A DNA stretch of 64,000 nt from Chondrosia reniformis (lineage: Eukaryota > Porifera > Demospongiae > Chondrillida > Chondrillidae), in the NCBI GenBank assembly GCA_947172415.1, contig OX359198.1, positions 1,891,401 through 1,955,400 of the forward strand. Reading direction: 5' to 3'. Of this stretch, positions 1 to 64,000 are shown one piece after another. The notes beneath the pieces were generated by a model. It was not told the origin of the DNA and searched no databases. It was given only the letters and a program-made list of their open reading frames with translations. Each line of letters starts with the position of its first letter. The stretch's first letter is position 1. A program made the translations under genes and the position numbers.

Positions 1-1969
1 TACCCACTAAACGTTAGTATATGAAACTATATATAAACAGTCCAGTACATATGTGCATATGTATATGTGAAACAGTTTCATAGAATAATAGCTATCCATA
101 GATCATTGTCTACCTTACTATACAAAGTTGAAACTTACAATATATTTTATTGAGAATGCAGTACAGCAGTATATAGTTTTAGATTACCCATTGTACAGTT
201 TATCCAGAATTGTAACTCCCTACCAATTTGTAAGCACACATTGCATTCTTCTCATGCTTTCCTCTTAGAGACATTAGAATATGGGATTGGTGGATGACTT
301 TTCTTATTCCAGTACACTGGTACAATTACTTTTACAAGGCTTCTGATGTAAATACGGATGAGTACAAGCGACTTTGTGAGCTTACCATTTGAGCAGTCGT
401 CCATCCGCCTGCCCAGCAAGATGGAGTACATGGAGTACATAGAGGCCAAGAGACCTCGAGCAGTCGTTCATTCGCCTGCCCACCAAGATGGAGGACAAAG
501 AGGCCAAGAGAACTTGCTTCCTCCTTTCTTATTACATACTTCCATTGCTAAGTCTAGTGCAGCCAGACCATCTTGGAGGACATGCTAAATAGGAGAGACA
601 ACGAACAAGAATATAAATCTCAGCTACCTACGTATGTATAATTCAACATATGCACTGTTTATATGCAAATATATGCATGCCCTATGCTCCAGATATGTTT
701 ATTATAAGAAATAGTATATAGAGGGTGGCATGGGGTACTAGGACAATAATGAAGCTTACATAATCAAAAGTCATGATTGCTTGACAAAATAGGATACTAG
801 CTTTACTAGTTGCACAAATATTAGCTTTACTCCTAACAGGAAAAACAGGCAATTTTAGTTTCTGTTAGATGCCATATTTGTCTTGCCTTGTGTTTTATTC
901 TCTTCTTTCTTTGCCTCTTTATGCAATGGCGATTTGGATTATTTATATAGGACCATATTGTAATTGTTTCAGTTATTGCAATACAATATGAATATTTCTG
1001 GTACAGCTGTCATTACATATTCATATAACAGTTGGTCACTTATTATATGATTTGATTGATGGTTGCTGCGTAATTGCAGGTTTGGCGTAAATTAGAATTC
1101 TGACAGTAATTATACCTTTCTTCTTTAGTGCTTGAAAATTGAAACTTGCAATGCCCGCATTGTAATATCGTATCATGTAACCAAGAGAAACCCTACAAGT
1201 GTATTAACACATGTTACATATTGACATAATATATTGGTAATACCATTTTTATTTTTGTCTCCATTTTTGTGATGTTCAATTTGGAATCAAAAAATTCAAG
1301 TTTAAGCACATACATTTTAAATATAATGCAGTTAAATTGCAAGTTCACTGTCAAAAAACATGTAATCCAACACAAGTAGACCAAGTCCAGTGTGTCAAGC
1401 TGTAGACTGCATTAAGCAGCTTTCATGCAGTTACTTGTCAAATGATTCAGCTAACACTGAATAAATAAATAAATAAAAATATTTAAAATCCAAATACAGC
1501 CAGCACATGCATGATACACCTATGTATATAACTAAAAATGCAATCTATAGCCTATATCGTACAGCTAGCTTAAAATTGCTAGAAATAACTAAAAAAATTA
1601 GCCTAGGAACAAAACAATCTAGACATACAACAGTATATACATAAAGATTACAGCTAAAGTACATTAATTAAGCTAAAAGGCTTTCTATTTCTCAAATTGT
1701 ATTATTGCACACTTACTACAAAATGAGATTGCCATCTCTCCACTTAGTGAGTGCAATGCAGCTGGTAAACTGAGGTTTAGCACTTTTTAGTTCCTTGAGC
1801 GAGATTAGTGGTCCATACAATGCAATCTTTGAAGTAGGGGAACTTGAATGAACTACAATAACCTAATGGAGAGAAACAAGAATGCATTTATATGAATATT
1901 CCTTATGGTATACAAATTTGACAAATCTAGAACTGAACTCACTTTTAAGAATAATCACTTCTTTTTAGT

Positions 1970-2158
1970 TTGTACTCCTCTTTGTATCAACTTCCAACCA
2001 TGAAAAAGTTGAATCCGGGGCACACCACGCGGAGGTGGGAGTACATCGTGCCCCCCACTCTGCCCAGTAGTGCTCCACGTTCTCAGCTAGGAGGGGAGGA
2101 AGATGCGCGGGAACGGCTCGGCGTACCTAGCCGCCCTGTGACCAGTTACTAGATCAAG
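1970..2158 (+). other. Exon-like GC-rich island of unknown nature
   Basis: A GC-rich block in AT-rich DNA, preceded by a pyrimidine tract and ttttag at about 1969 and followed by aag/gtacaa at 2158; a 60-codon open frame spans it. There are no recognisable domains, so it could be a non-coding exon. The rest of 1-2380 shows no gene; short direct repeats at 395-510 are also GC-rich. Confidence 0.25.
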
Positions 2159-3353
2159 GTACAAATGCTACGTGTACAATGACCCGACCCTGGCGGACCT
2201 CAAACCTTCTTCATTGAGAATCATGACACACCGGCGTAGCACCAGAGAACAGTGCGTCACTTTACCTCAAATCAGACCTGCCTTCGTATGAGATAGGGAC
2301 CACTGTAGGAATGAGAAGAATATCACACTAATTAAGCATGTATATATACATTACAAGTAAGATATGCATGGCTAACATAAATATACATATACACAGGTAG
2401 TATGTATTAGTATAAATAATTTAAGAAATGTTGTAATTAGGCCAGAGAAAAGCTAGTTCAGACCAGCTAAGACACACTAAGAGAGACCAACCAACTCAAA
2501 CAACAGATGAAAAACTGTGAAACCCCTTATAGAACAGGACAGCCAGCTCAAATGACAGTAGGACAAAATCAACCAGACTACACCAGAACAAAGTGACCAG
2601 GAACCGCCAAGCTCATAGCTGTAAATCCATGACCAGGAACAATTAACCAGAACAACAGAACAAAGTGACAAATTCAAGTAGATGAACGCAAGTTTGAACA
2701 TCTGAAATAGTCCATGCAAACTGTAGAATGAAGAAAAATATAGAATTCAACTGAATAATGTACTCGTAAAATGTAAACATGGCAAACCTTTAAAACAATA
2801 ACCAGGAATTCTTCAGTTGTGAATTTCAGAAGATGAAATTAGGGACTGCCAGCTGAATGTTGCAAATCCACAATTGGGATATCCAGGTCAAATCATGCCA
2901 TATGAAAAGCTTGCAAAACCTGTGGAATGCATGAATATATAATACAACTGAATAATGTACATATATAACATGTCAAACCTTCAAAAGTTGAAGATCTTGT
3001 GGCTGGTGCTTTCAGTTCTTAAGTAATATCTTGGTTCTGAAGTTAACATTGCTCCATTTTTCTTGCTGAATGCAGTATAAGTTGAAGTATGAAGAATGTG
3101 TTTTTAAATTCACATGGAAGATGAAAATGAGTGATTCACAGTCATCCATGTTTTCTTCCAATAATCATACTGTATATTCTGAATGTCATAAGATATTAAA
3201 ATGCAAAATGCCAATCTTTCTGAATCTATATAAATGCAAGTTACTGAGTGTCTTAATGCCACAAATGACAATTTCTTGAGTAAATGGTTGCAAGCAAAAG
3301 GCCAATATTGAATGTCTTGAGTATAAATTATAAAAATAAACAGCCAGCTCAAA

Positions 3354-3905
3354 GTGGCAAGTCAAATTAAGCACAGAACAGACAGCCAGCTCAAAATGGC
3401 AAGTCAAAAACAAAACAGGGACAGCCAGCTCAAAGTAGCAAGTCGAAAACAAAACATACAACCAGTACAAAATGGCAAATCAGCTGAAAGTGGCATGCAA
3501 CTCAAAAGAACAGAACAGAAATGGCCAATCGAAAGGACAGCCATGCAGCTGCAGCTCAAAGTGACTAGTCAAATCCAGATGTGGTAAATCAAAAAATTAA
3601 ACAGAACAGGTAGAGATAACCAGCTCAAAACTGCAAGTCAGTTCGGTGGCATGTTATAAAACATAACAGAGACAGCCAGTTCAAAGTAGCAAGTAAAAAT
3701 AGGACGTTAACAGCCAGTTCAAAGTGGCAAGTCAAAATAGGACGTTAACAGCCAGTTCACAGTGGCAAGTCAAAATAGGACGTTAACAACCAGTTCACAG
3801 TGGCAAGTCAAAATAGGATGTTAACAGCCAGTTCAAAGTGGCAAGTCAAAAAACAACCAGTTCAAAGTGGCAAGTCAAAATAGGACGTTAACAGCTAGCT
3901 AGTTC
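3354..3905. repeat. Degenerate ~38-base minisatellite
   Basis: Unit cagccagttcaaagtggcaa followed by gtcaaaataggacgttaa, with at least seven good copies between 3670 and 3900 and more diverged ones upstream. Diverged versions reach back to about 2500. Confidence 0.85.
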
Positions 3906-4189
3906 AAAGTGGCAAATCGAAACAGACCAGGGACCGCCAGCTCAGTGGCACATCAAAAATGGATAGAGGCAGCCGGTTCAAAGTTGCAAATCCACAAAAA
4001 CATGGGACATCCAGCTCAAATATTTCAAAGTAGAAGGAAAATAGCCATGGCAAACGTAAAGCTTGCAAAACCTGTGGAATGTAGAAAAAATATATAATGC
4101 AACTGAATAATAATCTACATATAAAAGTGCATGTCAAACCTTCAAAAGATGGATCTGGTTGCTTGGTGCATTATTCTGTTCTGAGTAAT

Positions 4190-5990
4190 TTCTTTGCTGA
4201 AGTTAAAATAATTTCTTTGAATTTCTTTGCTGAAGTTTGCTGAAGTTGAAAAAATTTTGCTGAAGTTGAAAAAATTCTTTGCTGCATGGAGTTAAAATTG
4301 CTGAAGTTAAAAATTCTTTGCTGAGGTTAATAAATTCTGAGTTTGCTGAAGTTCAAAAAATGTCTTTGCTGAAATGAAAAACCTTTGCTTAAGTTAAAAA
4401 TTTCTTTGCTGAATTTCTTTGCTAAAGTTCTCTTCTGAAGTTAAAAAATGTCTGCTGAAATTAAAAAATTCTTTGCTTAGTTAAAAAAATTCCTTTGCTG
4501 AAAATTTCTTTGCTAAAGTTCTTTGCTGAAGTTTAAATTTCTGAAGTTAAAACTGTCTTTGCTTGCTGAATTTAAAAAAATTCCTATGTTAAAGTTAAAA
4601 AATGTTAAAAATATTCTTTGCTGGAGGTAAAAATTCCTTCTGAAAATTTTTTTCCTGAAGTTAAAAAATTTTTTCCTGAAGTTCCTTACTGAAGTTAAAA
4701 AATTTCTTTCCTGAATTTTTTTGCTGAAGTTAAAAATCTTTAAAAATGCCAAAAATCTTAAATGCCAAAAATCTTAACCGCCAAAAATCTTGAAAAAAGC
4801 CAATCTTCAAAAAGTCATACAATCTTAATCTTGAAAACTGCCATGAAAAATGCCTTAACTCCATGCACATACTAAAATACATATCACCCATATGCACAAA
4901 AACTTACCTTCAACATAAGAAACATAAAAAAGCTAAAAATTCTTTGCTAAAGTTAAAAAAGCTTAGAAATGCCAAAAATCTTGATCTTGGAAAATGCCAA
5001 AAATCTTGAAAAAATGCCAATCTTGAAAAAGCCATACAAAACTGCCATGAAAAATGCCTTACTAAAATACATATAATCATATGCACAATAACTTACCTTC
5101 AACATAAAAAAGTTAAAAAATCTTAATGTCAAATTTCTTAAAAATGTCAAAAGTCTTGATCTTGAAAAATGCCAAAAATCTTTCTTGAAAAATGCTCAAA
5201 TATGACAAAGTGGAAGGAAAATAGCCATGACAAACATAAAACCTGTGGAATGTATATACGTATATAGAAAAATATAATGCAACTGAATATATATACATTC
5301 AAAATTTCTTTCCTGAATTTCTTTGCTGAAGTTAAACAAAAATGTTAAAAAAATTCTTTGCTAAAGTTAAAAAATGTTAAAAATTCTTTGCTGAAGTCTG
5401 TATGTTAAAAATTCCTTTACTGAAGTTAAAAAATGTTAAGAACATGCCTTTGCTGAAGTTAAAATGTTTTTAAAAAAGTCTTACTGAAGTTAAAAATTCC
5501 TTTGCTGAAGTTAAAAAGATGTTAAAATTCTTTGTTGAAGTTAAGATGCTTTTAAAAAATTTCTATCCTGGTTGAATTTCTTTGCTGACGTAATAAAAAT
5601 GTTAAAAAATGCTTTGCTAAAGTTAAAAAATTTCATTCCTGAAGTTCTTTGCTGAAGTTAAATTAATGTTAAAAATTCTTTGCTGATCATGAAGTTTAAA
5701 AATGTCTTGGCTGAAATTAAAAATTAAATTCTTTGCTGGACTTAAATGCCAAAAATCTTAAAAGCCAAAAATCTTGATTTTGAAAAATGCCAAAAAATGC
5801 CAAAAATCTTTAAAAAATGCCAAAAATCTTTGATCTTGAAAAATGCCAAAAATCTTGAAAAATGCCAAATTTTGTACAATCTTAATTTTGAAAACTGCCA
5901 TGAAAAATGCCTTAGCTCCACATACTAAAATACATATATACAATCTTCCATATGTACAAAACACTTACCTTCAACATAAAAGCTAACAAA
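4190..5990. repeat. AT-rich degenerate tandem repeats and triplicated block
   Basis: Many copies of ctttgctgaagttaaaaaat, alternating with aaatgccaaaaatcttgaaa runs. A longer block ending aacttaccttcaacataa recurs three times (about 4850-4920, 5050-5112, 5900-5978). No coding sense; open frames here are low-complexity artefacts. Confidence 0.85.
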
Positions 5991-6084
5991 TACATGACCA
6001 TGACCAATTTCCACCAAAATCCTCAGAAACCAATGCAAACTTATGCAAATGCCTGAAGTGTATGCAATGCAATTACCTTAAAAC

Positions 6085-6410
6085 GGGCTGCCTAAAACAG
6101 GGACTCCGGTCAGGGCTTCTCTTCGCCGAGTCGGTGGGTACTGGTCCCACACACTGCTTCCAGACCATCAGCCTCGATCTTCGGGAGAACAAACGCACAA
6201 AGGCGAGTTTGTAGGGAGGAACAACTCCGGATCCTAGGCCATAATGGAGAAGACCATCCCCCTCAGAGAAACCTCAAGTCCTTCAGCAGTACATGGTCCC
6301 ATGACCGTACTCCAAGCCATGGTTGTCGCACCAAATTCCCGGAGGCTGGCGAACCGTATACTCCGGCGCTGGACAGAGCGGGGCCCGAAGGCCAAAGAAT
6401 GAAATTTGCT
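6085..6410. other. CpG-containing GC-rich island
   Basis: Distinct from its AT-rich surroundings, with many CG dinucleotides (ccgaattcccgg-type and gctggacagagcggggcc). Only a short minus-strand frame (MAWSTVMGPC) is present. Could be a promoter, a non-coding exon or a retroposed piece; not decided. Confidence 0.3.
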
Positions 6411-9400
6411 AGGATCTATTTATAATAAACGTATTTTTTCGTAAATGATTTTCTGGTGGCAAGTTCGAGAACAATAGGTGCGTGTAGTACATCTATTCAG
6501 CTATTCAACAAAGATTTTTGCTGTACGTCAAAATAAGTGTTCGTGAATAATGGATGTACAAAATGGTACATCCATTCAGCTATTTACCATGTGAATACTT
6601 CTGCTTCATGTCAAGTTCGGCAACAATGAGTATATTCAGCTATTCAGCTATTCAGCTCACAAAACTGGTAAACACGTACGACCTTCTCCATAGAAAGAAC
6701 ATTTTCAGTAGAGTCACAACAATGCAGCCACGCCCTTTTTCATTGACTCGTATTCTCCCGTGCTTGGCATGAAGCTACGTATTATGCTTACAAAAGCAGT
6801 TCATTTATTATAATGTAATATAAAGTATATATAGTTTTATTGAAGGTGAAACATTATTTGAACAAGGTTATAACGTGCTATATACTGAAGGCGAGACAAT
6901 ATTTGAACAAGGTGAACATTTAATTATGCTTTAACGATTAAAGTTCTTGTTCACTTTAATAAAGGTATATGTACGCGCGCTCCCAATTTTGTGTATAACT
7001 AATTGTTTTGCACAAATTCGATTGGTATTCCTTTCTGAGCTCAAGCAAAGCATTCAGTGTATTTGATAACAAATTTTGGCTGAGAAATTAACAGACATGT
7101 ATATATATACGTATATACGTAAGATAAGACAGCACGGCTCGAAATGACTACGCATTAACTCAGTAAGACTTAAAGTTAAAATGTACAGTACTGTAGACAT
7201 GCAGCTTCATAAAGTCAAAGTTCAGACACTGTATACTAAACGACATTTAGTGTAATATATAGTCTAAAAGTGCCTGTTGTACACTTTCATATGATCATGA
7301 TCAGACTAATGCCCAACTATATAAGTTATAGTGTTCTAATTATTCAATTTTGCCTTGATGTAAAGATGGATCGCAGAGCTGTACTATTATAGAGCAATGT
7401 TATTTAGGTGTGACAACTAAAAGTTGTATATAGTCTTGTTAGACAGTATAAACTCAAATGGTTTGAAGTCATGAATATTAGAGAATCAATAAATTTTGAG
7501 GTTGTATATGTCATTGCAAATGAAAATATATACATTTCTGCCATGTTTGTCAGTCAAGGCCAATTGCAATGAAAAATGCAAGTTCCCTTTGTCCAAGTCA
7601 AGGGAGTACATATGCATTAATTAGCATTATATGTTTGTTTCCATATTAAGTTTTTTACCGGTGCATTGTACTCCGCATGTGTAGATCACATTAAAATCAA
7701 GAAATATAATGGTAATATCAATGTATAAAAATAACACATCAAATAAATAATCTGCAAAGACTGAACAGTGAAGATACTTGAGCCAATTAGCACAATTACT
7801 ATACAGAGAACATGCATGGATACAAATAAAAGACTGTATAAGTGTAAAACGTGTGTGCTGGTAAGTGGTGGCCCATTTCATGTTAAGTTACAGTGCAGAT
7901 ATTAAGGGAGTCTTTGGTTTAGATTCCAACCACTGTACAAGGACTAACAGACATGCCTCTTCTCCAACTACGCTCATAGGTCTGATAACTCTTGATAGTC
8001 AAAATCATCAAACCCTAGTCTTCTACAGTTTATCCTGTGAAGTCATAGACACCTGTTGCAGTTCACATTTGGTCAGTGGAGGAGACAGTATAACAATCCA
8101 TTAGCATGAGACTTTCAACAGCTGAACAAATTAAAGGGAAACATTTATTATGGGCATTGTAAAATAGTTCTACCTACATACTACAACAAGTAGAGAAATA
8201 CATACTTTACCAGTTGTTCAAGAATTCATGCAATTCTCTAAGGTAACACCTGGTTAGAGCAGACAAGGAAGAAGTACACTCAATTTAGGCCATTTTAGTT
8301 TCTATTTGACAATCTACAGATATTTTACTAACCTGAAGCTGATGTAATGTCAACACTGCATTCAAAACCACTGATTGATCCATAATGATAAATTCATTTA
8401 ATTCCAAACATTCAGGATAAAACATTAGGTGACTGCACTCTTTGAAGTATTAAAGCCCACCTTACGTATATTTCCTCATATCACAGTACCTATTGGCTAG
8501 TAGCTGAGGAGCTTTGATATCCAACCATTTTCCATCAACCTCCATCAGTATTTCCAAGAGGAAACTCTATTTAATGGGAAGGTGTGATCAGCAGAGGGAT
8601 TTAGTTATTCAGGCATTCAAGGAGTGGAGAATAGAGAGGATTGGAGCACCACTAGAGGTAGTCCTGGAAGGAGGCAGGAGATAGCTCTGGATACTGTAAA
8701 CTCTTGGAAGGAGGCAGGAGATAGCTCTTGATACTGTAAACTCTTGGAAGGAGGTAGGTGACAGCTCTGAATACCGTAACCTCCTGGAAGGAGGCAGGAG
8801 ATAGCTCTGGATACTGTAAACTCTTGGAAGGAGGCAGGAGATAGCTCTGGATACTGTAAACTCTTGGTAGGAGGCAGGAGATAGCTCTGGAGTCTACAAA
8901 CAAGCGAAGGAATATTATCAAATGGAAAACTGATGGAAAACTGATTAAAGCTTCTTAATGTAGGCTATAAGCTGGGATCCAATAAGAAACAGCAAAATTT
9001 AAAGAATTGACGACACTTTCTGTCAAAAGTATTTCAACCAGCCAATCAAATCTTTTTAGGTGGAAGGAGCTTATTAGCCAAAAAGGCTACTCTACTCTAT
9101 AAGGAGCCCACCATTCAATTCATTTTCATACCAATGAATACCATTCCATACAATCAAGATAAATTACAATACTACAACAAATTACAGACTTACTATTTCA
9201 ATGGGCAATGCCCTCTGCATATGTTTAATGACCTGGGGTTGCAGTTAGCTACCTTCACCTTCATAGGTAGTTCTATAACATGGATACAGTACATATCAGA
9301 TACATATTGTTATGTGGTAACTTCTAGTATGTTTTGCTCTAAAATTCACAAAGACCAAATCCACACACATACAAGGCAAGCAAGACAAGATTGTTTACAT

Positions 9401-9640
9401 GTTCGTTCTATTGTGCATAACTCATTTAAAATTGACCTCAAATGATTCACTTTCTCCCAAAATACGGATTCTCCATCGTAATATGCTTAGCAAAAATTAT
9501 ACAGTAATATACACATATATTCTGTATAAATGCTGACCTCTATGGAATGATGCAGGGCATGACTCTGGTTGCCTTAATTTGGCCTAAGAAGAGGAATTCA
9601 AGAAACAAGATTTAGTCAACACAGTACGTACAGAACTAAC
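6411..9640. other. Gene-free stretch left of pseudogene A
   Basis: No coding exon recognised on either strand. Holds the 40-base minisatellite at 8664-8890. The homology of pseudogene A ends at about 9630. Confidence 0.6.
8664..8890. repeat. 40-base minisatellite, ~6 copies
   Basis: Unit ggaaggaggcaggagatagc then tctggatactgtaaactctt. The minus-strand open frame across it is a repeat artefact. Confidence 0.95.
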
Positions 9641-10525
9641 TTCACATGTACTGTACAGTCATAGAATATAACTCCATCCTGTACTAGTCCAAAGTCAATA
9701 CCAGAGACAGAAGACTTCAAAGTAAAGTTGACTGTCATTGAATCTAAGTATAATATTTAGTGTTTCCACACCTTAAAATATATAAATCAAATGTATACCA
9801 TTATTCATAGTCTAAACCTCTCACATTCCTTATAAGGAAATGACCAACCTTCCATTTCTTGTGTAAACTGAGGTATATTGGGTACCTCACACGAGTACAT
9901 GTCTCCAGATATTAGAGTGAGATCACCAGATCCTACACTATCAAACACACACTGGTAGCTCTCCCCAGACAACAGAGGAGGGAGATTGGCCACTATCACA
10001 TCCTGTACGTATAGGTATAATATAAGGTAAAAGATACATATTAATAGAAGATGAAAGTAATATATATTAAGAGAGAGAATGGAAGAGAGAGGAGAAAAGA
10101 GGAGCTAAATATATAATAAATAATATATACGTATATGTATGTATATTTATAATATTGAGGCAATTATATTGGAATTTCTTCATATATGAAATTAATAGGA
10201 ACATCAAATTTGAATTATATATACATCTTCCTATTAACTCACAATCACACTAGTCTCTCTTGGATAAGCTTTTTCATTCCCTGAAATACTCACAGCTGAT
10301 GATATAGTTACACTTAGACATTCACTGTTCTCCTGAACCCAACGAAGAGGAGAACTACTGTTGGAACATCTGGACACTCTGGAACACTTGTTCTCAACTG
10401 TACACCAACCACACAGTCTACCTCCTCCCATCACACAGGAACTGCAGTCTGTAAAGTTGGAACACTCTTCTACTGGAACACGATACACCTACAATCATGG
10501 AGAGGAGAGACAGTGAAGTAGATAC

Positions 10526-10798
10526 TCTCTCCTAACATGATGACACAGACACTCTCTCCTAACATGATGACACAGACACTCTCTCCTAACATGATGACAC
10601 CGACACTCTCTCCTAACATGATGACACAGACACTCTCTCCTAACATGATGACACAGACACTCTCTCCTAACATGATGATACAGACACTCTCTCCTAATAT
10701 GATGACACAGACACTCTCTCCTTACATGATGACACAGACATTCTCTCCTAACATGATGACACAGACACTCTCTCCTAACATGATGAAACAGACACTCA
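10526..10798. repeat. 27-base minisatellite, pseudogene A intron 3
   Basis: About 10 copies of the same unit as in genes B and C, at the same intron position. It shows that the seed repeat was present before the copies separated. Confidence 0.95.
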
Positions 10799-11334
10799 CT
10801 TCATCTTCAGTCAGTCCATACACATAATCAGATCCTCTTGCATACTCCAATGCTACTATATACTGGTTTGGTAGACACTTTCCATGTTTGTTCTGGCATT
10901 GATGTGTCTGATACAGGAGCAGTCAAGTTTGAAGTAGTGAACTGAATGAGTGAAAAATACAATTGAATATATTGAAATTGTAAAGTAAACTTTTTACCTT
11001 TCTAACTTCTCCCATTTCTGTTCCAATAAATATCAATGTTACATCATCAACTATAAACACTTTTGTTGAAGATACTGTCATTCCGTTGACTTTGAATAGA
11101 GGAGTTTCATGGACTGGTCCAGCTGTGGGATTATCTTGATCTTCAGTAGACAACCTTTGTGGTCCATTAGCACCAAATGGACTACTTTTCTCCAAGTCAC
11201 AAAATTCCTTAGTGAAATCAAAAATACATCAAAGTATGTGGAACTGCAACACAAAGTATTTACTATATGTTTACACTTTGCAGTCAAGAATGCAGTGGAA
11301 TGCATACATACTACAAGTAAATAAAAAACATTTA

Positions 11335-12115
11335 CAAAAATGATGTTGGAAGTAGGAATAGCAGTGTTCACTAATACATCTGCAAAAAGTATCGAAACAA
11401 GACACTGATTATATGATAAGGCTAATCATACAGAAGTTGCATATATATATACTGAAATTTAAGTAACTTATAACCATACACCTCTGTGTTTGGGCGCACC
11501 ATTCCTACTTGAGGTTACTCAACAACACTGCTATTCCTACTTCCAACATCATTTTTGTAAATGTTTTTTATTTACTTGTATTCCTCCTTTTTTCTTATTA
11601 ATATTACTTGCTTTAAATTGATTTGAAAATGTTCTTGGCGAAAATCTCGAAATAACGTCTCAGACAAGAGAAATGTGCCAAAAACCATGATCTCTTATCT
11701 AAAAATGGCGGCCGAGAAGACGACACATTTTCGCTTTTCATAATTAACCTGTTCCTGTAGAGCGCATTCGGACTTAGGGCTCTCTATTCCCTAGTTCGGA
11801 AACATTTATAACGATTTATAACTTGTACGTGCCCGCATAAGTTCGCATATTAGCGCTAGTCCATTTGACAAAAGAAGAAGAAAAAGTGAATTTCGGGAAT
11901 GGGCCTATTCCTGGTTAACCGCTTTTTGAACGCTATAGAGCGTCGAAAGACGTTTTGGCATTTTGAAAAGAGTGCATGAATGGCTGCGAATATAACCGAA
12001 AATCGCTTCGTTGGCGATTTACAAGGTGTTAATCGGTAATACATTAGATAGGGCGGCCATCCTTTTTTTCGGCCATTCCTACTTAGAGAGTACCGTACTC
12101 TCTGATAGATGGGTT
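11335..12115. repeat. Dispersed repeat in pseudogene A intron 1
   Basis: Explains why this intron is about 1 kb rather than 140 bases as in genes B and C. Contains an inverted repeat with arms of about 36 bases (11335-11372 and 11521-11557, caacatcatttttgta type) and then blocks shared with 25140-26130. Confidence 0.7.
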
Positions 12116-14084
12116 TCCTGCACATTGACGTAATCCTGAGATCCAAGTATATAGGACTAAGAAAGTATCTAAGACTGTAACTTGAACTGTATACAAGTCA
12201 ACTTACTATTGACTCTCCTGATACACATTGTCGCAATTCTAAAGTCCATTTAGGCCTTAGATTAATGTTGGTAGATGTACAAGTTGTAAATGTTACATTA
12301 GCAGCAGAATCAATTGCAGAAATGGGAAAACTACAAATGTTCGTGTCTCCTGTATCTGAGGCAAATACAGACATTACAAGTGTTGGCTCATCTACTCCAT
12401 CTTCAACAAGTAAGAAGTTTGCACTGATAAATGCATTGTCAAAATCATCTAAAATAGAAGTAGGTGGTTGTCCACAGAACAATCTAACTTCATACCAGCT
12501 ATCCCATTCACTTCCATCACACAATCGAACAATTCTGACAGTATCACGGGTAGTTTCATCACTTCCAACTGAATACACAAAGTTACCGACTCTTGCTCCT
12601 CCTCTGTAAGTTCTAGAGAAGCCACTTGATGTATCTATTTGAGGACTATCTAAATCTCTTGCAGCACTTCCATCAGAAAATTGATATTCTCCGTGATACA
12701 ATCTGTTAGCTCTGCTCCCATCTGGTCCACTTGTAGCTACAAAGAACGTCTCTCCTCCTTCAACGAAACCTCTACTAACAGAATATGAGCTAGTCAATGG
12801 CGTTCTAATATTAAGTCTCAATGGAGAAAGACGAGCTCTAGCTAACTCAGTCAGAGTAGAGCTGTCGTGTATCGTACAAAAGGCGTTCTCTTCACTAGAA
12901 GGTGTCCAACAAATGACAAGACGATCTTCCTCGACTGATAATACCATTCCTCGTGGAGTCGTACTTGTGTTCGAAGGGGACATCATCACGGTAGATAGAT
13001 CTTCTGATAACATGTAGACAGCTCCTCCCGACTTTTCATCTAACACGAACACTCTCCCAGATTCAGCTACCACTAGTTTGTTGAGACTACCTGAAGGAAG
13101 ACCTCCTCCAGAGCTAAGTTGAGCACCTGAGAACTGAGCAAAGGCTATAATTATCCAGAAAAAAAGTAACCTGCCATTGGGATTGTATACGTAGGTACCC
13201 ATTTTGTGCGACCTATAGCATAACGTATGAATGATGGTGAAAACTCAAAAGCGGACCTAACCAGAACTGGGTCCGCATCATGACTAAAAGACGGACAAAC
13301 GCGACGGACCTAACCCACATTAATCGATAAAATTATTTGAGTTGTGTATTATAGACTATATCAATCAATCAATCAATCAATCATTAGAGTGCACCGTGCC
13401 CATTGGCACTAGGGCACAGATTGGCCCCATGCATGCAGCACTTACAACAAGACAAAATAAATATAACTGAACCTTGCCTATACTATATATAGAAACGGTA
13501 AACATCGCCAGTTTAATAACAATCATGCACGTACGTATACGTACATATAACGGTATACATCGATCGCGAGTTAACAATATGGTAATAGAAGTTAATTATA
13601 AGATGAATGTAAAGTAAAAAATGTAAAGGTATAGATGATATAAAAATCCAATATGCACATAATGGTATATTATTATTTATTATTATTTTTATTATTATTA
13701 TTATTATTTAACGTGCCACATGCATAGCACTATAGGACAGACTGTCCTATGAGGCACACACCATCACATCATGACAAATAAATCAGTTCAACAAAACATT
13801 AAGTCATCAATCAAAAGGTCAACTAAATCTAGCAGTCCACATCCTCAAAATAATCTTAAGGATTGAGTGATGCTTGCATCCTTGATCCAGAATGGCAAAT
13901 AGTTTATCATCATCAGTGAGTCATCAAATCAAACCCCAGGTACTGGAGGGGGGTTCGTGCGAACCCAACGAACCCCCGATACGGGCCTGATACGGACCTA
14001 AACACGTGATTTATATTAGCACTATGGGTCCGGGTGGTCCGGAAAATAGTCAAGCCAATGAATGATCTTAATAGCGGTATTAAT

Positions 14085-14520
14085 TGTTTCCGTATTGACA
14101 ACATTTATGTATGTGTAGATGGTTCTGTATGTATCCCTATGGGTACTGACTGTGCCCCTGTAGTTGCTAATCTTTTTCTGTTTGCCTATGAGTATGAGTT
14201 TATGAAAGGATAACATCACCCTAGCTATTAAATTTTCCAATACTTATGGGTATATTGATGACATATTATGTATTAACAACAAGGATTTTGAACTGTCAAT
14301 TAGTGACATTTACCCCAAAGAACTTTAGATATATAGTAATATTCCTAATACCCCAGCCTATGGTGTCTTTATTTCACAACTAATTAGGTATTCCAGAATA
14401 TGTACTGACTTCTCCAGTTTTCGGGCTAAAAGTAGTATTAAGCAGGGTTACAAATACTTTAAGCTAAAATCAACCATTCCTTACCTGGCAACCTCTATAG
14501 CTAGTTAGAATCAAGTATAA
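14085..14520 (+). mobile_element. Penelope-like retroelement fragment (reverse transcriptase)
   Basis: Plus-strand frames give CIPMGTDCAPVVANLFLF, then YGYIDDILCINN, and QLIRYSRICTDF, the RT motif order of Penelope-like elements. It is a short, degraded fossil with several breaks and no recognisable ends. Confidence 0.75.
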
Positions 14521-14628
14521 GCAAAAAGTAACTAGTATGCTTAAGGACTGTCTTGTGTTACCCCATATTGTGTTAACCCACCTCCAAATAAATGTTACTA
14601 CTGTAAGACCTAAGGGTAGACTTATGAA

Positions 14629-15354
14629 AAATCTAAGATACCATTTTCCTACATGCTATATGCCTATTCTGTAAAAAGAGCCTATAAGGGAACTAAACCT
14701 AAAGAGAGCTTTAGATGAAGATACAGGAGTCTTTTCTTCCTTCTTTTCCCTTCTTTCATCTTCTTCTCCACTGGGTCAGACAGCCGTTTCTGGGAATTCC
14801 ACCCTTCATCAGTGATCCTGATGGCATGCCACTGATCACCATTCTTTGGAAGGTCTTCACTGCTCCCAGCCGCATATACTGAGAGCCCCAGTGAGAACAT
14901 GTCTGCTTTAGTCAAATATGTCCTACTTGTGTCTATAGTTATGCTTAGTCTGTTTTGTCTGTACAAGCAAGATTACTAATAGATTTAATTCATAAAATTT
15001 AATTCAACTTACATTCCTTTCATAAAGTTAAATTTCATCATGTGCATGTCTTAGTTAACATCTTATTTAACTTTTGGTGACAAAATAGTGTATATAAGAC
15101 CCCTAGATTTAGCATAGAGAGCCAAGGATTCACAGGAGATCAAGATAAAAAAAAGACAAAGACTCCCAGTATCACTGATGAAGGGTGGAATTCCCAGAAA
15201 CGGCTGTCTGACCCAGTGAAGAAGATGAAAGAAGGGAAAAGAAGGAAGAAAAGACTCCTGTATCTTCATCCAAAGCTCTCTTCAGGTTTAGTTCCCCTAT
15301 AGTTTCTTTTACAGAATAGGCATAGCATGCAGGAAAATGGTATCTTAGATATTT
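14629..15354. mobile_element. Foldback element with ~200-base inverted arms
   Basis: Left arm 14629-14835 and right arm about 15148-15354 are reverse complements from atctaagataccattttcc inwards. At least six partial copies of one arm occur in gene C introns. No coding capacity; the open frames across the arms are shadows. Probably a non-autonomous foldback DNA element. Confidence 0.75.
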
Positions 15355-17146
15355 TTTACTTTATCCTTTAATTATTGTCATAATTGAATTGAATCTGAAT
15401 TTTCCTTTAAAGTCCTTGGGAAATCCAGTTGATACGTATATATTCACTACATTCAACAATAATTACACTGCTTTCAAGAAGTCATCTTTTCGGCAATTGC
15501 AGTATGATCTGAATCGTATATATTAACCATACACACATCCCTTCTATGTTTTGGCGTATCATATCCCTAATTCTACGTATATATATGCATGATGAGCCCA
15601 AACATTGTATGGTTAAGTTTAATTTCAGTATGCCACTTCTGCATGGTTAGCCTTATAGCATATGATCACTGTCTTGTTTCGTTGCTTTTTCCAGATGTGC
15701 CAATCACTGTTGTATAAAGGCCCTGCCATCTTCATTTTTTGAATGTTTTTAACTTGTGTTTTAATAATTATAAAAATAATTACTGTGACACATGCTAAGC
15801 TGGGCCCATGAGTCACTAATTATATATAGTCTAGGAGGTATTAATGTCTGTCTATATAATTCATAATTTGAGAGCTTCTTATAATTACTAATTCTTTTAT
15901 GTTGCATGTTCAAATTCTTACTATAGGTATCTTTATATAGTATATATTTTAAAGTACATGAAGTCATATATAATGTTAAGATAGGTCTGATGAGGATACA
16001 GGTGTGCCATGCTTTTTTATTGAAGTCATCAGCCATTGCAGCCACATTTGATCATGCACACTTGACTCAAATGACTTCGAAGCTATATATGTGAGACCAC
16101 TTCTCAAAGCTCCTAGCTACTAAGACCTATATAACACGTACACACAGGCAGCTGTATGGCCAACAAGAGGAGGATCAGGCCAGACTATATATTATGGCCA
16201 AGTTCTGACATAAGATCAGATGGCTATGATGACTTAAAACCAAGAGAAAGAAAAGCACAGCAAGAAAAATAAAATAACATCAATCAAGTGTTGTATTTTG
16301 CATAAATATTATCACTTACCATTTTGCAATCTATAAAGAACATGCACATATTATAAAAAGGGAAGAAGACTGGAAAGAAGATATATATATAATCATCAAA
16401 GGTTCCATTTTTATATAGAATCAGAGACAGCTGCAGAGGGTTATGGAGTATGCACTGGATGTAATTTTTCATAGTGATAACAACTAAATGGCATGCATGA
16501 GATGGATATCATCTTGGACGTATATACCAACTTGGAAGCCATGCCGATTGCCCAAGATCATTGGCTATATGTCAGATCTGTGAAGACCTTTATAATTAAT
16601 GCACACTATATAATCCACTCATGTATCGCTGACTGATAATGATTAAATGCTTAAGATGACTCAAGAATGCCATTGGCTCCGCCACTATGTACCTAAATTT
16701 CTATAAAGAATACTAAATACATCTGTTTCGAAGTGTTTTGTTTTACCCCATCATGAGTCATCCTGGGTGATAAGTATATTTTCCAGGATGTGGATAATTG
16801 AAACTCAAAAGGTCACAACCTTGTTACTAATTAGGTTAACCTACGTATACATGCACCATGATCATATAGCTTTGTTAACCCTTAACCGTATATATGTATA
16901 CATATAGCCGGAAAATTTTGTGGCAATTTTCATTTGACAGTTTGGCAGTCCTATACATACATCCTCAAAAAGAAACCTAAGTTAGATCTTGGTATATATA
17001 TATTAACACACACATGTACAGATAATCATAATAAATTGTATAAGGCCTATGTAGCTGTATCTAATGAAGTCAGCCCATATTTCTATATTTCTTTTCTTAT
17101 AAAATAGAAATAGTGTAAATTCACACAAAATAGTTAATATGTCTTC
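15355..17146. other. Intergenic region between pseudogene A and gene B
   Basis: A third, short copy of the hairpin-containing dispersed repeat lies at about 15510-15780. Otherwise only AT-rich sequence; no exon-like coding was seen. The gene B 3' untranslated region must lie at its right edge. Confidence 0.6.
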
Positions 17147-17598
17147 TCAGTCCATTGACATGTATTCTTCCTCTACTGGAGGAGTTATGGAGCTTGCTGT
17201 ATCCTTAAGAGGATTGGTACAGTTCTCACTCGTGTTTACATACTCTTCTTCTGTTGGGTCTTCAAAGGCAGCATTCTGGATAAGTGTAGCATCTTGTACA
17301 GGCTCTTCAGAGACATTCATGTACTTTGTTTCTGCTTGCTCAATTCCAAGGGAGTCAATGACATTTCCGGTGTCTGTACCTCCTATAGCAGTGGAGGTCA
17401 TACCTTGTTTCTCATTTTGATAGTATCCAACTTCACCTTCCAATACATTAGAGGTGTAACCAGGATTTTTGGACCATTCAACTCCATCTTTGTCATAGAA
17501 TGATATTTCAGGTGGATCCTCACATTCATCATACTCTTCATCAACCATTTTCTCATAAATGTTACCTTTCCTCGATCCTTCTTCTTTCTGTACAACGT
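17147..17598 (-). CDS. Gene B exon 17: cytoplasmic tail with SH2/PTB-type tyrosine motifs
   Basis: Residues 1273-1422, acidic and low in hydrophobics. Tyrosine motifs: Y1287EKM and Y1418MSM (YxxM, the PI3-kinase p85 consensus); Y1332QNE, Y1365MNV and Y1392VNT (YxN, the Grb2 consensus); NPGY1320 (NPxY, the PTB/endocytosis consensus); also Y1295 in EEYDEC and Y1307. The acidic residues before several tyrosines suit tyrosine kinases. The consensus assignments are established knowledge; actual phosphorylation is inferred. The exon joins in phase 1, at the homologous position where gene C goes on to its GAP. The polyadenylation signal was not identified. Confidence 0.87.
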
Positions 17599-20500
17599 CT
17601 ACAAGAATAACAGAATGTACGTATATATTGCAACACAATTGAATATCAATCCTGTGTATATAAGGCATATATTCAGTATACAGTAATACAGTACGTATAC
17701 ACATACATATTACATATATAGAGCATTTTATTAATTTACAGTGCCTAATATGGTCACCTATTGTATGGGACCTATAGATATATATAGTTAGCCATTGCTG
17801 TATGGTGACCAGATTTCCATGTTTAAAAAACATACCTACATATTAAATAATATAGTGCCTATTTTTGGGAAGTACTAGTCACTTTAAGCAAGTGACTGCC
17901 TAAGAGAGGTAACCTTTTGTACAGGTTATAAATATAATATGCACATAGCTATATATATCTAACTGGCTACATACATACTACGTATATAAAAACACATATT
18001 ACATGTACATGTACACTTTTGACAGACAACTGTTTCACCCTCCTTAGGGATTATTAGTGTGGTATATTTTGGTGGTGAGTATAAATGACTGGCTACAACT
18101 TATCCATCATAATTAAATGAAACACATTTGTAATAAATGAATGAGGAGGTTATAGTATAAATGCTCACAACGAAAAGAGAAATTGCACAATATCTGTGTA
18201 AATGCTGTGATGAAATGTGAAAGAATCATTCATTGTAATATCCATAGAGGTTGTATAAAATGGCTGACATCCTAATTTGGAGGTGAGTGATTGGAATCGT
18301 TGCTGTACAGAATATGGACAAACGTTTCATTGGACATTATTGAGAGGTCACTGGCTATAGTACTAAATTCATAGAAAATATGTTTTGAAATTTCTGCTTT
18401 AAATTTATGCCCATTAATAGAGGGTTCATTGAACACTTGTAATAAAATGTTAATTAATGGTAGTATATGATACATGTACGTATATTATATAAGTATATAC
18501 ATATACGTATATACAAATATATAATTTATATATACAAACTGCTGTCTTCACAATCTCTATAAACTCACAAACACTACTATAATGACTATCAGGAACAAGT
18601 AGAATACAGTAGTGCTACATGCAGACAAGGATGTACACACTTGTACATTACTTGTGAAAGAGCTTACCCTGCATTTGAACATGCAGCACTTGCATTTGAG
18701 AGACGACATTCTCCACTTGTTGGTGAAGATCTTCCTTCTCCTTCTCGTGAGTCATTTTATCTTTCAATCTCTTCAATTCCACCCTTTTAGATTTCCTCCT
18801 CACATACCCACACACACAGCAGATAATAACAGTTATCAATATGGCTAACAGTATCAGAAATCCACTAACCACTACTGGAACTATAATTATAATTAGATTA
18901 AGGGAGATATTAATATCACCAATCACTACAGGAACACCGTCTCCAATTTGGACCTGCAAAGGAGGAGATACAACAAGTGAGTGTATACATATTAGGAGAT
19001 GGGTCATACTGTAAATTATCTACATCTTTAGAACAAGCCATGCTCATACACTTGTCTATTCTATATATTATCACAAATCCTCATGTACGTATGCCTATAC
19101 ATTATTATTATTAACTTCAATGTGTAATAATATATATATATACGTATATATAGACTTATATATACATACATTATCAGTATACGTAAAACATGCATATATA
19201 ATAATAAGATACACTTCCTCATGCAGCAGCTGCAGACTGTTCATGTAACAAAATGCAGGTGAATGTCACAATGACAACTACTGTAACTGTAATATTTAAA
19301 GATTATTTGGAGTGGTTAAAAAGGCTTATTATAAGTAATTACCACAACTGTAGCAGTAGAGCCAGCCTGACTATTAAGACTGTCTGGAGGAGTACAGAAT
19401 ATTCTTGTATCTGTTATACTCAAATCTGTACAAGGTTGTCCATTGACAGTGATGTTGTAATCTTCTTGCAAAACATTAAGAAAGTTTTCACCCTATAAAA
19501 TGAATAAAAATAATGTATAGCATATAATTTTTAGTTTGTGAAAAATTTAAGGTACATAGCTTGGCTTAATGACCACATGTTCTATTTGATTATTGAAATT
19601 AAAGCATTTAAAGCAGTTATTCTATGTAGCAATGAGCCTCTACAGTATCATGTTCTATTTATGTCCACCAATTAATTGAGCATTACAGACAAATTAATTG
19701 TTATTTATTCTTAGTGGAGAAGTCAGTTTATCTGAATATCCATGCACATATGTATACAATGTAGTACACATATACAAATTCTGTATATAAACATGCACCT
19801 ACTTTGCTAACATAAATTATTAATATATGTACACATACTACAATGATAATTTGTTCTCCACTTCCCACAACATAGTCAATTGATACTGGATTGAACACTG
19901 GATCAGCTACAGCTTCTAATGACTCTATGTCCTGTAAGTTTGACAATGTCTCTCCATCAAGTCTGAGACTGTAATTGAACTGATCTCCAACATTGACACC
20001 AGTGAAGATTGGCACACGACAAGCAACAACACTAGATGATCTTACACTGCAGTTCTATATATTCATATGTATATGAAGGAAAAACTTGTGTGAAGAAATA
20101 TTCGTAAATACAAAATATTACCAAAAAACAAATTTGCACAAACATATAATCAAAAAACACTTACAACAATCGTTTTGAAGTTAGCACTAGTTTGTAGAGA
20201 AAGTTGTGGTACTAAAGCAGCATCAAGATTATCACCATTCAATATGACAGTCACTCCACCACTAAATAAGAGAGAAACGTAATTAATTAATTACCGAATT
20301 AAATAGAGAAATGTAAATCCTCTAAAATACTGATTTCTAATCTATAATTTAAATGTCCATCTACTTGACTAGTATGTACATATGACTATAGTATGACTGG
20401 TATGATAATATATACAAACATCTGCTCACAATATATTCAATCATTTTAACTATATATAATCTTTCTGTATACATACCTCCCTTATTGACGCTTATAACGT

Positions 20501-23500
20501 ACATGCTTACTAAATATTTTAACTTACTGAGAACATGTTCCCCTTGTATAGAAATATGTATATAGTGGCTATTAAGTTTAAGCTACTTAGCTGTGTATAT
20601 GCTTCAAAGGCCATTTGTGCATGAAAAGTCAGGGGAGGAGAAAACTTCAACTTGTGAGCTTTTAGGATGAAATTGATGTCAATGTTAGGATCAATGAGCA
20701 TATAATAACACTTATGCTGCTATGAGTCCTATTAAAATGTATAATTGTATGTGTAAGACATTTAGTTAGTTAGTAAGTTACTGTTTTGTTTCCCTTGTTG
20801 CACAACTTGTAAGTACAAAGTAAGATAGTTAACTTTTCATTGCACAATAATTCACACACACTGAAGCTAACCTTTTAATGATCCTCCCATCAGCACTGTT
20901 GTCGGGATCAAACAGTGAAGTGACACTTGGTACCACATAGCTAAATTTCACATTGTTACCTCCAGTGTATATATTCCCATCAATATTCATACTGACATCA
21001 CCTTCACCTTCAGTGGAAGGTATTGTGGTACATGAGACATGTGTTGTGTTGATCAAACTGATTGAGAGGAAATAGAGAAATAATATAGAATACGCAAGTT
21101 GCCAACTACTTATGTAATAGACAAATATAATTACGCTAAAGTAAATTTGGAATAGAAAGATTTGCCTTTTTAAGATGATCAATTCTTGCCTTAGACATTT
21201 GGTTAGACAGTACATGTATATATATGTAACAATACTATCTTTTAAATTAAATGCTCTGGAAATAGAAACTCACTTCAAACTCATACAAACTTGTCCAACA
21301 ACTGATGCTGTAGTTCTCTCCATATTTCCAATATTTAAATTTGAACCAGAAATGTAAACTATAGTAGATCCAGCTGTTGGACCTCGCACTGGGTAAATCC
21401 CTCCAATTACTGGAGATGCATACATAAAGCTGCCAACCTCCGTGTTAGACCCAGCTAGTGATCTGATTATCATTATTGTTGTCAGACCAATGGAAGTAGC
21501 TGGAGGAACTCTACAGATAAACTTCTTTCCAGAAATACTGTTTACTTGATCAATTGTACAGTTATTTTGACCAATTTTAATGATAATTCCTTCTCCATCA
21601 AGTACTCCAAGATTGGTTCCAGTGATAGTTAAGAGAGTACCTCCTTCAAGAGGACCTGACTCTGGAGTGTACTATTGAAAAGTATGTATACGTACATATA
21701 TACATACGTACATATGTACGTACGTCCATCCATCTATCCATCTATATATCCATCTATATATCCATCCATCTATTCATCCATCCATCCATCCATCCATCCA
21801 TCCATCCATACATACATACATAGAATAGACTGAAGATGATGCATCTACATGCATACCAGTATCAACAACAGTTCCATTCTTTAAGGGGTCTCAGCCAATA
21901 ACCACAGCAGATTTGATTTTCCTTGAGAGGGAGCTAGGAATATCAATGTTTGGTTGCATGCATTACATTATCAACTGGCTGAGTTATAGAAACCATTTGC
22001 TAACTTGCACACAAGGACACAAAAAGCCGAGGCCTTTATACAATGTCCCTTGTGTGCAAGTTACCAAATGGTCTCTAACAGTCTTTTAGATGTATTCCAT
22101 TCTTGATGCAACAAATGAATGTTAGAGATTAACCCAATAAGACAAAGATTATCCACTTTAAACCAAAAATTGTAAATTATCCGAGTACGTACCTACATAT
22201 AGGCTTAACTTTTAATCCACATTTTACATGAAAAAAACAATTGACCTGATAGTTAAAAGTGCTCAAAGGCTGCAAAATATATCTACTTGCTAAATCAAGG
22301 GCCTCTGGAAACGTTTCATACAATTTCTTTACATACCCTTACAAAGCACTAGTGATGAGCATTATAGAATGCAATTAACACATGTGGGGTCTAAAGGTGT
22401 ATAAGAGTATATTTAGAACAAGTTTAAAACAACTTAATGAGAGCATTTCTAGGTTTGGGTAAGACTGGCCCTTAGTGGGGACAAGAATTTGAGACCTCTG
22501 CAATGGCATACTAAATTTGTAGCCTTAAAAAATTGGTATCACATCAATGATCTACCAAATGTACGATTACCGAAAAAATATTACTATTCTAAGCCAAACT
22601 TAAATGACAGATGGTATTCAAAGGGCACTTCAAGATGTATTAGAACAGAACCATGATAGTATGATATTTAGTAATTGACAGACCTTGATCAAATTCACAT
22701 ACAGAAAATCAGTAATTTAGCACATTAAAACAACAGCTTAGGATGTAAGTAGGATAGAAGCCAGTCTGGTGGTAGGCTGGCTTTTTACAGACTTTTGAAA
22801 GGGTGTCTGCTGCAGAGGAGTATGTGTTGGTGGGAGGATATGACAAGAGGTAGAACTTGGCAGAACTGAACATCCAAAGGTGCATTGGAAAAACTGTAGA
22901 CTGTGCAACCTTGGTGAGATTGAGGATAACACCCACTTTTTGATCACATGTCCCACTTTTAATAACCTATATGATGTAAGTTAATGAATGCATACACATT
23001 TACCCTCGATTTCATTCTTTGCCTTTTCATTCTATCATATCCTAGTAAACAAATCACCAATCATATTTATTATTATGTATTTCAAGCACAGATTCCTTAG
23101 CTAATTTTTTACCATAGATCTTTGTAGAGCATGCACCCCACCCCTCACCCACACCCCCATATCCTATACCTATCCAAGCCTGAAGAGCAATGAACTCCTA
23201 TATTCTTGTTTACCCTAACTACTGCAAGTGACTTATAAACCTAAACTGGTTAGGCCATCCTTACTAATTTCAGTTTTTGCATGGCATGTTATAGCAATAA
23301 ATATTATGTGTGTGTATTTAAGAGTCATTAAAAATGATACTACTCATATCACTCACAACTTATAATGTACGATTCACAGATATATGTATGTACGTATATA
23401 AAAGACTTACACTGTCAACCTCTGGTTCTCCACAAAGTGTAAAGTTTGGAGGTACTACAAATATTCCACTACCACACTGTCCTCTTAAGACACAGTCGGA

Positions 23501-26500
23501 GAGGTCATTACAGTATCCACAATTAAAATCTGAACCAACTGAGAGACAACTGGAACATCCAATTCCAAGTCTACTGCAATCGTAGAGTACAACTACAAGA
23601 CAAATCAGTTGAAACTGAAGATATTGACTAACAATAAGTAATACATGTACATACATAATGGTAGGTTAAACTTACTATGTTTAAACACAAATGCTTAACA
23701 AAGTTTCCATAGTGAATTTTCAAACATAAAATAGACATACATTGGTCTAACAATTTACCAATTAATGCTCCTTGAGGTTGGTCAATGAAAAAACTCTCAC
23801 TTCCATTGGTCCACACTAGGTCGATACTCACTTCCACTTCAGATTCTCCTTGAGGAAGAAGATCAAATGGATTGTTTATCTGACAAGCTACAGACTGACT
23901 GCTGTTAGTAGCAGTTAATGTAACTGGAGGAGAACCAGCTCTTTGGATCACACATTCATATGAGTAGCCAGAAATCTATACAAACAGATACATATTGTAC
24001 ATATTCTGTAGTCAAGGAATTAGATAGTAAAAGAGTGTGAGCTATTCTTGTCTTAGACATTCAACTACATATATATAAAGATATATGTTGTATAGATGTA
24101 GTATATTACATTCTCTAATCACAAGACCCTAATTCAAAACAGTATATGCAAACTTTATACTGTCTACTTACTGGTGCCACTAGACTGTTTGCAGTTAGTT
24201 CTAAAGTGACATCTGGATTAGTCAGTCCCTCATGAAGGTAGTACCTTCCATCCTCACTCATGTCATTTGGAAGGAACCTCGGACACATGTCAGGATCAAC
24301 CTGTTATGGACACAAACACAATTATCAACACTAGATGAGGTTCAAAGATGCACAAGTGAGGTTACTTTAGCACTCACGTTAGATGTCATTCCAGTACAAT
24401 TGTCACCATTTGTTCTACATTCAGTATCCACTCCACACCACGTACAAGTGAATCTACCAGTACACGATGTACAGCTGAAGGAAGAAGATACAAAACAATT
24501 GTATGACACACTCACCACAAACAAGTGATAACTTAGTGAACTACAAAGCACATCTAAGACATGAAGAAGGCATACAGAACTCACTTTACATGTACTGTAC
24601 AGTCATAGAATATAACTCCATCTTGTACTAGTCCAAAGTCAATACCAGAGACAGAAGACTTCAAAGTAAAGTTGACTGTCATTGAATCTACAAATTCAGA
24701 GATATCATATTACTACTGCTATACAATCAGGAGTGACTTAATAGTCAAAATGCTTACATCAGCAGAGTACTTTCAGTAGAGGATACAAATGATACAGTCA
24801 TATTACACTAGTAGTCCACATACATATGTAAGCACGTACCTACAATACTTAGTAATACAAAGACGACTAACTGATTTGATAGCAACAACAGATGTGCACC
24901 AAATGATACAGTCTGGGTAAACAGACTGGCTGGAGACTACTAACCATAATAAATATCACTGCCAGGTTGCTAGGTAATGAACACATACAAAGAATCATCT
25001 AAAATACAAAGCCTGAAAATCTCTGTAATAAGTATGAAAATTACATTTGTCACCAGTGGGATATGAGATGTGTTTATAATAATGATTAGACATTATAAAG
25101 GAGTACTATTCTGTCTTAGACATTCAACTACATATAAAAAAAAAAATTCTGAAATTTAACTATACACATCACTTCTATGTTTGGGCGTATCATGGATATA
25201 CTAGAAGTAGGGATCGATGCGCCCAAACATAGAAGTGATGTGTATAGTTAAGTTTCAGTATGCCACTTCTGCAATGTTAGCCTTACCATATGATCACTTT
25301 CTTGTTTCGTTACTTTTTCTAGATGTGCCAATCACTTTTATAGTGCCATCCCTACTTTTAACTTCATTTTTAAATGTTTTTATTTAACTTGTATTCCCCC
25401 GTTTTTCTTGTTAATATTAGTTTTGAAAGTTTTCTTGGCGAAAACTAGAAATAAAGTAGCAGAATAGACGATATAATAGAGAGCTCTAAATTAAAAAATG
25501 GCGTCCGAAAAGATCCCAAATTTGTCAAATAACTTTTCTACCGTTCTTTAACATTCAGTTTAGGATATTAAAGGGTCCATAATCGTTAAGAATACGACTG
25601 TATAAAGGCCCTGCAAAGCGACTAAGTAATTCGATCGCGGGGGGCGGCAGTACCTCCAATCTTTCTAACTCGAGTTACTTATTTATAGAGAGAATTTGAA
25701 ACTTAATTAAAAAATGGCGTTCGAAGAGGACCTAAATTTGGCACTTTCAAAAGTAACACGCTTCGGATAGAGCGCGTTGAAATCTAGGGTAGCCTATTCC
25801 CTAGTTCGGAAATATTAATGACGATTTAGTACTTGTGTGTACCTGCGTAAGTTCGCATGTTAGCGCTAGCTCATTTGAAAAAAGAAGAAGAAAAAATGAG
25901 GAATTTCAGAATTTGGCCTATTTCGGTTTAACCACTTTGCGAAGGTTGTAGAGCATCTAAACATGTTTTGGCGTTTATAAAAGCATGCAAAAACGACTGC
26001 AAACACACGAATGCAACCGAAAATCTCAACGTTGTTGATTTATTAGGTGTTAATTGATAATACATTGAATAGGGCGGCCATGTTTTTTTGGCCATCCCTA
26101 CTTATAGAGTACTACCATACTCTATGATATTTAGTGTTTACATACCTCAAAATATAATAATGCACATCAAATATATAACATTATTCATAGTCTAAACCTC
26201 TCACATTTCTTATAAGGCAATGACCAACCTTCCATTTCTTGTGTAAACTGAGGTATATTAGGTACCTCACAGGAGTACATGTCTCCAGATATTAGAGTGA
26301 GATCACCAGATCCTACACTACCAAACACACACTGGTAGCTCTCACCAGTCAACAGAGGAGGGAGATTGGCCACTATGATCTCCTGTACAGGTAGATAATA
26401 GAATGTATTATTATTGATTTGAGTGCGCCATGTGCAGTTGCACACTAGGGCTATATATATTAAGACAATTACAGTATATTGGAATTTCTTCATATAGAAA

Positions 26501-29500
26501 GAACATCAAATTTGATTTGATTTATGTACATCTAAATTCACTTCATATTTGGAAGGAACTTCAAATTTGAATTATATACATCTTCCTATTAACTCACAAT
26601 CACACTAGTCTCTCTTGGATAAGCTTTCTCATTTCCTGAAATACTCACAGCTGATGATACAGTTACACTTAGACATTCACTGTTCTCCTGAACCCAACGA
26701 AGAGGAGAACTACTGTTGGAACATCTGGACACTCTGGAGCACTTGTTCTCAACTGTACACCATCCACATAGTCTACCTCCTCCCATCACACAGGAACTGC
26801 AGTCTGTAAAGTTGGAACACTCTTCTACTGGAACACGATACACCTACAATCATGGAGAGGAGAGACAGTGAAGTAGACACTCTCTCCTAACATGATGACA
26901 CAGACACACTCTCCTAACATGATGACACAGACACTCTCCTAACATGATGACACAGACATTCTCTCCTAACATGATGACACAGACATTCTCTCCTAACATG
27001 ATGACACAGACACTCTCTCCTTACATGATGACACAGACACTCTCTCCTAACATGATGACACAGACACTCTCTTAACATGATGACACAGACACTCTCTCCT
27101 AACATGATGACACAGACAATCTCTCCTAACATGATGACACAGACACTCTCTTAACATGATGACACAGACACTCTCTCCTAACATGATGACACAGACAATC
27201 TCTCCTAACATAATGACACAGACAATCTCTCCTAACATGATGACACAGACACTCTCTCCTAACATGCATATGATGACACAGACACTCTCTCCGTACATGA
27301 CGACACAGACACTCTCTCCTAACATGATGACACAGACACTCTCTCCTAACATGATGACACAGACACTCTCTCCTAACATGATGACACAGACACTCTCTCC
27401 TAACATGATGACACAGACACTCTCTCCTAACATGATGACACAGACACTCTCTCCTAACATGATGACACAGACACTCTCTCCTACACTGTAAAAACTGGTG
27501 TGCTAATTTAGCACATGTGCTCTTTCGCACACGTGCTGAAATGACACACTTCTGCACCTACACAGTGCAATTTCAACATATGTGTTATTTTGACACACAT
27601 AAGTGTGCTGAAACAACGCACTTAACTGCTTATAAGCAGAATTGTTGACACATGTGCTATATTAGCACACTAGTTATGTGCTAAATTGGCACATTTCACC
27701 ACTTACACAGTATCAATTTGACATAGTGTGCTGAAACAACACACTTATATATATAAACCCTAAAAATGTATCAATTTGATACATGACAATGCATATACGT
27801 ATATATACAGTACAAGTTACAATATACTAAGGTTATATATATATATGTAGTGTGCTGAAATTTGAATATACAGTGGGCACTGGTTTAACCGACCTCGAGT
27901 TAACCGACAACCTTATTTAACCGAACGAATCGACTGAAACCAATCTAAATCGTATTCCCCGTAATACTTTAGGCCCTCGTATATCCGACCTCAGTTTATC
28001 CGGTTTATCCGTGTCCGACACAATTTTCTTATACAGATTTACAGATTTAGGTGTGCGTATATTTTTAACCTTTATTATCTGACAGTTACACGGAGTAGAT
28101 TAAGAAAGTTTCAGAGAAAAACGATCGAATGTGAGTGATATCCTTAAAGAATTGTCCTTGAAGAGGATTCCAACAGCACAAAGAGGAGACTACCACACCA
28201 CGAGAAGATGAAATAAGCGTTTTTGATTATTCACACTTAAGGTTGTCTATCTTATTCATTATTTTGCAACCCTTTTTATCTGACACCTGATTTATCCGAA
28301 ATTATTGGTTGAAAGAAACAGTGTCAGTTAAACCAGGGCCCACTCTATAATAGAACATTTCACACATGATCTAATTGACAGTTCAAAGTCCTCATTGTTG
28401 ATATAATGGATACATAAAAGGTCATGCATCAATATAAAAACATCAGTATACATTATTTAAAAAAAAGGAAAATAATATATAGGTCTGTACAGAAAATAGT
28501 TTGTTGGGGCATATGTACCAAATAGTGGAATTTAGGAGTCAGGTGAAAGTCAGAATAGACTTGTCTAAATCGAACGTGGCGATCTTCAATAAGAACTGCC
28601 AACAGAGCACAGCCATCTGAGTTTAATACTATCCCTAACATATTTATCTTGTATATATGTTGTGTTATTCTGCTCAAAAATATCACATAATTCAAAGGCA
28701 GTGTCCCATTCTGGATGTTGCATTATATTAGCATCACTGTGGGCATTCATTACTTCACTCGCTCTTCCTTTAACTTCAGCAACCACTTTCTGCACTAATG
28801 TATCCGTAAATGATAATACTTTAGCCACTGTAGGCTGTGTCAAACCCTGTTCTCTTAGGGACAAAACAAACTCTGGGGCATCCCAGTTATCAGCATTGAC
28901 CGGTAAAACTACGGTCTGACTTGTTTGGAGGCAATTCTAGATCTGGAAGCTCAGCAAAATTTGAGCTCGGTATTAAAGTGGCTGAAGCACGATGGCTATG
29001 TTGGAGGTGGGGTAGCTACTTCTTGAATGAAGTCCACTTATTAAACGAAAGCCCAGACTTTTCGTAGGAACATTGGACTAAAAACTGAGGTTGGTGCTGG
29101 TGAAAAGTAACAACATGCTTTACGTGATCCTCTGTCCAAGAAAACTGAAAATTACAAAGAGAACATTGAATTAACGCTCCGGCCAGTGTGCTATGACGTC
29201 ACTAATTAATTGACTAATCATATGCGCAAACGTTTATTTTGTAAAAAGAGCGGTTACTTTAAGGGGCGTAAAAAGGGGCGTTTCAGTAGCGAAGTTTTAG
29301 CAGACGATCACAAATGGCAATGGAAGATTACAGCATTAACGAAGTGAGAGACTGGCTTAAATAAAAGGGTATCAATGGCGATATTCAATTAACATTTACA
29401 GGTAAGCCTTTCAGTAACTTCCGTACAGTAATTTGTAAATGCGGGGTAACTTGGAACAAATCCTTACCTTCAACATAGCCGTATGAACTGTGCTGCAGTC

Positions 29501-32500
29501 CTATTTAAAGGCTCAAGGCAAAATTGTGTTCTACTCACTGTCTTTGTTGCTGACTTGTAAACAATTGAACGGGTAACGACTTAAAAGGGAAAGTATGATA
29601 AAAGGTTCACTTGTCGAACAGCCAGTTAACTTCTCGGAATATTTACATAGCTTCGGCGTATATATCCATCCTACGTTTTCGTTTTTATATCTTCATTGTT
29701 GAAGTGTAGGCTTTGAAGTAGAAATTACCGTTATTTCTCAATTACGCAATATATAAAAAATGGCCGCCAAAAACACTTTAATTCTAAGGTCTTAAGTCAT
29801 CTTTTCGATAATGTTAATTTACAAAATTCGCTTGGAGACCTTTAAATATATTATATAATAACGATTTATGTCTTCAAAAAGCTTCTAATAATAACTTTTA
29901 GAGTAGTCGGCGAATTTAGGTTATTGCATCATCTTAAAATGGCCGCTTTAGCGTTACTACTTTTAAAACGCTCGGTGCAGTCAGAAGGAGACATTTTGCC
30001 ATAATTTATAGTGCATTGATCACACAAAAGGCGTATTATAACGAATGTAGCTACACAGTCAGTTTTTTGTAAAAGATTGCCGCCACTGAAGAAATGTTTA
30101 CTTAAACATGAAGTCCATATAAAATTTGTATAGCTACTCTGAGGAGAAAATACCTAACGGATATTGGCGTTATTCTCATCCACTTTCTGGTGACATGTTT
30201 GGCACCATTCTGATCCTTTAACCTAGCAGAATTGTTCCCTACATGCATGGGGTAAGTTTTTTTCTTTTAAACCTTTATATTACTATTAAGTGTATGAAAA
30301 GATCATTTTACTGTATACATTTTGTCACCTTTTGAGGTGTGAAATGCTTGGAATGTGCAAAACAAATTCTTATGAATATAGAAAATGACATAGATGGTCC
30401 AGCTTTTCAAGAACCTATTGGCTCATTAGAAGAATTTAAGGATCTAGTGCCAAAGGCTGCCTGTCGATTAGAATAAAGAAGTACTTTAAGGATGACTTTC
30501 AGATAAATGGTGGTTTAGTTGAAGATGCAGTAAGTTTGGATAATAGTCCTAAGGTTGACTCAATTGACTCTCCTGTATTGTATGGTCCAGGTGAAGATTT
30601 CACCACTTCCACACTGATTCTTCCTTTAAAGCACAGCAGCCAAGTTTCAAGTTAGTGTGCATATACCTCTTTGTATTCAATTGCTTAAATTAATTGGAGC
30701 ATGCATAATGTAGGCATAAAAGGCAAGGAGAATGTTTACCAACTGAGATGGAGCTACCAACTCACTATCCACCTCAACTTCAAAAGAACATTGATACCTG
30801 AGTGAGAACTGCACTCTTAATGAGCCAGCAAGAAATCGGTTAATTCGTATCTTGTGTTATTTTTTTATTTGAAGGTCAGTACTTAATTCTTAATTGCTAC
30901 ATTTTCAGATTTGCTACATATATATATACAACTTATACACTTTATCTATAGGTGCAGAATCCAAACCCTGCCCAATACTTTGCAATGTCTTCTGCCACAG
31001 TAAGGAAGTTTCCTTAACTTCGAAGTACTTAACATTTGTAAATAGGTACACTATAACTTTTACTATTATTTTATTATATATATTTTTGCTGTAGTATAAT
31101 TAATCCTTTTTATTGGTTTTATATTTTTATTGAACTGCATCAGTCTATTTATAACCAATTTGGATTCATTGCATGAAATCAGGAATGGGAATTTGATTCA
31201 GTATAGCACATCATTAAATTGCACACTAGCTATTCAGCACACCTAAAAGTGTGCTGAAATTGCATGTGCTATAATAGCACACTAGCTATTCAGCACACCT
31301 AAAAGTGTGCTGAAATTGCATGTGCTATAATAGCACACTAGCTTTCAGCACACCTAAAAGTGTGCTAAAACTGGAGACATCCAAATAACACACTTAAGTG
31401 TGCTAAAATAGCACATCATTTTTTACAGTGTAACATGATGACACAGACACTCTCTTAACATGATGACACAGACACTCTCTCCTAACATGATGACACAGAC
31501 ACTCTCTCCTAACATGATGACACAGAACACTCTCCTAACATGATGACACAGACACTCTCTCCTAACATGATGACACAGCCACTCTCTCCTAGAATGATGA
31601 CACAGACACTCTCTCCTAACATGATGACACAGAACACTCTCCTAACATGATGACACAGACACTCTCTCCTAACATGATGACACAGACACTCTCTCCTAGA
31701 ATGATGACACAGACACTCTCTCCGTACATGATGACACAGACACTCTCTCCTAACATGATGACACAGACACTCTCTCCTAACATGATGATACAGACACTCT
31801 CCTAACATGATGATACAGACACTCTCTCCTAACATGATGACACAGACACTCTCTCCTAACATGATGACACAGACACTCTCTCCTAACATGATGATACAGA
31901 CACTCTCCTAACATGATGATACAGACACTCTCTCCTAACATGATGACACAGGCACTCACTTCATCTTCAGTCAGTCCATACACATAATCAGATCCTTTTG
32001 CATACTCTAATGTTACTATTGGTTTAGCAGACACTTTCCATGTTTGCTCTGGCATTGATGTGTCTGATACAGGAGTAGTCAAGTTTGGAGTAGTCAAGTT
32101 TGGAGTAGTGAACTACACAATGAAGTATGTATTATTGTTATATACAATTGAGAACATACATTAATATTCTTTTTACCTTTCTAATTTCTCCCATGTCTGT
32201 TCCAATAAATAACACTGTTACATCATTAACTATAAACACTGTTGTTGAAGATATTGTCACTCCATTGATCTGGAAAAGAGGGTTTTCATCCTGGACTGGT
32301 CCAGCTGTTGGATTAAGGTCATTTTCCGTAGACAACCTTTGTGGTCCACGAGTACCAAATGGACTACTCTTTTCCAAATCACAAAATTCCTGCAAAAATA
32401 GACAATTTTTAAACGTGCAGAAAGTGTTCGATTTAGTTGGGACCAAATGTATACACTTTGCTGTCAGTTGGACTAGTTAAAAAAGAAACAAGAAATTGTA

Positions 32501-33518
32501 ATTGTAAAATCAAGAAAATTGTACTTACTATAGAGTCACCGAGTTCACATTGTCTCAATTCTGAAGTCCAAATAGGACTTAGATCAATGGTGGTAGATGT
32601 ACAAGTTGTAAATGTAAAATTAGCAGCAGAATCAATTGCAGAAATAGGAAAACTACAAATGTTCGTATCTCCTGTATCTGTTGAGAATACTGAAACCACA
32701 AGTGTTGGTTCATCTACTCCACCTTCAACAAGTAAGAAGTTAGCACTGATCAGTGCATTGTCAAAATCCACTAATATTGGAGTAGTTTCTTGTCCACAGA
32801 ACAATCCTACTTCATACCAGCTGTCCCATTCACTTCCATCACACAATCTGACAATTCTGACAGCATCACTGATACTTGCATCACTTCCAACTAAATATAC
32901 AAAGTTACCAACTCTTGTTCCTCCTTCGTATGTTCTAGAGAAGCCACTTGATGAAACTATTTGAGGACTATCTAAATCTCGTGCTGCACTGCCATCAGAA
33001 AATTGATATTTTCCGTGATACAATCTGTTAGCTCCGCTCCCATCTGGTCCACTTGTAGCTACAAAGAACGTCTCTTCTCCTTCAACGAAACCTCTACTTA
33101 CTGAATATGAACTAGTCGATGGCGTTCTAATATTAAGTCCCAATGGAGTAAGACGAGCTCTAGCTAACTCGGTCAGAGTAGAACTGTTGTGTATCGTACA
33201 AAAGGCATTCTCTTCGGTAGAAGGCGTCCAACAGATGACAAGACGATCTTCCTCGATTGATAGTACGATTCCTCGTGGAGTCGTACTTATGTTCGAAAGG
33301 GACATCATCACGGTAGAAAGATCTTCTGATAACATGTAGACAGCTCCTCCCGACTTTTCATCTAACACGAACACTCTCCCAGATTCAGCTACCACTAGTT
33401 TGCTGAGACTACCTGAAGGAAGACCTCCTCCAGAGCTAAGTTGAGCACCAGAGAACTGAGTAAAAGCTATAATTATCAAGATAAAAAGTAATCTGCAATT
33501 GAGATTATAGGTAACCAT
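17147..33518 (-). CDS. Gene B: plexin-type ectodomain receptor with a phosphotyrosine-motif tail, no RasGAP
   Basis: Exons on the minus strand: 33518-32529, 32389-32177, 32112-31960, 26843-26598, 26382-26229, 24687-24585, 24474-24378, 24300-24172, 23975-23759, 23592-23411, 21671-21274, 21057-20872, 20261-20165, 20054-19839, 19492-19343, 18953-18668, 17598-17147. These give 4269 coding bases (1422 residues plus stop), phases consistent throughout and identical to gene C for exons 1-16. Layout: signal peptide, Sema, PSI/IPT stalk, transmembrane helix, coiled coil, then a 150-residue tail with nine tyrosines. RBD and both GAP halves are missing, and no GAP exons are visible anywhere to its 3' side. 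Likely binds the same ligands as gene C but signals through SH2/PTB adaptors. Function of the tail is inferred; a regulatory or decoy role is the alternative. Confidence 0.88.
17599..18667 (-). other. Gene B intron 16 (1069 bases)
   Basis: This is the intron at the junction between the plexin-derived part and the new tail. I looked for relics of the GAP-entry exon (AFTELQ-type) on the minus strand and saw none. Confidence 0.6.
18668..18953 (-). CDS. Gene B exon 16: transmembrane helix and coiled coil
   Basis: Residues 1178-1273. Hydrophobic span from about 1196 to 1225 ([13 protein letters not shown] onward) ending CCVCGY, then a basic stop-transfer RRKSKR. A charged heptad-like stretch follows ([20 protein letters not shown] and beyond) that could form a dimer coiled coil. 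The exon is 13 codons longer than in gene C but ends in the same phase 1. Confidence 0.88.
19343..26843 (-). CDS. Gene B exons 4-15: PSI and IPT stalk
   Basis: Same exon order and phases as gene C exons 4-15. PSI modules in exon 4 ([14 protein letters not shown]), exons 6-7 (CTWC) and exon 10 (CGYC); IPT strands in exon 11. Small length differences: exon 9 is two codons shorter and exon 13 one codon longer than in gene C. Exon 14 uses a donor reading gtatgt. Confidence 0.88.
21672..23410 (-). other. Gene B intron 10 (1739 bases)
   Basis: Contains a catc microsatellite at 21721-21815. Two overlapping minus-strand open frames at 22709-22956 show no family resemblance. Nothing else recognisable. 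Confidence 0.7.
25140..26130. repeat. Dispersed repeat with terminal hairpin, gene B intron 5
   Basis: Starts with a hairpin (arms around ctatacacatcacttctatg and its complement, 25159-25253). Shares many blocks with 11430-12115 in pseudogene A intron 1 (cttggcgaaaa, gttcgcat.ttagcgctag, gggcggccat) and in part with 15510-15780. Probably a non-autonomous DNA element; family not recognised. Confidence 0.7.
26878..27485. repeat. 27-base minisatellite, gene B intron 3 (3' part)
   Basis: About 22 copies of ctctctcctaacatgatgacacagaca with single-base and length variants. Continuous in origin with the array at 31432-31955; the two are separated by a transposon. Confidence 0.95.
27871..28345. mobile_element. 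Pogo/Tigger-like MITE nested in the CACTA-like element
   Basis: About 475 bases, with TIR CAGTGGGCACTGGTTTAACC at left and its imperfect complement (aaccagggcccact) at right, between TA dinucleotides. The TIR style (CAGT..., GGTTAACCGA-type) is that of pogo/Tigger elements. No transposase frame is visible. Confidence 0.75.
28500..29165 (-). pseudogene. Degraded zinc-finger transposon protein gene
   Basis: Minus-strand frames read, in order, a C2H2-like part ([22 protein letters not shown]), a region [17 protein letters not shown], then QDKYVR, and finally LIEDRHVRF and [12 protein letters not shown]. This order recalls, from memory, uncharacterised zinc-finger proteins repeated in fish, cnidarian and sponge genomes. 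The reading frame shifts near 28900 and the protein stops shortly after HMPQQ, so it is incomplete. It may be the element's transposase or a remnant of it. Confidence 0.5.
29314..30650 (+). pseudogene. Degraded SAM-domain gene carried by the transposon
   Basis: Exon 1 (29314-29401) reads [15 protein letters not shown] and has a TAA inside; it ends with a good donor (gtaagc). Exon 2 starts at 30382 after an AG and continues in matching phase: [20 protein letters not shown], then frame change before KKYFKDDF. This is the beginning and end of a sterile alpha motif. It is divergently arranged to the zinc-finger gene at 28500-29165. SAM recognition is from motif pattern only. Confidence 0.5.
31432..31955. 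repeat. 27-base minisatellite, gene B intron 3 (5' part)
   Basis: About 19 copies of the same 27-base unit, beginning next to the exon 3 donor. Each unit read on the coding strand spells nine codons (MLGESVCVI) without stops, which creates long false open frames. Confidence 0.95.
31960..33518 (-). CDS. Gene B exons 1-3: signal peptide and Sema domain
   Basis: Residues 1-452. The signal peptide ([19 protein letters not shown]) resembles gene A's, not gene C's. From QLSSGGG on, exon 1 differs from gene C by about ten residues in some 300. Exon 3 carries a five-residue duplication (NLTTP twice) relative to gene C. Introns 1 and 2 are almost or fully identical to those of gene C. Confidence 0.9.
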
Positions 33519-33599
33519 TTTTGTCCGACCTACACTCGGAACGTACGTATATGCATGATCTTCATAGCTATGTTAATTATGTTTCTAAATATAGGTATG

Positions 33600-36200
33600 T
33601 ATGTCTTAGTCATGTGAGTTGTTAGATGGAGAGGTTGAAGACATTCTGTGGGAGAAGTTCTCTAATGTGGCTAGTAATATAATGCGGTTGTGCATGGTGC
33701 TTGGTTGTGCATGTGTTACATCCCTCCTATCTCATCTGGGAGAGAGGTGAGCATTGAGGAGAGGTGACAGTGTTTGTCTGAACAAGTTAGCAAGTATATA
33801 TGTTAGCCTTGAAACGGTGTTTCTCTGTGAGGATTTCAATGTGAGTTGTGGCCATGCATGTGGAGGAGGTGAAATGTCTAAGTGATAGACATTCAGAAGA
33901 TCAGGTGATTACTGAGCAGGGTATAGAGTGCTGTTGGATTTCACTAAGTCACTAGGTCTCTGTGGGGCCAATGGCACCGCTAGCTAGCGATATCTCTCTG
34001 GAGGTCTGTTCTCCCATCTTCTCTCAAAAGTCATCTCCTTCACTGGTCACTTGAGCCTTGGTCTCTAGCTCCTTCCTTGAGATCAGGTGAGTCAGCTGAA
34101 GGAGAATAGGTCAACAATTCAGTCACACACACAGTCCTCTTTTATGGGATGTGGTACTGGATGTAATATGGTGATGTTGAATGGTCCAGTGGTGAACTTG
34201 ATGATACTTCAGGGGAGTTCTCTGGTATATAAGTTCAAATATATATATATATAATATATGTGATTCCAGATTGGTATACCTTGGTGATAAGGAGAGGGAT
34301 ACTGAGAACATTGTGGAGGCACTGCTTAGTTTTGATGGTGATCAGGATCATAGATGATATTTATGACCAGTTGACTAGTCTGATATTTAGTGGGCTATAT
34401 ACAAATATGTGTCATCCCATGAGCACTTCTAAATGGAAGCATGGGTGGTTTACTGAAGAGCTTCAGCTATATGAGGAAGTCATTTCATCAAGCTGAGCGT
34501 GCTAGCTAAGAACTAAAGACAGTGAGGGTAGAAGGAGGGAGAGCCTATATGAAGGCTGTTTGAAGCTCCAAAAAGTAGTTTCTTTGGTCTCAACAGCAAA
34601 CCTTGGAGAATTTATTGGGTAACCCCAATAAATGGTGGTGGAGGGAGGTCAAAAAGCTGGGCATTGCTTATAGGAATAAGTCAGCAGGGTGTCTTGGCCA
34701 AGTTTGTGATGACAAGGGTGCAGTGCAATCTGGTGAAGAGGCTGTAAAAGTCTGGAGTGCATGAACACTTCAGGGAGGTATTGCAAGGTGGGGAGTCACC
34801 AGTTGGTAGCTCTGAACCTAGTGTATGTAGTGAAGTAAATCAGGGTAAGCATGTAGTGTAGTAGCCTAGGATTTGATGATAAACTTACCGGAGAAGAGGT
34901 GTGGGCATTGGGTAAAGCTATATAAGAGAAGGAAGTCTCCGGGTAGCTAGGTATGGTATCTCTGTTGAGATGATGAGTGTGGAGGCTGTGATGTGTGGGC
35001 TGGTGAATTTGCAACGTTTGGAGTTGTTCCCTCTACTTATGGAAACGTTCAATTATTGTGCCAATCTCAAAGGGGAGAGTGAAAGGAGTCTGCAGCACCA
35101 ATGACTTCAGAGGCATGCATATCCTTGACCTCCTTGGTTGGTATGATCATGTGTGTGGTCCTGAACAATCGGCTGGCCAGCTTTTTGGAAGCTGAAGAGA
35201 TTTTGGCTGATGAGCAAGGTGGTTTTGTATAGGGGTTGCAGAGATCAGATCTTGTCGCTACTGTTGATCCATGGTGGGTTTACGATCGCGTGAACAGGGT
35301 GAGGTTGTGGGACTGTCTGAGGCAATATGGCATTGGTAGGCATTTTCTTGCATTCTTGAAGGGTCTGTACAATGGCAGTGTGGCTCATGCAGGTGAGAAT
35401 TGATGACCGTTTAGGTGAGGAACTTGCAGTAACTAATGGTTAACTTGCGTCAAGGATGTGTTCTGTCTCTGCTTCTGTTTTCTTTACTTAATAAATAGCT
35501 TGGTATTGTGGGGTTTTGTGTGGAGGAAGGATGGTGTCTAGCCTGCTGTTTAAGGATGACACGGCCATGTTGGCAGAGATCAGAATGCAGAGAATATGAA
35601 GAGGAGTCTACAATTGCAAACTTGGTATGAGAAATGGTCTGTAGAGATTAATGCAGGGAAGAGTGCTTTATGATGCACATGAGAAAAAGAGATGCGGGTA
35701 GATCTTCTGATACTTTCAATATTGGTGAGGAGAAGTCCCTTTACAAGTATTTGGGTTGTGTGGTAGATGAGTTCCTGGACTGTTCTAGTATGGTGGGGCA
35801 TCAGGTGAAGTTGGGATCACAGGCAGGGGTGCATGGTTGTGGAGGTGTTGGGAGTCAGTGGGAGAGATGAATGGTAGATATTTTATACAGTTGATGCAGT
35901 CACCAAAGTTTATAATTTTGTGGCTACTTAAGGAGAATGGTGGTGAATCACGGTGCTAGGACGTGGCCAGCAAGAGTCACAGACGCGTGATGATGATGTT
36001 GAGAGGTGGGACAGCCGAAAGTGGAGGATGTTACCCATTGGCTGCTTGAGTGTAATGCATGGTGCACCAAACACCAGCCTCTCTTACAGACAATGAGGCA
36101 CATAGCCAACGCTTTTGACAATCTGTACAAGGATGAGAAATTATATATAGTTCTAGTTCTGGACAAGGGATGCCAGCATTAGTCAATATACTGAAGAGTA
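33600..36200 (+). mobile_element. Degraded LINE (reverse transcriptase region)
   Basis: Frames read WFTEELQLY (between endonuclease and RT), NPNKWWWREVKKLG, IIVPISKGRVKG, LRQGCVLSLLLFSLLN and KSLYKYLGCVVDEFLD, the expected order in non-LTR retrotransposons. There are many stops and frameshifts between them. It fills most of the divergent region between genes B and C. The clade (CR1/Jockey/RTE) is not decided. Confidence 0.7.
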
Positions 36201-36742
36201 TTTTGACTGTTCGGTTTTAGTAACGAAGCAAATGCCTCCTTTTTTGTAGTTGCTGAACTGACTATTGAGTTTATGTATTATTGTAGCACTAGGACATATT
36301 CATTACTGATATAACTATCATTGATGACATCTACAGCTAATTATATAATGTATGTATGTAATTGGGTGTAAATGTAACTGTATATATCTTTTTTTCTTCA
36401 TCATATCTTGCCAGTGCAGTATGTCTATATACACAACTATATAGTCTCACGTAGCCCAGACCGCTATTTCGCCTCCATATTTTCTTGATGATGTCATACT
36501 GTCAGCCAGTCTCGAGCTCTTCACACAGTGTGCTCTCATTGGGGAATACAAGTAGTAGGTTTTAGGTACCCTGTAGCCCACAACTACCTTCACAACAAAC
36601 CAAGAGTTGCACTGTTATTGCAGGTAAACAGTACATGAAGTACACTAAATTACCATAGATTACATAAATACGTATGTATATATATATATATATAGGATTT
36701 TGGCTTAAGCTTTCAATGTAGTGTAAGTTATATAAGAGTTAC

Positions 36743-37530
36743 TTTGATGTATATAGTGCTATCAGTAGAGGATACTGTATGCTTCGAAGGAGTCAAGTTT
36801 GGCTGCACTGCTAAGACCAAGGAGTCCCTGCATGTACCTATTATGTCCTCTAACTTATTGAGGCTTTCTCTCAATTTCTTCAGTTTGTCTAAGTCTCTAA
36901 TACATTGGTAACACAATATAGCGCTGCCTTAAAATGTAATAAAAAGTCGTTTCACTCAATCTCTTGCATTAGAACACTTATATTCTAAATAATAAATATG
37001 TACACCAGGATCTTCGCTGGTTAAATTGTCTTATATAATTACAAGCAGCCTGCAGCCAACATCTCTTCCGGGCAAGCTCCAGTAAGACATGGGACCAAGA
37101 CAAAGTTCTTTTAAACATTAACTGAACTAATTCATTATTAATTAACAGCTATATACCATATCTATTCATTACCTATTTACCCCTCTACCACATGCCTTGC
37201 CAGGTAACTCAATGGTTACACAATTTATTTTCTTTAACCCTGAGACCGAGGCCCTTACAACACTCCCAGATTTAATCTCATTCAGTTCTTTTATATATTT
37301 TCTATCTGTACAAATCTATTCAATAATTGGCCCCCTTTTGAATTTGTTTCTTCAAAGTCCTCAATATATCCTTTCCTGTAGGCGTACTGTGGATAAATGA
37401 CATCTGCTTCAGTGCAGGAATCCCTATGTAGGAGTTTTCTCTTCTTAATTTGCATGAAGCTGCTGAGATTCTTGCACAAGCAACAAAGCTCCATCGTGCT
37501 GCTGTCTATACGGCTGTCAAGTTCCAATTC
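36743..37530 (-). pseudogene. Cysteine-rich N-terminal domain fragment of an unidentified gene
   Basis: Minus strand. First piece (about 37530-37400) reads ELCCLCKNLSSFMQIKKRKL and LLHRDSC; second piece (about 36930-36743, with donor gtaact) reads CYQCIRDLDKLKKLRESLNK. CxxC...C plus CxxC followed by leucine-rich helix is the pattern of ZAD-like or transposon-borne zinc-binding N-termini. No further exons are seen, so it is a fragment. Confidence 0.4.
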
Positions 37531-37639
37531 GTGAAGCCTTTCTTGGTTATACAACGCGTTATAAGGTATGAATATCATTATTACCATGGTAACTGAATAT
37601 TAATGATCCACCAAGTTCTGGCTATTTACCAGACTCTAT

Positions 37640-37745
37640 TTCGCTGAGAGTGGGGACAAGGTGAAATGGCCGGGTGATGGACCTAAGGAAGACCCTGAAA
37701 GAATTAGGATGGGAAAAGGTAGAGCAGGCAGAGGTACATGGCGAG

Positions 37746-37784
<39 letters not shown>

Positions 37785-38392
37785 TCAGGTAGGACAGATC
37801 ATCAGCTGCTGGGGTATATAGATCTAGAGCTGTGAAGACCAGGTGGATGGCTGATCTGGAGAAGATGCCAAAGCTAAAGGTGTTGTGGGAGATTGTGAAG
37901 GGGAACTATAGGGAGAAATGTGTGGATGTGGGAAGCAAGAAGTGCAGAAGGATATTGACATTGACTATAAGTTGAGGGGTGGCACAGCAGAGCTGAAAGA
38001 GGAGACTATGGAAGTTGGAGAGAACAAGCAAGAGAAGAAAGAATCTGTTCATTGTGTTCTGTTCCAGATGTGGAGCACTTTCTGCTGAGATGTGGATTTT
38101 TCTCAGAAGAGCAAAAGGCCTCCTTGCTCAAATGCAGAAAGTTGGTGTTGAGATGGATCAAAAGGATGACAGGAGAAAGATAGCGACAATTCTAGGAAAG
38201 AGGAAGGAGTGGGAAGTATTCTGTAGGGGATGTAGGACAAGAGATTAGATTCATAGACATCATTCACATGGTCACAATGTGTTGTTTTGTTACTCTGCCA
38301 AATATTTCTTTCTCTTTTTTCTTTTATTTTTCTTCTGTTTTGTTCTGTATAAAATAAAATTTTACGCGTCAAGAAAAGGAAAAAAAAGGAAA
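37640..38392 (+). mobile_element. LINE 3' end remnant
   Basis: Frames give PDVEHFLLRCGFFSEEQ, the cysteine/histidine end of LINE ORF2, then WEVFCRGCR and an A-rich 3' end just before the gene C promoter. Begins near a (ta)n tract at 37747-37782. May belong to the same insertion as 33600-36200 or to a second one. Confidence 0.6.
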
Positions 38393-38399
38393 TGACTTC

Positions 38400-38509
38400 A
38401 TACCGTCAGGAGTCTTTATTTCCAGCATACGCCTACCTCATGACGTTTTTTCAACTCTAGATAAAAGTCATACATCGTCATATGACGTCCTAGTGCTACC
38501 AAAGGGAAG
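38400..38509 (+). promoter_or_regulatory. Gene C proximal promoter with CRE-like sites
   Basis: This 110-base stretch separates the last LINE remnant from the start codon. It holds TGACG at 38441, CGTCA at 38476, TGACGTC at 38483 and a TATA-like TAGATAAAA at about 38458. CRE-type sites bind CREB/ATF proteins. The site cluster is seen directly; promoter activity is inferred from position. Confidence 0.45.
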
Positions 38510-40042
38510 ATGGGAGTATTGCTTCTTGTAGTTTTATATCTCTTCCTACCATCCGTCTTAGGTCAACTTAGCTCTGGAGGAGGTCTTCCTTCAGGTAGTC
38601 TCAACAAACTAGTGGTAGCTGAATCTGGGAGAGTGTTCGTGTTAGATGAAAAGTCGGGAGGAGCTGTCTACATGTTATCAGAAGATCTATCTACCGTGAT
38701 GATGTCCCCTTCGAACACAAGTACGACTCCACGAGGAATCGTATTATCAGTCGAGGAAGATCGTCTTGTCATCTGTTGGACGCCTTCTACCGAAGAGAAT
38801 GCCTTTTGTACGATACACAACAGTTCTACTCTGACTGAGTTAGCTAGAGCTCGTCTTACTCCATTGGGACTTAATATTAGAACGCCATCGACTAGTTCAT
38901 ATTCAGTAAGTAGAGGTTTCGTTGAAGGAGAAGAGACGTTCTTTGTAGCTACAAGTGGACCTGATGGGAGCGGAGCTAACAGATTGTATCACGGAGAATA
39001 TCAATTTTCTGATGGCAGTGCAGCACGAGATTTAGATAGTCCTCAAATAGTTTCATCAAGTGGCTTCTCTAGAACATACGAAGGAGGAACAAGAGTTGGT
39101 AACTTTGTATATTTAGTTGGAAGTGATGCAAGTATCAGTGATGCTGTCAGAATTGTCAGATTGTGTGATGGAAGTGAATGGGACAGCTGGTATGAAGTAG
39201 GATTGTTCTGTGGACAAGAAGCTACTCCAATATTAGTGGATTTTGACAATGCACTGGTCAGTGTAAACTTCTTACTCATTGAAAATGGAGTAGATGAACC
39301 AACACTTGTGGTTTCAGTATTCTCAACAGATACAGGAGATACGAACATTTGTAGTTTTCCCATTTCTGCAATTGATTCTGCTGCTAATTTTACATTTACA
39401 ACTTGTACATCTACCACCATTGATCTAAGTCCTATTTGGACTTCAGAATTGAGACAATGTGAACTCGGTGACTCTATAGTAAGTTAACGTGTGTATAATT
39501 TTCTTGATTTTACAATTACAATTTCTTGTTTCTTTTTTAACTAGTCCAACTGACAGCAAAGTGTATACATTTGGTCCCAACTAAATCGAACACTTTCTGC
39601 ACGTTTAAAAATTGTCTATTTTTGCAGGAATTTTGTGATTTGGAAAAGAGTAGTCCATTTGGTACTCGTGGACCACAAAGGTTGTCTACGGAAAATGACC
39701 TTAATCCAACAGCTGGACCAGTCCAGGATGAAAACCCTCTTTTCCAGATCAATGGAGTGACAATATCTTCAACAACAGTGTTTATAGTTGATGATGTAAC
39801 AGTGATATTTATTGGAACAGACATGGGAGAAATTAGAAAGGTAAAAAGAATATTAATGTATGTTCTCAATTGTATATAACAATAATACATACTTCATTGT
39901 GTAGTTCACTACTCCAAACTTAACTACTCCTGTATCAGACACATCAATGTCAGAACAAACATGGAAAGTGTCTACTAAACCAGTGATAACATTAGAGTAT
40001 GCAAGAGGATCTGATTATGTGTATGGACTGACTGAAGATGAA
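38510..40042 (+). CDS. Gene C exons 1-3: signal peptide and Sema domain
   Basis: Residues 1-440. The first 18 or so residues are strongly hydrophobic ([18 protein letters not shown]), a signal peptide probably cut near G18/Q19. The rest is the ligand-binding Sema propeller; the family pattern is seen in the segment around VRIVRLCDG in exon 1 and in the closing strand [10 protein letters not shown] of exon 3, which runs into VYRVPVEEC at the PSI domain exactly as in other plexins. All three exons end in phase 0. The signal peptide is unrelated to that of gene B, although identity becomes almost complete directly after it (from QLSSGGG). Confidence 0.93.
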
Positions 40043-43000
40043 GTGAGTGTCTGTGTCATCATGTTAGGAGAGAGTGTCTGTGTCATCATGTTAGGAGAGA
40101 GTGTCTGTGTCATCATGTTAGGAGATTGTGTCTACTTCACTGTCTCATCCCCATGATTGTAGGTGTATCGTGTTCCAGTAGAAGAGTGTTCCAACTTTAC
40201 AGACTGCAGTTCTTGTGTGATGGGAGGAGGTAGACTGTGTGGATGGTGTACAATTGAGAACAAGTGCTCCAGAGTGTCCAGATGTTACAACACTAGTTCT
40301 CCTCTTCGTTGGGTTCAGGAGAACAGTGAATGTCTAAGTGTAACTATATCATCAGCTGTGAATATTTCAGGAAATGAGAAAGCTTATCCAAGAAAAACAA
40401 GTGTGATTGTGAGTTAATAGAAACACATTCATTTTATACATTTGTGTTTCATGGAATTCCCAGAAACAGCTGTCTGGAGCAAAGAAGAGAGAACAGAAGA
40501 ATGAAGAGAAAAGGAAAGACTACTGTATCCTCATCCAAAACTCTCTCTAGGTTTAGTTCCCCTATAAGCCTTTACTTTGAAGTATATGTAGCATGTAAGG
40601 TTTATTAGATATGTAGTTCATGCAATTTAATCTAATCAATCCAAATATGGAGTTCCTTTCACCAGAGGCCACCTTATTCCCACTTTTTAGTTTGAGGAGA
40701 GTTAGTAGGTAATTGTTACTTTAGTTCTTAGTATTACTATATACACATACTTCCCCATGAAGCTACTTACACTAGCCTTTAAAAGTACATTCTGACATCC
40801 TTTTTGGGCATTCTGGAACTAAGTACATAGATACTGTAATGAATTCTTTAATAATGCTTAATAATCACATATTATTAATATAATGTTATATATTAACAGC
40901 TGTAGCAAATAATTGTTAAACGGCTTGTAGTGTTAATTTGTTGCATGTTAAGTCAGTATTTATCATCCTTGTTGATTAATATGACTATGAAGAGTCCTTG
41001 CACTATATATAGATAGTTGACTCATTCTCTTAATAGCTACACCTCCAGTTGTCACTACTTTTGATTTATACTTCAATATGTCAACGACCTTATCATACTG
41101 TATCATGAGATCATACTGTAATAATATCAATTGTATCGTATTATTACATCTACTGGGACATTTGTATTTTTTAAGTGTTGTATATCTCCATTTTATCATA
41201 CATTATACAAGTATTTATTAACTTCTACTTAATTGTTACTAAAGTGGGTGGATCCTGCAGTTAACTGACAACTAGCTCAATGGCTATGTTAATATATGTT
41301 GTTCAAATTATCATTTTATTAGCTAGATCAGAGGTTCATTTACTGTACACGTCATGCTATTTGGTAATCAGAAACTTGTAACTCATCTTTGTGTTGTCTG
41401 ATATGTGAAAATGAAGTGTAAACTGTATACATGTACGTACATACACTGTATACATAATTGTAACATGTCATTAGTAGTTTTGTTAGCTGAAATTGTCTCA
41501 TTTTAGAGCTGCATGTGCTGTAAATATGATATTTTCATCTACTACCTCCTATTATCTACCTGTACAGGAGGTGATAGTGGCCAATCTCCCTCCTCTGTTG
41601 TCTGGTGAGAGCTACCAGTGTGTGTTTGATAGTGTAGGATCTGGTAATCTCACTCTAATATCTGGAGATATGTACTCGTGTGAGGTACCTGATATACCTC
41701 AGTTTCAGCAAGGAATGGAAGGTTGGTCGTTGTACCAGACTGCATGTTGTGTATCTGTTCCGTTAGGGGCATATATGAGTATGCTACAGTAGTAATGTAA
41801 TGGAGGAAGTTATATATCAGAGGTGTGTGTAGGAAACAGCATCACTGACTCCAGCTTACATCACCCTCAGACACTTTGATGATATAGTCAATCTTGTCAT
41901 TCAGCTCCTTTGTCCATTAGCCACCAAATGAGGTTGAGAGTGTCACAGAGCCCTTAGCTACCAAATGAGGTTTAGAGTGTGTATCCTGTTACATTCCAAA
42001 ACATCTTGTTTCTCCAGTTCATGACCTGTTAATGTTTACCCTACTTATGCTCTGTTTAACAAGCTGACTATTCTTCATTTGTTATTTTTGCTGACAATAC
42101 TGCAGGAAGCCATTAGGTGCTGTTAAAATGAAGGGTATTCTGTTAATCTGTTTTATATAGTACCAGTTGGCATAGTATTAGTATAAATAGTGGTCCTATG
42201 TACAGGTGGTGTACTGTAATGAGGTGATACAACTGTTAGAATGTATTTCAGTAGAAGGTTTCATTAGAGTATGGGTCACCTTGGTAACGTAACCTCACCT
42301 CCAATCTAGAGTGGGTATTTATCATCTTCAAGTATGTTTGATTTTCTTTTGTGATTTTGCTTACAATGAATCCCTTATCAAGTTGTGTACATATAATATG
42401 TACATCTTATACTATAAACATCTTAATAGAATAAGGATTTCTTCTAACTGCGTCAAACTTATCTTTTGGATGGTTCATCTTTTGATAATTATGAGTGTCT
42501 AAAGACGCAGTAATCTGTTCTTTGTTCTGTCGGACGTTTCGACCCTTGGGGTCTTCTTCAGCGACATAAAGAAACATAAACATCTTGCTTAGCTGTGATA
42601 TTTCTCAGATGGACCATTATTGCACAATTTGAAATTGATTTGTCTGTAATAGGTAAAGTGATAGCAGCTCCACACTGACCTATCAAATGGCCCAACCAGT
42701 AATAATATGACATGAGATTATTATAGCTGAACACTGGGAAGCCGTACAGTGCAAGTAGCGTTTGCTGCAAATGTAATCCATGAGATAAAGACTTATTAAT
42801 TCAACTTGTTCAAGTCCTTTTAGGGTACCATTCATAGCATTCAGAGCACATACCTGACCATAAAACTAAATATTGTGACAGGGAAGTGAGTTACCTGAAT
42901 GAGATGTGACATAAATAATGTGATTCAGTTCTCAGGAAATAAGTGTCTCCTGTTTGGTAGTGATTAGTGTCCAACGAAATAAAGTTTCTCCATTAAAGGC

Positions 43001-46000
43001 AGTATGAGCAAATAGGAATTATAAGTGTCATAACTCATGAGAATTTCTAATTCCTGCTCACTTAATAAGCTAGGTGCACCTACTGATATCAAACACAGCT
43101 GCAGAGGAGTGAACAATTTGGATGAGAAGACTAATTCTTACTTTCTTGTCCAAATTCACTTGTTCATGCCCCGTTACAGCACCTCCTTTGTAGACTCCAC
43201 ACTTCAATGGTTTTAGGATTGTAAGGATGATTTGTACAGTTAACTCTCAACTACATACTTTGTGCTACATAATACATACTTTCAAAGTTTTTATGGCAGT
43301 GCTCCAGTTTGACTCTGCGCTTCGGTAGTTTTGGAATATAAGATGATTTGTAAAGTTAATTGTACATGTTTGCATACTTTGTGTTATGTACACTTGTAAT
43401 GGTATTGCTCCAGTCTGAGTCTAATACAGTGAAACTATGCCTCATTGGTCAGTTTGAATTACCTCTGGGCAACATCAAAGAGCTCTAATTGACACAGTCA
43501 ATGTAGTAATTTCTGTTCCACAATGTAGCATTCCTTAGTGTGGGCACTTTGGGGTTGTTAATTAGCTGCTTCATGACAGTATTTTTTGATAATTTTATTA
43601 TTCATTACTCTAACCATATTTCCTACTTGTAATGATAAGGAAATCTTTACACTGCAATTTTACTGTTTTCTTGGAATTTTTGTCACCATCTCCTGTATGG
43701 CTATGAAGTATTAGAGGTTTAGGAAGTGTAAAGAAACTAACTGACTAAAAAACACAATAGACTAATGAGACTTGGCAAGCCTGTAGAGCTTTGGAGGTGG
43801 ATATACTTGATTTCTTCCTCTTCTCTACTTTATTATTGGGCCAGACGGTTATTACTGGGAAGTCCTTCCTAAATCATTGACCTGTAGGAGTCTTTCTTTT
43901 CTAAGTACATGTTATACAGCTTTCGTTAAAGTTGTATTGTAGTTAGTAATTGTGTTTAAGTTGTCTATATGTATAACTGCTTGAATAACTAGTGCAGTCC
44001 ACTAATCCTTGCTTGCTGTCGATAAATTCATCCATTGTCATGTAAAGCCTGATTACTATATTTAATGGCCACTATTCTACTGATACCATTACAACTGCAA
44101 AAGGGACTCCATATTAATGAGATTTACAGTATATATGTAGTATTACTTTACTAGTATATAACTAGTCCAGTAATTCTTGTTTGCTGAAGAGTTGGAGTAT
44201 ATGTAATGTGTATGTATTTGTTTGAATGAGTGACTTTGGACATGCACCGTGTGTTCACTCCTCACATTCACCTTCATGCCTCTTTATTCTGGTACTTGCA
44301 CATCTGAGCTATGAGAGCCACTTCACATTTGCTGCAGACCACAGCCATGTGGTTCCTTGTAAACACCTGCATTATCAGTACCAGGTGTGTGGTTGTTTGA
44401 AGGATTAAAAGGGATGTATTTCTTGTAGTGAGTAGAGCACTTTGTGTTTCTACAACACTTTCATGATGAAGCCTGAATGAGGTAAACTCAGGTATCCCTC
44501 AGCTGAATGCTGGCTCATTGTGATTTAATAAAATTCCTTTTGAGATGTGCTTGCAATGCAGTGCCAATTTGTCACTTCCCAAACATTCCTTACTGTCTAT
44601 TTGACACACCTTTGTGGTGGGCTGAGGTGATAATGAGATTCATAGCCTCCATATAAGGTATCATTGAGTCCGCATCCCACTGTCTTGCTCTCAATGGAAT
44701 GTGTCGGATGTGAAGGTCACCTAATCTGACAGTACAGAGGAGGAGGGTCCTAATGGGAAGGTGTGGCTTGTGGGCCCGCAGTACATGTACCTATGAACAG
44801 AACTCTACCTGTTTATTATCATCTATGTGTGCATGTATAAGTATATTATGTATGTGTGTATACCTGTTTCCATCTGTGTATTGATGGCAAGACCTTGTTT
44901 TGTTCTTTTATAGAGTGCATTCATGATGAATGAATAATTATTACTTGCTAGCAATATTTAAATTCACTTCCTGTCCCCATATAACTGTAACTATAACAGA
45001 GTGTAGTATACTGTATACATATAACCATAACAGATATATATGTTAGAAGGGATAGCTATCCTGTCTTGTGTGGATTGTGTGTAGTTTTTGAGGTTGAGAA
45101 GTGAAAGATAAACATTTGCCAATTTTACCACCATGTTTATGTATACACTGTAAATACACATGTGAAGATGGTATTATGGTAGCCCAGTCTTATGGTAGCC
45201 CAGTCCTATGGTAGCCCAGTCTTGTGGTAGCCCAGTCTTATGGTAGCCCAGTCTTATGGTAGCCCAGTCTTGTGGTAGCCCAGTCTTGTGGTAGCCCAGT
45301 CTTGTGGTAGCCCAGTCTTGTGGTGGCCCAGTCTTGTGGTAGCCCAGTCTTATGGTAGCCCAGTCTTATGGTAGCCCAGTCTTATGGTAGCCCAGTCTTA
45401 TGGTAGCCCAGTCTTATGGTAGCCCAGTCTTATGGTAGCCCAGTCTTATGGTAGCCCAGTCTTATGGTAGTCTTCCTATTGCTCGTGGCTTCCTTGTGTG
45501 GTGAAAGTCTGATTGATAGCTCATAGGAACTCATTGCAATGTTGTAATTCACTTTGTGGCAATGCCTAAATTGATTATGCACCAAAGTCTATTCTGTTAA
45601 TACAGTTTAGTTTAAAGCAATTACAGATGTATGAATTGTGAAGTTTCTCTTCAAGTACAAGTGCTGTTTTAAAGTGGAGGCCAGTTCTATACACGTGTAT
45701 GGAGTTTTTCTATCATTCAGTAATACACTATCTTTGATTTGTACATATACGTATGTATGTACGTACATATGTACCTATTGGTTGGTTGGATATGATTTGA
45801 GCATCAGCAACACTTATTATTAATCAAAGAATTAGGACGTTTCGACCCGTAGGTCTTCTTCAGCAATAAATGGGGAAGAAAGCATACAACCAGTGGACGT
45901 CCTAATTCTTTGATTAATAATAAGTGTTACTGATGCTCAAATCATATCAAACCAACCAATTATGAACGCAACAAGTACCCCTTGTTACTTTGTACATACC

Positions 46001-49000
46001 TATGTAAGTATATCTGTATATCTTAATAATAATTCATTAGTTGAAGCCCATTTGACATGTGCAGTACATACTTATACGTACATATGTATGGTTACCTTTG
46101 AGGTTAATTTCATTAATTGAAGCCAGTTGAAGAGATTGCTACAGGAAGTATCTACTTATATCAGACGTGCTCATGTGGTAGCTTGCAGTACGTAGAATGT
46201 GCTTATTACGCAAGTAGCTTGTCTTTATTGAATAATTGTGCATATTTCTGTAGTGTTTTGGTACTGAAGTTCTGAATCATTAATTATTATAAACACATCC
46301 CATATCCCACTGGTGACAAATGTAATTTTCACACTTATTGCAGAGATTTACAGGCTTTGTATGTTAGATGATTCTTTGTATGTGGTCATTACAACCTGAC
46401 AGTGATATTATGTTCAGTAGTCTCCAACCAGTCTGTTTATTCAGACTAGATTGTATCATTTAGTGCACATCTGTTGTTGCTATCAAATCAGTTAGTCGTC
46501 TTTGTATTACTAAGTATTGTAGGTACATACGTACGTACATATGTATGTGGACTACTAGTGTCATATGACTGTATCATTTGTATCCTCTACTGAAAGTGCT
46601 TTGCTGATGTAAGTATTTTGACTATTAAATCACTCCTGATTGTATAGCAGTAGTAATGTGATATCTCTGAATTTGTAGATTCAATGACAGTCAACTTTAC
46701 TTTGAAGTCTTCTGTCTCTGGTATTGACTTTGGACTAGTACAAGATGGAGTTATATTCTATGACTGTACAGTACATGTGAAGTGAGTTCTGTATACCTTC
46801 TTCATGTCTTACATGTGCTTAGTAGTTCACTAAGTTATAAATGTGTCACTTGTTTGTGGTGAGTGTGTCATACAATTGTTTTGTATCTTCTTCCTTTAGC
46901 TGTACATCGTGTACTGGTAGATTCACTTGTACGTGGTGTGGAGTGGATACTGAATGTAGAACAAATGGTGACACTTGTACTGGGATGACATCTAACGTGA
47001 GTGCTAAAGTAACCTCACTTGTGCATCTCTGAACCTCATCTAGTGTTGATAATTGTGTTTGTGTTCATAACAGGTTGATCCTGACATGTGTCCAAGGTTC
47101 CTTCCAAATGACATGAGTGAGGATGGAAGGTACTACCTTCACGAAGGACTGACTAATCCAGATGTCACTTTAGAACTAACTGCAAACAATCTAGTGGCAC
47201 CAGTGAGTAGACAGTATAAAGTTTATATATACTGTTTTGAATTAGGGTCTTGTGATCATCTATACACAATGTCATATATAACTATATATAACTATATAAT
47301 TGAATGTCTAAGACACTCTTTTACAATGTCTACGTAATTAGATAATGTGATATACTACGTCTATACAAATATATCTTTGTATTTAGTTGAATGTCTAAGA
47401 CAGGACAATGTCTAATTCCTCGACTACAGAATATGTACAATATTTATCTGTTTGTATAGATTTCTGGCTACTCATATGAATGTGTGATCCAAAGAGCTGG
47501 TTCTCCTCCAGTTACATTAACACTTACGGTTGATAACAGCAGTCAGTCTGTAGCTTGTCAGATAAACAATCCAATTGATCTTCTTCGTCAAGGAGAATCT
47601 CAAGTGGAAGTGAGTATCAAACTAATGTGGACAAATGGAAGTGAGAGTTTTACCATTGACCAACCACAAGGAGCATTAACTGGTAAGTTGTTAGACCAAT
47701 GTATGTCTATTTTATGAGAATTCACTATAGCAACTTTGTTAATTCATTTTGTATGTACACATATGTGTGTATAAGCACAGTAAATTTTCACATATGTATA
47801 CAGTTTCTACAATAATCCTGTATCATTTATTGTTTGTTGATATCTTCAGTTTCAACTGATTTGTCTTGTAGTTGTACTCTACGATTGCAGTAGACTGGGA
47901 ATTGGATGTTCCAGTTGTCTCTCAGTTGGTTCAGATTTCAATTGTGGATACTGTAATGACCTCTCCGACTGTGTCTTAAGAGGACAGTGTGGTAGTGGAA
48001 TATTTGTGGTACCTCCAAACTTTACACTTTGTGGAGAACCAGAGGTTGACAGTGTAAGTCTTTTATATCTGCAAATTTTACATGTGCTTAGTAGTGAGTA
48101 AGTATAGTATCATTAAACTTCATATCTTTTACATATATATGTATGGATACCTTCAGTGTAAGTCTTTTATATATGTACGTACGTACGTATATCTGTGAAT
48201 CATATATTATACGTACTTTTCAATAGTACACTCCAGAGTCAGGTCCTCTTGAAGGAGGTACTCTCTTAACTATCACTGGTACTAATCTTGGAGTACTTGA
48301 TGGAGAAGGAGTTATCATTAAAATCGGTCAAAATAACTGTACAATTAATCGAACAAACAGTATTTCTGGAAAGAAGTTTATCTGTAGAGTTCCTCCAGCT
48401 ACTGCTGTTGGTCCAACAACAGTAATGATAATCAGATCACTAGCTGGGTCTAATACGGAGGTTGGTAGCTTTATGTATGCATCTCCAGTAATTAGAGGGA
48501 TTTACCCAGTGCGAGGTCCAACAGCTGGATCTACTTTAATTCACATTTCTGGTTCAAATTTAAATATTGGAAATATGGAGAGAACTACAGCATCAGTTGT
48601 TGGACAAGTGTGTATGAGTTTGAAGTGAGTTTCTAGTTCCAGAAAATTAATTTGAGTCACCATGTTTGACTGTTTGATACATACTTATGTACAGTCTAAC
48701 CTTGTTTATTGATCATCATAAAAAGGCAAATCTGTCTGTTCCAAATTTACTTGTGTATAATTATTTAACACTCTATTCGTAATTTGTTTATTGCATAAGT
48801 AGTTGCATATTCTATATTACGTCTCTGTTTCCTCTCAATCAGTTTGATCAACACAACACATGTCTCATGTACCACAATACCTTCCACTGAAGGAGAAGGT
48901 AGTGTCAGTATGAATATTGATGGGAATATATACACTGGAGGTAACAATGTGAAATTTAGCTATGTAGTACCAAGGGTCACTTCACTGTTTGATCCTGACA

Positions 49001-52000
49001 ACAGTGCTGATGGGAGGATCATTAAGAGGTTAGCTTCAGTGTGTGTGAATTATTGTCGTGTTTCCCAGCCAGCAACCAAATGTCTTACACGTACAATTAT
49101 ACATACATTTTAATAGGACTCAGTGCTACATGTTTTTATATGTTAGAATGATCCCAACAATGAAATCCATTTCATCCTATAAATTCGGCCTTTTCACAAA
49201 TTAAAGTTTTCTCCTTCCCTGACTTTTCATCCAGAAATTGCCTTCAAAACTGAGCACGCATAAAGCAAAAATGCTTAGTAAATGTGTACATTGTAATACA
49301 TATTTTTTATTACATATTACATATAGGTACGTATATACTAGTCAAGTTTCACTATAAGTTTATACTAAATGGTAATATACGTATGTAGTTACTTACTGTT
49401 AGGTATTTAAATTTATACACATAGTATTATAGATTTTAGAGGATTTAATAATAAATTTCTCTATTTAATTCAGTAATTAATTAATTACATCTCTCTCTTA
49501 TTTAGTGGTGGAGTGACTGTCATACTGAATGGTAATAATCTGGATGCTGCTTTAGTACCACAACTTACTCTACAAACTGGTGCTAACTTCAACATTGTTG
49601 TAAGTGTTTTTTGATTATATGTTGTATGTGCAAATTTGTCTTGATCGAGCATGAGTTTTACTTTTCCTCATGAATATATAGAACTGCACTGTAAGATCAT
49701 CTAAAGTTGTTGCTTGTCGTGTACCAATCTTCACTGGTGTCAATGCTAGTGTTCAGTTCAATTACAGTCTCGGACTTGATGGAGAGACATTGTCAAACTT
49801 ACAGGACATAGAGTCATTAGAAGCTGTAGCTAATCCAGTATTCAATCCAGTATCAATTGACTATGTTGTTGGAAGTGGAGAACAAATTGTTATTGAAGTA
49901 CATATGTGTGCATATATAAAGTATTATGTATATACGTACATAATATAAGTAGATATATACCAATGTTTGACATACTGTACGTATGCAGTTCACCTTCTGA
50001 AAAGGTAATACGTATGTGCAGTGTTAAATGGTATGTTACTTTATTCATTTTAGGGTGAAAACTTTCTTAATGTTTTGCAAGAAGATTACAACATCACTGT
50101 CAATGGACAACCTTGTACAGATTTGAGTATAACAGATACAAGAATATTCTGTACTCCTCCCGCCAGTCTTAACAGTCAGGCTGGTTCTACTGCTACAGTT
50201 GTGGTAATCATAAATAATTCTCTTGTTTTTCTAGTATTTGTACATGCACAGTTCTAGTGTTACGTACATATGTACATACGTATGTTCCAGTTATGGATTC
50301 GCTCAAAGGATATACGTATATACGTATGTATATACTGTATATATTATACAGTATATTTGCATATGCATATTGGTATTTATCTCTATTTAATGCTCCCCTT
50401 GCAGGTCCAGTTGGGAGATGGTGCTCCCATGTCAATTGGAGATGTAGATGTGCAACTCAACCCCATTGTTATTATAGTCCCAGCGGTGGTTGGAGGTGCT
50501 GTAGTGATCAGTCTCCTCCTGGTCTGCTGTATTGTGTGCTGCGTATGCTGTCAGTTCAAGAGGAAGTCAAAGGAGAAGGAAAAACAAGTTCAGAACTTGC
50601 TGACCCACATGGAACTGATGGAATCTGAATTAGCAGATGAATGTAGAAGAGGTGAATGCAGGCATAGTCATATACCTTTGTCTCTCCAGGATACAACATA
50701 TATATCCAATATAACATACCTAATATGCCAAAATCCCACATTTTCAGACTGCTATATATGTAATTGGTTAAGTATCTATGAGACTAATTGTCTAAGAAAG
50801 CTGATAAAATACACCATTGTGGTTAGTACCTTGAGATAAGGATGAAACCAATTGATTTGATAATGGCTTTCAAGGTTGTTTTATAATATACCTGTAGACT
50901 TGTGTATGTGACCACTGGATCACCTCTTTCACATTTAGTTGATCCTCCTTTAACATTCACCTGATCCTCCTTTAACATTCACCTGATCCTCCTTTAACAT
51001 TCACCTGATCCTCCTTTAACATTCACCTGATCCTCCCTTTAACATTCACCTGATCCTCCTTTAACATTCACCTGATCCTCCTTTACCATTCACCTGATCC
51101 TCCTTTAACATTCACCCGATCCTCCTTTAACATTCACCTGATCCTCCTTTACCATTCACCTGATCCTCCTTTAGCATTCACCTGATCCTCCTTTACCATT
51201 CACCTGATCCTCCTTTAACATTCACCTGATCCTCCTTTAGCATTCACCTGATCCTCCTTTAACATTCACCTGATCCTCCTTTAACATTCACCCGATCCTC
51301 CCTTTAGCATTCACTGAGCTGCAGACGGACCTTGAGCTTGTTTACGACAGAACTGATCAACATCTTCCCTTCAATGATTTCCGAAGCTTTGCAATGAGGT
51401 TCCTCTTCCCTCATTGCAAAGACCACGTGGTACTGCAGCCACTACAGGTTTGTTATGTACCTTATGTATGTAATTAGAAGTGTATGTGCTGTAGGAATGT
51501 GTGTATTGTATGTAACATACATATAATGTATGTACTTACGTATATGTACGTATATATAATCTAATACACCATTTTCCTACATGCTATGCCTACTCTGTAA
51601 AAAGCTTATATGGATCTAAACCTGGTGAGAGCTTTGGATGAGGATACAGGAGTCTTCTCTTTCATCTTCTTCTCCACTGGGCCAGACAACTGTTTCTGGG
51701 AATTCCACACTTCATCAGTGACCCTGGGAGTCTTTGTCTTTTTCTTGATCTTGGTCTTTTGTGAATCCTCGCAGCTACGTATGTACATTATAAAATGTAC
51801 ATGTAGTACATGTAATGTATGTAATTACGTATGTACATATGTACTGTAAGTACAGTATGAACGTAGGAGGTTCCTTTTCAAGTATGTATGTATTCTACAG
51901 AAATGCTTTTAAATATCTTTAATCTTGTTTTTATTAATAATGCTATAAATTTAAAAAATACATTTGCTTTAATGCATACAATTTCCTGTTTGGAATTGTT

Positions 52001-55000
52001 AATGAAATCAACAATGTACTCCTCGTCATAATTGCCTACTTTTCCATTTCATTAACCTTCATTACATTTACTGAAAATTGAAAGGTTGCCTAGCAACCTG
52101 GAGGTCATACAGGAATTTCATAAGGAACCAATGCTGGGCAATGTCATGTTTGTTTACATGCCTCTCCTGCTAGTACAGACAGCCAGTCCCTTTGTAACCC
52201 TGACATCATGGGATACAGTTGTAAGTAATCTGATCAACTGGCTATGTAAGTGGGACGGCCCAGTGCACCTCAGTGTAGGTCTTGTGTTGTCTTATCTAAG
52301 CGTGACATACAACTTCTCATGGGCTGTCTTACCTGGTGAACTACCCTCCCATACATAGTACCACACTTAGTGAAAAAATAACATATCTGTGTACAGTGTT
52401 ACACAATTTAATGTGCTCACCAAATGTCAGTTGTTGAAGCTGTTATGTCGGCTGTTTATACCAAGTTTGCAATGCTTGTTATGCATGCCTGTATGGTTTA
52501 CAATCATTGTATTCATACTTTATTGATAGCACAAGTTAGTTTTTAAATTACGTTTCAGACTTTCCAGATAGGCTATTCCAGATAGGCTATTCCAGATAGG
52601 CTATTCCAGATAGGCTATTCCAGATAGGCTATTCTAGCTGGAATAAGACTAAATCCTTTTTGTTGATGTTGAGTTCTGATAGCCTAAACTTCCCATAAGT
52701 CAGCTTATTAACCTATATAATGTACAGTTAAGTGGAGACCATCCTATTATGTACGTATGTGCATGTATTCAAATATTAGTGGTAATGCACTCCATATAAT
52801 GCTTACATGCCCATGGTTCCCGCACAAGCACTCCTGAAAGACTTTCAATAAAGCATTGGTAATCATAGTGCTCTTTAGCCATCCAAGAAAATGTCAGGGC
52901 ATTGGCTTCTTCACAGTTACTATGGGATTCTGTTAAAGAAGCGAAAAGGGAGATCATAAAATTCTTGCTAATATAAGTATATAATATAATAAGCTTAATA
53001 TATTATAGAATACCTCAAGTTCCTATTAATGTCGCATTGAAGTTACAGCTTTATGATAAGTACAATCATGTTAATAGAGGAGTACTGTGTTGTAGTCCTT
53101 TAGTGACATTTAATTAAGGACTGGACTTTAAAATGTTCTATGAAAGGGGTGATAATTAATCTATAACCTTTGATGTTGTATGAAGTGGATATTCCTGATT
53201 GAATAGACAGTGTAGCATACTATTATCCATTGTATAGCCTGCATAACTGTATGTTATACATATTTTCTATTGATGAGCACTATCCCCATTCTTTGAATGC
53301 CTGTTTTAGTAAAATATGAATTGTTTAACTCTTTATATTCAACACATCAAAAATGCCTTCCTTATTACTTATAATTTACATTCTTTCAACAATAATGCCC
53401 TTATACCACATGTAGTAATTTCATTTTTGTTTTACTTTATGTAATTATCTAATGATATGAAATTCTCAGTTAATTGAAGCTTTAGTAGTCCCAAATAGAA
53501 AATTGCTCATATTTGTATAGTCATCATTGGATGCTTCCTTCCTTAATGACATTCCAATGTATGCTGATGTTATTCAGATGATTTCATTCCTCCGTGTTCA
53601 TTTATTAGCTGTTAGTAGGTTTTGTGTTGTTCTAAGGAATTGCTTATTTGGAAGTCTTGTGTCCCAGTTTATCTAAGTAAATGTTACTATTTTAAGATGA
53701 CCTTTGTGGGCAAGAGATTCGTGACGTCATAAAACGTCATATGAGGTTTTGTGACGTCATGCTCTTACGTCATTTTCTCTGTCTGTATCAAACATCTAGT
53801 ACACTGGTATCAAGTTGGTTTGTTTCATCTGCTACATACAATGCTGCATTAGATGAATAATTCTCTTTTGATTTTCTCCTAATTTACTTAACATTAACAT
53901 GTGTTTATCATTAGATTTTAGAGAAGCTTTTCTTTGTCCCTTAGATTCCACCCCACCTCGAAAGAGATGAAATGATGAAGAATTTGGATGCTTTCCGTCA
54001 GCTTATTATGCATAAAAAGTTTCTACTTTGCATGGTGCGAAGCCTTGAAAGTCAACAAGGAAAGTTTACCCTCGTGGACAGGTGTAATGTAGCCTCTCTC
54101 CTAATGGTGGCTTTCCAAAATGATCTTGATTATGCTACCCAGTAAGTGATACCACTTTTCAATTTCCTGCTCACAAAATATGATCAGTGTTACCCATTGA
54201 GAATGTTCATGTGTCCTGAGAATGTTCATGTATCCAGGAACATCAATTGGTTAAATGAATTAGATTGTTTTATTACGTTAATTGGATTAAATTCAAAATG
54301 AAAAGGCTTAATTTCATTAGCTGTTAAAATATTAGACTTGTATGTTTATTGTATGAGGTTTCTTACTTAAAAAGTGTACATTCATGTACATATACATGCA
54401 TACATAAATACATATGTACATATGTAGCATTAGCAGGTCCTACACCTTTATAAATCCATTTAGTATCACTGGTACTATGAGGAAGAGCAGTATTTTATTT
54501 CCTGTTTACAGTACGTATATTGGAATGTGTGTTGTAATACTGATCGTATTAAGTGTTTGTCCTAACTAAATGTTGTATATGATTGATAGTCTACTGCGTA
54601 CGTAGTTTGCCAAAATTTTCCTGAAATGTACGATTACATGCCATTCCGTACATGCCAGTGTGTCTGGTATATTAAGTGTGTTAGATCATAGGGTTGAAGC
54701 ATTTACGAGATGGCAACCTTCCTTTATATTTGGCTCCTTATAGGATACTCATAGCTCTGTTACAAGAACTTATACAGAAGACAGTCACCAAGAACCATCC
54801 AAAGTTGTTGCTTCGTAGAACAGAATCTGTGGCAGAGAAGTTGTTATCAAATTGGCTTTGCTTTTTGCTCTATCCTCATGTGGTAGTAAGTTGTAAACGC
54901 ATTACATTCCCTCCTTTAGATAGCTCAGTATGTACATAGGAAAGGAAGTTGAAAGTTTTACATGTGTACATTGCTATTTACTGCATAGTTTACTGTTCTT

Positions 55001-58000
55001 CTTTCTGAACCCTTTGGGGAATGGATCTGTTCCTATGTGAAAAAGCCAGACTACATTAATAACAGGGCTCTTTTAAATTTATATTTCACAGGGCTATTAA
55101 TTTATGGCAAACAGTTCACAGGGTTGTTATATTTCAGACTTCACAGGGTCCAATAAAACAGGGCTGTGAAATTGTAAAATTGCTGTGAAATTTAATAACC
55201 TTCTAATCCTATGAAATTTCACACCATTTTCACATGCTTGGATTTACTAGTGTTAATGATTGCTAAATATAGTAGCAGTTGTTGGTGTATTTGGTACCAA
55301 GCCATTCCATTACTGGGTTTGTGTCTTTGAGCCATCTTGTCTTTGTTCTCTGCAGGAGCATGTTGGTGAGCCGCTATACGTGCTGTTTAGGGCCATCAAG
55401 AGTCAGCTGGAGAAGGGTCCCATTGATGTGATCACGGGTGAAGCAAGGCAGTCCCTGAACGAGGAGAAGCTGCTCAGAACGTCACTTGATCCCAAGGTAC
55501 GTTTCACCCTAAAACTAACCAATAACAACTACAGTACTTTTTGGTTCGTTTGTCCAGACCGGACATTGCAATCGGTAATCGCAAAAGGTTTTCACCGCAT
55601 GGGTAATCTAAGATACCATTTTCCTGCATTCTAGGCCTATTCTGTAAAAAAGCCTATAGGGGAACTAAACCATGCATGCATGTATGGTGAAGTCATTCTA
55701 GTGGGAAAGTTTCTTCAAATGGTAGTCGCGAGTTACCAATTGCAACTTCCAGTCTTAAAAACTGACCCAAAATGTGCTGTATGACACAGCATAAATATGG
55801 ATGTCTCTTTGGGTACTGTATAAGGTATCATGCTTTATGTGTATGTATGTATGTACCCAGAGATCAATGAGTTTTCTCTGTGTAGCAAGTTTAGGTTAAC
55901 AGTCTATTCTATTTGTATTTTTCTTTAGCCTTTTGTATATATTGATGTAAGCAATGTATATGTACGTAGGAAAATGGCTGGTGTTTACATTATTCATAAA
56001 TGTATTGTACTGTACGTACGTATGATAGATAAGTTTATTGGAGCTATCTGCAACAAAAATCGAGCGTTTTGACCCGTAGGTCTTCATCAGCAATAATACG
56101 TATGTCTTCCTTCGTTATGAACTCATGACTTTTTATCATTAAAATAATGTTGCTATGCTCTGTTTTTGTACACACAGTTAACATACAAATATTACCACAG
56201 AAAAGTATTTCATAAAGAAGTCCTTTATAAAATCCGTCTTTTCAATGGCTTTTAGTGAAGCAATTTTAAAAATTATAATTCATTGTGAAACTAATGGCTG
56301 GCTTCAGTAGACAAAGTTCTTCCCAAGGGTCTTCCTTCTTTCGTTTATTAATCTCTTTTTAGCAACTTTAGTTTCACTTCATTCAATGAGGTATTCCTCT
56401 TGGTATTAAATTATTATACAGTATGTACAAGTCTGCTAAATTGAATTGCGCTGCTACAAACAGATGATGCAGATCTTTTGAAAGCTAATGTTTTAAATGT
56501 ATGCCGAGTTGACTGTACATATTTCATACTCCCAATATACCTTCATAAGCCACACATAGATATGAGTTGGCTTAGGTTGTTAGTTTTGTTGTAGCTAGTG
56601 GTTTTCTCTAACAATGTTTTGCTATATGCATCAATGTTACTATTTCATTTTTATATTATCTCTAAATGGCAGCCAATTGATGCAGTCATTGTTGCTGATA
56701 ATGGTGAATTTACCATAAAGCTTTGGGATTGTGACAGCATCTCGCAAGTGAAGGAGAAAATCTTGGATGCCATTTATAAGAATGCTCCAGTGTCTTCCAG
56801 ACCACAGATTAGTGAAGTAGATCTGGGTAAGAACAAGGTGTTTCCCCCTCTGAACTCCTACTAGTGCTGCACATGTATGTCCACATGTAATATTGTGGAA
56901 TCCTTTTAATTGAGATCCTTATGAAAGGGATCTCCTCTTGTGAATAGGGTATATAAAGGCATGGATATCTGCTTATGAAAAGTCTAATATACCATTTTCC
57001 TACATGCTGTGCCTATTCTGTAAAAAGGCCTATAGGGGAACTAAACCTGAAGAGAGCTTTGAATGAAGATACTTGAGTCTTTTCTTTCTTTTTTTTTCCT
57101 TTCTTTTATCTTCTTTTCCACTGGGTCAGACAGCTGTTTCTGGGATTTCCACCCTTCATCAGTGATCCTGGGAGTCTTTGTCTTTTTCTTTATCTTGATC
57201 TTCTGTGAATCCTTATGACATTCATCTATTTTCGTTTGGTTATGGACATTTGGTACTAAAGATATTTGTAGTAAAGTGCTTCACATTAGAAAATATATTA
57301 ATATATAGGAAAACAAGTTTTACTAATAATGTCACAGACGTGTTTGCAAAATACGTAGCTTTGAAGGAATCACAATTTCACATTTCATGTACTAACAAGC
57401 AATCAGGTACCTATTCAATTTCCAAACTTTAGGGGGCAATGGTATGAGGGGTCGAAGCAATTTATATTAATTAACTTCCCAAATGTCTAGAGGGGGGCAA
57501 AATCAATCCTAGGAGGGTGAATGCCCCCTCCCCTCTATGAAGTCCTGGTCCCATTGTGGTTTTTTAGTATAACATGTTACAATTGTGTACATACGTGCGT
57601 CTGTACTTTAGGATTCAAAAATATTTGAATTGTGGGCATTTATCAATATCATGTATGCTGTATTCTTGTGTAGAAAATTAAATTGTTAAATTCCATTCCT
57701 TTACTTCTATAATCTCTGCCCTCTACACAGAGTTCCTCCAGACGGGTGACAAAGGTCTGATACTGCGAGATCATGACTTGAGCAATGTGGTGGAGGGCAA
57801 CTGGAGGAGAATCAATACATTAGGACACTACCACATTGCTGATGTAGTGAGTATTCATAGTGTTGTTAGCATATTAAGTGTTTTCCATTTTTAGGGACTG
57901 CTTCAGGCAGCCCCTATATTGTTTTCATTCTTACTTAGTTGTTACGCTCTCAGAGATATATACGTAGATAGATAGATAGGTGAATGGATAGATGGATAGA

Positions 58001-61000
58001 TACATATGTAGATGGATATATGGATGGATATATGGGATAGATGGATAGATGGATAGATGGATAGATGGATAGATGGATAGATGGATAGATGGATAGATAG
58101 ATAGATGGATAGATGGATAGATGGATGGATAGATAGATAGATGGATAGATGGATAGATGGATGGATAGCTGGATAGATGGATAGATTGATAGATGGATAG
58201 ATTTAATGTGGTTTCTTATGCAAGTATCATAACACTGTCTGTTCATACGTACTTGCTAGTGGTTGCATTCTACGTTTGTTTCCCTTTACTGCCGTTCTTT
58301 ATAATTTTGAGGATTTTTAAGGGTCAGAATCATTAAGACTACAACTATGTATATATAATCCAAAGTAATTCAAACTCGATTAAAATGGCAATGACCTTTG
58401 CACATGCTTAGTGCAATACCCTCTCTTGCTTTATATAGAAATGGATGAATATAGGCCCCTAAATCTAGGAAATTGTGTTTTAGTACATTTATTTCAGTCA
58501 CATAGTACCTTAGTCTCTTTCATTTGTCAGCATAGCAGCCTAGTAAAGCCGTGTTTTAATTATTCTAATAATCATGAGCTCTCTCAATACTACCTGTGCT
58601 AGTCTTCCTTTTATTTGTTTCCTTGTCTGATATACTCTAGTCTGCAGCCCACAAAAATGACCCAAAGAAGCCGCCCCCTCGATTTAGATTAGTGGAACGA
58701 GCAAAGGGAGCTTTAGTCTCCGGTAAGCCTGGTAAGCACCTTGCACTCGACCATATGTACTGGAATGTGTACCAGCGTTAGTATATGCGTACATCAGTCA
58801 TTGTACGTGTGTACCTTAACGTCCAGTGAGTACAAACATGTCATGCTAGCATAATCCCGTATATTTAAAAATGCATTCTTGTGGTCACATTTCTTGTATA
58901 ATTATTTTATAAATTTGAGTACTGCCAGTAGAAATCACAGAAAATCTCACACCACCCAAAATTAACTTTTTATATAAGATGTATGTATATACGTAAGGCC
59001 ATTAAAGAATGTTGTGTGTACAATATTTGGACCAATTTCAATTCTTTAAAGGAGATGCAATTGATTAGAATACCATATTGCATGCATCTTTACCATACGT
59101 ATGTAACATATTAAATGTATGGTGGCTGTTTTCACAATACATTTGTGGCCATTTACTGGGATTTCTAGTGATAGTAATCACTTTACATGCGTATTATGTG
59201 CAAATGCATATTGTTCTTGTTTGTACATGCGTACAAGGTTTATTGCATAGTACATACATACATATGTACGTACGTATATAGCTCTTTAATGCAGAGTATA
59301 ACTCTGTTTAACTGTAGTTACAGTTTCTATCTGCACATCATAGTGACAGATATATTAAACCTTTTCAAGTTCAAGTTTTTAGGATGTGTTGTCACTTGTG
59401 GTTTACTTCTTTATCAGTATAATGGATGAAAATTTCAAATTATTTATTTTCTGTAGTTGATACCATTGGCACTATAGTGGCTAACACCTCAGCCTCACCT
59501 CAACAAGCAGACATCTTTGCCGATGACTCGCAGAGGATTTGTCACATTGTGAAGCAAGACGAATCGGCAGGTGCCAACGGAGAGGCCAGAAATGCAAAGA
59601 TTATTTCAGAAGTGTTTCTCACACGATTACTCTCTACAAAAGTAGGGTTTTACAATGTGTATAACTTGATAAAGCTATCACACAAACATTTTACGTACGT
59701 AACTTACTCTGATATATAAAATCACCATTAATTAAGGTGAATGGCAATCAAGGTAGTGTAACATGATTGAAGCATTGCTGTGGCAATCGTGCAGTAGCTC
59801 AGTGGCAAAGCACTGGTAATCATAGCCAACTGTCCTGAGTTCCATTCCCAGTTACTGTTTTTTTGTGTTTTTCCCTCTTTACCTCTTTACCTCTAGATGT
59901 TTGAGTATTATTACATACTGTACATGTGTTTTCATTATCACTGCAATTAGTATTCATAGTCTCTGGAGTCTATTGAACTAATATCTTGGATCCTTTTTGG
60001 GCTTCCGAGGGGGAGGGGGTATTTTTCTTATACAAGGACAGAGTAAGGAGTGTTGTGTTTTATCTAATTTCCTTCTCACTTGCAGCGTATCTTACAGAGT
60101 TATGTTGACGATCTCTTCATGTCAATCTTCACAATACCAAGAGGAAAATCTCTACCAAAGGCTATCAAATATTTGTTTGATTTTCTGGATTTGCAAGCTG
60201 CTGAACTCTCTCAGAATGACCCAGATGTACTACATACATGGAAGACAAACAGGTTGGTGCAGTTGCAGATCTCTTCCCAGCTTTGTTGCTAGTAGTGATG
60301 ATATACATAAAACTTCTTATATTATTAAATTCTGTATATGGCCTGGTGAAGAAGAAGTAGGAGGAGAAAACACTTGTATCCTCATCCAAAGCTTTCACTA
60401 GGTTTAATTGCATATAAGCCTTTTACTCAAGAATAGGTGTTAGTAGCCTTTTAGTGTATAATCTAAATATACGTACTCTACATATACGTACTGTACATAT
60501 ATATATATACAGTACTTTTTGGGTCGGTTGTCCAGACCAGACATTGCAATCAGTAATCAGTAAGCACTTGTGACTACCATTTGAACAAACTTCCTACTAG
60601 AATAATGTCACCATGCAGTGATCACCTTTTTACCAATTACCAATTGCAACATCCGGTCCAGTCTGGACAACTGACCCAAAAAGTACTGTATATACGTACA
60701 TACGTAGTTTTATTTCATTATTGTATTTGCATCTACCTATCTGATTTAATAAGCTTACATCATTGTGTATGGTACTTTATAATTTGGCCTTCTTCTGGTG
60801 CTTGTACATAAATTCCTATCAAGAGTTATTTTACTGTTTAGTATATGTACAGTATATGTACAGTACATGTACAGTACATGTACGTTTGTGTAATAGTGAG
60901 CTATGTAGTTATGCTACATACGGATAATACCTTCCTATAGTCTTCCCCTTCGTTTCTGGGTGAACATTATCAAGAACCCTGAATTTGTGTTTGACATTCA

Positions 61001-62325
61001 CAAGTCTGCCACAGTGGATGGGTGTTTAACTGTTGTAGCTCAAGCCTACATCGATGGAACCTCCACAAGTGATTTGCAGTACAATAAGGACACTCCTTCT
61101 GCCAGACTGCTCTATGTTAATGAAGTCAAGGCCTACAAGAAGAGAATTAATGAGTAAGTAACAGAAGAGTGTATATTTTACCTAGCTTATCACAATAAAT
61201 GGATATCTATTTGTTTGTTACACGTACAATCTATGTCTATATAACCAACCTGACGTCCTATATTAGGAAGTGTACGTACGTATAATGTATTTCTAGTTAA
61301 TTTCTTCCTTTTATGTGAGATTCTGACTTAAAACTGTTCACTTTTAGCTATTATCAATGCTATTTATTAGAATGGTCTGAATCCAATATGTATGAAATAA
61401 CTTGTATGACATTGTGCTAATTTACAATTGAATGTCAATAATTTGAACACACTCTGGATCTGAAAAAAATTACTGTAAATGTAAATTGGCAGTAATATTT
61501 GAATTAACCACTCATTGTGTAGGCAAATGACACTGTATTGAAATTTGAGAATGTTCGTATAAAACTTGAAGATTGCACTGTATTCAAATCTCTACTCTAG
61601 AAAAGCTGCATTCTCACTGTTAACTGTTAATTCTCTTCTTTTTTTTTTTTTCATTTTCAGTTACTACAGTAACATTCAAGCATTGCCCAAGACAAATGAG
61701 TATGAGATGTCTGCGTACTTAAAAGAAATGTCACAGGTAATACAGGTACATATTATAATGCATATCAATTCACTTGAAGAGGAATAACTGTAAGTACATA
61801 CATATATATAGGCTTCATAATAGTGTTCCTCACAAGTTGAAGACGGTAGATGCATATAGGCAGATTAGAAAGGTTCCTGATTCCTACAGTTTAATCCATG
61901 TGAATGTTTCTTGTAATAAAATGCACCGATAGAGCTTTAAAATTACTGTTACAACAAGGAAAGAGCTTTAATAATGATTTTAACAAGTTCATTTGTAAGC
62001 TCTAAAATATTGGTAGTTTATCCTATACAGCTCCACACTTAGTGATGACCCCTAAATTATCTAAGTACGTACGTGCAGGATACTGGAGCTTTAAAATTTG
62101 TATCCCAGTCTATTAGATAAAGTTCTATTCTTTGATTGCAATCCCTTCATTTTCTTTCAGAGTCAACAGATGTACTTTGTGTCAGAGAGTGCTCTCTACG
62201 AACTCTTCAAGTATTCTTCTAAATTCAGTTTAGACCTCATTGAAGCTTTAGAGGAGGAAGGATTGACCAATTTAGCTCAAAACTTTGAACAGCTGAAGGA
62301 GTCCCTTGACCCTCCACCAAAGTAG
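38510..62325 (+). CDS. Gene C: complete canonical plexin (semaphorin receptor with RasGAP), 28 exons
   Basis: Single-pass cell-surface receptor; plexins bind semaphorins through the Sema domain and switch off Rap/Ras GTPases through a split cytoplasmic GAP domain. Exons read from GT-AG sites: 38510-39478, 39628-39840, 39905-40042, 40163-40408, 41568-41721, 46679-46781, 46900-46996, 47074-47202, 47460-47682, 47872-48053, 48227-48624, 48843-49028, 49506-49599, 49682-49897, 50054-50203, 50405-50651, 51308-51447, 53945-54141, 54744-54885, 55356-55496, 56673-56826, 57731-57843, 58641-58722, 59457-59641, 60086-60252, 60941-61153, 61661-61736, 62161-62325. Together they make 5520 coding bases (1839 residues plus stop) with matching phases at every junction; usual plexin size. 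Start chosen because it opens a signal peptide and ATG lies in AAGATGG. No breaks seen. Head-to-head with gene B. Which vertebrate class (A-D) it matches cannot be said. Confidence 0.95.
40043..40135 (+). repeat. 27-base minisatellite, 3 copies, gene C intron 3
   Basis: Three copies of gagtgtctgtgtcatcatgttaggaga, starting inside the exon 3 donor (gtgagtgtctg). The same unit, expanded, occupies the same intron of genes A and B. In gene C the whole 120-base intron stays open in the exon 3 frame until TGA just before the acceptor. Confidence 0.9.
40163..50203 (+). CDS. Gene C exons 4-15: PSI and IPT/TIG ectodomain stalk
   Basis: Residues 441-1166. Exon 4 is a classical PSI module ([10 protein letters not shown], then CGWC). 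Exons 6-7 carry a second one (NCTSCTG, CTWC) and exon 10 a third ([15 protein letters not shown]). Exon 11 opens an IPT/TIG immunoglobulin-like fold ([20 protein letters not shown]), then a further one ([20 protein letters not shown]). Exons 12-15 complete the stalk with IPT-type strands. Several NxT/NxS sites fit an extracellular location. Phases alternate 0,1,2,0,0,1,0,2,2,0,0,0, and the same phase pattern occurs in gene B. The exact number of IPT repeats needs a profile search. Confidence 0.9.
40449..40625 (-). repeat. Foldback-family repeat copy, gene C intron 4
   Basis: Half-element copy related to 15150-15354, recognised by ggaattcccagaaacagctg and ggtttagttcccctat. The rest of intron 4 (to 41567) shows nothing recognisable. 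Confidence 0.7.
45178..45475. repeat. 18-base minisatellite, gene C intron 5
   Basis: About 16 copies of tggtagcccagtcttatg, with tta/ttg variation. It lies mid-intron between exons 5 and 6 with no coding role. Confidence 0.95.
45779..45957. repeat. Large inverted repeat (foldback), gene C intron 5
   Basis: Arms of about 60 bases (45779-45841 and 45896-45957) are near-perfect reverse complements, around a loop containing gtttcgacccgtaggtcttc. The loop motif recurs at 42529 and 56065. Probably a foldback/MITE type element; family not recognised. Confidence 0.8.
50405..50651 (+). CDS. Gene C exon 16: transmembrane helix and juxtamembrane segment
   Basis: Residues 1167-1249. A hydrophobic run of about 29 residues (roughly 1187-1215, [11 protein letters not shown] onward) ends in a cysteine cluster (CCIVCCVCC) that could be palmitoylated, then a basic stop-transfer [11 protein letters not shown] short helix-forming charged stretch follows, matching the juxtamembrane coiled coil of plexins. 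The exon ends in phase 1. It is clearly more diverged from its gene B counterpart than exons 1-15 are. Confidence 0.9.
50941..51307 (+). repeat. 22-base minisatellite made of splice-acceptor copies, gene C intron 16
   Basis: Seventeen units (two are 23 long) of gatcctcctttaacattcac followed by ct or cc. The last unit is the genuine acceptor of exon 17: pyrimidine tract, tttag, then CATTCACTGAG of the exon. Most units read tttaac or tttacc and so lack an AG; units 11 and 14 read tttagcattcacctga and keep a possible acceptor (AG ending at 51174 and 51240). Confidence 0.93.
51308..55496 (+). CDS. Gene C exons 17-20: first half of the plexin RasGAP domain
   Basis: Residues 1249-1455. Exon 17 starts AFTELQTDL, the usual entry to the plexin cytoplasmic region, followed by [10 protein letters not shown]. 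Exon 18 has [12 protein letters not shown] and [10 protein letters not shown]. Exon 19 has [17 protein letters not shown], which carries the paired arginines (R1385, R1386) corresponding to the GAP arginine-finger pair of known plexins. Exon 20 has [27 protein letters not shown]. All catalytic landmarks I know of in this half are kept, so the protein should be an active GAP. Confidence 0.93.
51448..53944 (+). other. Gene C intron 17 (2497 bases)
   Basis: Holds a foldback-family copy at about 51570-51775, five copies of a 14-base unit (ccagataggctatt) at 52556-52636, and the CRE cluster at 53722-53772. No exon-like sequence was seen. Confidence 0.7.
53722..53772. promoter_or_regulatory. Intronic cluster of CRE sites (gene C intron 17)
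   Basis: Two perfect palindromic CREs (TGACGTCA) at 53722 and 53752, spaced 30 bases (about three helical turns), plus CGTCA at 53735 and TACGTCA at 53766. The stretch CGTCATATGA is shared with the promoter of the same gene at 38476. It lies about 170 bases before the exon 18 acceptor. An enhancer or second promoter is plausible but inferred. Confidence 0.4.
55532..55779. mobile_element. MITE with TIR CAGTACTTTTTGG, TA target site (gene C intron 20)
   Basis: Terminal inverted repeats begin CAGTACTTTTTGGTTCGTTT and end in the complement, flanked by TA on both sides, as for Tc1/mariner/pogo-type DNA elements. A 65-base foldback-family piece (55605-55672) is nested inside. Non-autonomous; a second copy lies at 60510-60688. 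Confidence 0.75.
56673..58722 (+). CDS. Gene C exons 21-23: Rho GTPase-binding domain insert
   Basis: Residues 1456-1571. This ubiquitin-like RBD sits between the two GAP halves, as in all plexins. Visible matches to the family are [20 protein letters not shown], the RPQISEVDL strand, and [15 protein letters not shown]. Exon 23 is a short proline- and basic-rich linker ([15 protein letters not shown]). Its end is ambiguous: two in-phase donors lie 9 bases apart, at 58723 and 58732, so an isoform with three extra residues (GKP) is possible. Confidence 0.9.
56975..57218 (+). repeat. Foldback-family repeat copy, gene C intron 21
   Basis: Matches one arm of the 14629-15354 element, from ataccattttcctacatgct to cttgatcttctgtgaatcc. 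Further partial copies are at 51570-51775, 40449-40625 and 60338-60440. The rest of intron 21 shows nothing recognisable. Confidence 0.8.
57960..58202. repeat. GATA-rich microsatellite, gene C intron 22
   Basis: Long run of gatagatg/gatggata units. The open frames across it come from repeat translation only. Confidence 0.95.
59457..62325 (+). CDS. Gene C exons 24-28: second half of the RasGAP domain and C-terminus
   Basis: Residues 1572-1839. Exon 24 ends with [15 protein letters not shown]. Exon 25 has [10 protein letters not shown] and [10 protein letters not shown]. Exon 26 has [20 protein letters not shown], where R1693 matches the third catalytic arginine of plexin GAPs. Exon 27 has [12 protein letters not shown] and exon 28 ends in DPPPK then TAG at 62323. 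There is no PDZ-ligand-like end of the kind seen in B-class plexins. A candidate polyadenylation hexamer AATAAA lies at 62704. Confidence 0.93.
59789..59865 (+). repeat. tRNA-like SINE fragment, gene C intron 24
   Basis: Contains an A-box-like tagctcagtggcaaagc and a B-box-like gagttccattccc about 45 bases later, then a T-rich tail. It does not fold as a full tRNA because the acceptor ends do not pair, so a tRNA-derived SINE or tRNA pseudogene is more likely than a working tRNA. Confidence 0.45.
60510..60688. mobile_element. MITE with TIR CAGTACTTTTTGG, TA target site (gene C intron 25)
   Basis: A 179-base element with long terminal inverted repeats (CAGTACTTTTTGGGTCGGTT and complement) between TA dinucleotides. 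It is a cleaner copy of the element in intron 20, without the nested insert. Confidence 0.8.
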
Positions 62326-63676
62326 ACTTTTTCTGGGGCTGAAGTGTTACGTAAATTTTTAACATATTGATCGCTTGTTACTAAATTTAATATGTACTTT
62401 CTGAAACTCTAGATCATTTGATATGATGTGCCTGAGCAACCTATATGTATGGACAGTAAATGTGTATACTTTCTTTAAACTGTTTATACTCTATTGTAGT
62501 TGTTTAGCCAGTACTTGACACTTACTTGTTGTAAACTGATTCCACTTGTGCAGTTTCTTCTTATTGAATTGTGTAGTCATTGAAATTAAAATTCTTCGTA
62601 TCCCCTTTGTAACTGAATATCCGTATATCAAGGAAAGCAGATTCTCCTTAGAGATGCGTCGTCTTAATGTAATACTAATAATAATAATATTCAGATGCCT
62701 AAGAATAAATATACTATATTCTTTGTCCACTGTGTTCAAAAGGAACATTGAATTTGAACTAATGGTCTTGAACTAAAGTTCCACTCTGGTTATAAACAGT
62801 AAAATCATTTCAGACAAATGGTCAGCTTTTTTATCCAAGAACTTTGATTCACTGGGTACCAGTCTCCAAAATTTCTAGTCTTAGTTTTGTTTAAATTCGA
62901 GCAAACCTTCTCAAGTAAATTCTAATGACGAATACATACATATGAGTTTTGAAACATATCAAGTCCTATCTCTCACTTACACATTTGCACGTATAGGACG
63001 GTAGTTGGTGTATTGGTGTAATTTCTTTAGAAGGACTCTTAAGCTTGTTGCTGTTGCATATATGTATTATGATACTTACAGACCTTCAAAAGTATACTCT
63101 ACGCTCGAGTTTGAATAAAACATAAGTAAAAAAGATGCCAATCACATACAAGCGTTACCCGAGGAACTGAAAGCCTTGAACCCTTCGCATTTTGCACTAG
63201 TTGTACAACTCACAGCGAGCAATAACTAGTTTCTCAAGATAGCGATATATACGCACCTTTCTTATATACTCTAAAGCTATAGCTAGGGGTCTACTAGAGT
63301 AACCAATCAATAATCGGTCCCTCGTATCTCAAAAACTACGAAAGCTATCAACTTCAAATAAACATCATTACACAGGCCTTTCTGAGAGAACATAGTGTAC
63401 GTAATCAGGAATTTCTATCTCACTGCATCTTTGCGCTAGAGACGTTTGAAGAGGATGGCCGAAAATATCGATTATTACTCTATTAATTATGCAGAAACCC
63501 CGCGAAAACATCAGATTGTCCGCGAAAGAAATCAAATCTGATTGAAGGAAATATTCAGCCACTCATTGCCAAACAGTATATATACCGTACAGTGACTGAT
63601 ATAGGAGGTCAGAGCTTAACAGTAGTTAAATCAGTTACCGATCATTAGAAGAATTGATTTGTAGAATTGAATTATC
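62326..63676. other. Intergenic: gene C 3' untranslated region and gene D promoter
   Basis: AATAAA at 62704 is a candidate end for gene C. TATA-like sequence at 63577 fits gene D. Nothing else recognisable. Confidence 0.5.
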
Positions 63677-63948
63677 ATGGAACTGCTTAAAACTATTAAG
63701 AGACATGTACCAGGAAGGAAAATGTTTGTATACGTGCCTATCCTAAAAAGAACGGTATGTGATGGAAATTTTCAGACCTATCTCCTCTCATTCTTTTCTA
63801 TTCTGTTATTAGAATGCATGTTTTCTGGTCCAATAAATGAAACCATATCTGTATATGCATACAGGAAATTCTTCACGCAAACGGGACGAAGCGGGTGGCT
63901 GAATCAAAGAAACTCTTCGCTTTAAAGTTGAATAACAAATACAAAACG
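63677..63948 (+). CDS. Gene D: 5' end of an unidentified gene, continues past the window
   Basis: Exon 1 63677-63754 (26 codons, MELLKTIKRHVPGRK start, ending ILKRT before gtatgt); exon 2 63865-63948 (28 codons, EILHANGTKRVAESKK onward, before gtacgt). Both exons are phase 0 and rich in lysine and arginine. A TATA-like tatatata at 63577 sits about 100 bases upstream of the ATG. I do not recognise the family from these 54 residues. Confidence 0.5.
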
Positions 63949-64000
63949 GTACGTTGCCTATATAACTCCACATCCTCTATACGTCTATAATAGAGTTTAG

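Follow-up and report, generated by a model that had tools for sequence, protein, structure and literature searches.

The window, meaning the whole 64-kb stretch of DNA analysed here, contains three plexin-like genes, designated gene A, gene B and fragment C. Genes A and B lie head to head on opposite strands, with the start of gene B about 5 kb from gene A. The features used below are the following.

38510..62325, plus strand: gene A, a plexin whose mature ectodomain is near-identical to that of gene B and which matches RasGAP and RBD over their full length; 27 exons modelled, with the join 57846/59457 provisional.
33444..33518, minus strand: start codon and signal peptide of gene B, whose DNA is related here to fragment C but not to gene A.
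19343..33443, minus strand: exons 1 (from the mature N-terminus) to 15 of gene B, encoding the plexin ectodomain, which agrees with gene A at 1,078 of 1,146 aligned residues.
18954..19342, minus strand: intron 15 of gene B, the 3' boundary of young A/B similarity; only a 34-38 bp patch matches intron 15 of gene A.
18668..18953, minus strand: exon 16 of gene B, encoding the transmembrane (TM) helix and a basic juxtamembrane segment; 95 aa.
17599..18667, minus strand: intron 16 of gene B, phase 1, 1,069 bp.
17147..17598, minus strand: exon 17 of gene B, encoding the 150-residue cytoplasmic tail and ending in a TGA stop, with two YxxM, three YxN and one NPxY motif; assigned from the gene model, coding score and motif count.
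9641..13190, minus strand: fragment C, covering exons 1-6 of the ectodomain shared by A and B, with exon 3 frameshifted by 4 bp; similarity ends 12 bp past the exon 6 donor.

Gene A is apparently an intact GAP plexin. Its predicted cytoplasmic part matched the Pfam families Plexin_cytopl (4.2e-159) and Plexin_RBD (1.3e-33) and scored 526 bits against the solved Plexin-A1 intracellular region; the alignment keeps LPLRFWVN and another 12-residue stretch, the two of which we take to hold the catalytic arginines. Fragment C is probably a pseudogene.

Gene B (33518-17147) was modelled on the minus strand as 17 phase-consistent exons forming a single open frame of 1,422 aa, phase-keeping splice sites being chosen wherever several were possible. 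The product would run from a plexin ectodomain through the TM helix and the basic juxtamembrane segment to a tail encoded by one exon. Pfam matches above cut-off comprised TIG (2e-28, three stretches), PSI (8e-10, three stretches) and Sema (5e-6, partial, residues 261-405), and residues 357-1165 aligned in a single stretch to the solved Plexin-A1 ectodomain (E 5e-74), so the Sema plus PSI/IPT ectodomain of a canonical plexin is present; among PDB sequences, plexin-A chains outscored MET. Pfam recognised no GAP, RBD or kinase family in gene B. When the TM and cytoplasmic protein of gene A was searched against the whole 64 kb by tblastn (E up to 1), the only match outside gene A was exon 16 of gene B, and neither tblastn nor a coding segment scan revealed hidden GAP exons downstream of gene B within the window or, for the scan, a missed exon in intron 16. 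The preliminary description had presented this gene as a whole plexin ectodomain and TM helix joined to a cytoplasmic part without GAP or RBD, which the 17-exon model, Pfam and tblastn bear out; its exon limits, phase-1 intron and motif counts were likewise all correct, and Y1365, Y1392 and Y1418 fall on the residues it had named in the 1,422-aa frame. Judged by its sequence, gene B is thus a plexin paralogue that looks intact, has no GAP and ends in a motif-dense tail. Weak Pfam matches in its TM region (TMEM154, GAPT, SCIMP and others) lay below the curated cut-offs, overlapped the TM helix and were rejected, and no coiled coil is claimed for the juxtamembrane segment, the best register of which was only 47% hydrophobic at a/d.

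The tail exon carried a strong coding signal, scoring 0.099 bits/nt in its own frame and negative in the other five. Every one of 3,000 noncoding 447-nt windows fell short of this score (maximum -0.012); they came from the same DNA on which the noncoding model had been trained. Of 77 open noncoding stretches at least 70 codons long, the best gave 0.036 bits/nt. Among 22 left-out exons of gene A, 17 scored above zero and 6 reached the score of the tail; five of the six left-out GAP-side exons scored below zero, indicating that the coding measure can miss real exons. Both parts of the tail carried coding signal, and in the segment scan the tail reached 44 bits, the best other segments reaching 7.4 bits in intron 16 and 13.5 bits on the same strand at 13.3-17.1 kb. 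With ad hoc weights, the donor of exon 16 (18668) ranked best of the 16 donors used by gene B and the acceptor of the tail exon (17598) fourth of the 15 scored acceptors, and exons 16 and 17 would probably be spliced in vivo as predicted; a strong-looking donor within the tail exon at 17404 could shorten the tail. Within about 750 bp after the gene B stop there was no AATAAA or ATTAAA, and two such signals follow gene A, at 62585 and 62704.

Searched against the window by tblastn (E up to 10), the tail matched only itself, indicating that gene A has no such tail exon here. No homologue of the tail was confirmed in viral contigs, prokaryote contigs or PDB sequences, collections that are not informative for animals, and a control search of viral contigs with the GAP piece of gene A likewise gave no match. 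The sole Pfam match of the tail, MCPVI at 14.5 bits, was far below cut-off and was rejected.

The tail holds YxxM motifs at Y1287 (YEKM) and Y1418 (YMSM), which we take to fit PI3K-type SH2 ligands, YxN motifs at Y1332 (YQN), Y1365 (YMN) and Y1392 (YVN), which presumably fit Grb2-type ligands, and an NPxY motif at Y1320 (NPGY), which we assume to fit the PTB core; this last site has no hydrophobic residue at -5, so that PTB binding may, on the same assumption, be weak. The earlier count of two, three and one in a single cytoplasmic exon was therefore confirmed. When the tail was shuffled 100,000 times, the motifs proved to be in excess singly (YxxM p = 0.029, YxN p = 0.014, NPxY p = 0.032) and jointly (p = 0.00012, that is 1.2e-4), for a motif set that had been picked in the preliminary description after the sequence was seen. 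The same motifs occurred once in the 1,177 aa of gene B before exon 16, not at all in exon 16 of gene B (95 aa), and three times, all YxN, in the 646 aa of the TM and cytoplasmic part of gene A. EEEY occurred twice in the tail (p 0.00035 by shuffling), acidic residues at -1 or -2 of tyrosine (6 of 9) were not in excess (p 0.21), and ITIM-type and YxxL/I motifs were absent from the tail. Its 150 residues include 9 Tyr and 36 Asp/Glu, with 21% hydrophobic residues and a net charge of -27. A single-sequence AlphaFold model of the tail had a mean pLDDT of 44 and a pTM of 0.15, low values that are consistent with disorder, although with no alignment behind the model this is weak evidence. Gene B thus has the multiple SH2/PTB-type motifs in a cytosolic tail that characterise docking receptors, in the form of a motif excess, with weak support for disorder.

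Comparison of genes A and B located two sharp boundaries of similarity. From the mature N-terminus through exon 15, 94% of aligned residues were identical, with Ks 0.067 and Ka 0.030, whereas in exon 16 only 37 of 77 aligned residues were identical and Ks was 2.08 (saturated); synonymous differences numbered 51 of 799 on one side of intron 15 and 37 of 53 on the other (Fisher 5e-28). Because of this difference in Ks, the TM exon stands as far outside the young block as the tail does, although the protein encoded by exon 16 of gene B is still of the plexin TM type (tblastn E 1.7e-7 against gene A). At the other end, DNA similarity begins at the codon of the mature N-terminus (38564 in gene A, 33443 in gene B). 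The upstream flanks of the two genes had in common only two overlapping matches (29-37 bp), both distant from the start codons, and there was no relation between the signal peptides, whereas gene B and fragment C matched over 93 bp at 82% around the start codon and signal peptide. Genes A and B thus combine a near-identical ectodomain with different TM and cytoplasmic parts, as paired receptors do.

By these comparisons, the young A/B boundary is intron 15 and not the intron between TM and tail, with a second at the mature N-terminus. The preliminary description had proposed an exchange exactly at a homologous phase-1 intron. Such an intron does separate the TM exon from the cytoplasmic exon in both genes, and the GAP module may have been replaced at intron 16 long ago, but the young discontinuity lies in intron 15, with exon 16 already saturated. 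Nor does exon replacement after duplication describe the locus well, since a simple duplication followed by a swap of the last exon misfits both the old TM exon and the second boundary at the mature N-terminus. The sequences point instead to old TM-plus-tail and TM-plus-GAP modules that carry a recently homogenised ectodomain.

The relatedness of A, B and C changed along the ectodomain. In exons 1-3 with intron 2, the odd one out was A at 10 sites, B at 18 and C at 115, whereas in exons 4-6 the counts were 15, 8 and 8 (p 2.6e-10); the change persisted without intron 2, the alignment of which to C is poor (p 5.9e-9). A and B were clearly the closest pair in exons 1-2, and B and C in exons 4 and 5; exon 3 had no closest pair and exon 6 only two informative sites. 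This switch is not explained by faster decay of C alone, and fragment C may have taken part in sequence exchange despite its decay. Divergence between A and B was also uneven in introns, with 23 of 565 aligned sites differing in introns 1, 2 and 6-8 and 209 of 894 in introns 9 and 11-13, while introns 14 (84 of 156) and 15 (89 of 201) were close to unrelated; introns 3, 4, 5 and 10 were excluded from these counts for their large length differences. Synonymous sites of exons 9-15 differed less (29 of 339) than introns 9 and 11-13 (p 5e-10), and those of exons 1-8 (22 of 460) did not differ from introns 1, 2 and 6-8 (p 0.65). Identity was 92.5% for intron 10 (173 aligned bases) and 86.5% for intron 4 (215 aligned bases), indicating that there is no smooth 5'-to-3' trend of divergence. 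The introns of A and B differ greatly in length, with large insertions in single copies.

This patchwork favours repeated, partly exon-sized gene conversion between the inverted copies, although low synonymous against high intron divergence could instead reflect constraint or intron indels. We consider it rather unlikely that a single recent copying, in which an inverted copy of the exons of A (or B) landed before an old TM-plus-tail (or TM-plus-GAP) module, made the chimera once. Such an event would suit the sharp boundaries at both ends of the block, the opposite orientation of A and B and the very different intron lengths with large one-copy insertions, but would fit poorly with a divergence that is so uneven along the block (between the two groups of introns counted above), with the shifts in A/B/C relatedness along the gene, and with a signal peptide that gene B shares with fragment C and not with gene A.

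We therefore give about an even chance to a reading with gene conversion, in which GAP-less gene B is paired with the GAP plexin gene A, the two having old, distinct TM/tail and TM/GAP modules, a converted ectodomain, and GAP against SH2/PTB output. Since the two ectodomains are nearly the same, both receptors probably meet the same semaphorin-type ligand, which would cluster either of them through the common ectodomain. In the response of gene A, the GAP domain would inactivate Rap/Ras-type GTPases. Gene B, which has no enzyme, would have its tail tyrosines phosphorylated by a neighbouring tyrosine kinase, and the phosphorylated tail could then dock SH2 adaptors, of PI3K type at YEKM and YMSM and of Grb2 type at YQN, YMN and YVN, and perhaps a PTB protein at NPGY. 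Still more tentatively, and with somewhat less expectation that it will hold, an early animal lineage might have kept such paired plexins in general, a GAP plexin and a kinase-free docking plexin matched by repeated conversion of the ectodomain, so that a semaphorin-type signal would lead to GAP-driven de-adhesion or to PI3K/Grb2-type signalling according to the partner that a cell shows.

The main functional rival to docking is a decoy or dominant-negative role, in which gene B would bind the same ligand or dimerise with A and so lower the GAP signalling of A, its tail serving trafficking or endocytosis through the NPxY and tyrosine motifs. We regard this role as unlikely. A near-identical ectodomain without the enzyme is what it predicts, and the Amphimedon relatives also have no conserved intracellular domains in the available text of their description (PMC6374515); a simple decoy, however, needs no 150-residue tail, and the excess of SH2-type motifs, together with the coding signal that each part of the tail carries, suggests that the tail is used. 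It is very improbable that gene B has no real product, whether through a tail exon belonging to another gene, decay of gene B or a mis-joining of the inverted copies in the assembly. The missing canonical poly(A) signal near the stop and the adjoining degenerate third copy C would agree with this, but all 17 modelled exons are open and in phase, no comparable coding segment occurs in intron 16 or downstream on the same strand to 13.3 kb, Ka is below Ks in exons 1-15, and the introns have copy-specific insertions of which an assembler could make use.

GAP-less plexins as such are in print, and the preliminary claim that no plexin of this kind had been described does not stand. Of six plexins in Amphimedon queenslandica, the available text reports two as full-length and four as having short intracellular parts without a conserved domain, and Plexin-A1 to A5 are treated there as descendants of one duplicated gene (PMC6374515). 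Gene B, with its plexin ectodomain and short intracellular part free of conserved domains, resembles Amphimedon Plexin-A1 to -A4, and its position beside gene A recalls the grouping of several short copies with full-length Plexin-A5 (PMC6374515). SH2 docking by a plexin has also been described: in the portions of these reports available, Plexin-B1 phosphorylated with ErbB-2 docks the SH2 domain of PLC-gamma (PMC4138210, PMC10452846). Gene B would likewise be an SH2 docking platform, but its tail would be the sole output, whereas in Plexin-B1 docking is added to a GAP domain. Measured against canonical plexins (gene A; Plexin-A1, PDB 3ryt, 5l56), gene B shares the Sema-PSI-IPT ectodomain, the TM helix and the basic juxtamembrane segment and differs in having neither RasGAP nor RBD and in its acidic, tyrosine-rich tail. 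With the MET and Met-LP receptor tyrosine kinases, as far as the same Amphimedon text describes them (PMC6374515), it would share a plexin-type ectodomain coupled to phosphotyrosine signalling, the latter putative in gene B; it differs from them in having no kinase by Pfam and an ectodomain near-identical to that of gene A.

The closest parallels for the pair are Siglec-11/16 (PMC5701461) and the Xenopus CEACAMs (PMC5112662), paired receptors in which, according to the text available, conversion maintains the similarity of the ligand-binding parts and the outputs differ. Genes A and B similarly have a near-identical ligand-binding part and different cytoplasmic parts; unlike these immune Ig-type receptors, they are plexins, and one output is a GAP enzyme. 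Choanoflagellates have TM proteins with YxxP tails, and phosphopeptides of one of them bound a choanoflagellate CRK-type SH2 domain in the part of the study covered (PMC5043372). Gene B similarly encodes a TM protein with repeated SH2-ligand motifs in its cytosolic part, but with YxxM and YxN motifs and a plexin ectodomain in place of YxxP motifs of CRK type and other ectodomains. At 6 h after LPS, Halichondria shows a rise in a putative plexin-group semaphorin receptor for which Amphimedon has a homologue, and the available account suggests an immune-type role of sponge plexins (PMC8242945).

For the short Amphimedon tails, the main text of PMC6374515, in the portion covered, mentions no phosphotyrosine motifs, module boundaries or conversion. 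Among the matches listed in the literature search, none was recognised that dealt with phosphotyrosine motifs or conversion in sponge plexins, and a search for sponge phosphoproteomics gave no match. A GAP-less sponge plexin is accordingly known; relative to the literature text covered, there are two additions, a tail of the docking type and an ectodomain-limited homogenisation with a GAP plexin, and what is new is a pair of near-identical ectodomains that lead to different tails. In the usual view, plexins are GAP receptors whose intracellular part is conserved. If the proposed reading is true, the output was swapped here while ligand recognition was preserved, in parallel with MET, which arose when tyrosine-kinase signalling was coupled to a plexin ectodomain. 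It would also give the published, unexplained short-tailed sponge plexins a testable function and extend the paired-receptor principle of vertebrate immune receptors to a guidance-receptor family.

The window also holds several repeats. Intron 3 of all three plexin-like genes carries the same 27-bp minisatellite, which begins at most 3 bp from the exon 3 donor, and this intron measures 5.1 kb in gene B, with arrays near both ends, and 120 bp in gene A. The arrays lie at these positions.

31431-31957, 26875-27483, 40045-40133 and 10520-10797: the intron 3 arrays of the 27-bp minisatellite.

Intron 16 of gene A contains, at 50926-51314, about 18 copies of a 22-bp unit similar to the genuine 3' splice site and the beginning of exon 17 (CCTTTAG/CATTCAC). 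The AG is preserved in at least two copies, which look like extra acceptors; the array fills much of this intron, and the homologous intron of gene B leads to the tail.

By eye, open stretches at 34500-36100 and 14000-14250, between or beside the plexin genes, resemble remnants of reverse-transcriptase elements; four short approximate peptides, three from these stretches and one from 28.6-28.9 kb, had no Pfam match at E 0.1. Dense imperfect tandem repeats of 30-91 bp, with long lysine- or phenylalanine-rich open frames, occupy 3340-5852. An interspersed repeat of about 120-250 bp is present in both orientations, also within introns of gene A, its copies being 75-93% identical.

14621-15354, 51542-51769, 56965-57214 and 40452-40573, both orientations: copies of the interspersed repeat.
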